DNA from: a virus
IMG/VR virus record: IMGVR_UViG_3300028559_000015
Coordinates: 25,905 to 89,904 of that record
Reading direction: 5' to 3' (one strand)
Length of the DNA stretch: 64,000 nucleotides
Shown: in pieces, positions 1 to 64,000 of the stretch
Position numbering within the stretch: the stretch's first letter is position 1
How the letters are laid out: each line of letters opens with the position of its first letter
Translations under genes and position numbers: made by a program
The notes under the pieces: generated by a model
Seen by the model: the letters and a program-made list of their open reading frames with translations, nothing else
The model's database searches: none
What the model was told of the DNA's origin: nothing

Positions 1-2172
1 GATCTTATCGAAGATGCAGACGTACTCACTGGCTGGAACTCAGAAGGGTACGACGTTCCCTATATGGTGAATCGGGTTACTCGGATGATGAGTAAGAACG
101 ACACTCGCAGGTTCTGTCTGATGGGTCAGCTTCCGAAGCCTCGTACTTATGAGCGTTTCGGTAAGGCCGAACAGACATATGACTTTGTTGGTCGTATTCA
201 TCTTGACTACCTACAACTCTACAAGAAGTATAACTACGAATCTCGTCACAGCTATTCACTTGATGCGATCGGTGAGTATGAACTAGGTGAACGCAAGACT
301 CAATACGAAGGATCATTGGATCAGCTATACAACAAGGACTTTAGAAAGTTCATCGAGTATAACCGTCAGGACACGATGCTTGTGTTCAAGATTCACAATA
401 AGCTAAAGTTTCTTGATCTTGCAAACGCCCTAGCGCATGAGAACACTGTGCTACTCCCAACGGTCATGGGGTCAGTGGCGATGATCGAAATGGCAGTAAT
501 GAACGAATCACATGCTCGTGGCTTCGTCGTTCCGGACAAGAAGCGTAAAGACTCTCACGATGAAGTCTCTCAGGCAGCGGGTGCTTACGTGGCTACTCCG
601 CACAAAGGCATTCACGAATGGGTAGGAGCAGTTGACATCAACTCGCTGTATCCTTCTGCTATTCGTGCATTGAACATGGCCCCTGAAACTATCGTGGGTC
701 AGGTTAGGCAAACGCTTACTGATCAATATATGAATGATAAGAGCCTTTCGCTAGCTAAAGATAAGCGCAAAAAGAAGAACGGGGATGATGCAGAAGCTGT
801 CACTGGTGCTATTCTTTGGGAAGGTCTGTTTGGTTCACTAGAGTATACTGCTGTGATGAACCAAGAGCGCGGGACGACGCTCACGATTGATTATGCAGAC
901 GGTCGCAGTGAAGAAAAGTCTGCTGCTGAAATCTGGAAGATGATCTTTGATAGTCATCGTCCTTGGATCCTTTCAGCTAACGGAACCATCTTCACTTACG
1001 AGAAAGAAGGAATCATTCCGGGTCTGCTGTCTCGCTGGTATACAGAACGTAAAGCTATTCAGAAGCAAGCTAAAGAAGCGTACGGTACTGATATGTACGA
1101 GTACTACGATAAGCGTCAGCTTGTTCGTAAGATTCTGCTAAACTCTGCATACGGCGCGCTTTTGAACGAACACTGTCGATTCTACGACAAGCGCATCGGT
1201 CAATCTGTCACGTTGTCTGGTCGCCAGATTGTCAAGCACATGATGAGTCAAATCAATGAAATCGTTGAAGGCACTTATCAGCATGACGGTAAAGCTATCG
1301 TCTATGGCGACACTGACTCCTGCTACTTCACTGCATATCCTGCACTCAAGCCTCAGATTGAAAGGGGAGAGCTAGAGTGGAGCAAGGAACTGTGTGTCGA
1401 ACTATACGACAACATCGCAGACCAAGCTAATGATAGCTTCCCGGCTTTCATGGAGAAGGCGTTTCATGCCCCGCGCAAGAACGGTGAAATCATCAAGGCT
1501 GGTCGAGAATTGATCGGTGATCGTGCGATCTTCATCACGAAGAAGCGTTATGCTATCAACATCTTCGATAAGGAAGGCAAGCGACAGGACACTAACGGTA
1601 AGCTAGGCTCTGTCAAGGCAATGGGTCTTGATCTGAAACGTGCTGATACGCCGAAGTATGTTCAAGAATTCTTGATGCAAGTGCTTTGTATGGTCATTCA
1701 GGAAGGTAAGAACCGCGATGATGTCGTTGACAAGATTCGTGAGTTCAAGACTTGGCTCTCTACACAAGATAGTTGGACTAAGGGAAATCCGAAGTCTGTC
1801 AACAATCTGACTAATCACACTATCAAGTTTGAGAAGACTGGTAAGTGTGCAGTTGGTCATGCTAAAGCTGCTATCAACTACAACTATCTTCGTAGGATGA
1901 ATAGTGATCAGTATAGTCAGAAGATTGTCGACGGCATGAAGGTTATCGTCTGTTCTCTCAAAGATAACATGTTCGGCTTTACTTCTGTCGCATATCCTAC
2001 AGACGAACTTAGACTTCCGCAATGGTTCCTTGAACTGCCTTTCGATGATCTAGACATGGAACGAAAGCTAGTTGATGAGAAGATCGACAATCTATTGGGT
2101 GTTCTAAACTGGAATATCCGAGTAGATACTAACACTAACAGTACTGCCAGTGATCTTTTCAGTTTCGGTTAA
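1..2172 (+). CDS. 43: Family B DNA polymerase (T4 gp43-like), 5' partial
   Basis: Replicative DNA polymerase with 3'-5' exonuclease; the reading frame is open from base 1, so the N-terminus (about 200 residues compared with the roughly 900 of T4 gp43) lies outside the window. Visible in order, numbered from the window edge: exonuclease II motif GWNSEGYDVPY at about 11-21, exonuclease III YNRQD near 120, polymerase motif A DINSLYPS near 211, motif B KxxxNSxYG near 377, motif C YGDTDS near 435 and KKRYA near 514. All catalytic aspartates are present. It is followed by the sliding clamp, its processivity partner, behind a separate early promoter. Identification is firm. Confidence 0.97.
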   Translation, partial: DLIEDADVLTGWNSEGYDVPYMVNRVTRMMSKNDTRRFCLMGQLPKPRTYERFGKAEQTYDFVGRIHLDYLQLYKKYNYESRHSYSLDAIGEYELGERKTQYEGSLDQLYNKDFRKFIEYNRQDTMLVFKIHNKLKFLDLANALAHENTVLLPTVMGSVAMIEMAVMNESHARGFVVPDKKRKDSHDEVSQAAGAYVATPHKGIHEWVGAVDINSLYPSAIRALNMAPETIVGQVRQTLTDQYMNDKSLSLAKDKRKKKNGDDAEAVTGAILWEGLFGSLEYTAVMNQERGTTLTIDYADGRSEEKSAAEIWKMIFDSHRPWILSANGTIFTYEKEGIIPGLLSRWYTERKAIQKQAKEAYGTDMYEYYDKRQLVRKILLNSAYGALLNEHCRFYDKRIGQSVTLSGRQIVKHMMSQINEIVEGTYQHDGKAIVYGDTDSCYFTAYPALKPQIERGELEWSKELCVELYDNIADQANDSFPAFMEKAFHAPRKNGEIIKAGRELIGDRAIFITKKRYAINIFDKEGKRQDTNGKLGSVKAMGLDLKRADTPKYVQEFLMQVLCMVIQEGKNRDDVVDKIREFKTWLSTQDSWTKGNPKSVNNLTNHTIKFEKTGKCAVGHAKAAINYNYLRRMNSDQYSQKIVDGMKVIVCSLKDNMFGFTSVAYPTDELRLPQWFLELPFDDLDMERKLVDEKIDNLLGVLNWNIRVDTNTNSTASDLFSFG

Positions 2173-2180
2173 CTAGAGCA

Positions 2181-2209
2181 TTGACAAGCGCAAAGAAATC
2201 CACTATTAT
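2181..2209 (+). promoter_or_regulatory. Early sigma70-like promoter upstream of clamp gene
   Basis: TTGACA at 2181-2186, 17-bp spacer, TATTAT at 2204-2209. It lies about 45 bp before the clamp start codon. Confidence 0.75.
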
Positions 2210-2253
2210 ACACAGTATAAAATCCTAAATATCATTAACAAAGGAAACACATA

Positions 2254-2988
2254 ATGAAAGACTACTTGCTCGACCTAGTTGAACACACTCATGCCCTCGG
2301 CATCATTGATCTTGTCAAGATCGTGGGAACCGACACAGAAACAAAATTTAGTGCATATTCGGAACAACGGGAGGCTGTGGTCACTGGTTCATTCAAGACA
2401 CCGATTCCAGAGTTTGCAGGCACTTTTGGCATGCCTAACCTATCTAAGTTAAAGACTATTATTGGTTTTGCTGAATACGATGACGATGCTAAGATCAATC
2501 TCATCCGAGAGGACTCTGCGGGTGAAAAAGATGCTCCTGCTCGTATCCACTTTGAAACTGCAACGGGTGATTTCGTTAACGACTACCGCCTGATGTTCAG
2601 GTATATCGTTGAAGCTAAGGTGCAGGACGTTAAGTTCCGCGGTGCTACATGGGACGTTGAGTTTGAACCTACTGTTGTCGGAATCAACCGCTTGAAGAAG
2701 CAGGCTTCTGCTAATAGCGAAGAACTCACGTTCAACACCAAGACTGATAACGGAGACCTTAAGATTTACTTCGGTGACATTTCTACTCACTCCGGTAACT
2801 TTGTCTTCCAGCCGGGCGTTACTGGTACTCTGTCTCGTGCGTGGAACTGGCCTGTCAAGGTATTCCTCGCAATCATGGATCTTCCCGGTGACAAAAAGAT
2901 TCGCATAGCAGACGCAGGTGCTATTGAAATCCTTGTAGATAGCGGTCTTGCAACTTATTGCTATCGTTTGCCCGCACAAGCGAAGTAA
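2254..2988 (+). CDS. 45: Sliding clamp (T4 gp45-like)
   Basis: DNA polymerase processivity clamp of 244 aa (T4 gp45 is 228 aa), expected to form a ring that holds gp43 on DNA and, in T4, activates late transcription. The segment MPNLSKLKTIIGFAEYDDDA near residues 56-75 matches the gp45 pattern in which a loop ending in L-N-G-F-L/L-S-K precedes an acidic stretch. The start ATG follows AAAGGAAA at good spacing. Position directly after the polymerase supports the call. The presence of late promoters elsewhere fits a gp45-dependent late system. Sequence similarity to T4 is weak, so the call rests on size, pattern and context. Confidence 0.8.
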   Translation: MKDYLLDLVEHTHALGIIDLVKIVGTDTETKFSAYSEQREAVVTGSFKTPIPEFAGTFGMPNLSKLKTIIGFAEYDDDAKINLIREDSAGEKDAPARIHFETATGDFVNDYRLMFRYIVEAKVQDVKFRGATWDVEFEPTVVGINRLKKQASANSEELTFNTKTDNGDLKIYFGDISTHSGNFVFQPGVTGTLSRAWNWPVKVFLAIMDLPGDKKIRIADAGAIEILVDSGLATYCYRLPAQAK

Positions 2989-3369
2989 ATGATCAATACA
3001 GTAAATGGATTGGGGAAGTATGTTGTGGTCGACGGCGGAATGCCCGGAACCACATATATAAATACTAGTTCAGGTTATATGAACGTCGGCGATATGCGGT
3101 TCAATCCTTCGCAGCAAAGGATTGAAGTGTATGACGGGAAACACTGGGTTACGTTAAACAGCGGTCATGCTTCGGTTAGGTTAACTTCTTATGCTGAAAC
3201 GGTTATTGATTGGGCTGCCAAGAAGATGCAGGAAGATGCCGAACTTGAAGCGTTATCAAAGTCTAATGCTGCTATCGCCGACTTGGTCAAACAGAAAAAG
3301 AATCTTGACGATAAGATCAAGATGGTACAAATCTTAATTAAAGAAGAGCCGAAACTTGGAACAAATTAA
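2989..3369 (+). CDS. Hypothetical protein with C-terminal coiled coil
   Basis: 126 aa, start codon immediately after the clamp stop codon, so translationally coupled. The N-terminal half contains a short fibre-like segment (YVVVDGG..., M-R-F-N-P-S-Q-Q-R-I-E-V-Y-D-G, then W-V-T-L). The C-terminal 45 residues are charged and heptad-like (ADLVKQKKNLDDKIKMVQIL), suggesting a coiled coil. The central pattern, in which a value is displayed on a flat beta segment, is often seen in phage structural proteins, but its place in the replication operon argues against a virion role. No function assigned. The gene ends 14 bp inside the next one. Confidence 0.75.
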   Translation: MINTVNGLGKYVVVDGGMPGTTYINTSSGYMNVGDMRFNPSQQRIEVYDGKHWVTLNSGHASVRLTSYAETVIDWAAKKMQEDAELEALSKSNAAIADLVKQKKNLDDKIKMVQILIKEEPKLGTN

Positions 3370-4903
3370 TCTCTCAGCATCACATAACCCAGATTGGGCG
3401 TTGTTTTTGCCAGCAGTCTCGTCTTTCTTCATCGCAGGTCTTGGCAAGCAGCGTGAAGGTGAAAACTATTTTGACGCGGCGAGAATTCCTGCGGCATTCA
3501 ACGGTGATGTTGAGAAGTTAAACTTTCTAAACGAGAAGGAAGGCTTGTACACGTACAAGTGGGGACTGTACTCTGCTGGTCACGCTAATCTAGACATCAC
3601 GAAGGACGACAACAACGAATCGATCATTCGTAAGCGTGATCGCCAGAATACATTCATGTTAGGTGACTCTGGTGGATTCCAGATTCTAAAATGTCAATGG
3701 CCTGCTGATTGGAAAGACCCCAACTGCCCTCGTGCAATGAAGAAGCGTACAGAAGTTCTTAAGTGGATGGATGAGTACATGGACTACGGCATGTGTCTTG
3801 ATATTCCATCGCAGTCTTTGACAACGTATCACATCGTTGACAAGAAGACCGGCAAGTCCGCACACGGTATCAGCACTATTGAAGAAGCAATCACAGCCAC
3901 ACATATCAACAATGAGTATTTTGTTGCTAATCGTGATGGTCGTTGCAAGTTTCTAAACGTTCTACAAGGACGCAATCATACGCAGTCTGATGACTGGTAT
4001 GAAGAAATGAAGAAGTATTGCGATACTAACATCTACGGTGACAAGGCATTCAACGGCTGGGCATTCGGTGGTCAAAACAAGATCGATGTTCACTTGATGC
4101 TTAAACGAATCATCAACATCATTCATGACGGCTATCTTGAAGAAGGTAAGCACGACTTGATTCACTGTCTCGGCACTTCAATCATGGAGTATGCTGTAAT
4201 CTTTACTGATATTCAAAAGGCAGTTCGCAAGTATCATAATCCAAACCTACAGATTACATTTGACTGTGCGTCTCCGTTCTTTGCTGCGGCAAAGGGTCTT
4301 GTTTACAATAACAACACGTTCGAACACGATAGTAAGTGGACGTATGCTATGGAGAAGACGGCCGAGGACAAGAATTATGCTACTGACACCCGTAAGTTCA
4401 GTGACGGTGTATTAGCTGATGGTATTCATATGTTGTTTACTGACAGTCCGGTAACGGAAATGATGGTGATGAAGGACCTTTGTTTCCGTGGTCCAGGCTT
4501 TATTGGTCAACACGGCAAGGAGACGAAGACTAGCTGGGATACTCTTAGCTACACTCTCATTCAGGCACATAATGTGTATCAGCACATGACTGCTGTACAG
4601 GAAGCGAATCGTCGTTATGAGCAGGGCATCATGCCTAAGATGGTCTTTGATCGATTCGATGGTAGAACATTTGGGCAAATCGTTGATGAGATTTTCTCAC
4701 TTAAGGATAGACAACAGAGCTTAGATTTGCTAGAATCACATAGTAGATTTTGGACTCAGATGAAGGCAGGGCAAGGGTTCTCTGGTAAGAAGACAGTCAA
4801 TGCCCACACAATGTTTAACCAGTTATTTGAAGTCGCAGACAGCGACCCCAAAGATGAAGAAATTGAAGACAGTGACGACGCAATGGAAGGTGTGCTAGAA
4901 TGA
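3356..4903 (+). CDS. dpdA: DpdA-like DNA 7-deazaguanine transglycosylase (TGT superfamily)
   Basis: Predicted to exchange guanine in DNA for a 7-deazaguanine base. The 515-aa protein shows the TGT-fold signature: GDSGGFQIL near residue 102 (nucleophile-side Asp and substrate pocket), CLDIPSQS near 144, LNVLQGRN near 200, WAFGGQ near 226, a CLGTS segment near 263 and FDCASPFFAAA near 300 (second Asp). The zinc-binding CxCxxC of tRNA TGT is not visible, as expected for a DNA-specific enzyme. FolE, QueD and QueE genes follow within 10 kb. The start appears to be TTG, overlapping the previous gene by 14 bp, with a purine-rich AAGAAGAG upstream; no ATG is available before the first motif. Alternative: a tRNA or archaeosine-type TGT, less likely in a phage. 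Confidence 0.82.
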   Translation: MEQINLSASHNPDWALFLPAVSSFFIAGLGKQREGENYFDAARIPAAFNGDVEKLNFLNEKEGLYTYKWGLYSAGHANLDITKDDNNESIIRKRDRQNTFMLGDSGGFQILKCQWPADWKDPNCPRAMKKRTEVLKWMDEYMDYGMCLDIPSQSLTTYHIVDKKTGKSAHGISTIEEAITATHINNEYFVANRDGRCKFLNVLQGRNHTQSDDWYEEMKKYCDTNIYGDKAFNGWAFGGQNKIDVHLMLKRIINIIHDGYLEEGKHDLIHCLGTSIMEYAVIFTDIQKAVRKYHNPNLQITFDCASPFFAAAKGLVYNNNTFEHDSKWTYAMEKTAEDKNYATDTRKFSDGVLADGIHMLFTDSPVTEMMVMKDLCFRGPGFIGQHGKETKTSWDTLSYTLIQAHNVYQHMTAVQEANRRYEQGIMPKMVFDRFDGRTFGQIVDEIFSLKDRQQSLDLLESHSRFWTQMKAGQGFSGKKTVNAHTMFNQLFEVADSDPKDEEIEDSDDAMEGVLE

Positions 4904-5106
4904 CAGACTATGACACAGAAATTTATCTTTTACAAAAAGAATTCGATTCTCTGACTGCTCAAGCAAATGCGGCGGAGAAGGCCGAAGAAAACTCACTTGA
5001 GATTCACGTACAACGCGGTGCAGTTTATGAAGAACTCACGCGGCTCAATCGATTGAAGTTTGAAGAACTTCACGAAACAACAGGACATGATGACTATGAC
5101 TATTGA
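4900..5106 (+). CDS. Hypothetical small acidic coiled-coil protein
   Basis: 68 aa, start overlapping the dpdA stop as ATGA, so likely coupled to it. The protein is rich in Glu and Leu with a heptad-like pattern across most of its length and ends in an acidic DDYDY tail. No family recognised. Tight coupling suggests it is expressed in step with the transglycosylase; a partner role is only a guess. Confidence 0.65.
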   Translation: MTDYDTEIYLLQKEFDSLTAQANAAEKAEENSLEIHVQRGAVYEELTRLNRLKFEELHETTGHDDYDY

Positions 5107-5566
5107 TAACGTGTCGGCAGCTAGAATTGCTGCTCAAGCAGAACATCACCGTAGAATTAAGGATCAGGCTAGACGAATGATCTGGGTAACCTTTAAGCGT
5201 GAAGGCATTCACAAGTATCCGGGAGCCGACACTGATCCAGCACTGGCAACAGGTGATGAGTTCGATGTCAGTTTTCTAGGTTTCCCTCACCGACACATCT
5301 TTCACTTTACGGTGGGGATTCAAGTATTTCACAACGACCGAGACATCGAGTTTATTCAGTTTAAACGCTGGCTCGAAAAGATTTTCAACGACGGATTGAT
5401 GCAGCTAGACTATCGGTCGTGTGAAATGGTTAGCGACGAGTTATATGATATGATTGCAACTCGCTATCCTAAGCGTGACATTGAGATTACCGTTTCAGAA
5501 GACGGTGAGAATGGTGCCACAATCTACTACAACATTTTTAAACCTGTACATTCAATCGCCATCTAA
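5090..5566 (+). CDS. Hypothetical protein, about 158 aa
   Basis: The frame opens with TTG at 5060 but clustered ATGs at 5087, 5090 and 5096 follow an AGGA at 5082-5085, so the start is probably 5090 or 5096, overlapping the previous gene by a few codons. The protein has an alternating pattern of charged and aromatic residues (FLGFPHRHIFHF, IQFKRWLEKIFNDG) and the C-terminal half reads like an alpha/beta domain (RYPKRDIEITVSEDGENGA). No signal peptide or membrane segment. Function unknown. Confidence 0.7.
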   Translation: MTMTIDNVSAARIAAQAEHHRRIKDQARRMIWVTFKREGIHKYPGADTDPALATGDEFDVSFLGFPHRHIFHFTVGIQVFHNDRDIEFIQFKRWLEKIFNDGLMQLDYRSCEMVSDELYDMIATRYPKRDIEITVSEDGENGATIYYNIFKPVHSIAI

Positions 5567-5577
5567 GGAGTTATTCA

Positions 5578-5862
5578 ATGGCAAATCTTAATAACAAGTC
5601 TAACGTCAATCAAATCTTCAACGATCTGGATCTGTATCGTGATTTCTGTAGAGAATACGGTTACAGATTCGACGAGCGAGACTTGTACAGCGGTCAGAGC
5701 TATGTCTGGCGTCAACACCAAAAGGCTCTTGCAGGTAAGACTGTAAAGGATCAGTGGGAAGTTGATCGTATCCGCTTCAAGGAACAAGCGGAGCAGAATG
5801 CCCAGCGTAAGAGTTCTGTGCCGGTCCGAGCTAAGAACCAGAGCTTCCGCAAACGGGCATAG
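5578..5862 (+). CDS. Hypothetical basic protein, 94 aa
   Basis: Preceded by AAGGAG at ideal spacing. Highly charged, with a basic C-terminus (QRKSSVPVRAKNQSFRKRA) that could bind nucleic acid. It contains a Y-x-x-R-F-D-E-R-D-L-Y segment but no recognised domain. It lies between dpdA-linked genes and a glycosyltransferase in the same direction. Function unknown. Confidence 0.7.
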   Translation: MANLNNKSNVNQIFNDLDLYRDFCREYGYRFDERDLYSGQSYVWRQHQKALAGKTVKDQWEVDRIRFKEQAEQNAQRKSSVPVRAKNQSFRKRA

Positions 5863-5872
5863 GGAAAACAAT

Positions 5873-7063
5873 ATGCGTAGATTATACTACATGGGTTTGG
5901 AAGCATACAATGCCCGTTATACCTTACAACTAACTGAATGGAACAGGTGTGTCTTTGACCAGCGCGGTCTTGATGTTACTTACGTTCCCGGTGAAACTCT
6001 TGATGACAGTCAAAAGATTGTTGTTGGGCAGGTACTTGACGCACACGGTCGCTCTTACTTTGCGATGAGTCAGATGATGAACCTGGTTAAGATGATGCAA
6101 CAAGGTAAGGTGACCAACGAAGATGTAATCTACTTTGAAGACATGTTCCAGCCGGGCTTTGAGAGTCTCGGGTACATCATCAATCAAGTTCCTGATAATC
6201 TTCGTCCTCGTATCTTTGTTCGTTGTCTTGCTCAAGCAATCGATCCAGATGACTTTGTTCATGTTTGGGGCATGGGTCTTTGGATGAGTCAATATGAACA
6301 GATGGTTAACAGCATCGTTTCTATCTCGGGCGGTGCAGTTCTTGCAACTAACGAAGAAATGGTAATGCACATGAAGGTGGCGGGTTGGACTGCTCCTATC
6401 TATAATATCTCCGGGCTTGCTTTTGGTAAGAATGAAGTAATTCAACGGCTTGGAGACAAGCTTAGGAACTTTACTGATCGACGCCTTCGCGTAGTGTTCT
6501 CTGCACGTTGGGACCAAGAGAAGCAGCCTGATTTCTACATGGACCTTGTTGAAGCGTGGAGGGAACGTTTTCCTAGCAAGGACGTAGAGTTTGTTGTTTG
6601 CAGCGGGAGTTCGTTGAAGTCAAATAATGAAAGTTACATGGCTCGTACTCGCAAGATGCAAGATAGCGGCAAGCTGACTGTCTACGAAAATCTAGACAAG
6701 CAGAAGTACTACGAAATCCTCAATGATAGTCGTGTTGTTTTCAACTGTGCGCTTCAAGACTGGGTTTCTAATACTGCAAGCGAAGCTGATGCTTTGGGAT
6801 GCAATGTGCTTTACCCTGCGTATCGTAGCTTTCCCGAGACGTTTGCAAACGACCCAGAACGACTTTACATTCCGTGGTCGATTGATGACGCAGTGAACAA
6901 GCTGGATCCATTGCTTCGTAAGGCTCATCCCAACATGGGCAAGCTCAGTGATTGGACTGACAAGACTGTTGATCGTGTGATTGACATCATTGAAGGTAAG
7001 GGGGAGCAGTGGTTGCGTATGTCAAAAGACTACCGCAAATATTCTAAGGAAGCAAAGTATTAA
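5873..7063 (+). CDS. GT-B fold glycosyltransferase
   Basis: 396 aa. The C-terminal half carries the family-4-like pattern: a strand [19 protein letters not shown] near residue 200 (the start of the donor-binding Rossmann domain), then a basic segment, then [27 protein letters not shown] near 285, where the E-A-D-A-L-G replaces the usual E-x-x-x-x-x-x-E loop that holds the nucleotide sugar. The start is the ATG at 5873; an in-frame upstream extension reads into the preceding gene and is not used. It probably transfers a sugar from a nucleotide donor. In this cluster, modified DNA is a plausible acceptor, but a surface glycan is also possible. Confidence 0.75.
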
Positions 7064-8127
7064 TGCGTATTGAAAACGAGATACTGCTTGACTTTAGTGA
7101 TGTGTTGATTCGCCCAAAGCGGTCAACACTTGCTAGTCGTAACGGAGTGGTGTTAGAAAGTACATATACATTCAAGTACAGCGGTACTCAATGGCGCGGC
7201 GTCCCTATCATGGCTTCTAACATGGATGGCGTAGGCACCGTTGAAATGGCAACTGCATTGCAACCACTTAACTTGTTTACTTGTTTAGTAAAAACTAACA
7301 CAACGATTCCTTCTGAGCTATATGCTCATCGTTATGCAGTAAGCACTGGTACTAGCGAAAAAGATTTTGAGCGTTTGCAGTCTGTCCTGACTGAAAACCC
7401 ACAAACTAAATTCATCTGTATTGATGTTGCTAACGGCTATAGCGAACACTTTGGTGACTTTGTTGCTAAGGTTAGAAAAGAATACCCCAGTCACACAATT
7501 ATCGCGGGTAATGTTGTTACAGCAGACATGACACAGGAGTTAATTTTACGCGGAGCCGACATCGTTAAAGTGGGCATCGGCCCTGGGAGCGTTTGCACAA
7601 CTCGTATTCAGACTGGCATTGGTTACCCTCAGCTTAGCGCCATCATCGAGTGCGCTGATGCTGCTCATGGTCTTGGTGGACATATCATCTCCGACGGAGG
7701 ATGTGTATGCCCAGGAGATGTTGCTAAGGCATTCGGAGCCGGCGCTGATTTCGTGATGCTAGGGGGTATGCTTGCTGGCCATGACGAAGGCGGCGGTGAA
7801 ATGTTCACTCGCTGGAAACAGACTGGATATTGTGACGAAACCGGTGATCCTATTTTACGAGGCGACCGCAAAGTACAGTTCTACGGAATGAGCAGTGACA
7901 CTGCTATGGACAAGCATCACGGTGGTGTAGCAGCGTATCGTAGTAGTGAAGGCCGTACAGTAGAGATTCCTTATAAAGGGCCAGTTGCAGATACTATCAA
8001 GGATATTGTTGGTGGCTTAAGAAGTGCCTGCACTTATGTTGGTGCAAGTCATCTTACTCATCTTAGCAAATGCACGACCTTTGTTCGGGTAAATAATCAA
8101 TTTAACAATGTATTTGAAGAAAGATAA
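7063..8127 (+). CDS. guaC: GMP reductase (GuaC)
   Basis: 354 aa, close along its whole length to bacterial GMP reductase (E. coli GuaC has 347), which converts GMP to IMP with NADPH. Visible: N-terminal [14 protein letters not shown], active-site loop [11 protein letters not shown] with the catalytic Cys near 186, SDGGC and [16 protein letters not shown] near 220-246, and [12 protein letters not shown] near 315. There is no CBS pair, so it is not a standard IMP dehydrogenase. The start overlaps the previous stop as TAATG. In a guanine-modification cluster it could cut the supply of normal guanine nucleotides or feed purine salvage; which is not known. Confidence 0.95.
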
Positions 8128-8131
8128 AAAT

Positions 8132-8563
8132 ATGCATCCTGCAATTAAAAACATTATTCCCCTGTATTATGAGTTTGAACCTAAAAGTTTCGAAGCGTTG
8201 AATGACCATGTTACATACATCATGCAAATTTGCGAAGATAATAGTCCAAAGGTCTATTTTTTAGGAGATTGGATTGATACTCTAAACCTCGACATTAAAT
8301 GTAAATATAGATTACGGTACGATGAGCAGGCTCGACGAGCAACCATTTCTGTTGGCAGTGATAGTAGAACTTTAACCACTGAGCCGCGAGGCTTTGTCTT
8401 AAATATGACAGAGGTCGAAGCTGAAAAGTTTGAAAAACTGTTGTTGTTCCCGCTGCTTACCCAAGAGGGCGACACATTCACTATCACGAAGATTAACAAT
8501 TGTGAAATTTCAAGAAATCTTGAACAAGAGAAAATTGATATTTTTAATTCTTTTTTCAGTTGA
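8132..8563 (+). CDS. Hypothetical protein, 143 aa
   Basis: Start at ATG 8132, four bases after the guaC stop; an earlier in-frame ATG at 8108 lies inside guaC and is less likely. The protein has a mixed alpha/beta composition and a C-terminus ending in SRNLEQEKIDIFNSFFS. No motif recognised. It ends just before a late-promoter-like box. Confidence 0.65.
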   Translation: MHPAIKNIIPLYYEFEPKSFEALNDHVTYIMQICEDNSPKVYFLGDWIDTLNLDIKCKYRLRYDEQARRATISVGSDSRTLTTEPRGFVLNMTEVEAEKFEKLLLFPLLTQEGDTFTITKINNCEISRNLEQEKIDIFNSFFS

Positions 8564-8592
8564 CTAAATAACAATGTAGCACAAAGGCTACA
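8563..8592 (+). promoter_or_regulatory. Late-promoter-like ACTAAATA box plus 5' stem-loop before folE
   Basis: ACTAAATA at 8563-8570, followed after four bases by TGTAGC (8575-8580) and its complement GCTACA (8587-8592), a 6-bp stem with a 6-nt loop. The stem would sit at the very 5' end of a transcript starting after the box. The same arrangement occurs before hsp20. Confidence 0.45.
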
Positions 8593-8648
8593 ACTTGAGA
8601 ATTATTCTCCGTTGGGTATTAACGTTAGATACTTTGAAAGGAAAAACT

Positions 8649-9329
8649 ATGTCTTTTAATAAAAATAAATGTGACCCCGAATTAGGTCGTCGCGTTCACG
8701 AACATCTAGTGAATATGGGAGTTGAAACTCCCACTATCGAAAACAATCTCAGCAGAACCGACAAAATTGAGATCATTGAACGCAAGTTTAAGGATATCAT
8801 GGAAACCTTAGGGCTTGACCTGAGTGATGATAGTCTTATCGAAACTCCGAAGCGTGTTGCCAAAATGTATGTAGGTGAAATCTTTTGGGGCCTCGACTAT
8901 GAGGCATTTCCGAAGTGTACTACAGTTGACAACAAGATGAAGTATAACGAGATGGTCGTTGAACGCAACGTGAATGTGCAATCTAACTGTGAACATCACT
9001 TTGTCATCATCGACGGTCTTGCTACTGTAGCTTATGTCCCGAATGAAAAGGTTCTTGGTCTATCAAAGATCAATCGCATCGTTGAATACTTCAGCAAGCG
9101 TCCTCAGATTCAGGAGCGTTTGACTGAACAGGTATTCCATGCACTTCGTTTTATTCTCGAAACAGAAGATGTTGCGGTCATGATTGACGCTCAACACTAT
9201 TGCGTTAAAAGCCGCGGCGTTGAGGATACCGGTTCCTCTACGGTGACAGTACGTTTGGGTGGTGGATTCAAGAACGACGCCGCAGCAAGAGCAGAGTTTC
9301 TTAGTATTGCTCGTATGGGCAAGTGCTAA
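8649..9329 (+). CDS. folE: GTP cyclohydrolase I
   Basis: Converts GTP to dihydroneopterin triphosphate, the first step towards 7-deazaguanines (and folate). The 226-aa protein has CEHHF near residue 114 (zinc Cys and catalytic His), KVLGLSKINRIVEYFSKRPQ near 134, and HYCVKSRGVEDTGS near 182, all hallmarks of the FolE family (E. coli 222 aa). The start is ATG 8649 with AAAGGAAA upstream; an earlier in-frame ATG-less extension is not supported. Its neighbours dpdA, queD and queE make a role in base modification likelier than folate synthesis. Confidence 0.96.
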   Translation: MSFNKNKCDPELGRRVHEHLVNMGVETPTIENNLSRTDKIEIIERKFKDIMETLGLDLSDDSLIETPKRVAKMYVGEIFWGLDYEAFPKCTTVDNKMKYNEMVVERNVNVQSNCEHHFVIIDGLATVAYVPNEKVLGLSKINRIVEYFSKRPQIQERLTEQVFHALRFILETEDVAVMIDAQHYCVKSRGVEDTGSSTVTVRLGGGFKNDAAARAEFLSIARMGKC

Positions 9330-9808
9330 TGATCTTCAACAAGATTAAGAAACTAAAAGAGAACGGTCGCACGATTGGCATTACCTTCTCGACCTTTGAT
9401 ATGCTACATGCGGGTCACATTGCAATGCTTTCAGAAGCTAAGAATCATTGTGACTACTTAATTTGCGGGTTGCAGACCGATCCTACTATTGACCGACCAG
9501 ATACAAAGAACAAGCCAGTTCAAAGTATTGTAGAGAGGCAGATTCAACTTAGTGCTTGTCGCTTTGTTGACGAGATTGTTATCTATGAAACGGAAAAAGA
9601 TTTGATAGATTTACTCTTGACGTTGCCCCTAGATTGTCGTATACTAGGTGTAGAGTATGAACATAGAGACTTCACTGGTCGAGGAGAATGTCAAGACCGA
9701 GGGATTGAACTCATATTCAATGGTAGAGACCACAGCTTTAGTAGCAGCAATTTACGAAAGCGTGTAGCAGAAGCAGAAAGAAACAAAGATGGAACACGAG
9801 AAGTTTAA
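9329..9808 (+). CDS. Cytidylyltransferase-like nucleotidyltransferase
   Basis: About 159 aa. It carries the HxGH motif as HAGH near residue 28 in TFDMLHAGHIAML, an R-x-x-Q-L segment (ERQIQLSACRFVDEI) and the C-terminal SSSNLRKRV in place of the usual ISSTxLR, as in TagD and related enzymes that make CDP-glycerol or CDP-alcohols from CTP. The start overlaps the folE stop as TAATG. The substrate is unknown; it could supply an activated alcohol for a DNA or surface modification made by the neighbouring glycosyltransferases. Confidence 0.85.
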   Translation: MIFNKIKKLKENGRTIGITFSTFDMLHAGHIAMLSEAKNHCDYLICGLQTDPTIDRPDTKNKPVQSIVERQIQLSACRFVDEIVIYETEKDLIDLLLTLPLDCRILGVEYEHRDFTGRGECQDRGIELIFNGRDHSFSSSNLRKRVAEAERNKDGTREV

Positions 9809-9998
9809 CCATAACAAGTTCAATAATATTAGATGGTCGTTCACTCTGCCAGTCAACACTTATCAGTTTCCCGCATATAAGAAGGAAACGGTTGAAGAAA
9901 TGATTGAACGAATGGATGCAGATGACGCGGTGATTGGGGTGATGACTTCGTATCCCACTGCTGAGAAGATGCTTAACAAATTGTATGGAAAAGCATAA
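9789..9998 (+). CDS. Hypothetical protein, 69 aa
   Basis: Start ATG lies 20 bp inside the previous gene. Acidic centre with a short helix (ETVEEMIERMDADDAV). Coupled at its 3' end to the next gene by a 14-bp overlap. No motif recognised. Confidence 0.6.
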   Translation: MEHEKFNHNKFNNIRWSFTLPVNTYQFPAYKKETVEEMIERMDADDAVIGVMTSYPTAEKMLNKLYGKA

Positions 9999-10203
9999 GT
10001 TAGACTTACATGGTGTACGGCATCAAGATGTTGATGCTCTGGTGGAGAACTTTGTTCTGACGAATCAGCAAAGTTTTCCACTCACCGTCGTTTGTGGCAA
10101 TAGCGTAAAAATGACACAACTAGCTGAAACAGTACTAAATAGGATTGGGTGTAACACATTTGTACTACGTTACGGAACAATCATTGTACATGGGTTCAAC
10201 TAA
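9985..10203 (+). CDS. Small Smr-domain-like protein
   Basis: 72 aa. The sequence starts with KLDLHGVRHQDVDALVENFV and continues with PLTVVCGNSVKMTQLAETVL and a C-terminal strand, which matches the order of the Smr fold: L-D-L-H-G, a helix, then a strand ending in a Gly-rich turn (here CGNS in place of TGKG). Smr domains bind or cut branched or damaged nucleic acids. The turn is altered, so nuclease activity is uncertain. Start ATG overlaps the previous gene by 14 bp. Confidence 0.65.
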   Translation: MEKHKLDLHGVRHQDVDALVENFVLTNQQSFPLTVVCGNSVKMTQLAETVLNRIGCNTFVLRYGTIIVHGFN

Positions 10204-10287
10204 AAATATCCGAACCGGTCTCTTTGGGCATCATCCCGGTATACAAACTCTGCCGCCTGTGCTATTATTAACATAGGAGATTAAAAT

Positions 10288-10794
10288 ATGGCAGGACAAT
10301 CAGTATCATACAAGTACACAAGTACTAAAGAGTATCACGACGCCTTTCCATGCGCTTATCGCCAATGGCGAGCCGATAGCCATTGCAATCTTATTCACGG
10401 CTATTCGTTTTCTATGAAGTTCTACTTCGGGACTGATAGTCTCGATGTTCGTAATTGGGCTGCCGACTATGGTGGTCTTAAGGAATTGAAAGCAATCCTC
10501 GAGGATCAGTTTGATCATACTCTCCTTGTGGCAGAAGATGATCCTGAACTTGAAACGTATATGATGCTACAGGAAAAGAAGTTGGCCAAACTAACTATTC
10601 TTCCGAAGCTCGGATGTGAGGGTCTTGCTGACATGCTCTACAATTATGTCAACGGCGTGTATATCCCTGATATGTGGGGTCAAGCAGAATCGGAGCGTCT
10701 ATGGTGCTATCGAGTAGAAGTTCGTGAGACACAGAGCAACATGGCTTTCAGAGAAGGCCGCCGAGAAGACAATGAGGACCTGCTAAATGGTTAA
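10288..10794 (+). CDS. queD: 6-carboxytetrahydropterin synthase (QueD-like)
   Basis: Second step of 7-deazaguanine synthesis, from dihydroneopterin triphosphate to 6-carboxytetrahydropterin. The 168-aa protein has a Cys in FPCAYRQW near residue 22, the zinc-histidine segment SHCNLIHGYSF near 34 and FDHTLL near 76 with the partner His, which match the QueD/PTPS active site. AGGAG precedes the ATG. FolE upstream and QueE downstream form the same pathway. The 85-bp gap upstream contains a TATTATTAA sequence but no clear -35 element. Confidence 0.93.
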   Translation: MAGQSVSYKYTSTKEYHDAFPCAYRQWRADSHCNLIHGYSFSMKFYFGTDSLDVRNWAADYGGLKELKAILEDQFDHTLLVAEDDPELETYMMLQEKKLAKLTILPKLGCEGLADMLYNYVNGVYIPDMWGQAESERLWCYRVEVRETQSNMAFREGRREDNEDLLNG

Positions 10795-11335
10795 CAAAGT
10801 ATATTACACAGAAAAACAAATCAATAACTCGATCCATACCATCATTCGACAAATAGTCAATGACGATTGGAAGCCTGACTATGTAGTTGGCATTACTCGC
10901 GGCGGACTAGTACCTGCGCTTAAGATCAGTCACTACCTTGATGTTCCGATGAACACTCTCAAGGTTAACCTGCACGATAACGGTGAAAGTGAGACAAATT
11001 GCTGGATGTCAGAAGACGCATTCGGTTATGTTCCCGTATCAGAACGAGCAACAGTAAAGAGTCGATGGGACACTAAGAAGCGTAAGAATATTCTTATTGT
11101 AGATGATATCAACGACACCGGTGAAACGTTAGAATGGATCAAGAAAAGTTGGGAAAAATGTTGCTTACCCGATGAACCCGCATGGGAAACAGTCTGGGGG
11201 AACAATGTTCGCTTTGCTGTGTTAGTTAACAATGACACTAGCCCTACAGAAGTCAATTATATCGGGGAGTCTATCAATAAGACAGAGGACCCTCAGTGGT
11301 GTGTTTTTCCGTGGGAGTATTGGTGGAAACTCTAA
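10787..11335 (+). CDS. Purine phosphoribosyltransferase (Gpt-like)
   Basis: 182 aa. The PRPP-binding motif ILIVDDINDTGETL is clear near residue 103, and the N-terminal strand PDYVVGITRGGLVPAL carries the R-G-G pyrophosphate loop. The C-terminus, PQWCVFPWEYWW, resembles that of xanthine/guanine phosphoribosyltransferases, which attach the base to PRPP. Start overlaps queD by 8 bp. Substrate could be guanine, xanthine or a 7-deazapurine base, which would be a way to load a modified base onto a nucleotide; this is inference. Confidence 0.85.
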   Translation: MVNKVYYTEKQINNSIHTIIRQIVNDDWKPDYVVGITRGGLVPALKISHYLDVPMNTLKVNLHDNGESETNCWMSEDAFGYVPVSERATVKSRWDTKKRKNILIVDDINDTGETLEWIKKSWEKCCLPDEPAWETVWGNNVRFAVLVNNDTSPTEVNYIGESINKTEDPQWCVFPWEYWWKL

Positions 11336-11346
11336 GAGACGACTTG

Positions 11347-11724
11347 ATGGTTCAACAGCAGATAAAGACTGAATGGGAACATATGGTCGGTGTGATCATG
11401 CTGAACCAAACAGGAAGAAAGCCTGTGAAATACGTACTGCCGAAATTCTTAAAAAAGTTTCCGAACCCAACAAGTCTCCTAAATAGCACAGTGGAGGATG
11501 TGATCGACATCATCAAGCCACTTGGTATGTATAACATCAGAGAGAAACGGTTGCGCCGTATGTCAGAGGACTACTTGACTTGGAATAAGCAAGATGCACT
11601 AGCCCTTTACGGAATCGGAAAATACGGTAATGATAGTTATGAGATTTTCTTTAAACAAAACTACAACGTAAAGCCCACTGACAAAGAATTAGTACGGTAC
11701 CTAAATGATAGAAAAGATAGTTGA
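11347..11724 (+). CDS. HhH-GPD DNA glycosylase, MBD4-like
   Basis: About 125 aa. The region from EWEHMVGVIMLNQTGRKPV through PLGMYNIREKRLRRMSEDYL to ALYGIGKYGNDSYEIFF closely follows the catalytic domain of MBD4, a thymine and uracil glycosylase acting on G:T and G:U mismatches; the catalytic Asp in KYGNDSY is present. The start may be ATG 11347, or a GTG at 11323 or 11311 overlapping the previous gene. Its presence next to base-modification genes suggests removal of deaminated or wrong bases from phage or host DNA. Family assignment is good, substrate is inference. Confidence 0.8.
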   Translation: MVQQQIKTEWEHMVGVIMLNQTGRKPVKYVLPKFLKKFPNPTSLLNSTVEDVIDIIKPLGMYNIREKRLRRMSEDYLTWNKQDALALYGIGKYGNDSYEIFFKQNYNVKPTDKELVRYLNDRKDS

Positions 11725-11726
11725 CA

Positions 11727-11780
11727 ATGGCTGTAATTAAAGTAAGCGAATTATTCTATTCAATCCAAGGAGAGAAGTAA
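11727..11780 (+). pseudogene. Truncated 5' fragment of queE (17 codons)
   Basis: A start ATG followed by 15 codons reads MAVIKVSELFYSIQGE and then K-stop. The intact queE at 12375 begins MNKIKVSELFYSIQGE. Over the shared 12 codons there are six nucleotide differences, all synonymous. The fragment ends where the homing endonuclease element begins, so it is the remnant of the original start of queE. A GAGAAG/CTTCTC 6-bp inverted repeat (11772-11777 and 11794-11799) spans the junction. Confidence 0.85.
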
Positions 11781-11803
11781 AAAGTGAAAATGCCTTCTCC
11801 CTG

Positions 11804-11811
11804 CATAAATA
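11804..11811 (+). promoter_or_regulatory. Late promoter before homing endonuclease
   Basis: CATAAATA, matching the T4-type late box, 20 bp before the endonuclease start codon and followed by AGAGGAG as ribosome binding site. Confidence 0.65.
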
Positions 11812-11830
11812 CTTGCAAGAGGAGAACATC

Positions 11831-12397
11831 ATGATTCAACAGGGAATATCACGAAATAGCCGAGAACATTCTGCTAAGAGGCACAAACGAGCAGAATTGA
11901 AAAAAGCATTTGGCATTCACGCAGATCAATATGAAGCGATGCTGGAAGAGCAAAACCATACTTGTGCAATCTGTGGGAAATCGGACATATGCAATAGGTC
12001 CCTAGCAGTAGATCATTGTCATAAAACTAAGCGAGTAAGAGGGTTATTGTGCACCAATTGCAATATGGCTTTGGGGAAGTTTCAAGATGATGTTGAGATT
12101 GTGAAACGGGCAGTTGAATATCTAAGAAGGGAATATCAGGTTCCTCAAGTTGAAGACACAGTTGAACACATTTCGCATGATGACCGACCTAATTGGAAGA
12201 TGCTTGTTACTACCCCAGCTGGAATGTTTCCGTCTATGGGACACGCAGCTAAACACTATGATGTCCACGAAACAACGATAAGAGGCTGGTGTCTTACTGA
12301 CAGCAAGAGAAAAAAGGAAGGGTTTAGTTGTGAAAAACTATATGTTTCCATGAATTATTTGAAGGAATATATCAATGAACAAAATAAAAGTATCTGA
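11831..12397 (+). CDS. Endonuclease VII-type HNH homing endonuclease inserted in queE
   Basis: 188 aa. The HNH/ββα-Me core is of the recombination endonuclease VII kind: a zinc site HTCAICGKSD and LLCTNCNMALGKF, with AVDHCHKTKRVRGLLC between (about residues 45-80). The C-terminal part, GMFPSMGHAAKHYDVHETTI then WC, resembles NUMOD-type DNA-binding repeats of homing enzymes. It has its own late promoter and AGAGGAG. Its last 23 bp overlap the start of the intact queE, and a queE 5' fragment lies upstream, so it is a mobile insert. Confidence 0.88.
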   Translation: MIQQGISRNSREHSAKRHKRAELKKAFGIHADQYEAMLEEQNHTCAICGKSDICNRSLAVDHCHKTKRVRGLLCTNCNMALGKFQDDVEIVKRAVEYLRREYQVPQVEDTVEHISHDDRPNWKMLVTTPAGMFPSMGHAAKHYDVHETTIRGWCLTDSKRKKEGFSCEKLYVSMNYLKEYINEQNKSI

Positions 12398-13217
12398 ACT
12401 TTTCTATTCAATACAAGGAGAGGGAAGATATTCCGGTGTACCAAGTATCTTCCTCAGAACATTTGGCTGTAACTTCACTTGCGGCGGATTTGGGATGCCC
12501 AAAGGACAGATGTCAGACGAGCGGGCGAACATAAATCCAAAGGACTATTCTGAGTATGGTTCTCTGCCGCTTCTCTCCACTGGATGCGATTCATATGCAT
12601 CTTGGGATCCTCGATTTAAGCATCTGTCTCCTGTTAGAGACATTGATTCTATCGTCGATAGTATTATGAAGCTGCTACCGTTCGGAGAATGGAGAGACGA
12701 ACACCTCGTCATCACAGGAGGAGAACCTCTCTTAGGCTGGCAACGTGCCTATCCTGCGTTGCTCGGTCATCACAAGATGCAGGGCCTTAAGGAGATTACA
12801 TTTGAAACAAACGGTACACAAGAGTTGAGCGAAGAACTGTATGGGTTTTTGATCGACCGGGAAACTTCACAAAACAATCGACAGGTTACATTTAGCGTCA
12901 GTGCGAAACTAAGCTGTAGCGGTGAGTCTAGAGAACAAGCAATCTGTCCAGACATTGTTAGTAGCTACGAGAATGTTGGGTATGCATATCTCAAGTTTGT
13001 GATCGCTACTGAAGATGATGCTCAGGAAGCTCTTGAAGTAACCAAGCTATATCGTGATAGCGGGTTCGAAGGCCCCGTATATTTCATGCCGGTCGGCGGT
13101 GTCGAAAGTGTTTATCATCTTAACAACAAGAATGTCGCTGATCTTGCCATGCGTAATGGCGTTAGATATAGTGACCGGCTACATTTGCCATTGTTCGGCA
13201 ACAGGTGGAGCACCTAA
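12375..13217 (+). CDS. queE: 7-carboxy-7-deazaguanine synthase (QueE-like radical SAM)
   Basis: Radical SAM enzyme that forms the 7-deazaguanine ring (7-carboxy-7-deazaguanine). 280 aa. The iron-sulfur cysteines are C32 and C36 in FGCNFTCGGFG and C71 in STGCDSYASW; the third Cys is separated by an insert of some 30 residues, a form seen in phage QueE. ITGGEPLL near residue 115 and FETNGTQ near 139 are typical SAM-binding elements. The start ATG lies within the upstream endonuclease gene, so translation may depend on it. Pathway neighbours folE and queD confirm the role; QueC is not seen in the window. Confidence 0.93.
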   Translation: MNKIKVSELFYSIQGEGRYSGVPSIFLRTFGCNFTCGGFGMPKGQMSDERANINPKDYSEYGSLPLLSTGCDSYASWDPRFKHLSPVRDIDSIVDSIMKLLPFGEWRDEHLVITGGEPLLGWQRAYPALLGHHKMQGLKEITFETNGTQELSEELYGFLIDRETSQNNRQVTFSVSAKLSCSGESREQAICPDIVSSYENVGYAYLKFVIATEDDAQEALEVTKLYRDSGFEGPVYFMPVGGVESVYHLNNKNVADLAMRNGVRYSDRLHLPLFGNRWST

Positions 13218-13246
13218 ATAGTAATAGTTTATTACCCCTCGTATTG

Positions 13247-13254
13247 TATAAATA
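13247..13254 (+). promoter_or_regulatory. Late promoter TATAAATA
   Basis: Perfect TATAAATA 32 bp before the start of the next gene, a second homing endonuclease candidate. Confidence 0.7.
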
Positions 13255-13285
13255 ATGAAGACTATTTAATAATATGAGGGGAAAC

Positions 13286-14041
13286 ATGACAAATCCTATT
13301 AATAAAAAAACCACAGAACAGTTCATAAGCGAAGTAAATCCAGAGTTAGGTATTATGATATTAGGAGAGTATGTTAATACTGATACTAAGATCGAATATC
13401 AATGCAAGCACGGGACCTACTATTCATTGCCCTGGCAAATGTTAAAGTTTAAGTATTGTTGTCGTAAGGGATATTACGAAAGCGGCAAAATGTGGGAAAA
13501 AAGAACTAATACCTTGCAAGAGTTGAAGGCACGGGCATCACGAGACCGTAAAAATATTGATGTTACAGAATGCTATATTGATACTTCCGGACGCTATAAA
13601 AGACTAGCGAATATTAGATGCACTAACCATAATATATATTATAACCCCATAGCAAATAATAAAATAGGACAATGTCCAGAATGTTACAAAGAAGATAATA
13701 TGGAAAAGTTGAAGTTGGCACAAATAGCAGCTTGGTCAAGTCAGTCAACTGGTAGTTTTGTTAGTGAGAGCGAAACAAAATGGTTAGATTCATTAGAAGT
13801 TAAAGGTAGACAAGTGTGGTTAAAGGATGTACAATACAAAGTAGATGGGTATGATGCTGAAACTAACACTGTTTACTTGTACCACGGTAGATTCTGGCAC
13901 GGTTGCCCAGATACATTTGATCCAGAAATGATTCATCCGGTGGTGAAGATACCAATGAAAGATTTATACGAGAAAACGATGATGTATGAAAACAAGATTA
14001 GGAATGCGGGATATAACCTTGTGGTAGAGTGGGGAAGATGA
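13286..14041 (+). CDS. Putative homing endonuclease (Vsr/EDxHD-like)
   Basis: 251 aa. The N-terminal half has zinc-type Cys pairs (CKHG, CPECY) and reads like a DNA-binding module. The C-terminal half has E-S-E-T-K-W-L-D, then VQYKVDGYDAETNTVYLYHG and RFWHGCP, matching the core of Vsr-like/EDxHD homing endonucleases, in which an Asp in VDGYD and His residues form the active site. Start ATG 13286 follows GAGGGG. Its own late promoter and position in a chain of biosynthetic genes fit a mobile insert. Its last codons overlap the glycosyltransferase start. Confidence 0.7.
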   Translation: MTNPINKKTTEQFISEVNPELGIMILGEYVNTDTKIEYQCKHGTYYSLPWQMLKFKYCCRKGYYESGKMWEKRTNTLQELKARASRDRKNIDVTECYIDTSGRYKRLANIRCTNHNIYYNPIANNKIGQCPECYKEDNMEKLKLAQIAAWSSQSTGSFVSESETKWLDSLEVKGRQVWLKDVQYKVDGYDAETNTVYLYHGRFWHGCPDTFDPEMIHPVVKIPMKDLYEKTMMYENKIRNAGYNLVVEWGR

Positions 14042-15369
14042 AGCGAATCGGATTCCTAGTCAGTTCGCAGACATTAATTCCACACGGTGGTATAGGTCAG
14101 TTCGCAAAGAGTTTTTGTGAGCTAATGAACAGACAAGGGGTGCTGGTTGACATCATCACCGATAAAGCTCCGCAAGGATCAAGCAGCGACTTTCTAAATT
14201 CCATAGATGCGAATATCATCTATCCTAGTGAGCCGCTGCGTTACACTGATCACAGTGCCATTTTTATGTACGGTGATAGTTTCTGTTATGAACGAATGGC
14301 GAACTTTCGTAACTCAATTGTCAAGGCATTAACTACTAATATTTATGATGCCTTTATTTGTAATACGTATGAGACTGTGCAAGTTGCAAGCACTATGGGA
14401 CTTGAGGATTGCATTCAAGTCATTGCTTACACTCACCTTGAGAGTCAAATCTTCAAAGACACCAAGAATCCTTTCTTAGGCAACGTCAATGAAATGATGC
14501 GTAAGCAACTGGGTATCAACAATGTTGACATCGGAACACAAAGCAAGTTCAATCAACTACAATTTTGGGAGGAAGCTGCGTATCATCTTCCTATTCCCCT
14601 TCCGGAAAAGGGGTTGTTGCAAGAATACAACAAACCACGTGAAGGTGTTCTGTTCATCGGACGCTGGGAAGAAGGCAAAAATCCTGAACTCTATCTTGAC
14701 TTGATTGAGCAGACTAGATTGCCCGCCCGTGTCATGACTAATGCTACTGGTGCTAAGAAGTTTGAAGAACGCTTGAAAAAGTTAGGTGTTGATTACAAAA
14801 TTGCGGTCAGCGTTATCGGGCAAGAGAAAGTGGACTTCATCACAAACTGCCGAGTAGCGTTCAATCCTAGCACTGTAGAAAGCTACGGTATTGCTTTCTA
14901 TGAACAGACTATCCAGCTTCCTACATTTGCCCTTGAGAACCAGCGCTGGACTAACAACTTTGATAGTCACTTGTTCTTCACAACAACTAAGAAGAATATG
15001 GCAGCGGATATTATAGCAGCATATAATAAGTACGATACCGCAGAGAAGTGGTATGCTAACGGGTATCTTGAATACTTCAAGGCGCATGAAGATCAAGTGT
15101 TCCATCATTGGAATGAGTGCTTCGGTAGCTTTACTGGTAAGCAATCTAATAGCAGTACTGCTAAGATATGCAATGAAACTACAGTAAAATACGCTGATTT
15201 CATCGCTGCACTAAAGCGAAACATCATTTGTATAGATGATGTCAGGTCAGTACTCACAAACAGGCACAAGTTTCGTGTCATCTACACTGCTAAGGACACT
15301 TGGCTAACTAAGGATCCTTCGTTTGAACCAGCAGAAGAACTTACTGGATTAGGATTATTTGAGTTTTAA
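14038..15369 (+). CDS. GT4-like glycosyltransferase
   Basis: 443 aa. N-terminal G-G-I-G-Q-F motif (PHGGIGQFAKSF) of the GT-B acceptor domain; donor domain with GVLFIGRWEEGKNPEL near residue 205, and FNPSTVESYGIAFYE near 280, where the E-S-Y-G-I-x-x-x-E is the classic family-4 nucleotide-sugar loop. Start ATG 14038 overlaps the previous stop. The extra C-terminal 100 residues are unassigned. Second glycosyltransferase of the cluster; with the epimerase next to it, a sugar decoration of DNA or of the host surface is plausible. Confidence 0.88.
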   Translation: MKRIGFLVSSQTLIPHGGIGQFAKSFCELMNRQGVLVDIITDKAPQGSSSDFLNSIDANIIYPSEPLRYTDHSAIFMYGDSFCYERMANFRNSIVKALTTNIYDAFICNTYETVQVASTMGLEDCIQVIAYTHLESQIFKDTKNPFLGNVNEMMRKQLGINNVDIGTQSKFNQLQFWEEAAYHLPIPLPEKGLLQEYNKPREGVLFIGRWEEGKNPELYLDLIEQTRLPARVMTNATGAKKFEERLKKLGVDYKIAVSVIGQEKVDFITNCRVAFNPSTVESYGIAFYEQTIQLPTFALENQRWTNNFDSHLFFTTTKKNMAADIIAAYNKYDTAEKWYANGYLEYFKAHEDQVFHHWNECFGSFTGKQSNSSTAKICNETTVKYADFIAALKRNIICIDDVRSVLTNRHKFRVIYTAKDTWLTKDPSFEPAEELTGLGLFEF

Positions 15370-15370
15370 T

Positions 15371-16219
15371 ATGAAAAAGATTTTGGTAACAGGCTGTTCA
15401 GGATACATCGGTTCGCACCTTTGTAAGCTGCTTGAACAGGACTATGAGGTATATGGACTAGATGTTAATAAACCTAAACATCCAGTAAAAGAATTCTTTC
15501 AGGTTGATATCAACAAGCCGTTCAAGACTGACAGAGAGTTTGACGCGGTGGTGCATCTGGCTGCGTTAGTCAACGTCAGTGAGAGTGAGGTGATTCCAAT
15601 CATGTATTACATCACTAACCTTAACGGTACAATGAATGTGCTGAACAAGGTCAAGACGAAAAACTTCATCTTTGCTTCTACCGGTGCAGCAGCACTGTGT
15701 GAAAGCGCATACGGTATTAGTAAGAGAGCCGCAGAGGATGTAGTCACTGAATATTGTACGCGCCACACCTCTACTCCTTATACGATTTTTAGGTTTTATA
15801 ACGTTCTTGGTTCGTCAAGTTATCCACCCACTAACCCGGATGGCTTGATGTACAAGATGATGGAATCTAGTTATACTAGAGAGTTCACGATCTTCGGTGA
15901 TGACTATGACACCTCGGACGGAACGTGTGTGCGTGACTATGTTCACGTTGATGAAATCTGCGAAGCTATCAAGCTAGCAATCGAAAAGCCAGCTAATAAG
16001 GTCGAGTGCTTAGGTCATGGTGTAGGTTACACGGTTAAAGAAATCTTTGACAAGTTCCTAGAAGTGAATGAGGAAGCGTTGTATAAAGACACCGATGAGG
16101 CAATTCTTTGTAAAGTCGGCCCCCGTAGAAAAGGGGACATACCTCATAGCGTACTAAAAGATGTGTCCCCTTATATGAAAAATCTCTATGCTATAGAAGA
16201 TTTACTCAAGCTACCCTAG
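15371..16219 (+). CDS. Sugar nucleotide epimerase (GalE-like, extended SDR)
   Basis: 282 aa. N-terminal NAD-binding GCSGYIGSHL near residue 7, VHLAALVNV near 63, catalytic YGISK near 117 and FRFYNVLGSS near 143, in the order of UDP-glucose 4-epimerases and related dehydratases. The upstream in-frame extension overlaps the glycosyltransferase and is not used; ATG 15371 sits two bases after it. It ends 4 bp into a convergent gene on the other strand. It probably makes the nucleotide sugar for one of the glycosyltransferases. Confidence 0.92.
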   Translation: MKKILVTGCSGYIGSHLCKLLEQDYEVYGLDVNKPKHPVKEFFQVDINKPFKTDREFDAVVHLAALVNVSESEVIPIMYYITNLNGTMNVLNKVKTKNFIFASTGAAALCESAYGISKRAAEDVVTEYCTRHTSTPYTIFRFYNVLGSSSYPPTNPDGLMYKMMESSYTREFTIFGDDYDTSDGTCVRDYVHVDEICEAIKLAIEKPANKVECLGHGVGYTVKEIFDKFLEVNEEALYKDTDEAILCKVGPRRKGDIPHSVLKDVSPYMKNLYAIEDLLKLP

Positions 16220-17478
16220 TGCATCAACAGGAATGAGTTGAGAACGTCGTTGCGATTGGCAGAATCATCTCCGTCGCCCGGCTTAACGATAACGTTCCAC
16301 TTGCCTACTTCCTTACTCTGAGGTGTCTTCATCATCTCATCATATGTCAATATAGATTCTGGCTGCACACTGTATTTTGCAGCAAGGCGTTGCTTAAGCG
16401 AATTGATTGCGTTTTTGTCTATGTAGAACAGCTTTCCTTTTTCATCGCGATCCAGAAGGTCTTTGAATAGAACTTCAGGAACAACTCTACTGTTCTTGGT
16501 TTTTTGGAAATCAATCTGCTTCTCTTCTCCGGGCTTCGCCCCCATCGAATAGTTGATCTTGAAGTTATTTGGTTTCGACCCTTGAGCGACTGATGCTAGT
16601 TTGGTGTAAGCATAGAAATCTACATTAGGATGCTTTTTAGCCAATGCATACGACATTGCGAGATATTGAGGAGAGAAGAAGTCGCCGGCATCATGCCAAC
16701 GAATAACAAGTTTAGTTTTCTTGTCTTTCTTGTTGAACTTCTTGTCAGCCGCATCGATTTCTCTGCTCATCATGTCCATGAAGCCGTCAGGGTCGTTGTA
16801 CAAGAAGTTCAGAAGCTGCGTTTGTCCTTCAGCGACATTCTTCCACTGAACATATCCGCCCTTCAGGGCGTAGCAATACGTCTGACATTCGCCTGCTCCG
16901 GGGCAAGTGTCGATTACCACGAATTTTTTATCGTCTTCGTCATACGCTAGTCCTTTAAGAGCAGGAAGACCCACGTTATAGAATACACTAGCAGTGCCAT
17001 CACTGTGCTGCATCTTTTCATTCTGTTTGAGAACTTTAGATGGTCGTCTAGTTATCAAATCGCGTAGGGCATCTAGGTCGTATTTTTTACCGTCTTGGTC
17101 AACGATTGGAACTACTGAACTTCGGTGAATATAAGGCTTCTTGAACTTGTCCTGCTTAGTTTTGCCTGACACATACTTTTCAGTTCCGCGAGCAGTCTTT
17201 TTTGCTGCACCCGTCTTAGGGTCTGTGACAGGTTTACCCATGATACGATCTAGATAACCCTTCAATTCTTTTGGACTTAACTCACGCGCAGGTGCGTCAA
17301 TTTTAGCTTCTTCGATTTCCTCATCTTCTTCCACGTTTTTTTCGTCAGGTGTTACTACGCCTGATGCATTGAGAAACTGATCTAACGTCATCACGTTCAA
17401 TTTATCCGAAAACGGGGAAGAACCCTTGACTTCTTCCGAATTCTCTGTTATAAGATTAAGTATGTTTCTAATATCCAT
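16216..17478 (-). CDS. GP88-domain-like protein with capsid-targeting-type N-terminus
   Basis: 420 aa from ATG at 17478; the longer frame upstream lacks a ribosome site. Central region TCPGAGECQTYCYALKGGY near residue 205, RWHDAGDFFSPQYLAMSYAL near 270 and VDFYAYTK resemble the mycobacteriophage GP88 domain, where Cys residues and H-x-x-G-D are conserved; the activity of that domain is not known to me. The first residues MDIRNILNLITEN end in I-T-E, the T4 prohead-protease recognition form. A late promoter sits upstream. It is convergent with the epimerase gene. Confidence 0.65.
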   Translation of the reverse strand: MDIRNILNLITENSEEVKGSSPFSDKLNVMTLDQFLNASGVVTPDEKNVEEDEEIEEAKIDAPARELSPKELKGYLDRIMGKPVTDPKTGAAKKTARGTEKYVSGKTKQDKFKKPYIHRSSVVPIVDQDGKKYDLDALRDLITRRPSKVLKQNEKMQHSDGTASVFYNVGLPALKGLAYDEDDKKFVVIDTCPGAGECQTYCYALKGGYVQWKNVAEGQTQLLNFLYNDPDGFMDMMSREIDAADKKFNKKDKKTKLVIRWHDAGDFFSPQYLAMSYALAKKHPNVDFYAYTKLASVAQGSKPNNFKINYSMGAKPGEEKQIDFQKTKNSRVVPEVLFKDLLDRDEKGKLFYIDKNAINSLKQRLAAKYSVQPESILTYDEMMKTPQSKEVGKWNVIVKPGDGDDSANRNDVLNSFLLMH

Positions 17479-17501
17479 GATAAGTCCCGCTTTATATAGT
17501 G

Positions 17502-17509
17502 TATTTATC
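17502..17509 (-). promoter_or_regulatory. Late promoter GATAAATA (minus strand)
   Basis: Reads GATAAATA on the minus strand, 23 bp before the ATG at 17478. Confidence 0.65.
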
Positions 17510-17531
17510 AAAAACCGGCAAGATAATAAAA

Positions 17532-17633
17532 ATGCAATACGTTGACGACACTACATTGTTCTATATATCATGTGCATTGGTATTTGTGGCTATTTTACTT
17601 AGTATACTCAAGCCTTTTAAAAATAACAGATAG
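17532..17633 (+). CDS. Putative 33-aa single-pass membrane peptide
   Basis: ATG 17532 to TAG 17633 encodes 33 aa. One continuous hydrophobic stretch (LFYISCALVFVAILLSI) flanked by an acidic N-terminus and a basic C-terminus (KPFKNNR). No strong ribosome site. It fits a small membrane peptide, which phages encode often. Confidence 0.45.
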   Translation: MQYVDDTTLFYISCALVFVAILLSILKPFKNNR

Positions 17634-17645
17634 TGGAGAACCCTC

Positions 17646-18236
17646 ATTAATATTTTTTATGTACACACTGATCCAGTCATCGCTGCACAGTCGATGGTTG
17701 ATCGGCACGTAGTCAAGATGATTCTGGAGACGGCCCAGCTACTCTCTACTGCACATCGTGTTATAGATGGTGTAGAGTATGTAGGTCAGTCACAGTCTGG
17801 TCGCAAAGCAAAACGATGGCGGTTATCAGGTAATGCTGATGCTATTATGTATGCTGCTACTCATATTAATCATCCTTCAGCAGTTTGGGTTCGTGAAAAC
17901 TCTGCCAACTATGCTTGGTTGTATGATCATCTTTTGGCTCTTGGTCGTGAGTACACTTATCGTTATGGTCGTACTCATCTTACAATTGATAAGCTAAAGG
18001 ATATTCTCAAGGAAGCCCCTGAGCAGATCACAGAAAGCAAAGTAATGACTAAGATGCCATCTTGCATGGACAAGCAGTACATTGTTAGCTTAGACCCGGT
18101 TGTCAACTATCGTAACTACTACAATTACGGTAAGGTTAACTTACTGCGTTGGACTGAGCGCGGGCCTCCTAGCTGGATCGACGGTGAAGTTATTCAGCAG
18201 TCAGGTAAAAAGACGATATATACTATTGAAAGGTAA
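17646..18236 (+). CDS. Conserved phage protein of unknown function, probable ATT start
   Basis: The first ATG (17694) would give 180 aa starting MVDRHVVKMILETAQLL. In-frame codons upstream read NIFYVHTDPVIAAQS and match the N-terminus I recall for this phage family (M-N-I-F-x-x-x-D-P-x-x-A-A-Q). The family pattern therefore starts 16 codons before the first ATG, at ATT 17646, with GGAG at 17635-17638, 7 nt away. THINHPSAVWVRENSANYAW is also characteristic. The family is sometimes labelled pyrimidine-dimer glycosylase; I do not endorse that. Confidence 0.75.
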   Translation: MNIFYVHTDPVIAAQSMVDRHVVKMILETAQLLSTAHRVIDGVEYVGQSQSGRKAKRWRLSGNADAIMYAATHINHPSAVWVRENSANYAWLYDHLLALGREYTYRYGRTHLTIDKLKDILKEAPEQITESKVMTKMPSCMDKQYIVSLDPVVNYRNYYNYGKVNLLRWTERGPPSWIDGEVIQQSGKKTIYTIER

Positions 18237-18240
18237 AAAT

Positions 18241-18687
18241 ATGTTTGACAAATTAAAGAAATGGTTCACTGAACCAATGTTTCCCGAAGAACAGCCGGCG
18301 GTTCCTGAACCAAAGCCCGAAGTAAAGCCTGAAGTAAAAGCACCCAGAAAGCCTAAGGTGGAACTCACAGACAAGGAAAAGGCTACTGCGGCTGGAGAAC
18401 CTTACGTCGCTATTCTCAAGGTTGATTTGGATCCAAATGACATCAACAATGGTGCGTTTGATCTTGATTGGAACGACAAGTTCCTTCTCAATCTGATTAA
18501 ACAAGGTTATAAGATTCGCGCCGATGACACAGACGCTATGATCGTTGATCGATGGTTCCAAACTGTTTGCCGAAATATCGCACTTGAGGTATACGAGCAA
18601 GAACAAGCTGACCCGGATAAGCGGGAAAGTGATATGCGTGTTATTCGACAGCGTGATCTAGGCGGCGGGTATACGGAGGCAAGCTAA
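18241..18687 (+). CDS. Hypothetical protein with proline-rich linker, 148 aa
   Basis: Starts MFDKLKKWFTEPMF, then a Pro/Glu/Lys-rich linker (PEPKPEVKPEVKAPRKPKVE) near residues 22-42, then a globular part ending in a Gly-rich tail. An N-terminal amphipathic helix followed by a linker suggests membrane or complex tethering. Same direction and 4 bp after the previous gene. No family recognised. Confidence 0.7.
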   Translation: MFDKLKKWFTEPMFPEEQPAVPEPKPEVKPEVKAPRKPKVELTDKEKATAAGEPYVAILKVDLDPNDINNGAFDLDWNDKFLLNLIKQGYKIRADDTDAMIVDRWFQTVCRNIALEVYEQEQADPDKRESDMRVIRQRDLGGGYTEAS

Positions 18688-18705
18688 CCTTTTGGATAAA
18701 AGGGC

Positions 18706-18734
18706 TTGACAACTGCTACTATTTTGTGTATTAT
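18706..18734 (+). promoter_or_regulatory. Early sigma70-like promoter
   Basis: TTGACA 18706-18711, 17-bp spacer, TATTAT 18729-18734; 36 bp before the ParB-like gene. Confidence 0.75.
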
Positions 18735-18769
18735 ATGCTTATTCATAGAGAAAATGCTAGGTAATAACC

Positions 18770-20002
18770 ATGGTCAGTAAGTCTAATAATTTCAAGTTTG
18801 CGTGGGTACCTAATAAGGAACCAATCACTGCTCGTCCCGTAAATGTTCTAGACAAGCTCCCGAACGACTACGATATTATCTCGGTAGATGTACAGGCTAC
18901 GCAGTGTCTCGCTTCCCTTGAAAAGAGCATTCGGGATGAGCTAGCCAAACCTACTTACAAAAACACGAAGCCGCAGCGTTACGATCAACGACCCAAACAC
19001 CAGGAGATTGCGCTTGGTGTGTTTTTCACTGCTCGGTCATTCCAGCGTCCTGAAAACCAGCCTCATATTAGGAATATTGTTCTTAAGTGGGATTCTCGTC
19101 GTCCCGCAGCTATTCAAGTTTGCCACAATCCTGTTACAGATGAATACTACATAACCGACGGACAGCACACTGCGCTTGCGTATGCAATTCGTGCTAAGAT
19201 GGGCTTGTTTCCTGATGTTAACCCTGAGGATTGGTTGAATCTCAAAGTAGATTGCATGGTAGTAGAACTTGAAGTCAACAAGGATGGTTCGGTTGACATG
19301 AGTTTCTGTCGTGAGCATTTCATGGGTATCAACGGCGGTGACAAGTTGAAGCTAGCTGATTTTGATTTTTATCAGAATCATGTATTGGCTAAGCGTCAAG
19401 ATTCACCCAACAATGAAACTCAGGACGAATATGAAATTGCTTTCAACAAGCAAGTGATTATGGAACAGAATGATGTCATTCCTGTTCACAAGAATTCTTC
19501 TGATCGCTTCAAGGCCGGTGCTCTTACTGGTGTTACTCACCTTAAGGATTTGAGCATTGAGGATGTAGAGTTCTTTAGTTCTAATCACAAGAAGTATTGG
19601 CCTCAAGAACCCGTTGACGCTATGGAGCTTGTTCCCATGAAAACATTGCGTAAGCTGATTGTTTCTAAGATGCGTAATTCTAAGGAATTTGATTCCAAGG
19701 AATTCAAGAAGTTTATGGAAGATTTGAATGCAACAGTAAAAACTACTGCCGGTAGCTGGGAACAGCTTAAGAATTTAGCACAGACTACCTACGCAAAGTA
19801 CTATCGTGAGATTATGGGTGACTTTGCTAAGTCTAAGGTTAGTGTTCCCGATGATGTGTCGCTCGTTCTTCTACTCAAGATGTATCGCGCCGCAGGTGGC
19901 AACTATAAGTGCATTCCTGATTCAGTATATACCCGATATACCGAGAACGGGGATGACCTGTTCAATCACTTGGAACCTGCTAAGAAAGAGTTGTTTAAGT
20001 GA
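18770..20002 (+). CDS. ParB/DGQHR-like protein
   Basis: 410 aa. Residues around 123-137, EYYITDGQHTALAYAIR, match the D-G-Q-H-R-x-x-A motif of ParB-like and DndB/DGQHR-type proteins, with T in place of R. FSNxE-like acidic segments and a long helical C-terminal half follow. Early promoter directly upstream. Bacterial deazaguanine-modification systems use a ParB-like DpdB as partner of DpdA, so a role here is conceivable, but the gene is 14 kb from dpdA and could equally act on partition or regulation. Confidence 0.7.
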   Translation: MVSKSNNFKFAWVPNKEPITARPVNVLDKLPNDYDIISVDVQATQCLASLEKSIRDELAKPTYKNTKPQRYDQRPKHQEIALGVFFTARSFQRPENQPHIRNIVLKWDSRRPAAIQVCHNPVTDEYYITDGQHTALAYAIRAKMGLFPDVNPEDWLNLKVDCMVVELEVNKDGSVDMSFCREHFMGINGGDKLKLADFDFYQNHVLAKRQDSPNNETQDEYEIAFNKQVIMEQNDVIPVHKNSSDRFKAGALTGVTHLKDLSIEDVEFFSSNHKKYWPQEPVDAMELVPMKTLRKLIVSKMRNSKEFDSKEFKKFMEDLNATVKTTAGSWEQLKNLAQTTYAKYYREIMGDFAKSKVSVPDDVSLVLLLKMYRAAGGNYKCIPDSVYTRYTENGDDLFNHLEPAKKELFK

Positions 20003-20421
20003 TCAAGAATCTGCTATATGTTACTAAGGTGCTTGACAAGGTGAAGTTTGGGATATCAGGTGATCTTATCAATCGCTTTATAAATTACAACAAGGGAAAT
20101 CAAAATTATGAAGTCCATGCGTTGTATGTTGCGGTTGAGGGTCATGCGGAACATATCCTGACATGTGAAAATTACTTGATGAGGACGTTGCACGAATATC
20201 TAGAGAACCCCAAACAACTTGCAAAGCCTACCGAGTACGTTGATCCTAAATTTACCGATATAGATGTTGATTATGTCTCTACCCTGATCGAAAACAAGAT
20301 CAAAAATCATCCTTTGCAGATTAAAAGGCTGAAAGGGGAATACGTTTCTGCTCTTAAAATCGATCCTGACATGATGGATAAAATTAAATTGTCGCCCCAT
20401 AAGTACCTAGAGGACATTTAG
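19999..20421 (+). CDS. T5orf172/GIY-YIG-like protein
   Basis: 140 aa, GTG start overlapping the previous stop. The N-terminal half LLYVTKVLDKVKFGISGDL, then RFINYNKGN and HALYVAVEGHAEHILTCENYL, matches the order of the T5orf172 branch of GIY-YIG nucleases: a Y-V strand, K-x-G-I-S, R, then an E-x-x-L helix. The catalytic Tyr/Arg/Glu are roughly conserved. The C-terminal half is unassigned. It may be a nuclease or a DNA-binding derivative. Confidence 0.6.
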   Translation: MIKNLLYVTKVLDKVKFGISGDLINRFINYNKGNQNYEVHALYVAVEGHAEHILTCENYLMRTLHEYLENPKQLAKPTEYVDPKFTDIDVDYVSTLIENKIKNHPLQIKRLKGEYVSALKIDPDMMDKIKLSPHKYLEDI

Positions 20422-20424
20422 GGC

Positions 20425-20453
20425 TTGACATATACTCATAAATAGCGTATTAT
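20425..20453 (+). promoter_or_regulatory. Early promoter with embedded late box upstream of rnh
   Basis: TTGACA 20425-20430, 17-bp spacer, TATTAT 20448-20453. CATAAATA lies inside the spacer at 20437-20444, so the same 30 bp could serve early and late transcription of RNase H. Confidence 0.7.
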
Positions 20454-20483
20454 CTATGTATATTATAAGAGTAAAGGTATCTC

Positions 20484-21488
20484 GTGAAATACGCACTGAT
20501 CGACACTGCTAACACTTTCTTCCGCGCTAGGCATGTTGCTGCTCGCAACACTGATACGTGGGAGAAGATTGGCATGGCTATGCATCTAACGCTTTCGTCT
20601 GTAAATCAGGCTGTGCGTATGTTCAACATCGACCACGTTGTGTTCTGTCTTGAAGGCCGTTCATGGCGTAAAGAATTCTACAAGCCCTACAAAGCGCATC
20701 GTGCTATCGACAACACTGCGTTGACTGAGGCTGAAATCGAAGAAAACAAGATGTTCTGGGAAACGTATGAAGCGTTCACTACGTTCCTGTCTCAGAAGAC
20801 TAATTCTAGCGTGTTGCGTCATCCCAACGCAGAAGCAGATGATCTTATCGCCCGCTTTGTTGACTTGCACCCCGAAGATGAACACTATATCATTTCGTCC
20901 GACACTGACTTCGTGCAGTTGATCAGTGAGAACGTGCATCAGTACAACGGTGTCGCGGGTCAGTTGATCAAGCTAGATGGCTATTTCAATGATCGAGGTA
21001 AGCCTGTCAAGGACAAGAAGACCGGTGAGCAAAAGCTGCTAGAAGACCCTGAGTATCTTCTGTTTAAGAAGATCATTCGTGGCGATGCTACTGACAATGT
21101 TTTCTCTGCTTATCCAGGTGTGCGTGAGAAGGGTTCTAAGAACTCTGTCGGCATCAAGGAAGCGTTTGAAGATCGCAACAAGCAAGGCTTCAATTGGAAT
21201 AATCTGATGTTGCAGCGTTGGGCTGATCACAACGGAGACGAACACCGTGTCAAAGATGACTACGAACGCAACAAGACGTTGATTGATCTCCGAGCGCAAC
21301 CAGCAGAAATCAAGGCTGCGGTAGACGGAGTGATCAAGGAGAACGTGCGTACAACTGTAACCCCAATGGTTGGCATTCATCTTATGAAGTTCTGCGGCAA
21401 GTATGAACTCACTAAGATTTCGGAGCAGGCTGAGACTTATTCAAAGTGGCTCAACAATCCATATAAAGGAGTTCTCAATGCCGATTGA
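20484..21488 (+). CDS. rnh: T4-type RNase H (5'-3' FEN nuclease)
   Basis: 334 aa (T4 RNase H 305). Removes RNA primers from lagging strands. Metal-binding motifs of the FEN family are in order: ALIDTANTFFRA near residue 4, EGRSWRKEFYKPYKAHR near 57 (basic arch), NAEADDLIARF near 114, ISSDTDFVQL near 138 and KIIRGDATDNV near 195. All acidic ligands appear intact. It sits in the early region with the ligase, polymerase and clamp elsewhere in the window. Confidence 0.95.
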   Translation: MKYALIDTANTFFRARHVAARNTDTWEKIGMAMHLTLSSVNQAVRMFNIDHVVFCLEGRSWRKEFYKPYKAHRAIDNTALTEAEIEENKMFWETYEAFTTFLSQKTNSSVLRHPNAEADDLIARFVDLHPEDEHYIISSDTDFVQLISENVHQYNGVAGQLIKLDGYFNDRGKPVKDKKTGEQKLLEDPEYLLFKKIIRGDATDNVFSAYPGVREKGSKNSVGIKEAFEDRNKQGFNWNNLMLQRWADHNGDEHRVKDDYERNKTLIDLRAQPAEIKAAVDGVIKENVRTTVTPMVGIHLMKFCGKYELTKISEQAETYSKWLNNPYKGVLNAD

Positions 21489-21780
21489 TCCTGTCTATCT
21501 TTGCAAAGATTGTAAGTTTAGCAAGATGGATGTGACAGATACTATTTTTACACTCGGTGGCCGAATGGGTGCTAAAGGATTCATGTACAAATGCGCTAAA
21601 ACAATAAAGCTAGCGCATAGCGTACTTGACCCTGTCACAGGTCCCGAAAAGATTGAGACTAGAATGTCGTACTGCGAAATTGAGCGCAGGCACGGTGACT
21701 GTGGTCTTACTGCAAAGCACTGGGTACCTAAGCACAAGAAAGATTTATTTAAAATGTTGACAAAGGAATCATATGACTGA
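21478..21780 (+). CDS. Cys-rich hypothetical protein, 100 aa
   Basis: Start ATG 21478 follows AAGGAG and overlaps RNase H by 11 bp. Cysteines: CKDCKFS near residue 9, YKCAK near 39, SYCEIER near 62 and GDCGLTAKHW near 72. This looks like a structural zinc site. No family recognised. Its end overlaps the next gene by 8 bp. Confidence 0.7.
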   Translation: MPIDPVYLCKDCKFSKMDVTDTIFTLGGRMGAKGFMYKCAKTIKLAHSVLDPVTGPEKIETRMSYCEIERRHGDCGLTAKHWVPKHKKDLFKMLTKESYD

Positions 21781-22231
21781 ACTAGTCGCAAAGCCAATCG
21801 TAAAGAACCAGTTTTGGATCGTCACTGATGGCATCAAGAAGGTTGGTAACATTGAAGTTAACAATGATGGGTACGGTGTCCGACTTAATGGAACTTTGTT
21901 ACAGTTCAATAACACTGACGAGTTGAAGAAGAAGACTCATATTCGGTTTGAGCCTATCAAGTCAAACAACAAGAAAGTCTCGCTTCCCTATCCCGAATAC
22001 CCAACCACTCCTCGCACTTACAACTCACTGTTTGATGTTAAGCGGGGCTTGCATCTGTTCACTAAGACACGCAAATCTAAGTGTCAGCATGCCGCGGGTT
22101 GGTTTGTGATGGATCAGAACGGAGTTAAGGTTGTTGTTTTTTGTCCTAAATATATCTTTATCCAACGTTATCCTTACTCTGGTCCGTATAAAACAGAGGC
22201 TGAAGCGCAAGTTCAGATAAATACAAGATGA
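21773..22231 (+). CDS. Hypothetical protein, 152 aa
   Basis: Start ATG inside the previous gene's end. Tidy alpha/beta pattern: FWIVTDGIKKVGNIEVNNDGYGV, a KKTHIRFEP segment, and a His/Cys area KSKCQHAAGWFVMDQN. C-terminal IFIQRYPYSGPYKTEAEA. Looks like a small globular enzyme-free domain; I recognise it only as a type often found in T4-like phages, without function. Confidence 0.7.
   Translation: MTELVAKPIVKNQFWIVTDGIKKVGNIEVNNDGYGVRLNGTLLQFNNTDELKKKTHIRFEPIKSNNKKVSLPYPEYPTTPRTYNSLFDVKRGLHLFTKTRKSKCQHAAGWFVMDQNGVKVVVFCPKYIFIQRYPYSGPYKTEAEAQVQINTR
22216..22223 (+). promoter_or_regulatory. Late promoter GATAAATA, 4 bp from the start codon
   Basis: GATAAATA inside the 3' end of the previous gene and only four bases before ATG 22228. 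A transcript started at the usual distance would begin at or near the start codon. Confidence 0.55.
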
Positions 22232-22428
22232 TGCATATTAACCGATTCATGGATAAGATGACCGTAGCTGACTCCAAACAAAACAAAGATTTGGTGTTGC
22301 CGATGACGGATGCCCGTGGATTGCGTGATGATATCGCTAGGTTACTGTCAGACTTGTATGAATTGTCTAAGACCAAGAATCAAAACGAGGTAATACAAGT
22401 CGAAGTTAAGGGCGGATCATTCAAGTGA
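22228..22428 (+). CDS. Hypothetical protein, 66 aa
   Basis: MMHINRFMDKMTVADSKQNK at the N-terminus, then a helix (GLRDDIARLLSDLYELSK) and a C-terminal strand ending in VEVKGGSFK. The start overlaps the previous stop region. The arrangement suggests a small helical adaptor. Function unknown. A late box sits four bases upstream. Confidence 0.7.
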   Translation: MMHINRFMDKMTVADSKQNKDLVLPMTDARGLRDDIARLLSDLYELSKTKNQNEVIQVEVKGGSFK

Positions 22429-22724
22429 GTAGAACGCAACCAAATGTACTACTAGAGTATGTAGACAAGAAGACCTACAAGTGTGACCAGATTGTTGAGG
22501 CTGCTGGCATTTGGGCCGTGTTTTACGACGGGCAATCTATCAATCTCAAGTCTTCTCATTATCTCGCAAACGATGCTGCTCCGAAGTATAAAAAGACTAG
22601 CTTCTCCAATCCAGGACATGCTAGAAACCTTTGCCGCAAATTGAATGCACAATTCAAGACAGATAAGTTTACTGTCGTTTTCATGAACTCGGGACGCACA
22701 GTTTATCCCGATGACTTATCCTAA
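22425..22724 (+). CDS. Hypothetical protein, 99 aa
   Basis: GTG start overlapping the previous gene by 4 bp. Contains AGIWAVFYDGQSINLKSSH and a basic C-terminal part. No domain recognised. It overlaps the next gene by 14 bp, so the three genes are coupled. Confidence 0.65.
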   Translation: MSRTQPNVLLEYVDKKTYKCDQIVEAAGIWAVFYDGQSINLKSSHYLANDAAPKYKKTSFSNPGHARNLCRKLNAQFKTDKFTVVFMNSGRTVYPDDLS

Positions 22725-23118
22725 GACCAAACTTGAAATTGTCAAAACTATCCTGACTGAGACCAAGGATGATCCTGACTTTCCCTGGAACAATCATGAA
22801 CCTGACAAGCTGATATTTGAATGGTTTGTTACAGGTAGAAGGGGCGATGGGCTTAGACTAACTGATGTTGGTGCTACTGCTTTCATAAAAGCAAACATCG
22901 CTCATTACTCATTTGAACTTAATAAGCAGAGTTCTAGAAAGAACTGGGAAAGTTATGTTATGGTTCTAAACAAGAAAATGCATTGTCCCTATTACATCGG
23001 AGCGGAAATCGACGAGAAGAAAAAGAAAAAACCCTATATCAGAGTCTACGATCACAAGATAGCTATGCTCATGACATTGTACGGCACAGTAGATGACTAT
23101 CTGGATTCAGTAAAATAA
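22711..23118 (+). CDS. Hypothetical protein, 135 aa
   Basis: Basic C-terminal half with a long Lys run (EKKKKKP). GLRLTDVGATAFIK and NWESYVMVLNKKMHCPYYIG read like a small alpha/beta domain. Conserved-looking, but unassigned. Followed by an early promoter. Confidence 0.7.
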   Translation: MTYPKTKLEIVKTILTETKDDPDFPWNNHEPDKLIFEWFVTGRRGDGLRLTDVGATAFIKANIAHYSFELNKQSSRKNWESYVMVLNKKMHCPYYIGAEIDEKKKKKPYIRVYDHKIAMLMTLYGTVDDYLDSVK

Positions 23119-23188
23119 TATTTGTCTTCTTAAACCAACTCAAAAAGTAATATCCGATTCGTCAGGCATTTTTTTTGGATAAAAAAGG

Positions 23189-23216
23189 TTGACATTGGCT
23201 TCGTATTTGTTATGAT
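23189..23216 (+). promoter_or_regulatory. Early sigma70-like promoter
   Basis: TTGACA 23189-23194, 16-bp spacer, TATGAT 23211-23216. AAGGAG lies between it and the start of the next gene. Confidence 0.7.
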
Positions 23217-23240
23217 TAGTATGTAGCAAGGAGATATCAA

Positions 23241-23438
23241 ATGGCACAAGTTAATGTTAAGTTTCGTGTTCACTGCGTAGACTCAGAGCGTGGTTGGGGC
23301 CAAGACTACTGGCACGTTGATTTCGACACCCGCCCCGAAGCTGAAAAGTTTATGGCAGACACCAATGCTAAGAATACTGCTAAGTTTGCCCCTGACTTCT
23401 ACAGCCAGGCAAATAGCATCGAAATGGTCGAAGCATAA
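23241..23438 (+). CDS. Hypothetical protein, 65 aa
   Basis: Preceded by AAGGAG. Short alpha/beta protein (NVKFRVHCVDSERGWGQDYW). No function. First gene of a short early unit. Confidence 0.65.
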   Translation: MAQVNVKFRVHCVDSERGWGQDYWHVDFDTRPEAEKFMADTNAKNTAKFAPDFYSQANSIEMVEA

Positions 23439-23443
23439 AAATC

Positions 23444-23493
23444 GTACCCGAGGTCATTTTTCGGTTGACTTCGGGTACCCATTTTGCTATATT
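23444..23493 (+). promoter_or_regulatory. Early promoter with operator-like inverted repeat
   Basis: TTGACT 23465-23470, 17-bp spacer, TATATT 23488-23493. GTACCCGA at 23444-23451 and TCGGGTAC at 23471-23478 are perfect complements, so the right arm lies in the spacer. The whole block recurs at 36764-36812. Confidence 0.7.
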
Positions 23494-23522
23494 GAATCAT
23501 AAGCTGAGAAAGAGGTTTTTAT

Positions 23523-23846
23523 ATGTCACTGGATGTTTATCTGACTGCTGTTCGCCCCACAGAGGTGTACAGCCGCAACATCACGCACAATCTGAACAAG
23601 ATGGCTATGGAAGCCGGCATCTACGAGGCCCTGTGGCGCCCCGAAGAAATCAATGTCACTACCGCTGAACAACTGGTTCCTCTGCTGGAAACAGGCCTGG
23701 AAACCCTGCGGGCCGATCCTGAGCGTTTTAAGGAGTTTAATGCTCCAAACGGTTGGGGCATGTACGATAACCTGATTCATTTTGTTGAAGACTATCTGGA
23801 AGCCTGCAAGGAAAACCCCGATGCTGAGGTCAACGTAAGTCGTTGA
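23523..23846 (+). CDS. Conserved hypothetical protein, 107 aa
   Basis: Start MSLDVYLTAV after AGAGG. The order LDVYL, then NITHNLNKMAMEAGIYEALW, then GLETLRADP, then NGWGMYDNLIHFVEDYLEAC matches a family of small soluble proteins found across phages and bacteria; I know of no function. It appears complete. Confidence 0.75.
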   Translation: MSLDVYLTAVRPTEVYSRNITHNLNKMAMEAGIYEALWRPEEINVTTAEQLVPLLETGLETLRADPERFKEFNAPNGWGMYDNLIHFVEDYLEACKENPDAEVNVSR

Positions 23847-23887
23847 TTCACGAGAGCCAAAGTAATTCACTCTTTGGTGAAAAAATC

Positions 23888-23915
23888 TTGACTTCTTCTT
23901 AAAATCTGTTATATT
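23888..23915 (+). promoter_or_regulatory. Early sigma70-like promoter
   Basis: TTGACT 23888-23893, 16-bp spacer, TATATT 23910-23915, 30 bp before a 40-aa membrane-peptide gene. Confidence 0.65.
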
Positions 23916-23944
23916 GTTTACACACTGAAACAAAGGAAATTTTT

Positions 23945-24067
23945 ATGTTTAGCGTTATCGTTGCTTTCATTCTTGGAATGGTTGTTATGGACTTCATGTG
24001 GGCCTACAAGATGGGAATCCCGCAGGCCATGTGGCGTCGTTGGAAAAATCGCAAGACCCGCATTTAA
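23945..24067 (+). CDS. Small membrane protein, 40 aa
   Basis: MFSVIVAFILGMVVMDFMWA: one strong membrane helix, followed by a basic tail ending KNRKTRI. Start ATG follows AAAGGAA at good spacing and has its own promoter. It is too short for most annotation pipelines but has all the marks of a real gene. Confidence 0.65.
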   Translation: MFSVIVAFILGMVVMDFMWAYKMGIPQAMWRRWKNRKTRI

Positions 24068-24070
24068 GGG

Positions 24071-24099
24071 TTGACTTCTTCGCAAAGAAGTAGTACTTT
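24071..24099 (+). promoter_or_regulatory. Early promoter with palindromic spacer
   Basis: TTGACT 24071-24076, 17-bp spacer, TACTTT 24094-24099. ACTTCTT (24074-24080) and AAGAAGT (24085-24091) are complementary and lie across the -35 and spacer. Confidence 0.6.
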
Positions 24100-24131
24100 A
24101 AGTTCATAGATTGAAGCAACGGAAGCAGCAC

Positions 24132-24791
24132 ATGGCTCGTTATCAGGCTCCCAAGATTTCTTATTCGACCGACGAAGTGTTTGCTGCTGCTTGTGCTGCA
24201 CAGCGCATCAACGGTGAATATCTCAAGGACGATAAGATTCTGTATGATACTGACGGGTATGTCCTTTCGGTCGATAAGGTCGCTAACAAGAAGCTGACTT
24301 CTCAGTTTCTTCGCGGTGACTTTGACATCAACGATGAGGACCGTGCGCTGGGACAAGAAGTGCGTCAATACTGCAACTCTCTGACGTTCAAGATCCTGCA
24401 GGGAAAGACTCTGAGTGATTTTGAGCAGACCATGCTCAAGATTGCTGACAAAGAGATTGTTGACAGCTTCTACGATATTGCTGTTGTTTCGTCTCTCCCT
24501 GCTTCGTATGAGCGTTCTAAGGCTCGGCGTGAGCAGAGCAATCGCCTCCGCGATCATCAGGGCTGTCTGAGTCAAGCAGAAGGTACCGCAGTTGATCTTG
24601 AAATCGAAGTCGTGCGCTGCAACTATAGCAACAACTGGAACACTTATTATGTCACTGCTATTGTTGAAAATGCTGTAGTGTTTTTTGCGTTTCGTGATCA
24701 GATTGAGATTGGTTCTAAAATCCGCGTCAAGGGTAAGATTAAATCCCACAAGGAAGATCGTACCCAACTTAGCCGCGTGAAAGTTATTTAA
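24132..24791 (+). CDS. Hypothetical protein with possible OB-like C-terminus, 219 aa
   Basis: Start ATG 24132 with GGAAGCAG upstream. Mostly helical N-terminal two thirds (KTLSDFEQTMLKIADKEIVD). The last part, AVDLEIEVVRCNYSNNWNTY, then VVFFAFRDQIEIGSKIRVKG, has the strand pattern of an OB-fold nucleic-acid-binding domain. This is a common gene of T4-like genomes in my recall, but without known function. It follows its own early promoter. Confidence 0.7.
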   Translation: MARYQAPKISYSTDEVFAAACAAQRINGEYLKDDKILYDTDGYVLSVDKVANKKLTSQFLRGDFDINDEDRALGQEVRQYCNSLTFKILQGKTLSDFEQTMLKIADKEIVDSFYDIAVVSSLPASYERSKARREQSNRLRDHQGCLSQAEGTAVDLEIEVVRCNYSNNWNTYYVTAIVENAVVFFAFRDQIEIGSKIRVKGKIKSHKEDRTQLSRVKVI

Positions 24792-24800
24792 GGTTTACGA

Positions 24801-24890
24801 GAAGCGGACAAGTCCCGAATGGCAGGTCGTATATTGGGTCTCCCTTAAGTGGGTTGTAAATTCCCTCAGTGTGCTGGCTTGTCCGCTTCT
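24801..24890 (+). ncRNA. Candidate structured RNA in an intergenic gap
   Basis: AGAAGCGGACAAG (24801-24813) is the exact complement of CTTGTCCGCTTCT (24878-24890), a 13-bp stem closing a 64-nt interior that contains further short complements (for example CCC at 24841 with GGG at 24851). A U-rich stretch follows. It could be a small RNA, an mRNA leader element or an elaborate terminator. The loop has no recognised riboswitch pattern. Confidence 0.45.
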
Positions 24891-24914
24891 TGTATTTTCT
24901 TTTAGGGTTTATGT

Positions 24915-25289
24915 ATGACAGATTGGACGATACCAATTCAAAGTGTAGGGCGCTCTTGCCGTCCGGGTATGGAAGTCAATATGCTTACCGCAGGAAAAGG
25001 CAAGTCTGTTTCTGTGGATATAGAATCCGATGCTTGGACCCCGATGGTATGGCGACTTCAATCTTTACTGAGCCCTCACTATGCTGAATATTTTGACTAT
25101 GATACCGGTGAGACATACTGGAAGAAGTTCACTGGGCTGCCTAAAATAGCAGACTTATATAGAGCAAACAATGTCATTCGCAAGAATGAAGACGGTTCAT
25201 ATGAATATGTTAAGAATCGTCAAACTGGCGATGAGCGTCGGCTGACCGAACAAGAAGTTATTTGGCTCATTTTGAAAGCAGGAGCATAA
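24915..25289 (+). CDS. Hypothetical protein, 124 aa
   Basis: Start ATG 24915. Contains GMEVNMLTAGKGKSVSVDI and a C-terminal helix (RRLTEQEVIWLILKAGA). No signal peptide. First gene after the structured RNA element. Function unknown. Confidence 0.65.
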   Translation: MTDWTIPIQSVGRSCRPGMEVNMLTAGKGKSVSVDIESDAWTPMVWRLQSLLSPHYAEYFDYDTGETYWKKFTGLPKIADLYRANNVIRKNEDGSYEYVKNRQTGDERRLTEQEVIWLILKAGA

Positions 25290-25290
25290 G

Positions 25291-25629
25291 ATGCAAATCG
25301 CAATCGCAGATACTACTGGTAATGTTTCTATTTGGTGCGAAGTCATTGGCATCAATAAGGATGGTTCTATCAATTTCAGCGTCATCAATGGTGCTTGGGA
25401 TGGTAAGTACCACAACAATACCGTGTACGTAGAATATACTAAGGCAACCTATCCTGGCTTCCTTGTCTGGGTTGGTCGAGCTAAGTTTAACGAGCAAGAT
25501 TACAACGATGCTATTCCCTGGATCCAAGAACAGATTAATGATCCTGATTATGTAATGACGCAGCCCACTCAGTATGTTGGTCCCGTCAGACAACGGCGAA
25601 AAGATGAGCCAGACGATATTCCTTTCTAA
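25291..25629 (+). CDS. Hypothetical protein, 112 aa
   Basis: Start directly after the previous stop. Beta-rich N-terminal (IAIADTTGNVSIWCEVIG) and basic C-terminus (VRQRRKDEPDDIPF). The acidic-basic tail suggests interaction with nucleic acid. Function unknown. Confidence 0.65.
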   Translation: MQIAIADTTGNVSIWCEVIGINKDGSINFSVINGAWDGKYHNNTVYVEYTKATYPGFLVWVGRAKFNEQDYNDAIPWIQEQINDPDYVMTQPTQYVGPVRQRRKDEPDDIPF

Positions 25630-25837
25630 GCCCAGTTATCTTCCGATATGTCAGCCCCCCACCTTCTCAAAACACACAGATGTGTGGCGCAACTTTATGG
25701 CATCACTTGATGTTAAAGATAAATTTGACCCACGCTTTGCTGACCAAATGAGAAAATGGAACGGTATGCTGATCAATGATGTGGTCAGGTTTGAATCCGA
25801 CAAAGATAAAATGTGGTTTATTTTGAGGTGGTCGTGA
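25604..25837 (+). CDS. Hypothetical protein, 77 aa
   Basis: ATG 25604 lies 26 bp inside the previous gene; an in-frame extension upstream lacks support. Contains SLDVKDKFDPRFADQMRKW and ends RFESDKDKMWFILRWS. Unassigned. Weak ribosome site, so confidence is moderate. Confidence 0.5.
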   Translation: MSQTIFLSKPSYLPICQPPTFSKHTDVWRNFMASLDVKDKFDPRFADQMRKWNGMLINDVVRFESDKDKMWFILRWS

Positions 25838-26112
25838 ATTACAAATTCATCGGTTGGTGTCGTGAAGATAAGCACGATAAGGTTTGGGGCGTTATCACCC
25901 TTCACTCAAATTCTTACGTTACCTTTTGGGGTCGACGCGGCTCAAAGCTACAAACTAAGATCAGTACGGATTCCCATGCCGTTAACCACTCGATATACAA
26001 AAAGAAAAGGAATGGCTACCAGAGCATTCCGCGCGATGAGATTGATCAGGTTTATCCTGAATTTCAATCCGATCTAGAGAAGACTGCCCTTTGGGCGATG
26101 CTTAAGGCTTGA
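25834..26112 (+). CDS. WGR-domain-like protein
   Basis: GTG start at 25834, overlapping the previous gene as GTGA, with GAGGTGG upstream. 92 aa. The sequence KVWGVITLHSNSYVTFWGRRG and KKKRNGYQSI follow the WGR domain pattern (W-G-R-x-G, then a conserved K-x-x-G-Y), a DNA-end-binding module best known from PARP enzymes. Here it is alone and next to the DNA ligase gene, so a ligase partner or end-binding role is a reasonable guess. Confidence 0.65.
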   Translation: MNYKFIGWCREDKHDKVWGVITLHSNSYVTFWGRRGSKLQTKISTDSHAVNHSIYKKKRNGYQSIPRDEIDQVYPEFQSDLEKTALWAMLKA

Positions 26113-26137
26113 CTTTTATTTGTCTTCGCTGTATAGT
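26109..26137 (+). promoter_or_regulatory. Early sigma70-like promoter of DNA ligase
   Basis: TTGACT 26109-26114, 17-bp spacer, TATAGT 26132-26137, 25 bp before the ligase ATG. Confidence 0.75.
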
Positions 26138-26161
26138 GACTACATAAACTAAAGGAAACAC

Positions 26162-27535
26162 ATGTCTGCATCTTGGATTCAAAAGCTGGCTGAAAGCGAT
26201 TCTCGCCTTCATAAAGAAGATGTTATTCTTCAAGCACTGACTGCTGCAAAGCTAGGCAATGATATCTCCTCGCGGTTTCTGCGAGGATTAAAAGTATGCT
26301 ATGACCCGTTCGTGACGTTCGGTGTAAGGAAGATTCCTGATACAGTAGGTATCACTGGTGCAGAAAATCCTGCAGACGATTTCGACCAGCTTCTCATAGA
26401 CCTTTCTGCTCGGCTCTTGACCGGGCATGATGCTCGTGATGCTATTCAGGGTCTTGCTGAACGGTTTGACAGTGATGAGTGGAATTACTTCTACGCTCCT
26501 ATCCTTCGGCGTGACATGCGTTGTGGCATCAGCGCGACCACAATCAACAAGATTGTTAAGAAAACGGATTACGAAATTCCGATATTCAGTTGCCAGCTTG
26601 CTTCGAACAGCGAAGGCCGCCCTGAAATGCGCGGCACGAAACGTCTTGAACCGAAGCTGGATGGTGTTCGGGTGTTGATGATGGTGGCTGTGCAACAAGG
26701 TATTTCCCGTCCTCCTACTACTTCGGTAGTTTGCTATAGTCGCAACGGCAAAGTGTTTGATAACTTCTCGCACATTGAAAATCAAGTCCTCAATAACGTC
26801 GAGCGGCTGATCGCTGCTGCTGATAAAGTAGATGACATGCAGAGCGGCATTCTTAAGCAAGGATTTGTCCTTGACGGCGAAGTCGTCGGCAACACTTTCC
26901 AAGAACTGATGCGTCAGGCTCGTCGTAAAGAAAATGTCGATGCTGCTGACAGCGTGTTCCACGTATTTGATGTTCTTCCTCTTGCTGACTTTCAGCGTGG
27001 TCATTGGAATGCACCGTTGAGCAAGCGTATCGCTTTGCTTGAAGCTATGCAGCCTGCATTTGATAAGATGCCCAACGCTGAACTTCTCCCTCATCTTCAA
27101 GTTGACCTTGATACAAGTGAGGGTAAGAACCAGATTGAGCGTTACGCCAATGAAATGGTGAATGCAGGATTCGAGGGCATCATGATCAAGAATCTTGATG
27201 CACCTTATCTCTGTAAGCGTAGCACGGACTGGATGAAGTGGAAACCTACTATCACTGTTGATCTTCAAGTGATCGGTCTTGAAGAAGGTACCGGTAGAAA
27301 CAAGGATCGGCTTGGTGCATTGGTCTGCAATGGTGTTGATGATGGTAAGGAGATCACTGTCAACGCTGGTTCTGGATTCAGTGACGCAGAGCGTGACAGT
27401 CTTTGGGAAGATCGCAATCTGATCGTTGGTCGTACGGTTGAGGTTATGGCTGATGCTATCACACAGAACCAAGACGGTACATATTCGCTGCGCTTCCCGC
27501 GCTTCGTTCGATTCCGTGATGATAAAGGAGAATAA
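26162..27535 (+). CDS. 30: ATP-dependent DNA ligase (T4 gp30-like)
   Basis: 457 aa (T4 gp30 487). Catalytic lysine in EPKLDGVRV near residue 166 (KxDG motif I). Other nucleotidyltransferase motifs: LDGEVVG near 237, EGIMIKN near 340, WMKWKP near 360. C-terminal OB-type domain with ITVNAGSGFSDAERDSLW. AAAGGAA precedes the ATG. It seals Okazaki fragments with polymerase, clamp and RNase H. Confidence 0.95.
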   Translation: MSASWIQKLAESDSRLHKEDVILQALTAAKLGNDISSRFLRGLKVCYDPFVTFGVRKIPDTVGITGAENPADDFDQLLIDLSARLLTGHDARDAIQGLAERFDSDEWNYFYAPILRRDMRCGISATTINKIVKKTDYEIPIFSCQLASNSEGRPEMRGTKRLEPKLDGVRVLMMVAVQQGISRPPTTSVVCYSRNGKVFDNFSHIENQVLNNVERLIAAADKVDDMQSGILKQGFVLDGEVVGNTFQELMRQARRKENVDAADSVFHVFDVLPLADFQRGHWNAPLSKRIALLEAMQPAFDKMPNAELLPHLQVDLDTSEGKNQIERYANEMVNAGFEGIMIKNLDAPYLCKRSTDWMKWKPTITVDLQVIGLEEGTGRNKDRLGALVCNGVDDGKEITVNAGSGFSDAERDSLWEDRNLIVGRTVEVMADAITQNQDGTYSLRFPRFVRFRDDKGE

Positions 27536-27537
27536 AA

Positions 27538-27759
27538 ATGAACATTAAAGAAAAATACAACACCCTGAGTGTTAAGACTAGAGCAGCCGTCAAGACGGCT
27601 GCTATCATGACCGTTGCATTCGGGGCGCCGAGCCTAATTGTTGCTATGCCGCAGATTATGCTTCCTATTCTGTTTTTTAGTTTAATCGCAGGAGCTACAT
27701 ATGCGATATACGCCATTGTGCTGTCTGATATGAAATATGAAGAAAAGTACAAGAAATGA
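27538..27759 (+). CDS. Small membrane protein, 73 aa
   Basis: Two hydrophobic segments (AAIMTVAFGAPSLIVAM and IMLPILFFSLIAGATYAIYA), charged ends. Start two bases after the ligase stop, with AAAGGAG upstream. Likely a two-pass inner-membrane protein. Function unknown. Confidence 0.7.
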   Translation: MNIKEKYNTLSVKTRAAVKTAAIMTVAFGAPSLIVAMPQIMLPILFFSLIAGATYAIYAIVLSDMKYEEKYKK

Positions 27760-27923
27760 ACATTGAAATCATCTTTGCAGAGCCTCCCCAACGGTGCGAA
27801 TGCTGCGGCATCATTGCTGAAACTCGACCATACGGGTTCAATCACGAAGAAATCTGCTTTGAGTGTGCTATTAAAGACGAGTCGCTTACAGAAATCAGAG
27901 CTAAAGAATTTTTGTTCGGATAG
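27756..27923 (+). CDS. Small zinc-ribbon-like protein, 55 aa
   Basis: ATG 27756 overlaps the previous stop as ATGA. Encodes MNIEIIFAEPPQRCECCGII, then a second pair CFECAIKD; the C-E-C-C and C-x-x-C pairs, separated by 18 residues, make a zinc ribbon likely. Ends KEFLFG. The overlapping hydrophilic frame in +1 is the shadow, not the gene. Confidence 0.7.
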   Translation: MNIEIIFAEPPQRCECCGIIAETRPYGFNHEEICFECAIKDESLTEIRAKEFLFG

Positions 27924-27928
27924 GGAGA

Positions 27929-28147
27929 ATGATGTATTTAACCGTAGCTTTTATTTTGTTGGTAGTATTTGCATACTTTGCTACTTACATCGATTACCGT
28001 TTTGAGATTTATGGTCTTGGTTGGACCTTCACTATGGGGGTTGTTGCATGTTTTTTTTGGCCATTGACTCTCGGACTTGCTATCTTCATTGGTCCGTTGA
28101 TTCTAGTCATGCGTCTGGGCGCAAAGCGTAGAGGAGACAAATTCTAA
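27929..28147 (+). CDS. Small membrane protein, 72 aa
   Basis: Two membrane helices: LTVAFILLVVFAYFATYI and GVVACFFWPLTLGLAIFIGP, basic C-terminal tail. Preceded by GGGAGA. Likely two-pass membrane protein. It ends where the next gene starts. Confidence 0.7.
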   Translation: MMYLTVAFILLVVFAYFATYIDYRFEIYGLGWTFTMGVVACFFWPLTLGLAIFIGPLILVMRLGAKRRGDKF

Positions 28148-28392
28148 TGATAGAAGATGATGAGGATATGGAGAAGGTTACAGCCGAATGGTCTGCAAAG
28201 CTACTAGGGCTTCACCACACGTTTGAAGACGGTGATAGTATTGAAGTCACTCAAGTAAGACGCAGAGACACTGGTCCTTGGGTCACCTTTAATGTCAGGC
28301 AAGGTCCGGGCATCCCGAGAAAGTTGCTTATGGGTATAGACGAGTTTCTCGGGACATATGGCCACTTGTTCATCAAAGAAGAAAATAGTTAA
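28147..28392 (+). CDS. Hypothetical protein, 81 aa
   Basis: Acidic start MIEDDEDMEKVTAEWSAKL, then a beta-rich part (ITVRQ-like, GPWVTFNVRQGPGIPRK). ATG overlaps the previous gene. No family recognised. Last early gene before the late promoter at 28415. Confidence 0.65.
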   Translation: MIEDDEDMEKVTAEWSAKLLGLHHTFEDGDSIEVTQVRRRDTGPWVTFNVRQGPGIPRKLLMGIDEFLGTYGHLFIKEENS

Positions 28393-28414
28393 CTTTATCC
28401 TTAGGGGATAGTAG

Positions 28415-28422
28415 TATAAATA
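28415..28422 (+). promoter_or_regulatory. Late promoter TATAAATA, 4 bp from start codon
   Basis: Perfect TATAAATA, four bases before ATG 28427. Confidence 0.65.
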
Positions 28423-28426
28423 AAGC

Positions 28427-29860
28427 ATGACTTTAAATAGAAAAATATTCAGTTTTGCAACTATCACCTTATTAGTTGCTCTTTCATTGAGTGCCGTTGC
28501 GGCTTGGTACTCTATTCAGGGATTGATGGCTATCTTCGCCGCTGCCCTCATCCCTATCATGATTATGGGAGGCTCCCTAGAACTAGCTAAGATAGTCACG
28601 ACTGTTTGGTTACATAGATATTGGGATAGGTGCGGTTGGGTGATGAAGCTCTACCTTATTCCCGCAGTCGTTGCTCTTGCATTGTTGACTAGCATGGGTA
28701 TCTTTGGTTTCTTGTCAAAAGCACACAGTGACCAGAGCTTAGTAAGCGGAGATGCAGCAGCTAGGATTGAGTTGGTTGACGAAAAGATCCGGATTTCTCG
28801 TGAAAACATCGCCATGAACCAAAGGGCGATTGAACAAATGAACAGCCAGGTCGACCAGTTACTAGGTAGAACAGATGACGATAGAGGTGCTAATCGTGCG
28901 GTTCAAGTTCGTAGGCAACAATCCGCGGAACGTAATCGACTATTACAAGAGATAGAAGCCGAACAAGTTGAAATCGCACAGCTTAACGAAGAGGTCGCGC
29001 CTATTCGTGCAGAGATTCGTAAGATTGAGGCAGAAGTAGGTCCGATCAAATATATTGCTGCGATGATCTACGGGGATAACCCTGACACAAACCTGTTAGA
29101 ACGTGCGGTACGATGGATGATTGTTCTTATCGTTCTTGTTTTTGATCCGCTGGCTCTTATGCTTATGATAGCTGCACAGAGCAGTTACAAATGGGATGCA
29201 GAGGACGCAAAGAAAGAAAAAAATGAGATTGAATATAAGCCTGAACCTGAGTCTAAGTCAGCTAATATTGAGAAGAATGAAGATGTGCATAGTACAGAAA
29301 TACTACAAGAAGAGGCTACTCAAGTCGATGACATCTTGGGAGAACCACTACCAGAAAAACCTCTTCCTGACGCAGATGAACTTGTCGATGAGTTGGCGCA
29401 GAGTGAGGCAGAACCTGCACAACATGTCGAACCCGCCGAGGAAGTAGCAATCCAAACGGAGGGCGTGACCCTTCATGAAATACAGGAAGGCTACTACGAC
29501 GTTGAGGGGAAATCTATGAGCAAGGCTGCATTGTTGGGAATGCGTCCTGAATTGTTTTCCGCGAGACCAGACAGTGAGCAAAGTAGTACTAACTTTGGAA
29601 CCGAGTTTCCTAGATTTGCGAAGAAGTCTGACATATTCGTTCGTGTAGATGTTCTTCCCAACAAAGTTTTTAAATTTGATGGTTACAAGTGGATTGAGAT
29701 CAACAAAGAAAACAGTGATTCGTATCTGTATGACGAAGCATACATTCGCCACCTCGTGAGTAAGATTGCATCCGGCGAATATGATGTTGATTTACTTTCA
29801 GAAAACGAGAAAGCGCAGATTGAAGAATATCTTCAACGAAATCAGTCCCAAGATAAGTAA
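28427..29860 (+). CDS. Membrane and coiled-coil protein, 477 aa
   Basis: N-terminal membrane segments at about residues 8-48 and 78-95, with a further one near 220-245 (WMIVLIVLVFDPLALMLMIAA). Between them a long coiled coil (about residues 110-210, with LVDEKIRISRENIAMNQRAI). A Glu/Pro-rich linker follows (about 255-345) and a small C-terminal domain. The layout suggests a late envelope protein, perhaps involved in head or tail assembly at the membrane. No family assigned. ClpX starts 5 bp later. Confidence 0.7.
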   Translation: MTLNRKIFSFATITLLVALSLSAVAAWYSIQGLMAIFAAALIPIMIMGGSLELAKIVTTVWLHRYWDRCGWVMKLYLIPAVVALALLTSMGIFGFLSKAHSDQSLVSGDAAARIELVDEKIRISRENIAMNQRAIEQMNSQVDQLLGRTDDDRGANRAVQVRRQQSAERNRLLQEIEAEQVEIAQLNEEVAPIRAEIRKIEAEVGPIKYIAAMIYGDNPDTNLLERAVRWMIVLIVLVFDPLALMLMIAAQSSYKWDAEDAKKEKNEIEYKPEPESKSANIEKNEDVHSTEILQEEATQVDDILGEPLPEKPLPDADELVDELAQSEAEPAQHVEPAEEVAIQTEGVTLHEIQEGYYDVEGKSMSKAALLGMRPELFSARPDSEQSSTNFGTEFPRFAKKSDIFVRVDVLPNKVFKFDGYKWIEINKENSDSYLYDEAYIRHLVSKIASGEYDVDLLSENEKAQIEEYLQRNQSQDK

Positions 29861-29865
29861 TATAT

Positions 29866-31062
29866 ATGACTGACAATAAGATACAGCATTGTTCTTTCTG
29901 CGGAAACCATAAAGATCAAGTAACAAAATTAATAGTAAGTGAAGACGTTTCGATTTGCAGCGGTTGTATTTCTTTATGCACCCAACTACTGGAAGAAGAA
30001 AACAGTGAGGGGAAAAAGGAAATAGAATCTAAAAACTTCGACGCATATAGCATTAAAGAACACCTGGATCAGTTGGTCATTGGGCAAAACGACGCCAAAG
30101 AGGTGCTAGCAGTTGCAATATCAAATCATTACAAGCGAATCAATCATCCGCCCAAAGACCTTGAGATTCAGAAGGGCAACGTGTTGTTGATTGGTCCAAC
30201 TGGATCAGGCAAGACGTTACTCGCTAGGGCAGTTGCAAAGTATCTTAATGTACCGTTTGTTGTAGCAGATGCAACTAGTCTTACTGAGGCAGGCTATGTG
30301 GGAGAAGACGTAGAGAGTATGATTTCAATGCTGCTTGCTTTGGCGGACAATGATGTTAGCAAAGCAGAACGCGGAATCGTGTTTATCGACGAAATTGATA
30401 AGATCGCCCGCAAGAGCGAAAGCACTAGCATTACCCGTGATGTGAGCGGTGAAGGAGTGCAGCAAGCACTGCTAAAGTTAGTAGAAGGCACTAAGTGCAG
30501 GGTGAGTGCTGCGGGTAAGCGTAAGCACCCGCAAGGAGAATCCATCGAAGTTGACACTAAGAACATTCTATTCATCGCAGGCGGAGCATTCGTTGGACTT
30601 GAGAACGTCATTAAGTCAAGAACTCAAGGAACCTCGATTGGGTTCGGAGCCGAGGTCAAATCTAAGAACGAAAAACCTAACATCAATCAAGTCACTCCTG
30701 ATGATCTAACTCGTTTCGGAATGATTCCCGAATTCATCGGTAGATTCACCACCACAATCACGCTACAAGAATTGACTCTACCACAACTGATAGAAGTCCT
30801 GACTGATATCAAGAATAGCTTTATTAAGCAATATGCCTATCTGTTTTCGATTGATGATATCAATCTTTCATTCACTGACCAAGCTATCGAAAAAATTGCA
30901 CAGAACTGCATAGATTTAAAGACAGGTGCCCGCGGACTTCATACTGAGATTGAGCGTGTACTGATGCCACACCTCTTCCACATCAATAGGTACAAAGAGA
31001 ACAATCTAACTGAATTAGTGATTGATGTAGAACATATCGATGAGCCTAAATCTATCTTTTAG
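29866..31062 (+). CDS. clpX: ClpX ATPase (complete, with zinc domain and ClpP loop)
   Basis: 398 aa, bacterial ClpX length (E. coli 424). N-terminal zinc-binding C9, C12, C31, C34. Walker A GPTGSGKT near 110, Walker [10 protein letters not shown] near 172, pore loop GYVGED near 145, IGF loop GTSIGFGAE near 257 for docking onto ClpP, sensor motif GARGL near 355. All key elements are kept, so an active unfoldase able to bind ClpP is likely. Starts five bases after the coiled-coil protein. Phage-borne ClpX alone is rare; with ClpP and ClpS close by it looks like a full set. Confidence 0.96.
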
Positions 31063-31098
31063 ACCCAAAATACTATATTTTTTTGCGTAATAGTGTAC

Positions 31099-31135
31099 AC
31101 TAAATAATATTGTAGATGCTTTAATAGGTCTACAA
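31099..31135 (+). promoter_or_regulatory. Late-promoter-like ACTAAATA plus 5' stem-loop before hsp20
   Basis: ACTAAATA 31099-31106, then TTGTAGA (31110-31116) and TCTACAA (31129-31135), a 7-bp stem with 12-nt loop. The layout is that found before folE. Confidence 0.45.
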
Positions 31136-31167
31136 CAATAGTCTTGCTAACACATAGGAGATAAAAC

Positions 31168-31635
31168 ATGACTAATGCACATCTAAACCTTCGTTCCCTC
31201 GACATTCCGTCAATTCATAAATTTGCTGTAGGATTCGATAACGTCTTTGACGAACTTCTACGAATCAATGCACAGAATGCACAGCAAGCAAACGGATCAA
31301 ATTATCCCCCATACAACGTAGTAAAGCACGATGACGATCATTTCGCCATCGAACTTGCTGTGGCTGGTTTTAACATCGGGGACATCTCTATCACAGTAGA
31401 AAAGAATCTTCTCACTATAAGAGGGGAGCGTGAATACATCAGTGAAGACGCCTCGGAAATCACATATTTGCATCAGGGAATTGGTTACCGCAATTTCTCT
31501 CGTACATTTACTTTGGCAGAGCATGTCGAAGTGATAGGGGCAACCTCGGAGAACGGTATTCTCAAGATTAATCTTGAGCGTAAGGTTCCTGACGAACAAA
31601 AGCCCAAAACAATTGCTATTTCGTACAATAAATAA
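31168..31635 (+). CDS. Small heat-shock protein (Hsp20/IbpA-like)
   Basis: 155 aa. Alpha-crystallin domain with YNVVKHDDDHFAIELAVAGF (about 49-68), ITVEKNLLTIRGER (about 76-89), FSRTFTLAEHVEVIGA (about 111-126) and NGILKINLERKVP. A C-terminal I-A-I motif (KTIAISYNK) is the usual dimer-clamp signal. N-terminal KFAVGFDNVFDEL fits the FDN region. AGGAG precedes ATG. Late T4-like cyanophages also carry Hsp20; here it stands next to Clp genes. Confidence 0.95.
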   Translation: MTNAHLNLRSLDIPSIHKFAVGFDNVFDELLRINAQNAQQANGSNYPPYNVVKHDDDHFAIELAVAGFNIGDISITVEKNLLTIRGEREYISEDASEITYLHQGIGYRNFSRTFTLAEHVEVIGATSENGILKINLERKVPDEQKPKTIAISYNK

Positions 31636-31648
31636 TAGAAGTAACATA

Positions 31649-31677
31649 GTGCTTGCAGTCATTGTGACTGCAAGCAC
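31649..31677 (+). promoter_or_regulatory. Perfect 13-bp stem-loop between hsp20 and clpS
   Basis: GTGCTTGCAGTCA (31649-31661), loop TTG, TGACTGCAAGCAC (31665-31677). No U-run follows, so it is more likely a leader or processing element of the clpS mRNA than a terminator. Confidence 0.55.
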
Positions 31678-31697
31678 ACCTTAAAGGAATCATATTA

Positions 31698-32006
31698 ATG
31701 GCAAATGCAGAACCAAAAGCTAAGATTAGACCCAACGTTGCTCTCAAGGAGCCGCCCCTATACAAGGTCATCTACATGAATGATGAACACACATCGATGG
31801 AATTTGTGATTGAAAGTCTATGTGAATATTTCAACTACAATCCGGACACTGCTACGCAGATTACAGTAGATGTTCACGAAAAAGGTAGTGCAGTTGTTGC
31901 AGTCTTGCCTTATGAAATTGCAGAACAAAAGGGTATCGAAGTGACACTTGATGCTCGGGCCCAAGGATTTCCGCTTCAGGTCAAAGTCGAAGCAGAATCA
32001 GACTGA
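31698..32006 (+). CDS. clpS: ClpS adaptor
   Basis: 102 aa (E. coli 106). ClpS delivers N-degron proteins to Clp ATPases. The line YKVIYMNDEHTSMEFVIESL near residue 22 and VDVHEKGSAVVAVLPYEIAE near 57 match the family, including the N-D/H residues that form the N-degron pocket. Normally it feeds ClpA; here ClpX is the only ATPase seen, so either host ClpA is the partner or it works with phage ClpX. AAAGGA precedes the ATG. Confidence 0.94.
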   Translation: MANAEPKAKIRPNVALKEPPLYKVIYMNDEHTSMEFVIESLCEYFNYNPDTATQITVDVHEKGSAVVAVLPYEIAEQKGIEVTLDARAQGFPLQVKVEAESD

Positions 32007-32699
32007 CAGCGTTATTCTCTTAGCCCAATAGGGCTGTTTATAAGGGCGGGGGTTGTTGACGTAATTTACGTTACCTAAATGAGTGTCAACAATCTTATCA
32101 TAGGTTCCAAATACCCAATGCGTTACTTTGCGTTCAGTATCAATTTTTAAAGTAGCGTGTAGGGGTATTTGGGCCTCTGTTACTTCAGGGGTTTCTTTGA
32201 AGTACAAGTCTGGATGAGGTACTGCATTAGTCACGACGATGACTTTTACGATGTCCAGATGTTTTTGAAGTTTTTCAATAGACTTATATAGATACGTTGT
32301 ATCTTCTTCCCTCGATGCTGCTTCCATTAAGTTTTCTACTGTGAGATTGTCAGTGTCAGCGTTTGCCCATCCATTGGCACCAATGATAGCAATTCCGTCA
32401 ATCATCACTACATGATGATGCAGTATACAAACATTAGGTATAGCAAGAGTTAAACTCATCAACTCTTCCGTCCTAGACTGAATGTCAATGGCAGTCTTAT
32501 ATTCGAGCGTCCCTGGAACGAAAAACACACCCTGATAACAAGTACCAAGATGTGCTAACGTTTGAAGTGTCGTTCTCAGGTCAGAACTAATGTTACCTGA
32601 TACAATACAGTACAGGCTAGCCGCCTTGTTTTCCCAATTGAAGCTGTCTTCGGGTGATAAGTTTAGATCACCGAGGACATCAAAGCCGATATCTTGCAT
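31998..32699 (-). CDS. Metallophosphoesterase-fold protein with lost catalytic residues
   Basis: 233 aa. It follows the calcineurin-like phosphoesterase order seen at 41104, but key residues are replaced: CIVSGNIS (GDI expected), FVPGTLEY (GNHE expected), VVTNAVPHP (GHxxP expected), VFGTYDK (GHxH expected). The hydrophobic core between them is conserved. It is therefore likely a pseudo-enzyme, perhaps a binding or structural protein. It is convergent with clpS, overlapping it by 9 bp. Confidence 0.75.
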   Translation of the reverse strand: MQDIGFDVLGDLNLSPEDSFNWENKAASLYCIVSGNISSDLRTTLQTLAHLGTCYQGVFFVPGTLEYKTAIDIQSRTEELMSLTLAIPNVCILHHHVVMIDGIAIIGANGWANADTDNLTVENLMEAASREEDTTYLYKSIEKLQKHLDIVKVIVVTNAVPHPDLYFKETPEVTEAQIPLHATLKIDTERKVTHWVFGTYDKIVDTHLGNVNYVNNPRPYKQPYWAKRITLSV

Positions 32700-32723
32700 C
32701 TTTAATTAGATTACTATGTGATC

Positions 32724-33029
32724 TTAATCTTTTGCGATCTTAATCTTAGGCTTCCTGACTGGTTTTTTAGCAGCTTCTTCCACTTCATGAATTTCCTCTG
32801 ACGGAGGATCCATCAGTGAAACGTGTGCGCTTTCAACTTCCTCGATCTCATACTCCGGTGGCCAGACTTCCGGTAAAGTTTCTTTGGGCCCCCACGGCAC
32901 GACTTCCGGTAAAACTTCTTGATCGATGACAGGGTATGATTCTTCGGCGCGTCTGGCGACGTATTTCTTATATGCGTGATAACCGACAAAAAGTGCTAAT
33001 GCGGCTAAGAGAGCTAGTGCGATTTCCAT
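32724..33029 (-). CDS. Single-pass membrane protein with Pro/Glu-rich tail
   Basis: 101 aa. N-terminal helix IALALLAALALFVGYHAYKK, then a Pro, Glu and Val-rich linker and a basic end (KKPVRKPKIKIAKD). AGGAG and a late promoter are upstream. Size and topology resemble an anchored spanin-like or tail-assembly protein, but there is no proof. Located 24 bp before the pseudo-phosphoesterase gene. Confidence 0.65.
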   Translation of the reverse strand: MEIALALLAALALFVGYHAYKKYVARRAEESYPVIDQEVLPEVVPWGPKETLPEVWPPEYEIEEVESAHVSLMDPPSEEIHEVEEAAKKPVRKPKIKIAKD

Positions 33030-33062
33030 ATGATTCTCCTATTAAGTATGGTATCCATAATG

Positions 33063-33070
33063 TATTTATG
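33063..33070 (-). promoter_or_regulatory. Late promoter CATAAATA (minus strand)
   Basis: Reads CATAAATA on the minus strand, 34 bp before the ATG of the membrane protein gene. Confidence 0.65.
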
Positions 33071-33089
33071 TGTCAATACTAGACGAAAG

Positions 33090-33097
33090 AATAAATA
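33090..33097 (+). promoter_or_regulatory. Late promoter AATAAATA, 4 bp from start codon
   Basis: AATAAATA, four bases before ATG 33102, divergent from the box at 33063. Confidence 0.5.
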
Positions 33098-33101
33098 CTT
33101 G

Positions 33102-34628
33102 ATGCGTGATATCATAGACAGACTGGAACTTATCAGCGAAAGCACAGGACTAGCCGGTAGAAGAACGGGTGACGTTTTTCGCAACGGCGACGGTGATGAG
33201 ATCACTTTTGACAATATCATGTTTGTCCCTGAACAGGGAGGACGGTTAGAGGATAAAGACCTAGACGATGCTATCGTTTCCGTTGACGATGCGGTACAAT
33301 GGTTGAACAATCGCACGAGTCGTACAGGAGGGTACGCTATTGCTACCTTTAATGGGCCTGATGGTCCTTTATATTTCGGTAGATACTTAGACAACATCAA
33401 AGCCAACTTCGTGTCTAACTATGTTCCTAATCAAGTAGCAGGGTATAAGCTTGCTACGAAGACTGCATTGAAAGCTCAAGCAGGATTGACTCCTCAGGAA
33501 CTTTTAACAGAAAAGACTGACCTGACAGCAAATGATATCATCAAGCAGCTTTCAGTAAGTTTGGGCGTTGACAACCCACTGTACACAGTTGCTTACAACC
33601 TATCTATGGGAGAACCTCTTCCAATATCCTTTGCTGCTCCTCCCGGGGTTAGCTTCTCTGCATTCAGAGATTACTTTTGTGAAATTCTACAACCCATTGC
33701 ACTTCAAAGAGGTGAATATACAGTTAAGGCAGGGGATGATCCTAAAATCCTGTTAGATGGCAGCTTCGATGGTACGCTAATCTCATTTGATTTCAGCAAG
33801 ACTGCTGGATTGAGTGATAGTACGATGTCCAACGAAGACGGTAAGTATGTAAAGGTTAGCAGCAAGGGAGGCACCGGCGCAACTGCTAGTACAAAGAATC
33901 TAATCAACAGTGTAGAGGAACTCTCTCACACTCCCAATGGTAAAAAGGTATTGGATGACCATATAGAAACAATAGAATTGCTCCGTGAGATTGTTGCACT
34001 AGGACAGGCAGGTGCTCCTCTTGGTTTGGGTGTTAAGTTTGATATCATTGATGACGAAGACGCTGCACAGATTCGTGACTTAAAAGATACCCCACCTGTC
34101 AAAGCAGATAAGATCGATGACCTTGGGTTGAGTGATAATCTTGTAAAGTTAGCTAAATCTAGAAAGCCTGACAACCCAGAAAGAATCAGTCTTTATTTCC
34201 ATCTAATCGCAGCAATAGCGCATAAGGTTGCGAAGGAAGTAAACGAGACTACTGAATTTAGTAAGGCAGCAGCAGACATTCTGAACAACGGGTCATTAGT
34301 ACAAGTTTATACCACAGCCAAGGCAGGCAAGGAAATCTGGACCTTAGACAAGTTCGCTACTGTTTATCCCGGAAATAGCATCAGGGGCGTCTATCTATCA
34401 GCTTCTAAGACGTACTACAGCACGGGCATCAAGGGTAACTTCACGTTCAAGATTGATCGAGGCAAGGGAGTACCTGAAGATGATAAGCCAGGAGAGATGC
34501 GAGCTAAGAGAATTCAGACAGATAAAGAATTCGAGAAGAAGGCCGCAGACATTGCTCTAGGCAGAGAAAAGCCCAAAGAAAGAATTCCTTCTAAAATGGG
34601 AGATGTTGGGCGTTCATTGCGAAAGTAA
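33102..34628 (+). CDS. Large hypothetical late protein with capsid-targeting-like N-terminus
   Basis: 508 aa from ATG 33102. It starts MRDIIDRLELISEST, with I-S-E in the protease-recognition form. Mixed alpha/beta with YVKVSSKGGTGATAS near residue 253 preceded by DGTLISFDFSKTAG; D then K-x-S-x-K is reminiscent of a nuclease core but cannot be proven. The C-terminus is basic (REKPKERIPSKMGDVGRSLRK). Late promoter just upstream. Function unknown. Confidence 0.65.
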   Translation: MRDIIDRLELISESTGLAGRRTGDVFRNGDGDEITFDNIMFVPEQGGRLEDKDLDDAIVSVDDAVQWLNNRTSRTGGYAIATFNGPDGPLYFGRYLDNIKANFVSNYVPNQVAGYKLATKTALKAQAGLTPQELLTEKTDLTANDIIKQLSVSLGVDNPLYTVAYNLSMGEPLPISFAAPPGVSFSAFRDYFCEILQPIALQRGEYTVKAGDDPKILLDGSFDGTLISFDFSKTAGLSDSTMSNEDGKYVKVSSKGGTGATASTKNLINSVEELSHTPNGKKVLDDHIETIELLREIVALGQAGAPLGLGVKFDIIDDEDAAQIRDLKDTPPVKADKIDDLGLSDNLVKLAKSRKPDNPERISLYFHLIAAIAHKVAKEVNETTEFSKAAADILNNGSLVQVYTTAKAGKEIWTLDKFATVYPGNSIRGVYLSASKTYYSTGIKGNFTFKIDRGKGVPEDDKPGEMRAKRIQTDKEFEKKAADIALGREKPKERIPSKMGDVGRSLRK

Positions 34629-34644
34629 TAGGTAACCAAACCTG

Positions 34645-34673
34645 TTGCTTTTATCACAAAGATAGTCTATTGT
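34645..34673 (+). promoter_or_regulatory. Possible promoter of clpP
   Basis: TTGCTT 34645-34650, 17-bp spacer, TATTGT 34668-34673. Weaker match than other early promoters, 27 bp before the clpP ATG. Confidence 0.45.
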
Positions 34674-34699
34674 TGTTATATCATTAAGAAGGATATTAC

Positions 34700-35281
34700 A
34701 TGAGCCTAGTTCCAATCGTACTCGAACAAACTAGCCGCGGTGAACGCAGCTACGACATTTATTCACGCTTGCTTAGAGAGCGTGTCATTTTGCTTGAGGG
34801 CGAAGTGCATGACCAAATGGCTAACTTGATTGTTGCCCAACTTCTTTATCTTGAATCGGAAGATTCAGATAAGGATATTTCTCTCTACATCAACAGCCCT
34901 GGCGGCAGTGTCACTGCTGGTCTAGCGATTCTTGACACCATGGATTTCATTAAATGTGATGTATCTACTATCGCAATTGGAAGCGTTTGCTCTATGGGGT
35001 CTTTGATTGCCAGTTCCGGTGCCAAAGGGAAAAGGTTTATTCTTCCTAGGGCGAGGCACATGGTTCACTCGGTGTCCGGTGGATCCCGCGGTACAGTATG
35101 GGATGCTGAAATCCAAATGGAAGAAATGGTTCGGTTGAATAACCTTCTTACTGAGGTTTATGCTAACAACACCGGTAAAACTATTGAAGAACTTAAAGCT
35201 GCTATGGCTCGCGACAACTATATGGATGCCCATGCATCCGTTGAGTTTGGATTAGCGGATAAGATCCTTACTTCTAGGTAA
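34700..35281 (+). CDS. clpP: ClpP serine protease
   Basis: 193 aa. Catalytic Ser98 in GSVCSMGSL, His123 in [10 protein letters not shown] and Asp172 in ARDNYMD, with the spacing of E. coli ClpP (25 and 49 residues between them). The N-terminal loop, handle helix and INSPGGSV are present. The usual H-Q-P-x-G around the His is changed to H-S-V-S-G. With phage ClpX carrying an IGF loop, a phage-coded ClpXP complex is possible. The stop is overlapped by the antisense homing endonuclease by 8 bp. Confidence 0.95.
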
Positions 35282-36083
35282 CGGTTCTTCCGGGATAATA
35301 CCCATCTGGACAAGTTTTCGCTCTTACTGATTTGCTACCGTCTGTGTACCAGTGGTAGCCGCTGTAATCTCTGTTCAGATGGGAATTTCCTGATCCGTTC
35401 GAGTGTCCCGATCTATAACCTTCAGGACATTCAAATGCTAACACCGAATTAATTCCGTTAGTGTACCATTTTTTTCCGATACCATGAGCCTTCCCTTTTA
35501 AAGTATCGCTTATTTTTTTATTAGTTTCTGCTGATGCCGGCAGCTTGCCCTTGACAAATCCGACCTCCTGTCCTACATTAGGTGGTAGCATTATTTCTTT
35601 GAAACCATTGTTGTAGCAAACATAGCCTTTTGTGTATCCGGATTGTTTAGGAAATGGATTAACTAATCTACCGGGAATGAACCCTTCGGGACATGAGTGT
35701 TGATGGACCTCCGTAATTCCATTATTATACCATTTCTTGTTCTTATTAGTTTGTCTTAGTTTAGCTACGCCTTCTTCGGTAACTTTGAATCTACGTTTAT
35801 TTCCGGATTGCCAATGTTTATTGAGTAGTAATGGATTGTCCCAATTCTCAATGATCAGCATATTCTCCCGATCATATGCTTCATCCGGATCCGCAGTTTT
35901 AAATATTATATCACTCTCGTATTCACGGAATTCTTCCGAGCCTATGTATTCTGCGGAGGTGAAATATGTTATTCCTAGATCATCTTCCGGGTGAATCTGT
36001 AGTTTGATGTTAGCATATCGGTATCCGATATAAAACTGTTTGGTTACCTTATGAGTAAGGCGATACACGTAAGCTAAATACAT
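35274..36083 (-). CDS. GIY-YIG-like homing endonuclease with WYNNG repeats
   Basis: 269 aa from ATG 36083 (GGAGTATCAGCAAATG). N-terminal [20 protein letters not shown] carries the Y-V-Y and Y-I-G strands. C-terminal half has four repeats of K-K-W-Y-N-N-G ... C-P-E-G-x-x-P/S-G-R, a DNA-binding module shared with the genes at 42644 and 46175. The stop overlaps clpP by 8 bp, so it sits exactly at the clpP 3' end in antisense. Confidence 0.82.
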
Positions 36084-36110
36084 TTGCTGATACTCCGTTT
36101 CAGTATTAGA

Positions 36111-36153
36111 GTAGTTGGGAATCTCACCTCCGTGAACTACACTTTTATTTATC
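36111..36153 (-). promoter_or_regulatory. Late promoter and 5' stem-loop of the homing endonuclease at 36083
   Basis: Late box (GATAAATA on minus, 36146-36153) followed by a GUAGUU/AACUAC stem (36135-36140 and 36111-36116) and an inner GGAG/UUCC pair. Same architecture in three other genes. Confidence 0.65.
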
Positions 36154-36188
36154 TTTGCGGTTGCCAATCACCGTTTTGTGCGTTAGCG

Positions 36189-36196
36189 TATAAATA
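36189..36196 (+). promoter_or_regulatory. Late promoter TATAAATA
   Basis: Perfect box in the gap after the antisense gene, 43 bp before the early promoter of the next small gene. Confidence 0.55.
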
Positions 36197-36231
36197 AGAG
36201 TGAGCGCAATTCACGTTTCGGTGAAAAAAGG

Positions 36232-36260
36232 TTGACTTCGGGTACGTTCTTTGTTAGAGT
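36232..36260 (+). promoter_or_regulatory. Early sigma70-like promoter
   Basis: TTGACT 36232-36237, 17-bp spacer, TAGAGT 36255-36260. Its -35 block TTGACTTCGGGTA matches the ones at 23465 and 36784. Confidence 0.65.
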
Positions 36261-36312
36261 GCATCATAAGCTGAAAAACAGAAACACAAAATTCAAGGAC
36301 ATCAGATTTAAA

Positions 36313-36522
36313 ATGCTCTTTCAAAAAGTCTTCGTACTTCGGGTCATCTATAAGAGTGGTTATGCCATTGACTTTGAAGTCACTGAATATGAGATCAGTC
36401 CATCTATTGCCAAGTGGGTTTCTGCCAACGACGAGTTTCGTCCGATCCATCTGAACTACGATGAAGTAGCTTCTGTGTGGAAGGTTGGTCAACGTCTGCG
36501 CCTCAAGTTTTTCAAGAAATAA
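36313..36522 (+). CDS. Hypothetical protein, 69 aa
   Basis: Starts MLFQKVFVLRVIYKSGYAID and ends VGQRLRLKFFKK. Compact beta-rich protein. A longer in-frame form would begin inside the promoter and is not supported. No family recognised. Confidence 0.65.
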   Translation: MLFQKVFVLRVIYKSGYAIDFEVTEYEISPSIAKWVSANDEFRPIHLNYDEVASVWKVGQRLRLKFFKK

Positions 36523-36533
36523 GGAAATATAAA

Positions 36534-36749
36534 ATGTCAAAGAAGTATGATGAACGTCACGGAGGTCCGTATGATCGCGGGTCTGCTGATAGCTACTACG
36601 GTCGGGGTTCTAACCCTCACTACTACAAAGGTGGTAGCTATTCCAGCGAAAAGGTTGAACAGAAGCATATGACTCCTGAGGAAATCGAAGCCTATCTTGC
36701 AGGATACGCCGGTAACGAAGCTGAAGGTAATTTTAAGGACTGGGGTTAA
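36534..36749 (+). CDS. Conserved small phage protein, 71 aa
   Basis: Start ATG 36534 with AAGGAA upstream. Distinctive ERHGGPYDRGSADSYYGRGS and PHYYKGG, then MTPEEIEAYLAGYA and NFKDWG at the end. I recall this pattern from many phages of this type; no function is known to me. Confidence 0.75.
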   Translation: MSKKYDERHGGPYDRGSADSYYGRGSNPHYYKGGSYSSEKVEQKHMTPEEIEAYLAGYAGNEAEGNFKDWG

Positions 36750-36763
36750 GTTGAATTAAATCG

Positions 36764-36812
36764 TACCCGAGGTCACTTTTCGGTTGACTTCGGGTATCCG
36801 TTTTGCTACATT
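36764..36812 (+). promoter_or_regulatory. Early promoter with operator-like inverted repeat (second copy)
   Basis: TTGACT 36784-36789, 17-bp spacer, TACATT 36807-36812. TACCCGA 36764-36770 pairs with TCGGGTA 36790-36796. Nearly the same block as at 23444-23493. Confidence 0.7.
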
Positions 36813-36849
36813 GAATCATAGACAGAAACAAACAAACGGAGACACGAAC

Positions 36850-37125
36850 ATGATCTACACTCTCAAGATTTATCGTTATGATCGTCGCTGCAAGAGCGGT
36901 GAACGCTTCTTTAAGACTTACGAGTATGACCGTAAGGACGATGCTTCGATGGACCGCGAAGTCAATGCTCTCCGCGGCTGTGGCTACTTCGACGACATGT
37001 TCCGCATCGAATACGCCCCCAAGTTCATCACTGTCAAGAACCTGATGAGCGGCAAGGATGTGCAGATTGCTGCCGATACTCCTTGGTCTTGTCGTCCGGA
37101 TTCAGAATCTTATTGGTCGGCTTGA
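36850..37125 (+). CDS. Conserved hypothetical protein, 91 aa
   Basis: Start MIYTLKIYRYDRRCKSGERF, ending PWSCRPDSESYWSA. GGAGAC upstream. Appears to be a family repeated in phages of this kind. The last 16 bp overlap the antisense homing endonuclease gene. Function unknown. Confidence 0.75.
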   Translation: MIYTLKIYRYDRRCKSGERFFKTYEYDRKDDASMDREVNALRGCGYFDDMFRIEYAPKFITVKNLMSGKDVQIAADTPWSCRPDSESYWSA

Positions 37126-37721
37126 GGTCTGATCATAACAAAGGAACCATCAGGCAGATAATGTCTTTTGGTTCCTGTTTTTGATTTAGCAAGTTTTGCA
37201 TTTCGTTCTGGTGTGCAAATTTTAGCCTGAACATCTGGTCTTTTTAATGCTGCCGAAATATTAGCTTTTCCAGATTCTGGCATTTTCCACCCTTCTTCTT
37301 TTTTCTTGCGTTCTCTTTGGGCAGCTAATTCTCTAAACTTTTGAATGTTCTCCGGTGATCGTTTGAATCCAGTCAATTTTCTGCTAATGCGGGCCTTCAC
37401 TTCTTCTGTGTGTTGAGCGGGACCACGAAACTTTTTTCCTCCGTTATGTCTATTAATCCAATTATCGCGGGAAGCAGCGTTTAATCTTCGTAACACCTTG
37501 TGTTCCCACAGTATGGCTTCTTGAGATGTAGAGAATATTTTTCGGACCTCAACAGTGAATGAGTCAATGCCGTATTCCGCAATCAACTGCTTGACTATTT
37601 TTGACGATGAAAAATAAGTTTTCCATAGTGTATCTGGGTTCGCAGTTTTACCGTGCCTAATCCCGTAATAATGCTTTTGAGTGGGCTTATGGAATAGATA
37701 GTATGAAAAAGGGGTTGACAT
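37110..37721 (-). CDS. GIY-YIG-like homing endonuclease with NUMOD3-type motif
   Basis: 203 aa from ATG 37721 (AGGAAAG upstream, late box TATAAATA). N-terminal YYLFHKPTQKHYYGIRHG has the Y and Y-G core strands. Later part: RISRKLTGFKRSPENIQKF and repeats of helix-turn elements typical of NUMOD3 DNA-binding segments. C-terminus ends in the stop that overlaps the 36850 gene. Confidence 0.75.
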   Translation of the reverse strand: MSTPFSYYLFHKPTQKHYYGIRHGKTANPDTLWKTYFSSSKIVKQLIAEYGIDSFTVEVRKIFSTSQEAILWEHKVLRRLNAASRDNWINRHNGGKKFRGPAQHTEEVKARISRKLTGFKRSPENIQKFRELAAQRERKKKEEGWKMPESGKANISAALKRPDVQAKICTPERNAKLAKSKTGTKRHYLPDGSFVMIRPQADQ

Positions 37722-37743
37722 TGTTTCTTTCCTGTTGTATATT
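37715..37743 (+). promoter_or_regulatory. Early sigma70-like promoter
   Basis: TTGACA 37715-37720, 17-bp spacer, TATATT 37738-37743. Lies over the start of the antisense endonuclease gene. Confidence 0.7.
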
Positions 37744-37744
37744 G

Positions 37745-37752
37745 TATTTATA
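37745..37752 (-). promoter_or_regulatory. Late promoter TATAAATA (minus strand)
   Basis: Perfect TATAAATA on the minus strand, 23 bp before ATG 37721, back to back with the early + strand promoter. Confidence 0.7.
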
Positions 37753-37782
37753 CAAACAAAGATGTTTTTGGAGCATGTAATC

Positions 37783-37959
37783 ATGGATATCGAAAGAGCA
37801 AATCGTATCGTAGGCAAGATGGCTAAGGAGCGGTATCGTTCCAGCGACGAAGTTCTTGCCGAGTTCTTGCGTTATCAGAAAGATGGCGAGTGCCAGCATT
37901 TTTGGCCCGATGAAAACACGGCATGTCTCATGCTGATTAAGCGACGAGCGAGTCAGTAA
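37783..37959 (+). CDS. Hypothetical protein, 58 aa
   Basis: Start MDIERANRIVGKMAKERYRS with GGAG at good spacing. Ends ACLMLIKRRASQ. Mostly helical. Unassigned. Confidence 0.65.
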   Translation: MDIERANRIVGKMAKERYRSSDEVLAEFLRYQKDGECQHFWPDENTACLMLIKRRASQ

Positions 37960-38006
37960 TGCTGCAATATATCCCTTCAAAAGTCAACATCTATAAGGAA
38001 AATAAA

Positions 38007-38222
38007 ATGGAAACTATCGCTAAGGTTATCGGCCTCGCTGTCGTAGGAATTGTTGCTATCGTTGTTCTCGGGCTTATTCTTAGCCTGCCGGTCATGTGGC
38101 TTTGGAACGCTTGTCTTGTCGCTGCTATTCCTGGCATCAAGGAAATCGGATGGCTCCAGGCTTGGGGTATCTTGATTCTGTGCGGCTTGCTCTTTAAGAA
38201 TGCGTCTTCGTCTTCTGACTAG
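38007..38222 (+). CDS. Small two-pass membrane protein, 71 aa
   Basis: Two hydrophobic segments, VIGLAVVGIVAIVVLGLILS and GWLQAWGILILCGLLFKN, after a short N-terminus. AAGGAAAATAAA upstream. Ends with a Ser-rich tail. Likely inner-membrane protein; may relate to lysis or host takeover, unproven. Confidence 0.7.
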   Translation: METIAKVIGLAVVGIVAIVVLGLILSLPVMWLWNACLVAAIPGIKEIGWLQAWGILILCGLLFKNASSSSD

Positions 38223-38254
38223 GAAAACTTAGCACTTTGGATAAACATAGACAT

Positions 38255-38262
38255 ACTAAATA
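38255..38262 (+). promoter_or_regulatory. Possible late promoter ACTAAATA
   Basis: ACTAAATA box 50 bp before the secreted-protein gene at 38312. Same variant box as before folE and hsp20, but without a clear stem-loop. Confidence 0.35.
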
Positions 38263-38311
38263 ACAATTCTAATATTTAAAAACAAACATTGATATCATAG
38301 GAGAAGAACAA

Positions 38312-38533
38312 ATGTTAAAAACTATTACTGCACTACTAGTCGGTACCAGTCTCGTCGCCGGCCAGGCTATTGCACAAAACAGCGCATCGACATCTCGGGT
38401 CGGTGATCGGGTCGGTGCGACAGCCGAAAGGTCAAGTGATGTTGCCGGTGTACCGCTGTCATTGCTGCTAATCGGCTCCATCGTAGCTGTCATTGCTTAC
38501 AAAGCCACAGACGACAACCCTGCAAGTAACTAA
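38312..38533 (+). CDS. Small secreted or membrane protein, 73 aa
   Basis: Signal-peptide-like start MLKTITALLVGTSLVAGQAI with an A-I-A-Q end suitable for cleavage, followed by a hydrophilic part and a second hydrophobic stretch (VPLSLLLIGSIVAVIAYK). AGGAGAAG upstream. Could be a periplasmic or membrane protein exported by the host Sec pathway. Function unknown. Confidence 0.65.
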   Translation: MLKTITALLVGTSLVAGQAIAQNSASTSRVGDRVGATAERSSDVAGVPLSLLLIGSIVAVIAYKATDDNPASN

Positions 38534-38551
38534 ATAAACCAAAAATAAAAC

Positions 38552-38580
38552 TTGACAACCGCTTAGGTTGAGCGTATAGT
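38552..38580 (+). promoter_or_regulatory. Early sigma70-like promoter
   Basis: TTGACA 38552-38557, 17-bp spacer, TATAGT 38575-38580, 31 bp before the SWIM-domain gene. Confidence 0.75.
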
Positions 38581-38610
38581 TGATATATAAACTCGATTAT
38601 GGAGTCAGCT

Positions 38611-39006
38611 ATGGATCTGCTTGCTGTCGGACAGACGGTTACTATCAAGGTTGAAAACGTTATGTGGCCTGCTCGGGACCTCCACGCTAATGGTGTTGTT
38701 GGTCCCGAGTTCAATATCTATACCGGCACGATAGTGCGTGAGAAATGGTTTGATGCTGATGAGATCGGCATCACCACCGAAAATCCTAAGTTTCCGTTTC
38801 GTCGCATTCAGCGCCAGAGGATTGTAGCAGTTAACGAGCAGGCTGTCGATTACACTCCGATCAAGTCTGCTCGGGTTGAAATCACTGTGCAAGGTTCTAA
38901 GGGCAACACTTATATTGTCACTAAGGAGAACGGCAAGGCCACTTGTTCGTGTTCTGGTTTCCAGTTTCGCAGGACTTGCAAGCACAGTCAAGCAGTGCTA
39001 GTGTAA
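38611..39006 (+). CDS. SWIM zinc-finger protein, 131 aa
   Basis: The last 20 residues contain CSCSGFQFRRTCKHSQAVL, a C-x-C-x-n-C-x-H SWIM zinc finger, which binds DNA or proteins. The N-terminal beta part (TVTIKVENVMWPARDLH) could be an OB- or SH3-like domain. ATG 38611 follows GGAG; an ATG four codons upstream is less well placed. Early promoter upstream. Confidence 0.75.
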   Translation: MDLLAVGQTVTIKVENVMWPARDLHANGVVGPEFNIYTGTIVREKWFDADEIGITTENPKFPFRRIQRQRIVAVNEQAVDYTPIKSARVEITVQGSKGNTYIVTKENGKATCSCSGFQFRRTCKHSQAVLV

Positions 39007-39007
39007 G

Positions 39008-39217
39008 ATGAATGCAGCTAAAGAAAACACATTTAGGGCCTTGCGTGATGAGGAGTTGCTTGTGACCAGTTTTTTGTGTAGATTTAATTGGCACACCTGG
39101 ACCAAATATCGTGAACCCGAAATTATTCGTGATAGTACCTTTAAGCCGGTAACTATTCAAGAACGCAGATGTGGGTCTTGCAACCTCTCCAATCGTAAAA
39201 TCTTAAGTAAGGATTAA
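39008..39217 (+). CDS. Hypothetical Cys/His-containing protein, 69 aa
   Basis: Start one base after the previous stop. Contains CRFNWHTW and ERRCGSCNLSNRK, which suggests a small metal site. No family recognised. Confidence 0.6.
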   Translation: MNAAKENTFRALRDEELLVTSFLCRFNWHTWTKYREPEIIRDSTFKPVTIQERRCGSCNLSNRKILSKD

Positions 39218-39220
39218 GCA

Positions 39221-39586
39221 GTGTCAATGCACTTAGCACCTGTGTTCGTGAGTACGATCAATCAGGGTAAGATCAAAAAGAAACTCACTGCACCCCAGCA
39301 ACGAGCATTGGCCGAACACCAGGTCTGGCTACGCAAGCGAGGGCTTCATATCGAGCAAATTAATGCGAGGAAGCCTAAAAAGCGTGTCACAGAAGAAAGC
39401 ACCTTTACCTACGAGTCTCGCTGCGCTGTTCCTACTTCAAACACAGTAGGCAATGGGTTCAAGAAGGAAGAAAACAAGTACACAGGCACCTTGATTAAAG
39501 GAGTGGCCACGATGCACAAGAGCAATTGTGTTCCTGTCATTGACAAAAAACAAATGGAAGAAATCTCTCGGATGCGCCGAGGCTAG
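39221..39586 (+). CDS. Conserved hypothetical protein, 121 aa
   Basis: Starts (GTG 39221 or ATG 39227) MSMHLAPVFVSTINQGKIKK; this N-terminus (M-S-M-H-L) is one I have seen in many phages. Basic middle part, ends EISRMRRG. Function unknown. Confidence 0.7.
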   Translation: MSMHLAPVFVSTINQGKIKKKLTAPQQRALAEHQVWLRKRGLHIEQINARKPKKRVTEESTFTYESRCAVPTSNTVGNGFKKEENKYTGTLIKGVATMHKSNCVPVIDKKQMEEISRMRRG

Positions 39587-39600
39587 ACTAAGAGGTAATT

Positions 39601-40098
39601 ATGCGTAAAGAACTTGATGAATTGCTGTGTGAGAAGTATCCTAAGATTTTCAGGGACCGAAACGCACCCATGAATCAAACCTGCATGTGCTGGGGATTCG
39701 ATTGCGGTGATGGTTGGTTCAACATCATTGATGCTCTGTGTGATAATATCCAAAGCCATATTGACGATATTGAGCGGCGGCGAGTTTCCACTATTAAATG
39801 GAATGAAAACCTGAATGATCCTGATTTTGAGTGGTCGGCGTACTATGCCTCGGAGTTTGTTGAACGAGAAGAACGTCCTGTTCCGGAACTGCTTGATCAG
39901 GTTGTTGCTATCCAGGTAAAAGAAAAGTTTGGTACACTGCGTTTCTACTACAACGGCGGCGACGATTACATCGATGGTCTAGTGAGTATGGCAGAGTCAA
40001 TGTCTGCCGTCACCTGTGAGGTGTGCGGTAATCCGGGTACTAGTACTGACGGCGGTTGGATTCGTACTCTGTGCGAAGAACATAAAAAGGAAGAATAA
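39601..40098 (+). CDS. Conserved hypothetical protein with zinc-type C-terminus, 165 aa
   Basis: Acidic, with VKEKFGTLRFYYNGGDDYID in the middle and TCEVCGNPG and LCEEHKK at the end, which suggests a C-x-x-C, C-x-x-H zinc site. A family commonly found in phages; I know of no function. AGAGGTAATT upstream. Ends 12 bp before an antisense homing endonuclease gene. Confidence 0.72.
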   Translation: MRKELDELLCEKYPKIFRDRNAPMNQTCMCWGFDCGDGWFNIIDALCDNIQSHIDDIERRRVSTIKWNENLNDPDFEWSAYYASEFVEREERPVPELLDQVVAIQVKEKFGTLRFYYNGGDDYIDGLVSMAESMSAVTCEVCGNPGTSTDGGWIRTLCEEHKKEE

Positions 40099-40110
40099 TG
40101 AAGGCGAGGA

Positions 40111-40953
40111 TTAATCCACATACCTTGCAGAATAACCGTAGATTTTAGGATGTTCAGAAACCTTTCCGGAACGCAATGCACCATATATTAAGTGGAACGA
40201 TAATTCTAGCTCTTTGCAGGTATCCCTAAGATTTCCATAGCATTCTATTTCATTTCCTAAAGGGTCAACAATTATAATTCTTTTTGCTCTAGGATTGTTT
40301 TTTCCGGAGTGAGCTTTTCCTTTTAGTTGCATAGATCGTTTCTGTTTTAGTTCTGTTGCCTTTTCTATACCGTAAAGCTCATCATATGATTTGCCCTTAA
40401 ACCTAGTAGAAGCAACACTTGCTTGAGTTTCCTTCAATTCATCCGAATGAGTCTTACCGAACATACCGTTTTTGCTTCCTGGATTGGATTTTTTAGGGTT
40501 TGAGCCGCGTAACTTAGCTTTAACTGTTTCGGTCAACGGGCCTCTAACCTTTCCTTTATTGCTGCGGCCGCCCTTCTTGTATATCTCATCAGTGAGCTCC
40601 AATCCTTTATTCCATGCCTGGCCACCGTAACGGACACACGCATACGATCGGTTGATATACAGAGGATTCCTAATCACTTGTAATGTTCGCTGTATACAGT
40701 CCTCTTTGTCATATGCTTCTTGGCGAGTAGAAAAAGATGCTATGATAATACTACTAAACAACTGCGGATTGAGTTTTAGTTCGGATAGCCAAATATTCTT
40801 ATATTCTTTGCTAGTAACTGATCCACGGTAGCCGCGGGCTACTTTGCGGACGCTGCTAGAACCTATGTAGAACGGGGGAAGCTTATTTCCTCGGTATATT
40901 GTTAGGTACACACAATAAAGTGTTCGGTTGGCTTCGGAAGTGTAAATAGTCAT
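40111..40953 (-). CDS. GIY-YIG homing endonuclease with NUMOD-type repeats
   Basis: 280 aa. N-terminal TLYCVYLTIYRGNKLPPFYIG carries the GIY-YIG strands. Middle: KGLELTDEIYKKGGRSNKG, then NUMOD3-like segments (GMFGKTHSDEL and LKGKAHSGKN). C-terminal IIIVDPLGNEIECYGNLRDT with a following helix is IENR1/NUMOD1-like. RBS GGAGTATCAGC is shared with the genes at 36083 and 42644. Its 5' UTR has the fourth copy of the covarying stem-loop. Confidence 0.82.
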   Translation of the reverse strand: MTIYTSEANRTLYCVYLTIYRGNKLPPFYIGSSSVRKVARGYRGSVTSKEYKNIWLSELKLNPQLFSSIIIASFSTRQEAYDKEDCIQRTLQVIRNPLYINRSYACVRYGGQAWNKGLELTDEIYKKGGRSNKGKVRGPLTETVKAKLRGSNPKKSNPGSKNGMFGKTHSDELKETQASVASTRFKGKSYDELYGIEKATELKQKRSMQLKGKAHSGKNNPRAKRIIIVDPLGNEIECYGNLRDTCKELELSFHLIYGALRSGKVSEHPKIYGYSARYVD

Positions 40954-40977
40954 TGCTGATACTCCTTAACAGTGTTA

Positions 40978-41023
40978 GAGGGGATGGGCATTGCGAGTGC
41001 CGCGATCCTCACTTTTATTTATC
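40978..41023 (-). promoter_or_regulatory. Late promoter and 5' stem-loop of the homing endonuclease at 40953
   Basis: Late box GATAAATA on minus (41016-41023), stem GAGGAU (41005-41010) with AUCCCCUC (40978-40985), and inner GGCA/UGCC. Both arms differ from the other copies yet pair, so the pairing is conserved by covariation. Confidence 0.65.
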
Positions 41024-41030
41024 TTTTTCC

Positions 41031-41059
41031 TTGACAATGTTTCTGTTATCGTGTATAAG
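41031..41059 (+). promoter_or_regulatory. Early sigma70-like promoter
   Basis: TTGACA 41031-41036, 17-bp spacer, TATAAG 41054-41059, 45 bp before the phosphoesterase ATG. Confidence 0.7.
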
Positions 41060-41103
41060 AAATATACAGTCAAATACTGTATTAAAAGAAGGTATTTCAG
41101 AAC

Positions 41104-41988
41104 ATGCTCCTAGCCCTGGCCAGTGATTTGCACCTCGAATTTTCACCCATCGCCCTTCCTAACACTGAGGGTGCGAAGGTCCTTATTCTGTCCGGTGATA
41201 TCTGTGTTGCCCATTCGCTGCATGATCATCCCATCGACAAGCCTGTGCCTAAAGACGCCATGAAGCCTGGACGTAACCAAAGTGCTGCATATAAGTACCG
41301 TGAGTTCTTCCATCATGTCAATCAAGAATATGATCATGTGGTATACGTCAGCGGCAACCACGAGTTCTACCATGGTCGGTTCCCCGATGCGTATGATTGG
41401 CTGCGTGAGGAAATCAAGAACTATCCTAATATCCACTTCCTTGATAAAGAGCATGTTGAGATTGATGGTGTAACCTTCGTAGGTGGCACCCTCTGGACGG
41501 ATATGAACAAGAATGATCCTACTACTATGCAAGTCGTTAAGGGCATGATGAATGACTTTAGAATCATTCGTAACAGTCAGCGCAACTATGCTAGGTTCAC
41601 TCCACTTGACTCTGTAGTCCATCATAAAGAGACTGTAGAGTACATTAAGAATGTAGTTGACAGTGACCCCGTGAAGAAGTACGTTGTAGTTGGACATCAC
41701 GCTCCTACGTCCTTGAGTATCCATGAAAAGTACAAGAAAGATGTATGGATGAACGGCGGATACTTCAGTGATCTGTCTGAGTTTATCCTAGATCGCCCCC
41801 AGATCGCACTTTGGACTATGGGACACATGCACCACCCGCATAGCTACTATATGGGTGATACATTTGTTGCTTGTAACCCTCGCGGATATGCCGGACACGA
41901 CCCGGACGCTGCTAACTTCAAGTTGCGCTATATTGATTTAGACAACATGCCTGCTAAGTTTGAAGGGGTTAACTGGTCAAGAGATTAA
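41104..41988 (+). CDS. Calcineurin-like metallophosphoesterase
   Basis: 294 aa with the complete metal-binding set: ASDLHLEF near residue 6, LSGDICVA near 31, YVSGNHEFYHG near 82, VVGHHAPTS near 200 and MGHMHHPHSYY near 240. Substrate unknown; such phage enzymes act on nucleotides, nucleic acids or cyclic signals. Own early promoter. It is the intact counterpart of the degenerate gene at 31998-32699. Ends 4 bp inside an antisense homing endonuclease gene. Confidence 0.93.
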   Translation: MLLALASDLHLEFSPIALPNTEGAKVLILSGDICVAHSLHDHPIDKPVPKDAMKPGRNQSAAYKYREFFHHVNQEYDHVVYVSGNHEFYHGRFPDAYDWLREEIKNYPNIHFLDKEHVEIDGVTFVGGTLWTDMNKNDPTTMQVVKGMMNDFRIIRNSQRNYARFTPLDSVVHHKETVEYIKNVVDSDPVKKYVVVGHHAPTSLSIHEKYKKDVWMNGGYFSDLSEFILDRPQIALWTMGHMHHPHSYYMGDTFVACNPRGYAGHDPDAANFKLRYIDLDNMPAKFEGVNWSRD

Positions 41989-42644
41989 AGTCTGCCTCGG
42001 GCCCATTCAGGTCCGGGGCAGTTTCTTGCCATAGTAGATTTGATACCATTGTTCCACCATTTTGTTCCGGAGGTTTGTAAGTTAGGTTTACCTTTCTTAA
42101 CGGAAGGTAGCCTTCCCTTACTGTATCCTTCCGGGACGATGCCGTGTATCATCATTTCGTGAGTATCGTTGTTGACCCAAATCTTTCCTCGCTGTCTATC
42201 GGTGCCGATTCTTGCACCTACATTATTAAATGATAGTCGGCCGGGGATAAAGGCTTCATCAGGAGGTGTCTCTGCAAACACTTGCTTCTCTCCATTATTC
42301 CACCATTTTCGGAGTTTGTTCATTTCAGAAAGGTTAGGCAGCCATTTTAGATAGTTTGCCGTTTTACTCGTATCACCGCCATCACCTGTCTCCGGTCTTA
42401 GATTAGCCCAATCATCACTCTCTACGATGTTCCATAGCTCACTGTAGTATGAACCCCAGTATTCCATTTCTTCTTTAGTTGCACATTCTTTAATGATTTC
42501 CGTATCTAAATCAATTCCGTGTTTTTTGATATGAGGTATCCATCTGTCTCCGGAACCGCAATAGGTATATGGGTCCTTTTCGGTCTTTCCCAGATATTGT
42601 AAGCCGGTTTTCTTATGGGTCTTTTTGTACAAATAAATAGTCAT
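41985..42644 (-). CDS. GIY-YIG-like homing endonuclease with WWNNG repeats
   Basis: 219 aa from ATG 42644 (AAGGAGCAATCAGC). N-terminal IYLYKKTHKKTGLQYLGKTE has the altered GIY-YIG strands Y-L-Y and Y-L-G. C-terminal repeats with K-W-W-N-N-G and E-x-x-x-x-G-R modules are shared with the genes at 36083 and 46175. The stop overlaps the phosphoesterase by 4 bp. Confidence 0.8.
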   Translation of the reverse strand: MTIYLYKKTHKKTGLQYLGKTEKDPYTYCGSGDRWIPHIKKHGIDLDTEIIKECATKEEMEYWGSYYSELWNIVESDDWANLRPETGDGGDTSKTANYLKWLPNLSEMNKLRKWWNNGEKQVFAETPPDEAFIPGRLSFNNVGARIGTDRQRGKIWVNNDTHEMMIHGIVPEGYSKGRLPSVKKGKPNLQTSGTKWWNNGIKSTMARNCPGPEWARGRL

Positions 42645-42669
42645 GCTGATTGCTCCTTCTAGCATTAGA

Positions 42670-42713
42670 GTAGTTGGGATTGTCCAGATCCGCGAACTAC
42701 ACTTTTATTTATG
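42670..42713 (-). promoter_or_regulatory. Late promoter and 5' stem-loop of the homing endonuclease at 42644
   Basis: Late box CATAAATA on minus (42706-42713), GUAGUU/AACUAC stem (42695-42700 and 42670-42675), inner GGAU/AUCC. Confidence 0.65.
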
Positions 42714-42722
42714 CTATTCTCA

Positions 42723-42751
42723 TTGACATTACACCTATCTTCTCTTATAAA
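42723..42751 (+). promoter_or_regulatory. Early sigma70-like promoter
   Basis: TTGACA 42723-42728, 17-bp spacer, TATAAA 42746-42751. A good match, 142 bp before the next start codon. The rest of this 249-bp gap contains a second TTGACA (42774) without a matching -10 and nothing else I can name. Confidence 0.65.
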
Positions 42752-42892
42752 GAACTACGTCAGCTTAAGTTCCTTGACATTTAGTTACCCGTTTTACTTG
42801 TGTAAACCGTTGAATGGTTGTATTATGATAACACGCTGTAATAGAGCCGAAGCCAGCAGTGAGAACTTTTAGAACAAGAAAATAGAACCAAA

Positions 42893-43426
42893 ATGAAGGC
42901 AAGTCTCGGACGCTATCTTCGTACAAAAGAACGGAAGATAGATATTCAAATTGACAAGTTTGATACGTGGTCGCTAGACCACACCTTGGCTTTGATAATT
43001 TTGCCGGCCCTCATTCAACTAAAACAGACTAAGACCGGAACTCCTGGAAGTTTTGTGAATGATAGCGCAGAAGATTATCATGATCAAGCTACATTTGACT
43101 TCATGAAAGAAGATAAGGATGAAGTCTTCCAAAAAGGATGCGATGAATGGGACGACACGCTTGACAAGATGATTTGGGCTTTTCAGCAGATTGCATTGGG
43201 TGACTATGATAGCAAGTATCATCACGGTGAGATAGATATCGCTTGGGAGAAGACAGACAAGCAGTATCCAAATCCTACAACAGGAAAGATGGAAAGCACC
43301 TACCAGATGGTTGACAAAAATCCCGGTGATCATTGGTATGATTCCGTTGGACATCAACTGCATGAGGAACGAATCCAAGAAGGTTTAGAACTGTTCGGCA
43401 AACATTTCCGCTCACTTTGGGATTAG
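42893..43426 (+). CDS. Conserved hypothetical phage protein, 177 aa
   Basis: IDIQIDKFDTWSLDHTLALI, then ILPALIQLKQTKTGTP, then an acidic helix DDTLDKMIWAFQQIALGDYD; ends EGLELFGKHFRSLWD. Matches a family I recall from many T4-like phages, without known function. No signal peptide. Confidence 0.75.
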   Translation: MKASLGRYLRTKERKIDIQIDKFDTWSLDHTLALIILPALIQLKQTKTGTPGSFVNDSAEDYHDQATFDFMKEDKDEVFQKGCDEWDDTLDKMIWAFQQIALGDYDSKYHHGEIDIAWEKTDKQYPNPTTGKMESTYQMVDKNPGDHWYDSVGHQLHEERIQEGLELFGKHFRSLWD

Positions 43427-43451
43427 GTTATCTTTAACCCCATAAAGCATA

Positions 43452-43976
43452 ATGAAAGATTTAAAAATGAAGCACAAATACATATCCCTTTATATGGATA
43501 TCGCCGAAAGAATAAGCCAAATGTCACACGCCAAACGCCTTCAAGTTGGCAGCGTGATAGTAAAAGAAAACACTATTCTGTCCTATGGTTGGAATGGCAT
43601 GCCTGCGGGATGGCCGAACACATGTGAATACAAGGAATATAAGAAACCGCATTGGATTGGAATTGATCCAATGACGCTCACTCCCTTTGATGAATTATAT
43701 CCGTTAGAAGACGAGGAGGGTAGATATAGATGGGTCACAAAACCCGAAACACTTCACTCCGAAATGAATGCCCTAATGAAAGTGGCGCAATCTACTGAGT
43801 CTTCGTCGGGAGCAACATTGTTTTGCACCCATGCCCCGTGCATCGATTGTGCAAAAGCGATCTTTCAAGCCGGTATCTCTAATCTGTACTACCGAGAAGA
43901 ATACCGCTCAACATCGGGAACACAGTTTTTGAAGATATCGGGAGTAAATGTCCATAGATATTCCGACCTCCCATAA
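43452..43976 (+). CDS. cd: dCMP deaminase (T4 Cd-like)
   Basis: 174 aa. Zinc-dependent deaminase: HSEMNAL near residue 101 (H-x-E motif) and CTHAPCIDCAKAIF near 125 (P-C-x-x-C). Provides dUMP for dTTP synthesis. The N-terminal SHAKRLQVGSVIVKENTILSY is also typical. An alternate start ATG at 43470 is possible. Nucleotide metabolism gene, expressed early in T4. Confidence 0.9.
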   Translation: MKDLKMKHKYISLYMDIAERISQMSHAKRLQVGSVIVKENTILSYGWNGMPAGWPNTCEYKEYKKPHWIGIDPMTLTPFDELYPLEDEEGRYRWVTKPETLHSEMNALMKVAQSTESSSGATLFCTHAPCIDCAKAIFQAGISNLYYREEYRSTSGTQFLKISGVNVHRYSDLP

Positions 43977-44163
43977 AGCTAACATAACAATAGAGTTTGG
44001 TCAGCTACAAACAATCGTAGACTGGTGTGAACGCAATTGTGTTTCTGAATTTTGGTATTCCGGAGAACACGAACGCTGGGATGGTGATACATTGTATTAT
44101 GGATATGAGTTTTACTTCGTGTCCGAGAAAGACTATTTTGCATTTATGATTTGGAAAACGTAA
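43948..44163 (+). CDS. Hypothetical protein, 71 aa
   Basis: Start ATG inside the 3' end of the deaminase gene, 29 bp overlap. VDWCERNCVSEFWYSGEHER then a beta part YYGYEFYFVSEKDYFAFMIW. Unassigned. Confidence 0.6.
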   Translation: MSIDIPTSHKANITIEFGQLQTIVDWCERNCVSEFWYSGEHERWDGDTLYYGYEFYFVSEKDYFAFMIWKT

Positions 44164-44432
44164 TGAAGTTCTATGTGTTCAAGAGAGAATCTAATAAGTT
44201 TGATGATATTCTCAAAGATGTAGCAGTAAAGCCGATTATCAGATACAAGATTAGATACAAGGACCATTTGATACTCGGATTTTCCAATGACGATGAAAAG
44301 ATCATGTCATACATGACTCTCAAGTACGGTGATGACATGATCTCTTTCAATGACATTGCGCCCGATAGAACTCCTATCATGGGCAAAGATTATACACCTG
44401 TTCGCAGAGACAAAAAGGTTGTTAGGTCTTAG
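44163..44432 (+). CDS. Hypothetical protein, 89 aa
   Basis: ATG 44163 overlaps the previous stop as TAATG. Contains alternating charged and hydrophobic residues (RYKIRYKDHLILGFSNDDEK) with a basic C-terminus RRDKKVVRS. Unassigned. Last 11 bp overlap the antisense lysozyme gene. Confidence 0.6.
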   Translation: MKFYVFKRESNKFDDILKDVAVKPIIRYKIRYKDHLILGFSNDDEKIMSYMTLKYGDDMISFNDIAPDRTPIMGKDYTPVRRDKKVVRS

Positions 44433-45048
44433 TAAGACCTAACATTACAGCGTACTTTTTAGTTTTGTCTTTGCGGTCATCAAGTCCGTGAGTACCTCCA
44501 TTGATGCGTTTTGTTAATGCAAGAATAGTAGCATCGTCTACACCTTTGTCGCATATAGCCCATAGCTTGTTTGTTTCAAAGAAGAACATTGCGCTCTCGA
44601 AAGAATACTTGGTTGCGACGATATCAGGATTGGTCATTACCTCTGGATCACCGATGTGCTTTGAGAATGCTAGGTAGTTATCTTTACCAGTCAACTGAAT
44701 AGCTCCGCGACCACGGTATTTCCATCCGTCACCACTCTTTTCGTCACCGTTGCCCATGCGACTTGCATAAACACGATTAGCAATCATTTCTGGTTTGCGT
44801 TCATACTTTGCAGCAGTAGCAGCATCAGGGAAATACTTCTTAAAAGTGCCTTGTAGACCCTTAGCACCATAGTTAAGATTTTCGTTGAATGCTTTGAACT
44901 CACCGCTCTCATGGGCACATTGTGCAAAGAAGTGTGCTGCACGAATCGGCGTCATCTTATAATGAGCTACGGCAGCTTTTAGTGTGCCTGGACCAAATGC
45001 TCCATCAGCGGTAACACCTACTTTTTCTTGAAGATGTATCAAACTCAT
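44422..45048 (-). CDS. Endolysin, glycoside hydrolase family 19
   Basis: 208 aa. Muramidase/chitinase-like lysis enzyme of GH19: FFAQCAHESGEFKAFNENLNY near residue 40, NRVYASRMGNGDE near 92 and YRGRGAIQLTGKDNY near 110. N-terminal QEKVGVTADGAFGPGTLKAA is a peptidoglycan-binding type repeat. Catalytic Glu in HESGEF. AAGGAGAG upstream. Probably transcribed with the next gene from a late promoter. Confidence 0.92.
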   Translation of the reverse strand: MSLIHLQEKVGVTADGAFGPGTLKAAVAHYKMTPIRAAHFFAQCAHESGEFKAFNENLNYGAKGLQGTFKKYFPDAATAAKYERKPEMIANRVYASRMGNGDEKSGDGWKYRGRGAIQLTGKDNYLAFSKHIGDPEVMTNPDIVATKYSFESAMFFFETNKLWAICDKGVDDATILALTKRINGGTHGLDDRKDKTKKYAVMLGLTKT

Positions 45049-45058
45049 TTAACTCTCC

Positions 45059-45559
45059 TTAGAATGTTTTCCATTCGTCTTTTGGATCAAAATCATTAGT
45101 TGGCAAGTACTTAGTTGACTTACCGTCTTTCTTTGCGATCAACTTCTGCTTGCGGTTACCGCCTTCTTTCTTGATAGAAGCATGTACCCAACCTGAGTTC
45201 TTGTCACCTTCGACATAGAATTCCAAAATTATTTGGTCAAACTCTAGGTTATCAGCAATCCAGTCTGCTACAATTTTGTTTGAAATACCGTTGATTTCAA
45301 AGTCAATAGCTTGACCATTAACGTGCTGACTGGTCTTTGAGCCGCCTACAGCAGCATTAACCTTCGGTGCACGATATGATGAGTTGATTGTTATCGGCTT
45401 ACCAAAGTGCTTACGTACTGGCTCAAGAATTTTCTCACAGCAATAACGCATGTTTTCAATATGCTCTGGTGTAGGAGTATTTGATAAACCTAAACGTTTA
45501 GCGGTAGGTGATACAATCATTTCTTCTAATGTAAAGTTTTCTGTTAATTTTGTTGGCAT
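45059..45559 (-). CDS. Endolysin, peptidase M15 (VanY/D-Ala-D-Ala type)
   Basis: 166 aa. Zinc peptidase: SQHVNGQAIDFEI near residue 83 gives the His and Asp ligands, GWVHASIKK near 123 the second His. N-terminal NFTLEEMIVSPTAKRLGLSN is typical of phage M15 peptidases. Cuts peptide cross-links of peptidoglycan. Late promoter CATAAATA at 45586. Two endolysins of different chemistry in tandem. Confidence 0.9.
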   Translation of the reverse strand: MPTKLTENFTLEEMIVSPTAKRLGLSNTPTPEHIENMRYCCEKILEPVRKHFGKPITINSSYRAPKVNAAVGGSKTSQHVNGQAIDFEINGISNKIVADWIADNLEFDQIILEFYVEGDKNSGWVHASIKKEGGNRKQKLIAKKDGKSTKYLPTNDFDPKDEWKTF

Positions 45560-45585
45560 TCACTTGCTCTCTCTTCCAGTAAATG

Positions 45586-45593
45586 TATTTATG
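45586..45593 (-). promoter_or_regulatory. Late promoter CATAAATA (minus strand)
   Basis: Reads CATAAATA on minus, 27 bp before the peptidase ATG. Confidence 0.7.
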
Positions 45594-45611
45594 CAAAAGG
45601 GCTTGACTTTA

Positions 45612-46175
45612 CTATCTATATGTCTTTGGTAGCATTCCCGAGACCCATTCGTCCCCGATTGGTTTCTCTTTTCGGTTAACTGCAATAGAACCATTATTAT
45701 ACCAACGGTTTCCGGCTGTAGTAGGTTTTTGATTGATTCTTCCAGGCACCCAGCCTGCAGGACACGATGTTAGAAACTTACTAGTGACGCCGTTATGATA
45801 CCATCTTCTTGCGGCATTTGTTTTTGCTCGGCGAAGACTTGAGGCTTTTTTTACTTCATCCGTATGTTTTTTGCCAAACATCGGGTTGTTCTTGCCCACT
45901 CCCCCTCCGGTCCCTTCTTCTTCTCTTAAGTTAGCCCATTCCGGACTGTCAACAATGTCCCACATTCTACTATAATGTAGTCCCCAATATCTGGCTTCTT
46001 CCTTAGTAGAGCATTCTTTTATGATTTCCGTAGTCACATCATATCCATGTTTTTTGATGTGAGGTTTCCATAAGGTTCCTGATCCTTGGTATCTATGCGG
46101 ATTTGTGGATTCGGTTTTTCCGAGGTATTTGAACCCGGTTTTGTTGTGGGTCTTCTTATACAAATAAATAGTCAT
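45612..46175 (-). CDS. GIY-YIG-like homing endonuclease with NUMOD3 and WYNNG repeats
   Basis: 187 aa. N-terminal IYLYKKTHNKTGFKYLGKTE is nearly the same as in the gene at 42644, so these are recent paralogues. NUMOD3-like NPMFGKKHTDEVKKASS. C-terminal R-W-Y-H-N-G and R-W-Y-N-N-G repeats. Ends after M-L-P-K-T-Y-R. Fourth gene with the stem-loop leader, fifth GIY-YIG-type gene in this stretch. Confidence 0.8.
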   Translation of the reverse strand: MTIYLYKKTHNKTGFKYLGKTESTNPHRYQGSGTLWKPHIKKHGYDVTTEIIKECSTKEEARYWGLHYSRMWDIVDSPEWANLREEEGTGGGVGKNNPMFGKKHTDEVKKASSLRRAKTNAARRWYHNGVTSKFLTSCPAGWVPGRINQKPTTAGNRWYNNGSIAVNRKEKPIGDEWVSGMLPKTYR

Positions 46176-46200
46176 AGCTGACGGTCTCCAAGGCGTTAGA

Positions 46201-46243
46201 GTAGTTGGGGATTCCCGTCCCGCGAACTACACTTTTATTTATG
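46201..46243 (-). promoter_or_regulatory. Late promoter and 5' stem-loop of the homing endonuclease at 46175
   Basis: Late box CATAAATA on minus (46236-46243), GUAGUU/AACUAC stem (46225-46230 and 46201-46206), inner GGGA/UCCC. Confidence 0.65.
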
Positions 46244-46252
46244 CCATAATGA

Positions 46253-46281
46253 TTGACTTTAACTATCTGTATGTGCTATGT
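46253..46281 (+). promoter_or_regulatory. Weak early promoter candidate
   Basis: TTGACT 46253-46258, 17-bp spacer, CTATGT 46276-46281. The -10 is poor; only the position before the HAD gene supports it. Confidence 0.3.
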
Positions 46282-46288
46282 GTAGAAT

Positions 46289-46831
46289 ATGAAAAAAACA
46301 TACCTCTTTAAAAATAATAACTCAAGTAAGCCGATTGTATACGTGGATCTTGACGGCGTATTAGCTGACCTCTATAACCATGCCGCTGAAATTCACAATG
46401 TTGAACATTACAACGAAATGACGAGAGATGAATGGGAGACATTCTTCAAAGATAGCAACGCACATCATCTTTTTCGTGACATTCCCCCTTTCGTTACTGC
46501 AAATCAACTGCTCAATCTTGCAAAGAAGTATGCCGGCGGATATCGTATTCTTAGCAGCCCATTGAACTTTGACCGCGAAGGTAGCATCAAGGGCAAGCGT
46601 GAATGGCTTGCAAAACATATCAATGTTCCTGCTGATGAGATTATCTTTGAACATGAAAAATACAAGTACGCTGTGCAGCCCGACGGTACTCCTAACGTAT
46701 TGATTGATGATTATGGCGTGAACACTCGTGCATGGGATAACGCAGGAGGCATCGCTTGCAAATATCAGGCTGACGAGAATGACCTTAGTGTGGTAGAGGA
46801 TGTTCTAAAAGAAACATTCGGGGATAAATAG
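46289..46831 (+). CDS. HAD-superfamily 5'-nucleotidase-like protein
   Basis: 180 aa. D-x-D motif I as VYVDLDGVLADL near residue 18, motif II region ILSSPLNFDREGS near 87, motif III/IV NVLIDDYGVNTRAWDNAGG near 136. Resembles cytosolic 5'(3')-deoxyribonucleotidases. May hydrolyse dNMPs or a DNA-base intermediate. Start ATG is preceded by a weak ribosome site. Confidence 0.82.
   Translation: MKKTYLFKNNNSSKPIVYVDLDGVLADLYNHAAEIHNVEHYNEMTRDEWETFFKDSNAHHLFRDIPPFVTANQLLNLAKKYAGGYRILSSPLNFDREGSIKGKREWLAKHINVPADEIIFEHEKYKYAVQPDGTPNVLIDDYGVNTRAWDNAGGIACKYQADENDLSVVEDVLKETFGDK
46823..46830 (+). promoter_or_regulatory. Late promoter GATAAATA
   Basis: GATAAATA across the previous stop codon, 20 bp before ATG 46851 with GGAGAG between. 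Confidence 0.65.
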
Positions 46832-46850
46832 TATTATACATTCGGAGAGC

Positions 46851-48887
46851 ATGATGAGCGATACTAGAGACCTTTACAAGCTATTCAGAGAGCTTGAGAA
46901 CCAGCACCAAGAAAATGACACTGTGCGTTTGCATGACAGTTTTGATTTGGAACTTAACGAACACTTCGTCATTGAAAGCGGCGTGGTTGGTCTAACAGAA
47001 GACGGCGTTATCATCCAGCTTGACGAAGCAGCACTAGAGTTTCTAGACTTTAATGGTATGCTCACAGAATCTTTGCAAGAAGTTGGTCTTAAAGATCATG
47101 AGCCAAGAAAAGTAGAAGGTGTGTACGGTCCGAAGTCGAAGCCTTTTACTAAGAAGTTCAATAATCTAAAAGCGATGAATAAATTTTTCGACCACCCTGA
47201 TAATGAGGGAAACTATGAAATAGAACGTATTTCAAAGGTCACCGAATCAGTTGAGCTTAACGAGATATCTGACAAAGTGCTGACCAGTTACTTGACTAAG
47301 GCCTGGCCCAAGAGAGGTGAGACTGTCCCCGATAAAAGACTGCCCTTTATGCAAAAGGCCAGGGACGCTGCTGATAGATATTGGGACAAGCAGGGAAAGG
47401 AAAATGACGCTGCTGATGTACAAAAAGTGTTGGCTAGAACCCCCAAAGTTCATGACCTAAGACATATGAGTCATGGGGAAGTCTATGATATCACGCAAAC
47501 TTCCGATGAAATTCGTGACGGCGATGTTCTTCATGTAAAGGGCGGCTCTGCCATCATGTTTAAGGCTTGGCCTACAATGGTAAAAGGCGATAGCAACTCT
47601 CTACACACCTGGGACACAGATGCAGGAAACTCATGGGACGACGAGGAAGTAAGCCACTATAAACGCGCAGTTGATATCGCTAGGTCTTTGCCAATCAATT
47701 CGGCCTCAAGCCGAAGCGGCCGCGACGTAGACGAATCAGCAATAGCAGAAGGTTCTAGTCGAGGAGTTGCAGACGCAATTCGTCATAGAATCCTACACAG
47801 TCACAAAGATGTTGTCGCTAAGTACGGTCCTGTCAGAATCATGGCAGCGATTAGAGATAGAGCAGATAACCTAAATGACTTAGAAGAAATCGGTTCAAGC
47901 GACATCAGCATTTGGACTCGTCAAGTTATCGACGATCTAGAAAAGGGTTATTATGATGACGAAGATACAGTTTCGGTCAAGCGAGATGTATCCGAATCAG
48001 CAGAAGATTCTGACATTTTTGCGAAGATTGTAAAGAGCGATGACCCCTTCCAAGTAATTTACGATGGTATCTCGGGTCACTTCGGTGAAGTGGCACGTAT
48101 CAAACTGCAAGACATCTATGATGATGTCGCTCTTGACCACGGAGATCATCCAGACGATGACTTTGAGGAGATCATTGATCGTATGATTCCTCGCATTCAT
48201 GAACTACATGACATTGGGCTTGATTACTCAGCTTCAAAAAAAGACGAGCTAGATGAAATCAAGAAACTTGCATTTGGACGAGACGCTTTAGAAGAAAATC
48301 CTATGTTGATGGCTTTGGGCAGGTCGGCGGCAGTTGGTGCCGCCCGCGAGCTTGCGGGCAATGTCGATGAAGGATGGGGTAAGAACCTTTTAGGGGCTGG
48401 TGCTGTGGTTGGTGCGCTTGCTGCTATTGCCGGTATCGATAAGATGGAAGCAGATCGGCTAATGAAGACTGAACCACAGCTAGTCACATTGACTCAGATG
48501 CGTCAAGAAGCAGAGCGAGAGGGCGACGATAGTGCTGTCGATGCGCTCGATAACCGAATCAGAGTGACACTCAATTCTATCCGTAATACGGGTCGACCTG
48601 TAATGGGTCCAGACGGTGAGCCAGTTGATCCTAGAAAATCATTGGGTGAAGCAGAATATCAAGGACGAAAGGTTACCCTCAATAAGCCGATGCAGGGCGA
48701 TGTTGCAAAGAGCAAAGTCTATGTCAAGAAGCCTGACGGTAAGGTCGTGAAAGTAAACTTCGGCGACAAGAACATGACTATCAAGAAGTCTAACCCGGCG
48801 CGCCGCAAATCATTCCGTGCAAGACACAACTGTGAAAATCCGGGACCAAAATGGAAAGCAAGGTATTGGTCATGCCGAGCCTGGTAA
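46851..48887 (+). CDS. Large late protein with repeated protease-type sites, 678 aa
   Basis: A mosaic of mainly acidic segments separated by ESV- and ESA-type links: LTESLQEVG, VTESVELNEIS, VDESAIAEGS, VSESAEDSD, LGEAEYQG. Several contain L/I-x-E, the cut pattern of the T4 prohead protease, so it may be a processed head-interior polyprotein. A hydrophobic segment (GAGAVVGALAAIAGI) lies near 525. The C-terminus (GRKVTLNKPMQGDVAKSKVY and NPARRKSFRARHNC ending YWSCRAW) is a basic domain seen in other phages. Late promoter upstream. Confidence 0.7.
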   Translation: MMSDTRDLYKLFRELENQHQENDTVRLHDSFDLELNEHFVIESGVVGLTEDGVIIQLDEAALEFLDFNGMLTESLQEVGLKDHEPRKVEGVYGPKSKPFTKKFNNLKAMNKFFDHPDNEGNYEIERISKVTESVELNEISDKVLTSYLTKAWPKRGETVPDKRLPFMQKARDAADRYWDKQGKENDAADVQKVLARTPKVHDLRHMSHGEVYDITQTSDEIRDGDVLHVKGGSAIMFKAWPTMVKGDSNSLHTWDTDAGNSWDDEEVSHYKRAVDIARSLPINSASSRSGRDVDESAIAEGSSRGVADAIRHRILHSHKDVVAKYGPVRIMAAIRDRADNLNDLEEIGSSDISIWTRQVIDDLEKGYYDDEDTVSVKRDVSESAEDSDIFAKIVKSDDPFQVIYDGISGHFGEVARIKLQDIYDDVALDHGDHPDDDFEEIIDRMIPRIHELHDIGLDYSASKKDELDEIKKLAFGRDALEENPMLMALGRSAAVGAARELAGNVDEGWGKNLLGAGAVVGALAAIAGIDKMEADRLMKTEPQLVTLTQMRQEAEREGDDSAVDALDNRIRVTLNSIRNTGRPVMGPDGEPVDPRKSLGEAEYQGRKVTLNKPMQGDVAKSKVYVKKPDGKVVKVNFGDKNMTIKKSNPARRKSFRARHNCENPGPKWKARYWSCRAW

Positions 48888-48910
48888 AAAAGTTTGTGCT
48901 TGGCACAGAG

Positions 48911-48918
48911 ACTAAATA
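48911..48918 (+). promoter_or_regulatory. Late-type box ACTAAATA, 5 bp from a start codon
   Basis: ACTAAATA, five bases before ATG 48924. Confidence 0.4.
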
Positions 48919-48923
48919 TTTCT

Positions 48924-49019
48924 ATGACTGAACGAGCACCGAAAGAAGCAAAGGGCGGAGTTTTTTCCAACGCCAGCATTCCTTTGCTAGTTCATCGTCT
49001 GGGAAGAATTGCAGTATAA
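48924..49019 (+). CDS. Putative 31-aa peptide
   Basis: ATG 48924 to TAA 49019: MTERAPKEAKGGVFSNASIP and ten more residues ending RIAV. Lies between two real genes with no room for another frame. A late box stands five bases upstream. Too short to name. Confidence 0.45.
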   Translation: MTERAPKEAKGGVFSNASIPLLVHRLGRIAV

Positions 49020-49022
49020 TGC

Positions 49023-49190
49023 ATGTCTGACCCGCGATACGAAGTCATTACCCAAGAAGATCCAGACTCCGGCGATCTTATTATTCCTATCCCTATTCCT
49101 CTTCTTAAGCATTTAGGCTGGAAAGAGGGCGATGACGTTCAGATTGACGTTGGGGAAGATGGACAAATCTATTTGAGGAAAGCAAACTAA
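49023..49190 (+). CDS. AbrB/SpoVT-like small protein, 55 aa
   Basis: MSDPRYEVITQEDPDSGDLI, then IPLLKHLGWKEGDDVQIDVG and GQIYLRKAN. The pattern strand - I-P-I-P-x-x-x-L-x-x-L-G-W-K-E-G-D - strand is that of SpoVT/AbrB or MazE-type DNA-binding folds. Start three bases after the 31-aa frame; the stop overlaps the next start as TAATG. It might be a transcription factor for late genes. Confidence 0.7.
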   Translation: MSDPRYEVITQEDPDSGDLIIPIPIPLLKHLGWKEGDDVQIDVGEDGQIYLRKAN

Positions 49191-49597
49191 TGAGCCTATC
49201 TACTAAATTGCCTGGCGGAGCTATCCTAGCCAGCGCAGTCGGAACACAGTCTACCTATGTACATACGTCACCTGCAGTAACCTTTACGGGTATCGATACA
49301 GCATCTACCATAACAAATGGCTGGGGGAATCTTGCGGTGTCAACCAGCTGGGCAAATTCAAATCCAGGTTCAACATTTAAAGTTGCCGTCGATGCTGAAT
49401 TTGAAGGTGAGTTAAAGATCAAAGGTGTAAATCTAACTGCAAGATTGGATGCGATTGAAGAACGTTTGGGAATCCTGCGCCTGAACAATGATCTTGAAGG
49501 TAAATGGGAGAAGCTAAAAGCACTCGGTGATGAATACCGTACGCTGGAAAAAGATATTCTTGAGAAGGAGAAGATTTGGGACTTGCTCAACAAATGA
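49190..49597 (+). CDS. Hypothetical virion-associated protein, 135 aa
   Basis: N-terminal GGAILASAVGTQSTYVHTSP and SNPGSTFKVAVDAEFEGELK is Thr/Ser/Gly-rich, as in phage structural proteins; the C-terminal third (RLDAIEERLGILRLNNDLEG) is a charged coiled coil. This combination is common next to tail-fibre genes in T4-like phages. Function unproven. Confidence 0.65.
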   Translation: MSLSTKLPGGAILASAVGTQSTYVHTSPAVTFTGIDTASTITNGWGNLAVSTSWANSNPGSTFKVAVDAEFEGELKIKGVNLTARLDAIEERLGILRLNNDLEGKWEKLKALGDEYRTLEKDILEKEKIWDLLNK

Positions 49598-49617
49598 ACA
49601 GTTCTATAAGTTGATTT

Positions 49618-49833
49618 ATGACTAAAGAAAATACACTTAAAGTAGAAGGAGATGTGATTGACGTACTCCCAAACGCAACATTCAAAGTCAAGCTTGACAA
49701 TGATATGATTGTATTGAGTTACATATCAGGAAAGATGCGGCAGCACGAGATTCGCATTTTGATGGGCGACAAGGTTGAACTTGAGATTAGCCCATATGAC
49801 TTATCAAGAGGCAGGATAGTTAGGCGTAAGTAA
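49618..49833 (+). CDS. infA: Translation initiation factor IF-1 homologue
   Basis: 71 aa (E. coli IF-1 72). [40 protein letters not shown] and [14 protein letters not shown] reproduce the S1-type IF-1 pattern including the conserved ISGKMR and R-I-L-x-G-D. IF-1 binds the ribosomal A site at initiation. No ribosome site is strong, but the frame is complete. Placed between structural late genes. A phage IF-1 is unusual. Confidence 0.93.
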
Positions 49834-49843
49834 TAGCTGAAGT

Positions 49844-49851
49844 GATAAATA
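49844..49851 (+). promoter_or_regulatory. Late promoter GATAAATA, 5 bp from start codon
   Basis: GATAAATA, five bases before the SOD ATG. Confidence 0.65.
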
Positions 49852-49856
49852 GTCTC

Positions 49857-50417
49857 ATGAGAGAATTTATCACGCTTCTTGAGGAAAAGTCAAAACCCCA
49901 AGACATAGAAATCATCCCACTTAACTTCACTGAGCGTGAAGTTTCTCCCGTTATGGGGGAAGACACCTTAGACTTGCACTACAATAAGCTCGCTAAGGGA
50001 TACGCACAACGCTACAATGACAAAGAAGGTGACCCTGAGTTTAACTACGCAGGGGCATTCCTACACAATATGTGGTTCCCTCAGTTCAGGGAAGTGAGAA
50101 ACAACAACAAACCAAATGGTCCTATGGTAGGATTCATCAACAAGCACTTCAGTAGCTTCGATGATTTCAAGGACGACGTAGAAGAAGTCGCTATGACGAT
50201 ACAAGGTTCCGGCTGGGTCTATCTAGCTTATGACGGTAAGATCAAGACGATCAAGAACCATGAAGTGCGTGACGACATCTTGCTGCTGATCGACTGGTGG
50301 GAACACGCTTGGGTTCTTGATTATGGGAGTGACAAGAAGAAGTATCTCAAAGAGCTTTGGAAGATCATCAACTGGAACGTGGTTTCTACCCGTTTAGGAA
50401 AATTCTGGTCGTCGTAG
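49857..50417 (+). CDS. Fe/Mn superoxide dismutase-like protein with capsid-targeting N-terminus
   Basis: 186 aa. Metal ligands of the family are all present: H41 in DLHYNKLAKGY, H70 in FLHNMWF, D146 and H150 in IDWWEHAW; GSGWVYLAYDGK near 120 is the usual GSGW. An active superoxide dismutase is likely. The first residues MREFITLLEEKS are not part of a normal SOD; they match the T4 capsid-targeting peptide (E-F-I). The start at 49857 is supported by this peptide and the late box, not the in-frame ATG at 49842. Confidence 0.9.
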   Translation: MREFITLLEEKSKPQDIEIIPLNFTEREVSPVMGEDTLDLHYNKLAKGYAQRYNDKEGDPEFNYAGAFLHNMWFPQFREVRNNNKPNGPMVGFINKHFSSFDDFKDDVEEVAMTIQGSGWVYLAYDGKIKTIKNHEVRDDILLLIDWWEHAWVLDYGSDKKKYLKELWKIINWNVVSTRLGKFWSS

Positions 50418-50600
50418 ATGGACACTAATGATCTAAAAAGACTTGCCGGTATTGTTGATAGTAGAGGTAAGCCTACTCATGCGGAGCCCATTGACCGTAG
50501 CAAGATCACTGCGAAACCCGGCACAGACGAATGGTTCAAAGCAATGTTCCCAGTGAACGATATGCAAATGCCAGTCGGGTTCAGAGGCCGAAAGAAATGA
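50418..50600 (+). CDS. Hypothetical protein, 60 aa
   Basis: Starts directly after the SOD stop: MDTNDLKRLAGIVDSRGKPT, ending FPVNDMQMPVGFRGRKK. Charged and short. Could be a small head-interior protein, as its neighbours. Overlaps the next gene by 4 bp. Confidence 0.6.
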   Translation: MDTNDLKRLAGIVDSRGKPTHAEPIDRSKITAKPGTDEWFKAMFPVNDMQMPVGFRGRKK

Positions 50601-50932
50601 GAGTTAAAGAACTCCTGAATGAGTCTGCTAGACTGACAGCATATCATGCCACTCCTAGAGATAATCTAGGAAGTGTATTACACAACGGATTGGTTCCAAA
50701 AAAGAGCAAGCATTATCCTAGTGCAGGTAAAAGAGTATATCTTTTTCCATCAATCGATGCCGCAAATGAAGCACTTTTGGATTGGTTAGAAGATAGATTT
50801 TCGAATGATATTCTATCATTGTTAAAGATTGACATTCGTGGATTATCTGTATTTGAGGATTTTGATGAACTTTATACTACCGATCCAATATCACCTGATA
50901 GAATTTCAGTAATAGACGAGCATTGGGGATAG
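50597..50932 (+). CDS. ADP-ribosyltransferase-like protein with capsid-targeting-type N-terminus
   Basis: 111 aa from ATG 50597. MRVKELLNESARL carries an L-N-E protease-type site. Then AYHATPRDNLGSVLHNGLVP: the Y-H-x-T, L-x-x-x-G-L and a later VYLFPSIDAANEALLDW correspond to the conserved Y-H-x-T ... G-L start of many small ADP-ribosyltransferases. The E-x-E or similar catalytic Glu is not obvious. T4 Alt is a packaged ADP-ribosyltransferase, so this fits the context. Assignment is tentative. Confidence 0.6.
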   Translation: MRVKELLNESARLTAYHATPRDNLGSVLHNGLVPKKSKHYPSAGKRVYLFPSIDAANEALLDWLEDRFSNDILSLLKIDIRGLSVFEDFDELYTTDPISPDRISVIDEHWG

Positions 50933-50933
50933 T

Positions 50934-51962
50934 ATGAGAGCCAGCGAGTTTATAACTGAATCAACTACTTCAATAGGTGATCAGATTCAATCTCAACTAG
51001 GATTGAAAGTCTTTAACCTCTACGATCAAGGAAATACCATTGTATTAGCTTCATTGGTAGTCGGTAAAGATAAGCAGGGACAGGGTTTGGGTACTAAAGC
51101 TATGACGATGCTGACTGACTATGCTGATGAGCATGGTAAACGCATCACGTTGACTCCTGGTTTACAAGATAAGATACAAGGTACTACTTCTAGGGGTAGA
51201 CTCGTTAAATTCTATAAGAAATTTGGCTTCAAAGAAAGCAAAGGTAGAGATATTGATTACGCACTAGGTGCTGGCAAGATGTATCGTGAACCTAAACTAG
51301 ACGAGATGGCTCTTCCTACCGACTGGGACCCAGCAGCACTTGGGCACGACAAGTCGTTCAAGAGTCGCTTACAATATGCCCTAGAACGTGCCCCTAAGCT
51401 CGGGGGCGGGTCTAGTAGAGTTGCACTCATCATTCCCGATCAGGGGCGTGAAACCGTGCTTAAGATCGCTAAAAACAGGAAGGGAATGGCTCAGAACCAA
51501 GCTGAAGTTGATATTCTCACTGACGGGTATGCAGGGCAGTTAGACATTGTTATACCTATGATTGACTATGACCAGCAAAATCCTCAACCCACTTGGCTTC
51601 AAACCGAAAAAGCAAACAAAGTAAGTGACGCTAAGTTAAGAAAATTACTACACTGTGACAAGACTTGGATGGGCATGATGTATTTCACAAATGCAGTCCG
51701 ATACATGATAGGTGATCGCTCACCGTATCAGCCTGACCTACCCAACATTAAAGAAAGAATGTTTCAGGCGGGTCAAACAGAACAAGATTGGGATACCTTC
51801 ATTGAATACGTAAATGAGGTTGCTACTTTGGTTAGCGCATCGGGTCTTTTAGTTGACGATTTGATGGCTGCATCCAACTGGGGAGAATATAAAGGTAGAC
51901 CAGTTGTTATCGATCTAGGATATACCGAAGCAGTTAAATCAATGTATACAAAAGGACGATGA
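50934..51962 (+). CDS. Two-domain protein: GNAT acetyltransferase and kinase-like, capsid-targeted
   Basis: 342 aa. First residues MRASEFITES match the T4 capsid-targeting peptide. Residues about 30-110 form a GNAT domain: LVVGKDKQGQGLGTKAMTML has the Q-x-x-G-x-G acetyl-CoA loop, then KFYKKFGF. Residues about 130-335: GGGSSRVALIIPDQGRETVL, an E-V-D-I-L helix, and RPVVIDLGYTE look like a small protein-kinase-like fold with D-x-G; catalytic residues are uncertain. Probably a packaged, injected effector. Confidence 0.65.
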   Translation: MRASEFITESTTSIGDQIQSQLGLKVFNLYDQGNTIVLASLVVGKDKQGQGLGTKAMTMLTDYADEHGKRITLTPGLQDKIQGTTSRGRLVKFYKKFGFKESKGRDIDYALGAGKMYREPKLDEMALPTDWDPAALGHDKSFKSRLQYALERAPKLGGGSSRVALIIPDQGRETVLKIAKNRKGMAQNQAEVDILTDGYAGQLDIVIPMIDYDQQNPQPTWLQTEKANKVSDAKLRKLLHCDKTWMGMMYFTNAVRYMIGDRSPYQPDLPNIKERMFQAGQTEQDWDTFIEYVNEVATLVSASGLLVDDLMAASNWGEYKGRPVVIDLGYTEAVKSMYTKGR

Positions 51963-51963
51963 G

Positions 51964-52746
51964 ATGAGAGCTAGAGAGTTTATCACCGTAACCGAAAACA
52001 TTGAAATCCCTATCGGGCGGGGTCGTGCTAATACTTCTGTACCAGACATTTTATATCATAGTTTGCGTGGAAGGGCACTTAACATGTCAGGTGGAATTGA
52101 CGCATATGTACCGGGAAATCCGCAGGAATGGCGTGAACTCGGCTCTAGGTTTAGGCAACCGATACAAGGACTCGTGTATCTTAGTAACAAACCATTGGAT
52201 CAGAGTGCTTTGGCGATTGATGTACACAAACTTAATCCAAACCTACTTAGATATACCGGTCAGTCCGAAGGTTATCTAATATACGGTGACAATATTCCCG
52301 CAGATGCTATCATTGATGTTTCCAAACAAGAAATTGATGAGAACGACGAACCTGTAAGAATCAAAATCGGCGGAACTGACCCTAAAGTTAAATCCTGGAT
52401 TCAAAAAGTATATGACATGTTCCCGCAGCAATTTGGAAACAAGCATGTCATGCCTCTAGGCGGAGAAGGGGACGATCAGGAGTTTGCATTGTTTGTGCTT
52501 GTTCCTAGTTTCAGCAAGCGAGGCGCAGTAGAAGTTAAATGGATTGAAGCCTCTCCGCTCAGACAAGGGGTAGGTGGGAGAGCTATGAAGATACTGCAAG
52601 ACCTAGCACGACAAGACGGTATTGCTCTTACACTTTATCCCTGGGACAAAGGACAAGTATCTCAGGCAAAGCTCATGAAGTTTTATAAGAAACAAGGCTT
52701 CGTGCCAAGAAGCACAGGCTCTAAAAATCTGATTTGGGAACCCTAA
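51964..52746 (+). CDS. ADP-ribosyltransferase-like plus GNAT protein, capsid-targeted
   Basis: 260 aa, start one base after the previous stop. MRAREFITVTENIE resembles the capsid-targeting peptide. N-terminal half DILYHSLRGRALNMSGGIDA, GLVYLSNKPLDQ and YLIYGDNIPADAI has the order Y-H-S, Y-L-S, then a strand, as in small ADP-ribosyltransferases. C-terminal half is a GNAT domain: RQGVGGRAMKILQDLA and LMKFYKKQGF. Fits an injected effector. Confidence 0.6.
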   Translation: MRAREFITVTENIEIPIGRGRANTSVPDILYHSLRGRALNMSGGIDAYVPGNPQEWRELGSRFRQPIQGLVYLSNKPLDQSALAIDVHKLNPNLLRYTGQSEGYLIYGDNIPADAIIDVSKQEIDENDEPVRIKIGGTDPKVKSWIQKVYDMFPQQFGNKHVMPLGGEGDDQEFALFVLVPSFSKRGAVEVKWIEASPLRQGVGGRAMKILQDLARQDGIALTLYPWDKGQVSQAKLMKFYKKQGFVPRSTGSKNLIWEP

Positions 52747-52772
52747 ACCGATAAGTGATTTCAGCCCAAATT

Positions 52773-52780
52773 GATAAATA
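52773..52780 (+). promoter_or_regulatory. Late promoter GATAAATA
   Basis: GATAAATA 28 bp before the ATG of the long fibre gene. Confidence 0.65.
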
Positions 52781-52800
52781 CTATCAATAGGGACTGAGAA

Positions 52801-55800
52801 ATGAGCATAAACGGTCAACAAATAATTAACATCGGATTGCCTAATGAATCTATAGGCAGCGACTCCTTGTACACAGCCTTCAACAAGACGGAAGACAACT
52901 TTACAACCTTATTCACCTGTGCTAGCCCTTATACTAATTTTGTGGCGCTTACTGGTATCAGCGTGAATTCTAACGCTAACGCAGGTACAGTGTCTATCAC
53001 TAATACCGGCGTTACTAATATCATTGCTGGCACAAACATAACAATTAATCAAGCTAACGGAAACGTGACGATCTCGTCAACCGGTGGCGGCAACGGCGGA
53101 GGAAGCGGCACTGTTACTAGCGTAGGTCTTGCTCCGGTATCTACAAGTAGAATCGTTGTAACTAACTCACCTATCGTTTCTTCAGGGAACATCGGCATTG
53201 ACCTAGCAACAACAGGCGTTGTTCCCGGAACATACACTGCCCCTACAGTAACGTTTGATGCATACGGTAGAGTAACTTCTGCTGCTAATTCAATTAGTAG
53301 CGGTACTGTAACAAGCGTGGGAATAATCCCTGGTTCAGGCATCGGAGTTGCAAGCAGCCCGGTTACTACTGTCGGTAACATAACTGTAACAAACACGGGT
53401 GTCGTGAGATTGACTGCTGGACTCGGCATCACGCTTTCAGCACCTAACGGAATTGTTCAGATTTCTGCTGTATCTACAGGAACTGTAACTTCAGTCGGAA
53501 TCAGCAGCAGCACGTTAACCGTATCAAATAGTCCCGTTACATCATCGGGCAATATTACAGTTGAGTTGCCATCAACGATCACGCTCAGTGGAAACATCAC
53601 TGCTGCAAACGGAAATCTTGGAAATCTAGCAACAGCAAATTTCTTCTCAGGAGACGGGGGATTACTCTCCAATCTTCAAGTTCCTGCATTCTCTTATATC
53701 GCCAATGGAACTAGCAATGTAAGAGCTTTAACTAACGGAAACGTTACTGTTAGTGTTGCCGGTAATGCGAACATAGTGGTCGTCACTGGAACTGGCGCCA
53801 ACATTGCCGGCACTGCTAATATCTCAGGCAACGCAAATGTCGGGAACATCGGAGCCTCATCTGGAATCTTTACTGCAAATGTAACAGCCGGAAATGTCTA
53901 TGCTAACTCAGGTACTATTGGAGCTTCATTGCTAACAGGTACGCTAACTACTGCTGCACAACCAAATGTCACTAGTGTTGGTACGTTAGGCTCACTAACT
54001 GTAACAGGTAAAGTAACTGCTGGTCAATTACAAGGTGACGGTGGCAACATCAGTAACATTCAAGGCGGCAACGTGTCCGGTGCAGTAGCTACTGCAACTA
54101 CTGCAACTACGGCTGCAACTGTCACAACTGCGGCACAGCCAAACATCACATCTGTTGGTACGCTGACTTCGTTGACTACTTCAGGAAATACATTCTTGGC
54201 GACTTCAAGCGGTAACGTCGGCATCAACACCACGAACCCCTCCGCTGCCCTGGTAGTTGGTGGCTCTCAGGCAGGAAACGCAGGTCTAGAGGTCCTCCCC
54301 GGTTCGGGGGTAGTCCTTCAGGGCTACAACCGAAGTACAGCTGCCTACACTAGTCTGAACTTAGATGGCGCTACAATCGGGTTCCGCCCTAATGGGTCTA
54401 CTCGTTTAACTGTAGACGCATCCGGTGCTAACGTAACCGGTACCTTGGGGGTAAGTGGGAACGCTAACGTAGCAACATTGAACGTTACAGGTAGAAGTAA
54501 TCTCAACGCTGTAGGTAACGTGTATATCAGCGGAGGTTCTGCTAATCAGATTTTAAAAACTGACGGTGCAGGTAACTTAAGTTGGACTGATCCAAACGGC
54601 GGATATTATTTACATACGCAAGGGTCCGTAAACACGGTTTGGACGGTTACTCACAATCTTAACAGACAATATGTAACAGTTGAAGCAATTGACGCTAATG
54701 GTAATTCGTATACTGGTCGTTATGATTATCCGACAATTAACTATACTAACGCCAATGCGCTGACGATGACATTCACTTCTGCTGTTGCGGGATATGCTGC
54801 TGTCACTGGAGGCGGCACAAACATTAATAGCGTAAGTGTTGGTAACTCGACACCCGGCGGCGTCAACACCCAAGTACAATTTAATGACGCAGGTGTATTA
54901 GCAGGCAGTTCGGGTCTTGTATATAACAAGACTACAGGAACATTAACTGCTACCCTGTATGTCGGATCGGGTGCAAATCTAACTAATATTGCTGGCGGCA
55001 ACGTATCGGGTGCAGTTGCTACTGCAACTACGGCTGCGACAGTCACAACTAATGCACAACCAAACATCACATCTGTTGGTACATTGGCTAATCTCAGCGT
55101 CTCCGGCAATGTAAGTTTCACTGGATCCAATGTATCATTGGGTTCCAACGCAAATATAAGAATTACAGGTGGTTCGTCTGGGCAAGTCTTATCTACTGAT
55201 GGTTCCGGAAATCTAAGCTGGGTTCCTACCGGAACAGCTACAACTGCCGCGACAGTCACAACTAATGCACAACCAAACATCACATCTGTTGGTACACTAA
55301 CATCATTAAGTGTGACGGGCAACATAAGCGGGGCTAATCTAACAGGTAATCATTTCGGTAGTGGGGCATCATTATCAAGTATCACCGGAGCCAATGTTAC
55401 TGGTACTGTCCCTACTGCAAACAACTCTGCATTCTTAGGTGGAACAGCAGCAGCTAGTTATCTGCTAGTAACTGGTACTGGTAGTTCACTGACTGCAATT
55501 GCAGGTGCTAATGTTACTGGTACAGTGTCACAAGCAACGACTGTCATGGGTGCAACTCAAAACAACATTACAACGTTGGGAGCATTGACTACATTAAGCA
55601 CCGGCGCAAACACGACAGCAGGCACGATCACAGGCAATTGGTCGCTCTCTGCTGGTTCAAGATTGGTTGCTACTTACGCTGACTTAGCAGAATACTATCA
55701 AGCCGACGCAGAATACGAGCCGGGAACTGTTCTCATGTTTGGCGGTGACAGCGAAGTTACCCTTGCGGAAGATGCAACGACTAGAGTTGCAGGCGTAGTA

Positions 55801-56043
55801 TCAACAAACCCTGCGTATGCGATGAATTCTGGTTGCCCTGATATCGCAGTAGCAATTGCGCTGCAAGGTCGAGTGCCTTGTAAAGTTCAGGGTATTGTTA
55901 GAAAAGGTGACATGATGATCAGCGCAGGCAGTGGCTACGCAGTAGCTTGTGGCGAGCCTCGTTTAGGCCAAGTCATCGGTAAAGCATTAGAAAACTTTGA
56001 TCTCAATGCCGGCGTGATTGAAATCGTAGTCGGCAGATTATAA
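52801..56043 (+). CDS. Long tail-fibre protein with Peptidase_G2-like C-terminus
   Basis: 1080 aa, dominated by Gly/Thr/Asn/Val-rich repeats of beta-helix type with units such as QPNITSVGTL and TVTGNISGAN. The last 130 residues (ADLAEYYQADAEYEPGTVLM, GVVSTNPAYAMNSGCP, LQGRVPCKVQGIV) match the intramolecular-processing domain of phage fibres and neck-appendage proteins. Likely a receptor-binding fibre, trimeric, cleaved at its end. Late promoter upstream. Confidence 0.88.
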   Translation: MSINGQQIINIGLPNESIGSDSLYTAFNKTEDNFTTLFTCASPYTNFVALTGISVNSNANAGTVSITNTGVTNIIAGTNITINQANGNVTISSTGGGNGGGSGTVTSVGLAPVSTSRIVVTNSPIVSSGNIGIDLATTGVVPGTYTAPTVTFDAYGRVTSAANSISSGTVTSVGIIPGSGIGVASSPVTTVGNITVTNTGVVRLTAGLGITLSAPNGIVQISAVSTGTVTSVGISSSTLTVSNSPVTSSGNITVELPSTITLSGNITAANGNLGNLATANFFSGDGGLLSNLQVPAFSYIANGTSNVRALTNGNVTVSVAGNANIVVVTGTGANIAGTANISGNANVGNIGASSGIFTANVTAGNVYANSGTIGASLLTGTLTTAAQPNVTSVGTLGSLTVTGKVTAGQLQGDGGNISNIQGGNVSGAVATATTATTAATVTTAAQPNITSVGTLTSLTTSGNTFLATSSGNVGINTTNPSAALVVGGSQAGNAGLEVLPGSGVVLQGYNRSTAAYTSLNLDGATIGFRPNGSTRLTVDASGANVTGTLGVSGNANVATLNVTGRSNLNAVGNVYISGGSANQILKTDGAGNLSWTDPNGGYYLHTQGSVNTVWTVTHNLNRQYVTVEAIDANGNSYTGRYDYPTINYTNANALTMTFTSAVAGYAAVTGGGTNINSVSVGNSTPGGVNTQVQFNDAGVLAGSSGLVYNKTTGTLTATLYVGSGANLTNIAGGNVSGAVATATTAATVTTNAQPNITSVGTLANLSVSGNVSFTGSNVSLGSNANIRITGGSSGQVLSTDGSGNLSWVPTGTATTAATVTTNAQPNITSVGTLTSLSVTGNISGANLTGNHFGSGASLSSITGANVTGTVPTANNSAFLGGTAAASYLLVTGTGSSLTAIAGANVTGTVSQATTVMGATQNNITTLGALTTLSTGANTTAGTITGNWSLSAGSRLVATYADLAEYYQADAEYEPGTVLMFGGDSEVTLAEDATTRVAGVVSTNPAYAMNSGCPDIAVAIALQGRVPCKVQGIVRKGDMMISAGSGYAVACGEPRLGQVIGKALENFDLNAGVIEIVVGRL

Positions 56044-56320
56044 ACATTATAGGATTTCAAGAATGATTGATAACATTAAGATTACGAGTTTAACTAACAT
56101 AGGTGCAAATCTATCCTACACATCTATCGTGCCTGTAGTAGATGTGACAGCAAATGTCACCTATAAAGCAAACTTACAGATCATCGGTAATCTTATCCTA
56201 AGCGGGGCAGGGGGTTTAAACTTTGTTCAAGCTGCCCAAGCTAACCTTGCTCAAGCAGTAGTCAACTCTGCACAACCAAACATCACGAGTGTAGGTACAC
56301 TAATCTCACTTGCAGTAACA
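53940..56320 (+). repeat. Fibre repeat family (QPNITSVGTL units)
   Basis: Near-identical units encoding A-Q-P-N-I/V-T-S-V-G-T-L occur four times in the long fibre gene, once in the short one after it, and once diverged (Q-N-N-I-T-T-L-G-A-L). DNA of several units is nearly identical, which favours recombination. This is coding repetition, not a CRISPR. Confidence 0.75.
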
Positions 56321-56536
56321 GGCAACATAAGCGGCGCCAATGTAGTTACTGCGACTACATTCAGGAGCACAGTAGTTGAATTTTCTGCTCTACCAGCAAT
56401 AACACCAGTAGGACAACGAGCGTTCATCAATAACGCAAACTTAGTAGCAGCCGATAATTTTGGCGCAATAGTGGGCGGCGGCGGCTCTAATACTGTACCG
56501 ATCTGGAGCGATGGCACCAATTGGCGCATTGGTTAA
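56063..56536 (+). CDS. Short fibre-like protein, 157 aa
   Basis: Shares the QPNITSVGTL and GNISGANV unit with the long fibre and ends NTVPIWSDGTNWRIG, a typical phage-fibre tip or domain end. Probably a fibre-associated or decoration protein, possibly split from the long fibre by duplication. AAGGATT-like site upstream. Confidence 0.75.
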   Translation: MIDNIKITSLTNIGANLSYTSIVPVVDVTANVTYKANLQIIGNLILSGAGGLNFVQAAQANLAQAVVNSAQPNITSVGTLISLAVTGNISGANVVTATTFRSTVVEFSALPAITPVGQRAFINNANLVAADNFGAIVGGGGSNTVPIWSDGTNWRIG

Positions 56537-56579
56537 TCGATGAACCAAAAATACTATATAATAGATTCACACTTAATAA

Positions 56580-56587
56580 GATAAATA
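56580..56587 (+). promoter_or_regulatory. Late promoter GATAAATA
   Basis: GATAAATA, followed by AAGGAG and ATG 56610. Confidence 0.7.
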
Positions 56588-56609
56588 GAATTAAACAAGG
56601 AGAAATATC

Positions 56610-57362
56610 ATGTCATCACCAATCATCTTAGGACCAGGAATACAAATAGGAGCTGGAATCACGCTGGTAGCAGCACCGCCTCCTCCACCGCCCCCCGCGG
56701 AAGAAGGTAGTCTACTTTTCAACCGTACTAACTATCTCTCTATTCCCAATAATTCAGCATTTGATCAGAACGCCGGTGCTTGGACAGTAGAATGTTTTGC
56801 ATATCCAACTAGTGTCGTCGACTTCGGCGCAACCTATGGGATTTACAATCAAGATTCTATCTCTAGATTTTTGGGAATGTTTTACAGCGGTAGTAGATTT
56901 GGAATTGCACAGAGTAGCGGTGGATTCCTACAGACTTCTGCTTCCTTTTCTCTAAACAACTGGTACCACGTAGCTATGGTCTACAACGGATCCAATGCGG
57001 TAACTTTATATGTTAACGGGAATAGTGCAGTAACTGGAAACCCCGGGGCGATGGCCGCATCTGGAGCAGCTACTTTAATTGGTAGCTTTACCGTTGGAGA
57101 CAATGCCTCACGCTTCAAGGGTAACCTATCAAACTTACGTGTGGTTAAGGGCGTTGCAGTTTATACTGGTAATTTCACAGTACCGACAGCACCGTTAACG
57201 GTTACTCAAAGTAGTGGTACAAATATTTCAGCAATCACTCCAGGACAGACTCAACTGTTATTGAACACCGCTTCTCCCGATTACTTCTTAGATGCGTCAA
57301 CGAATGCGTTTACTGTTACCAATGTTAATTCTGTAGCAACAAGCACTGACAATCCATTCTAA
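56610..57362 (+). CDS. LamG-like virion protein with shared N-terminal tag
   Basis: 250 aa. Starts SSPIILGPGIQIGAGITLVA, then a Pro run, then a concanavalin-type jelly roll: VECFAYPTSV, WYHVAMVYNGSNAVTLYVNG, FKGNLSNLRVVKGVAVY. Likely binds carbohydrate on host or particle. The first 20 residues are shared in form with the next two proteins. Confidence 0.8.
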   Translation: MSSPIILGPGIQIGAGITLVAAPPPPPPPAEEGSLLFNRTNYLSIPNNSAFDQNAGAWTVECFAYPTSVVDFGATYGIYNQDSISRFLGMFYSGSRFGIAQSSGGFLQTSASFSLNNWYHVAMVYNGSNAVTLYVNGNSAVTGNPGAMAASGAATLIGSFTVGDNASRFKGNLSNLRVVKGVAVYTGNFTVPTAPLTVTQSSGTNISAITPGQTQLLLNTASPDYFLDASTNAFTVTNVNSVATSTDNPF

Positions 57363-57377
57363 AGAGGAAGAAATATC

Positions 57378-58130
57378 ATGTCATTAACAGTAGGACTAGG
57401 AATTAACATAGGCGGCGGCATTTCAATTGGTGCTACACCAATTGTACAGTCAGGACTACAACTATATCTAGACGCTGCTGCTGTGGCCAGTTACCCAGGA
57501 TCGGGCACAACCTGGTATGACCTAAGCGGCAATGGCAATGATGTTTCAATGCAAAACTCGGGTGATATCTCTTATACCAGTTCAGGTGGTGGTTATTTCA
57601 CAACTGGAGCCACCGGCTACTTTAGCAAAACTTCCGGCACAAACATACCAACCGGCGGCACTCCGTACACAGTCAGTACATGGGTACAATTTCCCACAGA
57701 CTGGCCCGGCGGCGATACCAATCATACCATAGCACAGATAGGCAGCGTACCTACTTACGATGGCTTAAATACTTTCGTAGCAACCAACACTGGTTATTTG
57801 GCTGTTGGGTGGTTTAATAACCCCGGAGAACCCGAACCACTGATTAGCAATTCTTGGACACCTAGTAGTCCGACTACTAACTGGATGAATGTGGTGAGTC
57901 AGTGGGACGGCGCCACTCGCAACATTTGGTACAACGGTGTGCTACAGGCCACAGACTCGATAGGAACATATCTAGGCAACAATGCAGACATCCTGATTGG
58001 CTTGGACTTTTCAGGATTTGGAAATTATCTACGAGGCAACATAGGCCAGGTGCTGATCTACAATCGTGCATTGAGTCCTTCAGAGTTGAATCAAAACTTC
58101 ACAATCACTAGATCACGCTACGGAGTATAA
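57378..58130 (+). CDS. LamG-like virion protein with shared N-terminal tag, second copy
   Basis: 250 aa. N-terminal GLGINIGGGISIGATP parallels the previous protein. Then LYLDAAAVASYPGSGTTWYD and NWMNVVSQWDGATRNIWYNG and YNRALSPSELNQNF, a LamG fold of a somewhat different branch. Likely a sugar-binding virion part. AGAGGAAG upstream. Confidence 0.8.
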   Translation: MSLTVGLGINIGGGISIGATPIVQSGLQLYLDAAAVASYPGSGTTWYDLSGNGNDVSMQNSGDISYTSSGGGYFTTGATGYFSKTSGTNIPTGGTPYTVSTWVQFPTDWPGGDTNHTIAQIGSVPTYDGLNTFVATNTGYLAVGWFNNPGEPEPLISNSWTPSSPTTNWMNVVSQWDGATRNIWYNGVLQATDSIGTYLGNNADILIGLDFSGFGNYLRGNIGQVLIYNRALSPSELNQNFTITRSRYGV

Positions 58131-58131
58131 T

Positions 58132-59001
58132 ATGGCAACCCCAATACAAATCGGAGCAGGCATGAAATACCCATTCGCTGTGGTCGACGAGACACAAGAT
58201 CCAGGACTACATCGTATTCCCATCGTGCTTAAGCCGGCTAAATTACCGATTGACATTGATAAATTTCATTGGGTTCGTGACAAGCCTGACAGTAGAGATT
58301 ACCTCTATCGACCAACCACTGCCAAAACACCGTCTACCGTTGATTTGAGAGAATTTGCAACACCCGTAGAAGATCAGGGTAGCTTGGGTAGCTGCACGGG
58401 ACAGGCTGTTGCCAGCGCGATTGAATTGATCAACAAGAAAAACAAAATCGTGAACGAAGTTAGCAGGTTGTTCATCTACTACTACGAACGCCTGCTGATT
58501 GGCACTGTCCACTACGATAGCGGGGCATACATCAGAGATGGAATCAAAGCTACAAACCGATGGGGCGCACCATTAGAAAACTTATGGCCCTATAACATAT
58601 CCAAGTTTAGGTCAGCTCCTTCTCGTCCTGCTGTCATGGATGCGTCAAAGCGCAAGGTCACGCGGTATGAACGTGCTGCTAACTTCAACGCCTGCATTGA
58701 TGCACTATCGAACGGGTATCCGGTTATTGTCGGATTCACTGTTTACAGCAGCTTCATGAGCGGCAACTGGTCGCGTACTACTGCTGTCATGCCCTATCCT
58801 AATACCCGCTCGGAGAGAGTCCTAGGGGGTCACGCGGTGCTTCTAGTAGGATACAACAATTCTACTCAACACTTCATTGTCAAAAATAGCTGGGGAACCA
58901 ATTGGGGCGATAGAGGATACTTCTATATGCCGTATCAGGTAATACAGAACACTAGAATGAGCGCAGATTTTTGGGTTATCAAAGGTGTAAATAACCCGTA
59001 A
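58132..59001 (+). CDS. Papain-like cysteine protease with shared N-terminal tag
   Basis: 289 aa. Peptidase C1-type: Cys in QGSLGSCTGQA near residue 87, His in LGGHAVLLVGY near 235, Asn in FIVKNSWGTNWGD near 250. N-terminal PIQIGAGMKY repeats the tag of the two LamG proteins. Possibly a virion protease that acts on host surface or matures fibres. Starts one base after the previous stop. Confidence 0.92.
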   Translation: MATPIQIGAGMKYPFAVVDETQDPGLHRIPIVLKPAKLPIDIDKFHWVRDKPDSRDYLYRPTTAKTPSTVDLREFATPVEDQGSLGSCTGQAVASAIELINKKNKIVNEVSRLFIYYYERLLIGTVHYDSGAYIRDGIKATNRWGAPLENLWPYNISKFRSAPSRPAVMDASKRKVTRYERAANFNACIDALSNGYPVIVGFTVYSSFMSGNWSRTTAVMPYPNTRSERVLGGHAVLLVGYNNSTQHFIVKNSWGTNWGDRGYFYMPYQVIQNTRMSADFWVIKGVNNP

Positions 59002-59068
59002 AGGCCACGAATGGAACTTCCTTAGCGATCTTTCGTGAGCGAATTCTTCAATGAATTCATCTTCTTAG

Positions 59069-60427
59069 CTAGTTCTTAGCGATCTTCTTAGCGATAACAG
59101 AAAACAGAGGGCCCGTCACGTATCTATTAAGGGATTGATTCATCATCCCGTTTTGCATCTCTTTGATCATGTCGGGTGTCAGGTTCCTAGCTCTCCAACC
59201 GTTTTTAAGCAGTAGATGAACTTCTACAGGGTCGTCACCTTCTAGTTTTTGAATGGCTAGCATACGGTTGCGTCCTTCGTGCCCGGAGATGCTAGCGGGA
59301 TGAGTAAAGTCATCTTCTTCCCAGTCAGCAGGGATTTTGACATCTAGAAAAGGTGCGCCCAATGCTCCGCCATTTTTCAGGTGTTGCACGATATACTCTA
59401 CGCTTCTAGGTTCATTAAGTGGTAAAGCTAGATTCAAGAATGTGCTAGGCTTCATCAGAACACGCAAGCCAAAATAATCAACATTTTGATTATAAGGAAC
59501 TGAACCCAAACCTTCTACGTTGTCTACTTTGTACTCTGACAAGTTTTCCGATAATGTGTAAAATAGGTGATTGCCAACAGTTGCTACATGATCAAGATTG
59601 GCATTCCATGCCGGATCGACATCTGTAGTATGATAGTACACTGCACCGTTAGTAGGATCGGACGCTCTACCAGCTATGATCTTTCTTGCAAGGTCTTTAG
59701 CTAACAACCAAGCTTCGTAATCCATGTAATCCCCGGAATTTTTAAACTCAGCAAACCATTCATCAAAGGGAGTGCCATCTGGAGATTGTCTAAGATTAAT
59801 CAGTCTATCATACTGCAACATTTCTTTAATACGATCTCTATTAGGATCACCCTCATTCCAGCAACTGAACTGCTTTGGTTTGAGCGCGACACCGCGAATG
59901 CCATAACCAAACCTTTTCATATTTGCTTCGGCGCGGTTCTTGATGACGTTCCCTATAGCTAGCATCCCGATAGCGCCATGACTGCGAGCTTCACCCCACA
60001 TGGTCTGTGCTAATATGCTTACGTCAGGGTTTTCAGCGGGAGCAACAGTAGAAGCTACTGCCGGCTTAGGTCTAACTTCGGGAGCAGTCTTAGGTTGCAT
60101 CGTGTTCGGTCCGCCGGCAGCCAAAGCACCGGCGACACCGATAGCACCTAATGTTTTCTTCCAGTCTTCTTCTAATACTGATTCTTTCAATGCCTGCTTG
60201 AGGAAGTATGAGTCGATGGCGACGGTATCCCCGACTTTTACTGCTGTCTTCCTTCCAGGAATTACTTCAGCAGCAACGATCTTTATCTTGTATTTCCCTT
60301 TAGGAGAAACATCAAGTATCTTACCGTTGAGAACAGAATAATCTGGATAGTTCTTAGTGAGGGTGAGATCAAGCACTCTACCCACTTCTACGGACCTGTA
60401 TTCAGTTATAAATTCAAATGATCTCAT
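59069..60427 (-). CDS. SleB-type hydrolase with ParB-like C-terminal part and capsid-targeting N-terminus
   Basis: 452 aa from ATG 60427. MRSFEFITEYRSV matches the capsid-targeting pattern with an I-T-E site. Residues about 140-295 follow the cell-wall hydrolase (SleB/Hydrolase_2) order: ILAQTMWGEARSHG (with the Glu) and DPTNGAVYYHTTDVDPAWNA. C-terminal 130 residues include SISGHEGRNRMLAIQKLEGD, a ParB-like GxEGRxR segment. May be carried in the head and help DNA entry. Confidence 0.75.
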   Translation of the reverse strand: MRSFEFITEYRSVEVGRVLDLTLTKNYPDYSVLNGKILDVSPKGKYKIKIVAAEVIPGRKTAVKVGDTVAIDSYFLKQALKESVLEEDWKKTLGAIGVAGALAAGGPNTMQPKTAPEVRPKPAVASTVAPAENPDVSILAQTMWGEARSHGAIGMLAIGNVIKNRAEANMKRFGYGIRGVALKPKQFSCWNEGDPNRDRIKEMLQYDRLINLRQSPDGTPFDEWFAEFKNSGDYMDYEAWLLAKDLARKIIAGRASDPTNGAVYYHTTDVDPAWNANLDHVATVGNHLFYTLSENLSEYKVDNVEGLGSVPYNQNVDYFGLRVLMKPSTFLNLALPLNEPRSVEYIVQHLKNGGALGAPFLDVKIPADWEEDDFTHPASISGHEGRNRMLAIQKLEGDDPVEVHLLLKNGWRARNLTPDMIKEMQNGMMNQSLNRYVTGPLFSVIAKKIAKN

Positions 60428-60431
60428 AATT

Positions 60432-61796
60432 TCACCATCTTCTCGGCCGAGATATCGACCGACTGGCCGTCCAAGTACCACCGTCTCTTTTCATGCTGAT
60501 GTTTCTCTTAACAAAGTCTGCCATTCCACCATCGTTCTCTCGTCTTGGAGGAAATTCCTTCTCTATGTTTGCAGCAATAACATCTGTTAGATCAGCAATA
60601 GAGGGTAGCATACTGCTAAAATCTTCAGTATCTACTAAACGGTACAAATGCCTCTGTAAATATTCTGCTGAAGGCCGAATTGCGTCTTGCATTCCAATAC
60701 TAAATCTGCGAGCCTCGTCATTCCACCTTATATAATCGTCACCGGCGTTCTGAACTTTATCCCAATCAATTTCACCGTCATCGTCGCCATATTGTTTTTG
60801 CATTTCACCGTAGTAATAATCGTCATTCTGTTCCCATTCAAATATTACTTCCCACATCTTCTCTTGGGCAATCGTTGCGATCTGATCAATGTACGTTTGC
60901 AACACTTCATCAGGTGTGAACTCTATTGATTCTTTTATTTCAGGTTCATTCTTATAAAAGAATTCAAGTAATTCTGGAAATCTTTTAGTCAGTAAATGAT
61001 ATAGAGATATCTCAGAATCATTCTCGTCCATGAATTGACCTGTAGGGAAGTGCAGTTGGTATTTCTCTTTGTCATACTCTGGCTTCTTTGGAATAATAAT
61101 ATACAGCTTACCTTGCCGACTGTAATGATTAAAGTAGTTCTCACCTTTAGTAGCAGCAGTGCACCAGTGTGTTTCAGCACCGTAGCGGCAAGCAGCGGCT
61201 TCATCGTGTGGAACAACGACAAGTACATCACCGTTTTCAAAGACTTTAGATGCTTGACCTTTTTCTTGTACTTTTTTCTCAGTGTTATCTATGGCATCCA
61301 GATCATAGCCCAAACGCATTGTTTCTTCAAAGTCGGTATAAGACTTGAAAACGTTGATGTCATTGTGTTCTGGACTAATCATACGTCTTCTTTTACCAAT
61401 ATCGTAGATGCCCAATATATTTCCACGATTTAAGTCTTCTAACTTGACATCACCGCTGACATACATTCTTGCTAACCAAGGGGTATATATTTTATTTGGA
61501 GTAGGATCTTTTGTTTCGATGACACTCAGCAAGTCTTCTAGAAATCTCGCTCTGACTGCAGGGTCTTTGATGAGGGGGCCGGACTTTTCTCGGTAATCAG
61601 AAGATGAAGCATCTTGATCACCTGGAATAGTTACGGGTCTATCCATCCGAAGACTTATCAGACTGCTTCGCACCTGATCAAGAGGACCCACATCACCGCG
61701 GTCGGCAATTACAGCTTTTTCAGCTTTCTCACTTCCAGAGATTGTCTGAGCGGTTTTCTTACGATCATACTCAAACAGGAATTCCCGGGCCCGCAT
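60432..61796 (-). CDS. Capsid-targeted protein with WCTA motif, 454 aa
   Basis: Starts MRAREFLFEYDRK (E-F-L-F-E). Centre: VLVVVPHDEAAACRYGAETH followed by W-C-T-A-A, then FNHYSRQGKLYIIIPKK, and a F-P-T-G-Q-F. These Y-G-x-x-T-x-W-C-T-A and Y-S-x-x-G-x-L strands define a domain I cannot name; the next gene has a variant. The C-terminal half is helical. Likely a late, packaged protein. Confidence 0.7.
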   Translation of the reverse strand: MRAREFLFEYDRKKTAQTISGSEKAEKAVIADRGDVGPLDQVRSSLISLRMDRPVTIPGDQDASSSDYREKSGPLIKDPAVRARFLEDLLSVIETKDPTPNKIYTPWLARMYVSGDVKLEDLNRGNILGIYDIGKRRRMISPEHNDINVFKSYTDFEETMRLGYDLDAIDNTEKKVQEKGQASKVFENGDVLVVVPHDEAAACRYGAETHWCTAATKGENYFNHYSRQGKLYIIIPKKPEYDKEKYQLHFPTGQFMDENDSEISLYHLLTKRFPELLEFFYKNEPEIKESIEFTPDEVLQTYIDQIATIAQEKMWEVIFEWEQNDDYYYGEMQKQYGDDDGEIDWDKVQNAGDDYIRWNDEARRFSIGMQDAIRPSAEYLQRHLYRLVDTEDFSSMLPSIADLTDVIAANIEKEFPPRRENDGGMADFVKRNISMKRDGGTWTASRSISRPRRW

Positions 61797-61804
61797 GATT
61801 AGAA

Positions 61805-62809
61805 TTATCCTCTATCACGGCCGAATAAATCATCCAACTGTTCCGGAGTAGCATCATCACCCTCTGACTTACTGTTGTATGCAATTGGATAATTACGCTT
61901 GATTCTTTCAATTTCTGCAGGGATGTTCCACCCGCCTCGGGCGATCCCTGCTTGGTCAGATGCGTTCTTTAATTCTTCTGAACGTGACGATAGTGCATCG
62001 GCGATTTTCTTCATCAAGCCAGGAAATAAATCAGCGAATTGTTCTTCACCTACACGATAATCTTGTACAGCATTCTTTAATTGACCAGTTGAAGTGTGCA
62101 TCTGCCACTTGCCGTTATTATCGTTCATGTTATTTTTATCAATAATACTGATGATAGGTCCATCTCTTGAATAGCGTTCGAACCAAGTTAGACCAGTACT
62201 ACTTCCTGTGCAGAACTGCCCTTGTGCACCTTCAGCATTATTAAAGATATAGCAAGAGCCGTAGTTCAACGGAACAATAACATAATATCTGTCATCATCA
62301 ATAAGAACGACTTGCTTGGCATCCTTTTTCATAGCTGCTATCTTTTCAGCATTGGCAATTTTTCTTAATGCTTCACGATACTTTTCTTTACGAACAACAC
62401 CTTGTAGTTGGGTAATAGTTGAGAAACGATTAAAATCTTGATCCGCAGGGTCAAGCAAGTTGCGAACACTCAATGCTTTCCAAGAACCCAAAGCATCCCC
62501 GCCTTCTCCGTTGATGTCTTCGTAGTCGTTAGCGTGATTGACGTATAACTTTGTTAGCCAACTATCAAACTTACCGTCTCTTGACAAGTCTCCGTAGTTA
62601 GTGTTAGCTAGTGTTCTATCGATCAGTTCACTCCATAGCTTGACTACCTCTTCGTCGGTTGGCTTAGGACCCAATCTTGCTAGCGCAGGACCAGGAAAAG
62701 TGTGATCGTGCTTCACGGCGAGTGCCAGCATTTTTGCCATCTTAGGATCTTTGAGAATCTTCTCTCCTGGATTGGCTTCTGATAAGTTAGTTCTTGATAA
62801 TTGTTTCAT
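61805..62809 (-). CDS. Paralogue of the WCTA-type protein, 334 aa
   Basis: Starts MKQLSRTNLSEANPG with an L-S-E site. The domain follows the neighbour: YYVIVPLNYGSCYIFNNAEG, Q-F-C-T-G, FERYSRDGPIISIIDKNN, HTSTGQLKN. The aromatic W before C-T is replaced by F. Suggests duplication followed by divergence. Function unknown. Ends nine bases before the previous gene's start. Confidence 0.7.
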   Translation of the reverse strand: MKQLSRTNLSEANPGEKILKDPKMAKMLALAVKHDHTFPGPALARLGPKPTDEEVVKLWSELIDRTLANTNYGDLSRDGKFDSWLTKLYVNHANDYEDINGEGGDALGSWKALSVRNLLDPADQDFNRFSTITQLQGVVRKEKYREALRKIANAEKIAAMKKDAKQVVLIDDDRYYVIVPLNYGSCYIFNNAEGAQGQFCTGSSTGLTWFERYSRDGPIISIIDKNNMNDNNGKWQMHTSTGQLKNAVQDYRVGEEQFADLFPGLMKKIADALSSRSEELKNASDQAGIARGGWNIPAEIERIKRNYPIAYNSKSEGDDATPEQLDDLFGRDRG

Positions 62810-62820
62810 GTCTAGCCTTC

Positions 62821-63846
62821 TTATGGGTGCAGCAATGATTGTTTTAGGAAATTCATAAGAGTAATCAGTTTCTTTTGATCACCGGCTGCGATGTCGGCGA
62901 TCACTTGGCTCACACCACCCATGCTTGTCGGCTGATTTCTACTATATCTGTCTACGCCTAAAGCAAAATTACCTGTTTGTTCTGGATAATAATGACTTGC
63001 TGTCAAATACAATGCAGGTCTTAATCTTTCTTTTATTCTAGAGGGGACATCATTTGGATCGCTGAGTAATTCCTGTTTTACCTGCTGTAAACCATTTAGG
63101 ATTGCTATCTTTTTTGACACTTTATCGTAAGCATCATTTTTTAATGCCATGCCGACGACACCCTTAACATCCGCGATTGATTGCTCTATATATCTCAGGT
63201 AAACAGGACGCAGTTTACGTAATATTACTTCAGTGTTGTGGGCTGAACCTGCATTCGGATCTAGCGTGTTTGGGTTGACGACGACCTCTCTGCGCCCCTT
63301 ACGCAGCGCACGTTTTTTGTCTACCTCTCCTGTTCTATTATCAGAAGCCCCGCGATATGCCTGCCTACCCTGTCCGATCGCACCCCATTGGGCTGTGATT
63401 TTGCCGATTCGTTCTTTGATTTCTTTAAACAAAGTATTAATACTAGCGTCGGAATCTCTTGTTATGCCCTCTTTACTAGACAACATGGCTTCCCATTTAG
63501 AACCATTCCACTTAACTGCACCCATGCCGTCTTGGCCTTGAATGATTACATAGTTGGGTGATCGACTTTTGATATCTGCCCAGGTTACTTTTTCTAGTTT
63601 TTCCCATCTAACATCATGCGGCATAGCAAATTCTTTGTGTACCTTCTGGACGAGTGCATCAGCATATGGACCGCGACGAATGCCGGAAAGGTCAGGGATA
63701 GTTGAATCTTCGTCAAGAATTTCTCTAAGAAGATGGGTTATTGTGTAATGAAGTGCTTCACGAGCAGGATCTTTATCAGCGACCTTTCTAGTCACCGCTG
63801 GCTTGAGGATTTTGATGTTTTCTTTGAATATTTCTGTGCTTCTCAT
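62821..63846 (-). CDS. Hypothetical capsid-targeted-like protein, 341 aa
   Basis: Starts MRSTEIFKENIKIL with a weaker targeting-like pattern. Contains WADIKSRSPNYVIIQGQDGM near 110, K-W-N-G-S-K-W, and a basic helix (KKRALRKGRREVVVNPN). The C-terminal part is helical. No domain recognised. Context suggests a late internal protein. Confidence 0.65.
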   Translation of the reverse strand: MRSTEIFKENIKILKPAVTRKVADKDPAREALHYTITHLLREILDEDSTIPDLSGIRRGPYADALVQKVHKEFAMPHDVRWEKLEKVTWADIKSRSPNYVIIQGQDGMGAVKWNGSKWEAMLSSKEGITRDSDASINTLFKEIKERIGKITAQWGAIGQGRQAYRGASDNRTGEVDKKRALRKGRREVVVNPNTLDPNAGSAHNTEVILRKLRPVYLRYIEQSIADVKGVVGMALKNDAYDKVSKKIAILNGLQQVKQELLSDPNDVPSRIKERLRPALYLTASHYYPEQTGNFALGVDRYSRNQPTSMGGVSQVIADIAAGDQKKLITLMNFLKQSLLHP

Positions 63847-63848
63847 TG

Positions 63849-64000
63849 TTATGCCCTTGCCGTCTTTAGGATGCTTCTAAGCATCCATACTTTTTTAGAA
63901 TATAAGTCTTGTAAATCCGCCATGTAGTTAGCTATCCCTTGCTCTCGGGTTTCAGTAGCAACGTCAAATATAGTTTTCACTAATTCAACCATATCAGATG
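63849..64000 (-). CDS. Partial gene at right edge, possible Dps/ferritin-like C-terminus
   Basis: Minus-strand frame, 5' end beyond the window, stop TAA at 63849-63851. The last 49 residues include ETREQGIANYMADLQDLYSK and VWMLRSILKTARA. The pattern Y-x-x-D-x-Q-x-x-x-x-K-x-x-W-M-L-R-S is like the end of Dps-type ferritins, where a C-terminal helix with W-x-L-R is conserved. Needs the missing part to judge. Confidence 0.45.
   Translation of the reverse strand, partial: SDMVELVKTIFDVATETREQGIANYMADLQDLYSKKVWMLRSILKTARA

Follow-up and report, generated by a model that had tools for sequence, protein, structure and literature searches.

Predicted T4-type internal head proteins with short capsid-targeting leaders, and putative processing sites at their domain joins, in a phage known only from DNA

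A group of genes on an 89.9 kb viral contig very likely encodes T4-type internal head proteins that form a modular set, with a short capsid-targeting leader at the start of each; targeting, cleavage, ejection and action on the host are inferred. The stretch studied comprises bases 25905-89904 of the contig (64,000 nucleotides), which will be referred to as the window. The leaders found here are 9-13 residues long, end in a motif of the type [IL]xE and resemble the N-terminus of the T4 internal proteins, and the same leader was found on many unrelated cargos. The source is likely a jumbo T4-type phage, with the contig representing a fragment of its genome.

Leader genes and the N-terminal pattern

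A preliminary description of the window had claimed that at least five proteins start with M-R-x-x-E-F-[IL] or MREFI, which held (genes at 49857, 50934, 51964, 59069-60427(-) and 60432-61796(-)). Its further claim of L/I-x-E near residues 8-14 in additional proteins, including those starting at 17478 and 33102, held as well, as [ILF]xE is present at residues 9-13 in the products of 50597, 61805-62809(-), 62821-63846(-), 16216-17478(-) and 33102. The features are as follows, a slash marking the predicted cut.

16216..17478, minus strand: GP88-family protein (PF17338, 3.7e-31) with MDIRNILNLITE/N
33102..34628, plus strand: protein starting MRDIIDRLELISE/STGL, the motif being present in orthologs too
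46851..48887, plus strand: 678-residue protein with 20 [ILVMF]xE sites, GATAAATA box at 46823
49844..49851, plus strand: GATAAATA box, like the T4 late promoter, upstream of the superoxide dismutase (SOD) operon
49857..50417, plus strand: SOD with leader MREFITLLE (leader bases 49857-49883); Pfam Sod_Fe_C 2e-24, matches to PDB SODs
50418..50600, plus strand: conserved small gene (MDTNDLKRLAGI..), situated after the SOD and before the next leader gene
50597..50932, plus strand: leader protein MRVKELLNE/S, cargo motif YHAT..NLGSVLHNGLVP, ADP-ribosyltransferase-like by motif only
50934..51962, plus strand: leader MRASEFITE/S, GNAT (Pfam Acetyltransf_1 6e-7), then a second domain, kinase-like by motif only
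51303..51305, plus strand: Glu124, internal site PKLDE/MALPTDWD where the GNAT domain meets the second one
51964..52746, plus strand: leader MRAREFITVTE/N, C-terminal GNAT-like domain
59069..60427, minus strand: leader MRSFEFITE/Y, multi-domain cell-wall hydrolase protein (Hydrolase_2 1.9e-18)
59534..59536, minus strand: Glu298, internal site ENLSE/YKVDNVEG of the hydrolase protein
60432..61796, minus strand: leader MRAREFLFE/Y, PcfJ-like protein, homolog of EST35_0205 of phage PA5oct
61805..62809, minus strand: leader MKQLSRTNLSE/A, diverged relative of the PcfJ-like protein
62821..63846, minus strand: MRSTEIFKE/N protein without assigned function

The cargo claims for SOD, GNAT (6e-7) and cell-wall hydrolase (2e-18) were upheld by Pfam. 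The SOD shows the features of an Fe/Mn enzyme, with a C-terminal domain carrying the D.WEHA motif and metal-binding motifs that aligned to PDB SODs. The labels ADP-ribosyltransferase-like and kinase-like, which had also been claimed, are motif readings only, without profile or fold support in the window proteins; the 50597..50932 protein gave no significant Pfam match. The 50934 protein matches phrog_10691 and phrog_4301, and structure prediction supported its GNAT part only (Foldseek best E 0.011). No match was obtained with the predicted structure of the PcfJ-like protein (60432..61796). Orthologs of 61805..62809 have a variable leader but keep [IL]xE/AN, and some orthologs of 62821..63846 retain MRxxEL without the cleavage Glu. 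The 46851..48887 product is possibly a head-core or internal protein that may be cut many times, as inferred from sequence alone.

The contig has two further leaders (MKINELLNE and MRAREFISE) shortly before the left end of the window. The gene at contig bases 24330-25040 (L009 4431-5141) encodes MRAREFISE, a very basic stretch and then GESVNE/APEIELARRLPSL; a homolog on L005 has a HELVH metallopeptidase-like motif at its end. ClpX-, ClpS- and ClpP-like genes are located at 29866-31062, 31698-32006 and 34700-35281, all with homologs in PA5oct, whose ClpP was detected in the virion.

The leader pattern is specifically enriched at N-termini. In 18 related contigs, with open reading frame starts called by a simple rule, the general leader was present at 70 of 395 M-K/R N-termini (17.7%) compared to 605 of 39,211 internal positions (1.5%). 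Likewise, MR-x0-2-EF[IL] occurs at 6 of 12 MR-starts on the contig, and after only 37 of 16,878 internal Arg residues (0.22%; P about 1e-13). Sixty-seven leaders have exactly nine residues (consensus M-[RK]-[AI]-x-E-[FLI]-[LI]-x-E), and the residue after them is mostly S, Y, N, A, R or G. Leader-bearing cargo of the 18 contigs forms about 28 clusters, which include a few chance matches, e.g., a Clp ATPase; Clp-like MQ.SPEIENIIE starts were dropped for this reason. Between relatives the leader stays constant and the cargo changes (SOD, GNATs, cell-wall hydrolase, a T7-type kinase in a relative, metallopeptidase-like and PcfJ-like proteins).

Related SODs are encoded by at least 595 IMG/VR stretches, and of 69 SODs examined most have kept the leader MR[DE][IL]I.LLE. 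The next sizeable gene after the SOD, which usually starts within the SOD stop codon, bears a leader in 31 of 64 loci and belongs to at least eight cargo clusters, so that the position behind the SOD is a variable cargo slot. The gene of 60 residues at 50418-50600 recurs beside leader genes. The RLAG[IL] motif of its product is also found at the C-terminus of the scaffold protein gp22 in relatives (G008, PA5oct), which suggests that the small protein may provide a second prohead-binding route.

The GATAAATA box was observed eight times in the window compared to 2.9 expected, each copy being followed within 70 bases by a predicted gene of the same orientation; these genes include the SOD operon, the GP88-family gene (box 17502-17509) and the 46851 gene. 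The relative G008 (333 kb) has ATAAATAC and GATAAATA as its most frequent upstream octamers. Unlike GATAAATA, TATAAATA itself was not enriched. The resemblance to the T4 late promoter makes late expression of the leader operons possible, an inference without expression data. The box upstream of the SOD ends five bases before the start codon and no Shine-Dalgarno sequence is present, with several other SOD loci being alike; a late SOD transcript may thus be leaderless.

T4-type head genes in relatives and homologs in virions

The leaders align with MKTYQEFIAE of T4 and retain its Phe, which serves targeting, as well as the Ile and Glu of the processing site. As controls, the T4 record yielded MKTYQEFIAE/A for IPII and IPIII, MAKINELLRE/S for gp24, and FLTE/A at the end of the gp23 propeptide. 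Truncation and mutation work on T4 has assigned residues 4 and 7 to targeting and residues 8 and 10 to cutting, which is prevented by Asp at residue 10 (PMC9026906); the leaders described here retain the counterparts of residues 7, 8 and 10. They have the hallmark of T4-type internal proteins: a short propeptide at the N-terminus that carries T4-like targeting residues and ends in [IL]xE.

A second hallmark is the presence of both gp21 and gp23. Pfam Gp23 and Peptidase_S77 gave no match on the 89.9 kb fragment or in its near relatives, and a longer relative was therefore required. G008 encodes a gp23 capsid protein and a gp21 prohead protease in a T4-like gene order (portal-67/68-21-22-23), so that this hallmark is seen in the relative but not on the fragment. 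G008 gp23 contains four [IL]xE, all within residues 1-43 and the last being KQLLAE/SSAG, and its scaffold gp22 contains 4.9 [IL]xE per 100 residues compared to 1.0 for the proteome, as expected if gp21 cuts at [IL]xE. Downstream of gp23 (174187-175903) this relative has three tandem leader genes, and the one tested matches a T7-type kinase family. As the relatives belong to the gp23 type, import into a phage nucleus was discounted as a role of the leader.

Among cultured phages, bases 40000-64000 of the window have no close match and the leader proteins of the contig only distant ones. In a close relative, the DNA polymerase has its nearest counterparts in jumbo T4-type phages (Phosso, Atu_ph07, Rak2-like). 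Almost no such leaders were found in a 50 kb head region of the Rak2-like phage CBB and in the polymerase flanks of Atu_ph07 and Phosso, indicating that the system is not universal among jumbo T4-type phages. Alishewanella phage Slicko01 has an eight-gene run (L123 3939-9609), most genes starting like MKIDxLYESLLEE and several carrying YHST or YHAT motifs; this cultured phage probably has a similar leader set, as judged from its sequence alone.

Virion evidence comes from the cultured phage PA5oct, for which ESI-MS/MS detection is marked in the database record. The SOD homolog EST35_0261, with the N-terminus MNDSIKKYISIAE/AASS, and the PcfJ-like homolog EST35_0205, with MKLFEVFTLYE/DK, were both detected in the virion, whereas the cell-wall hydrolase homolog was not among the detected proteins. 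Leaders are present in 5 of 93 detected proteins compared to 2 of 324 undetected ones (P 0.007). This test is small, and its pattern was chosen post hoc; looser or different leader patterns showed no or weak association with the virion proteins (P 0.80, 0.015, 0.54 and 1.0). Since the pattern was settled after looser ones had failed, the test is merely supportive.

The preliminary reading of the leaders as T4-type capsid-targeting sequences was supported by every test run, although packaging and cutting in this phage are inferred. For the injected effector arsenal it had proposed, packaging is strongly inferred, but injection and effector function are not shown, and presence in virions could be checked via the PA5oct homologs only. 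It had overlooked the conserved SOD with its variable slot as well as the internal sites considered below.

LxE sites at domain joins

To locate joins, the leader was stripped from each leader-bearing protein and the cargo aligned inside longer proteins, yielding 106 non-redundant joins. In 53 of them, representing 16 of 25 families, [ILVMFY]xE was found exactly at the position of the leader's own xE. Control joins from proteins without leaders carried LxE in 15 of 782 cases, and the per-position background was 2.2%. The join counts share ancestry and are thus not fully independent. Phe at P4 is present in 45 of 67 leaders but in none of the 53 joins, which agrees with the separate residues for targeting and cutting seen in the T4 mutants. 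Leader cargo contains less [IL]xE than expected (0.75x, P 7e-4) and more [IL]xD (1.28x); reversed or shifted motifs showed no depletion there.

Two such joins of the window, PKLDE/MALPTDWD in the GNAT protein and ENLSE/YKVDN in the hydrolase protein, connect domains that elsewhere occur alone with their own leaders. The former aligns with the stand-alone leader forms MKQVRLSQFLSE/APLPDDWD and MRAQEFVDE/MALPADWD. The hydrolase protein consists of the leader, a small domain, LEE/DWKK with a hydrophobic stretch, the cell-wall hydrolase, LSE/YKVDN and a C-terminal domain, the last of which stands alone as MRANEFIVE/YKVDNRNG (G014) and MRAHEFLTE/HQMDNVDG (G005). For the 51964 protein, a fused homolog (L221) has its join exactly at VTE/NIEIPIG.

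Joins that lack Phe at P4 but keep P3 and P1 fit selection on cutting. We lean towards the interpretation that the joins are processing sites and that other [IL]xE sites are avoided; cutting is inferred, with indirect support from the joins and the depletion. A bolder reading, to which we give slight preference, is that these proteins are effector polyproteins, in which two to three host-acting enzymes share one targeting sequence, the prohead protease separates them inside the capsid, and cargo is swapped via slots such as the one behind a virion-packaged SOD; here, both cutting and host action are inferred. Alternatively, and affecting the polyprotein part only, LxE at joins might be an uncut relic of leaders after fusion of neighbouring genes. 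Tandem pairs of neighbouring leader genes that could fuse do exist (G014, 37128 and 37805). However, this relic explanation appears unlikely, as the targeting part is gone at the joins (P4 Phe 0/53) whereas P3 and P1 are retained, and elsewhere in the cargo [IL]xE is underrepresented.

The joins also bear on the possibility that the leader is another N-terminal signal, e.g., a translation or stability tag or a sequence for docking elsewhere, with a coincidental likeness to T4. The motif is short and degenerate, and the gp21 gene is not on the contig. Nevertheless, this explanation is made very improbable by the exact match to the T4 targeting and processing residues, by LxE kept at internal joins, where a tag for the N-terminus would have no effect, by the detection of homologs in virions, and by the occurrence of this motif in the relative's gp22 and gp23.

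Proposed mechanism and known systems

According to the internal head protein model, the leader proteins would be made late in infection, and the leader of about nine residues (M-R-A-x-E-F-[IL]-x-E) would bring them into the core of the prohead while its shell is still open. A gp21-type prohead protease would then cut after [IL]xE and free the cargo, multi-domain chains being cut at the LxE joins into two or three separate mature proteins, and the freed cargo would be ejected together with the DNA. Late synthesis, core entry and cutting by gp21 are assumed because of the strong homology, ejection because of the T4 precedent and the type of cargo. The SOD might possibly limit oxidative damage early in infection, which is a guess. 

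One rival model accepts that the leader targets the head and is cut, but assigns the proteins to assembly or DNA condensation rather than to the host. In T4, gp67, gp68 and gp22, which share the motif, belong to the core; one leader cargo opens with a strongly basic stretch (RKKKRSKKKSTRG), and many cargos have no known domain. Catalytic cargo domains (SOD, GNAT, hydrolase, T7-type kinase, amidoligase-like) and the swapping of cargo among close relatives, unlike core proteins, argue against it, and we regard it as unlikely.

If the proposed delivery of internal proteins is correct, the nine-residue tag would list, from sequence, the proteins delivered into hosts by many uncultured phages, including those of unknown function. 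What is in T4 a system of a few small proteins would comprise dozens of enzymes, and one particle might deliver a whole toolkit, with the head protease separating effectors built as a single chain. Superoxide dismutase would then be carried in phage particles.

Several parts of this picture have precedents. T4 internal proteins are packaged, cut and injected, and act on host defence or the host RNA polymerase (PMC3012670, PMC9026906, PMC12373910); they are known anti-restriction factors (PMC12373910), and it has already been stated that T4-like phages possibly load varied proteins via the targeting sequence (PMC9026906). T4 Alt is cut by gp21 at both ends, at ITE-6 and LTE-619, so that an injected protein with an internal cut is already known (PMC5694885). 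In the literature searched, which did not cover most subscription papers, no account was found of a leader set in jumbo phages, of SOD in such a role, or of prohead-protease sites at effector joins.

Polyvalent proteins (Iyer et al. 2017, PMC5512222) are likewise multi-domain proteins with GNAT, kinase and peptidase domains; they contain the same GNAT family, and some cargo families, this one included, are found again in giant polyvalent proteins for which injection is assumed. The proteins described here share the feature of several disparate domains per chain (GNAT plus a second domain; the hydrolase between others). In the relevant passages of that paper, however, the release mechanism proposed is by built-in peptidases rather than by a prohead protease, and a T4-type leader is not mentioned. 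Pfam revealed no embedded peptidase domain in the leader proteins of the window, so that this mode of release is not supported, and LxE at the joins suggests a protease that is not part of the chain. Inner-body or ejection proteins of phiKZ and SPN3US are also sets packaged into the heads of giant phages and processed by the prohead protease. SPN3US propeptides mostly exceed 100 residues (PMC5694885), a length not met here, where the leaders comprise about nine residues and the phage is of the gp23 type. In comparison to ordinary Fe/Mn superoxide dismutases, the SOD has a phage leader and a relative found in a virion.

Among the closest counterparts are T4 IPI, IPII, IPIII and Alt, where unrelated cargos likewise follow one conserved leader, about 10 residues in length and with [IL]xE at its end. 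Compared to T4, the present set is far larger and enzyme-rich, combines the SOD with a variable cargo slot, and includes multi-domain proteins with LxE at their joins; the exact position of LxE at the joins of fused leader-bearing cargo is the new element.

Follow-up and report, generated by a model that had tools for sequence, protein, structure and literature searches.

Why should a virus carry a gene for superoxide dismutase (SOD), and why should the encoded enzyme begin with an extension that resembles the leaders of phage head proteins? These questions are raised by an open reading frame in the 64,000-nucleotide stretch of viral DNA analyzed here (the window). A first-pass annotation had read its product as an Fe/Mn SOD with all four metal ligands and an N-terminal capsid-targeting peptide.

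Identity and active site of the phage SOD

The gene was found to encode a protein of 186 residues (Table 1). A longer GTG start at 49842 was rejected; it runs into the promoter box and lacks conservation. The Pfam model Sod_Fe_C (PF02777) was matched at 2e-24, and the N-terminal hairpin model PF00081 scored 0.0013, under the cutoff. The top PDB chain was found at 1.5e-23, and the SODs of known structure nearest to it are Fe and cambialistic enzymes. An AlphaFold2 model built with 51 phage sequences gave a mean pLDDT of 90.5 and was used instead of an earlier model from 25 close sequences (pLDDT 65.7), which was dropped. Comparison of the model with solved SODs using Foldseek gave TM values of 0.76–0.82 (E ~1e-12). 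The gene is confirmed as a genuine Fe/Mn SOD, with an identity far above chance, and all four metal ligands (H41, H70, D146, and H150) were borne out.

Table 1. Features of the SOD gene and its downstream neighbors, in window coordinates
Feature	Position	Strand	Remark
SOD open reading frame	49857..50417	+	ATG at 49857, stop at 50415-50417
T4-type late promoter box GATAAATA	49844..49851	+	5 nt before SOD ATG
Putative capsid-targeting leader MREFITLLEE	49857..49886	+	predicted prohead-protease site L-L-E9 (or L-E-E10)
Metal ligand His41	49977..49979	+	163/163 relatives
Metal ligand His70	50064..50066	+	163/163 relatives
His135, predicted water-coordinating C-terminal His (SodFM3/4-like)	50259..50261	+	163/163 relatives; role by analogy with PMC10172142
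Metal ligand Asp146	50292..50294	+	163/163 relatives
Metal ligand His150	50304..50306	+	163/163 relatives
111-aa ORF, leader MRVKELLNE/S	50597..50932	+	no Pfam or PHROG match
GNAT-containing protein, leader MRASEFITE/S	50934..51962	+	Acetyltransf_1 6e-7 (Pfam)
GNAT-like protein, leader MRAREFITVTE/N	51964..52746	+	weak Acetyltransf_1, E 0.016

Among the 163 aligned phage SODs, Y49 (the Tyr34 position), W148, and E149 are also invariant. The His30 position is occupied by Leu in 163/163, with loss of the HXXXHH motif, and at the Tyr163 position essentially every sequence has a residue that is small or aliphatic. Relative to reference sequences of SodA and SodB from E. coli, the alpha-hairpin of the phage enzyme is shorter by ~24 residues, and residues 1 to ~17 of the window SOD are extra. 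A C-terminal water-site His is typical of SodFM3/4 (PMC10172142). The phage SODs show this residue and have lost the C-terminal His of the HXXXHH motif; both are SodFM4 traits, but His30 is lost as well. As judged from the alignment, the phage SODs form a divergent clade distinguished by the C-terminal water-site His, Leu in place of His30, and a short alpha-hairpin.

At least 584–595 phage SOD relatives were confirmed, on environmental phage contigs. A search with the SOD of Pseudomonas phage PA5oct as the query returned one locus, and a search with the Vibrio SOD returned no matches. The dN/dS ratio, from a single unsaturated pair, is 0.04. A cellular donor of the gene was considered and rejected; the sole match among genome contigs sits on a contig with ORFs that are phage-like by eye. 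One SOD fragment (L118), on a phage-like contig filed as a Methylophilaceae MAG, adjoins ORFs that resemble, by eye, SufB, SufC, cysteine desulfurase, and SufE.

The N-terminal leader and the late-promoter box

The leader of the phage SODs spans 13–17 residues and is missing from cellular SODs. It is predicted to be unstructured; residues 1–7 and 9–11 have pLDDT values below 50 in the AlphaFold2 model, versus more than 90 for the core. E9 is present in 81/81 close relatives. Across 80 close relatives there is little or no variation at M1, R2, I5, L7, L8, and E9, and position 10 is variable; the residue after the Glu is in most of them E or D and not the commoner G, A, or S. Distant relatives have very different leaders that nevertheless close with [LI]xE, and the next residue is mostly G, A, or S. 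By lineage the leaders include MRDIITLLE, MAYNFIQKFIVEG, MYNFIRYVSLNEG, and MKIRLLLES, with MNDSIKKYISIAEA in PA5oct. In T4, the protease gp21 cleaves after L/I-x-E, propeptides are 7–65 residues long, and ten residues of IPIII are enough for targeting (PMC9026906).

The motif [LIV]xE was found in 78 of 81 unique leaders (shuffled mean 37.9, maximum 52) and [LIV]xE[GAS] in 40 of 81 (shuffled mean 3.6, maximum 14), counts that are not independent events because the sequences share ancestry. As a control at the same loci, unique N-termini were scored for [LI]xE in 23 families from the surroundings of the SOD genes, each with at least 15 members. The share was 96% for SOD, 92% for two other leader-bearing families, 65–75% for a few, and 0–25% for the rest, which include the IF-1, QueD, dCMP deaminase, and fiber families. 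The family of the GNAT-containing protein two genes downstream is at 92%. The gp21 motif is thus kept across divergent leaders and is rare in most neighboring families. The proposal that the N-terminus is a capsid-targeting sequence is well supported by this pattern but not proven.

A late box lies 4–7 nt upstream of the SOD ATG in 58/80 close relatives, and the TAAATA core was found in 70/80 distant relatives. In a 335-kb relative, the box precedes 25/365 ORFs vs 1/1547 internal ATGs. Taken with established knowledge of T4, the GATAAATA box is best read as a T4 late promoter. The box is 5 nt from the ATG, and the SOD transcript therefore probably has little or no untranslated leader.

Similar N-termini were observed elsewhere in the window and in related loci. 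A 508-aa ORF (33102-34628, +) has a late box AATAAATA at 4 nt and the leader MRDIIDRLELISE/S, both as in SOD; it matched nothing in PHROGs and nothing at a significant level in Pfam. A GP88-like protein (4e-31; 16216-17478, -) carries the leader MDIRNILNLITE, with a GATAAATA box farther upstream. The leader MRSFEFITE is followed by a Cell Wall Hydrolase domain (2e-18) at 59069-60427 (-). A 454-aa protein with the leader MRAREFLFE (60432-61796, -) is homologous to PA5oct gp279 (31% identity, 9e-20), which likewise carries a note of mass-spectrometric detection. L007, L008, L011, and L045 encode deoxyribonucleotidase homologues that begin with leaders of this kind, for example MRIEELLEG and MKIQELLES; the window copy at 46289 is without such a leader. 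Immediately 5' of SOD is an IF-1 homologue (7e-22; 49618-49833, +) of a 59-member family found across related loci, and the tail-fiber region encodes a papain-family cysteine protease (9e-18; 58132-59001, +).

Probable virion packaging and competing explanations

A gp21-type protease (Peptidase_S77) is encoded by the 335-kb relative (4e-28) and by PA5oct (5e-24). A gp23-type capsid protein is encoded in 7 relatives and a gp55-type late sigma factor in 5. No capsid gene was found on the 89.9-kb fragment that carries the window SOD, and for this reason the joint presence of protease and SOD is established for relatives rather than for this genome. The window also encodes a ClpP protein (Pfam, 5.5e-70; 34700-35281, +); such proteins are named head maturation protease by PHROGs and in PA5oct, a possible annotation trap.

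The explanation that we favor, and regard as reasonably probable, places synthesis of the SOD in the late phase of infection. Its N-terminus would act as a capsid-targeting sequence, as in the T4 internal proteins, and direct the enzyme into the prohead. A gp21-type prohead protease would then trim ~9–10 residues, and the mature enzyme would stay packaged alongside the DNA. The benefit, most simply, would be removal of superoxide from the vicinity of the packaged DNA or from the cell just infected. The first-pass annotation had proposed that a virion-delivered enzyme could protect phage DNA or the new host from oxidative damage at entry, an interpretation that the present results support in part. 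We infer packaging, cleavage, activity, and benefit from the features described above; packaging in the virion by itself is likely.

Evidence bearing on virions comes from PA5oct. Its gp223 is 39.9% identical to the window SOD over 93% of the query, and the annotation carries an "ESI-MS/MS" note. There are 93 PA5oct coding sequences with such notes, among them ribonucleotide reductase, thymidylate synthase, and DNA ligase. Because these include cytosolic enzymes, the detection of gp223 is not specific and supports packaging without proving it. The leader motif occurs in 5/87 detected vs 3/248 undetected PA5oct proteins (p = 0.03), a comparison within one genome in which SOD is among the five. 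This motif-only enrichment was set aside as weak evidence for packaging.

The strongest competitor is an ordinary auxiliary SOD that acts late in the infected cell to curb superoxide from disturbed respiration, with the extension serving stability, oligomerization, or localization and the protein being at most a virion contaminant. A phage Fe/Mn SOD has already been reported as a host-buffering auxiliary gene (PMC12542629), and the cytosolic enzymes on the PA5oct list are in keeping with this explanation. The homologue from Vibrio 2.275.O is a SOD without the leader, and in some relatives IscA-like or Suf-like ORFs adjoin the SOD gene. However, the gp21 motif persists while the remaining leader diverges, nearby enzyme families do not retain such a motif, and the leader is predicted to be unstructured. 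We consider a purely intracellular role unlikely, while still the main contender. It is far less probable that the SOD is packaged as an internal protein with a structural or scaffold-associated role, its dismutase activity being incidental or no longer present. The Leu at His30, the small or aliphatic residue that virtually all members have at the Tyr163-equivalent, and the shortened hairpin would fit such a role, but the metal ligands, the Tyr34-equivalent, the C-terminal His, and the active-site/interface Trp and Glu are invariant in 163 sequences. On account of this invariance we argue that catalysis is retained, and the window SOD is probably active. The last alternative is an over-read annotation, in which an N-terminal helix and an A/T-rich string that arose by chance are taken for a leader and a late box. 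It agrees with the weak enrichment within a single genome but is already disfavored to the point of being negligible by the motif conservation across lineages, the family control, and the rarity of the box at internal ATGs.

Beyond packaging of the SOD, we suggest tentatively that a widespread group of jumbo phages may ship head enzymes with leaders that gp21 can remove. These would be SOD and, in certain members, deoxyribonucleotidase and GNAT acetyltransferases, the SOD being injected against oxidative stress or a host oxidative response at entry. If packaging is correct, phage particles would contain an antioxidant enzyme, and oxidative stress, whether met at entry or by the free virion, would become a testable selective force on phages. 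The T4 capsid-targeting tag would then serve to package a metabolic enzyme in phages represented by several hundred environmental contigs.

Comparison with known systems

No report of SOD in phage virions or as head cargo was found in the literature searched, and SOD as capsid cargo appears to be new. The phage enzymes share with cellular SodFM proteins (PMC10172142) the fold, the four metal ligands, the Tyr34-equivalent, and, with SodFM3/4, the C-terminal water-site His. They differ in the absence of HXXXHH, the ~24-residue shorter alpha-hairpin, and the presence of the leader. PA5oct gp223 and its Wroclawvirus relatives have the leader in the same position (ISIAE/A), with the mass-spectrometry note on the PA5oct copy. 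In contrast to the window SOD, gp223 is labeled hypothetical, comes from a phage with a Pseudomonas host, and has another leader sequence; its homologues in Callisto and MIJ3 are annotated as sodB.

The T4 internal proteins IPI, IPII, and IPIII (PMC9026906, PMC3012670) likewise have a short leader ending in L/I-x-E with variable cargo behind it, and the phage SOD relatives likewise encode a gp21-type protease and a gp23-type capsid protein. The cargo here is a SOD enzyme rather than a small basic protein, and the leader sequence is unlike that of T4. The T4 proteins are cut by gp21, whereas packaging and cleavage of the SOD are predicted. T4 Alt, an ADP-ribosyltransferase that is packaged and injected (PMC9026906), is likewise an enzyme in the head, but it serves host takeover and has a fold unrelated to that of the SOD.
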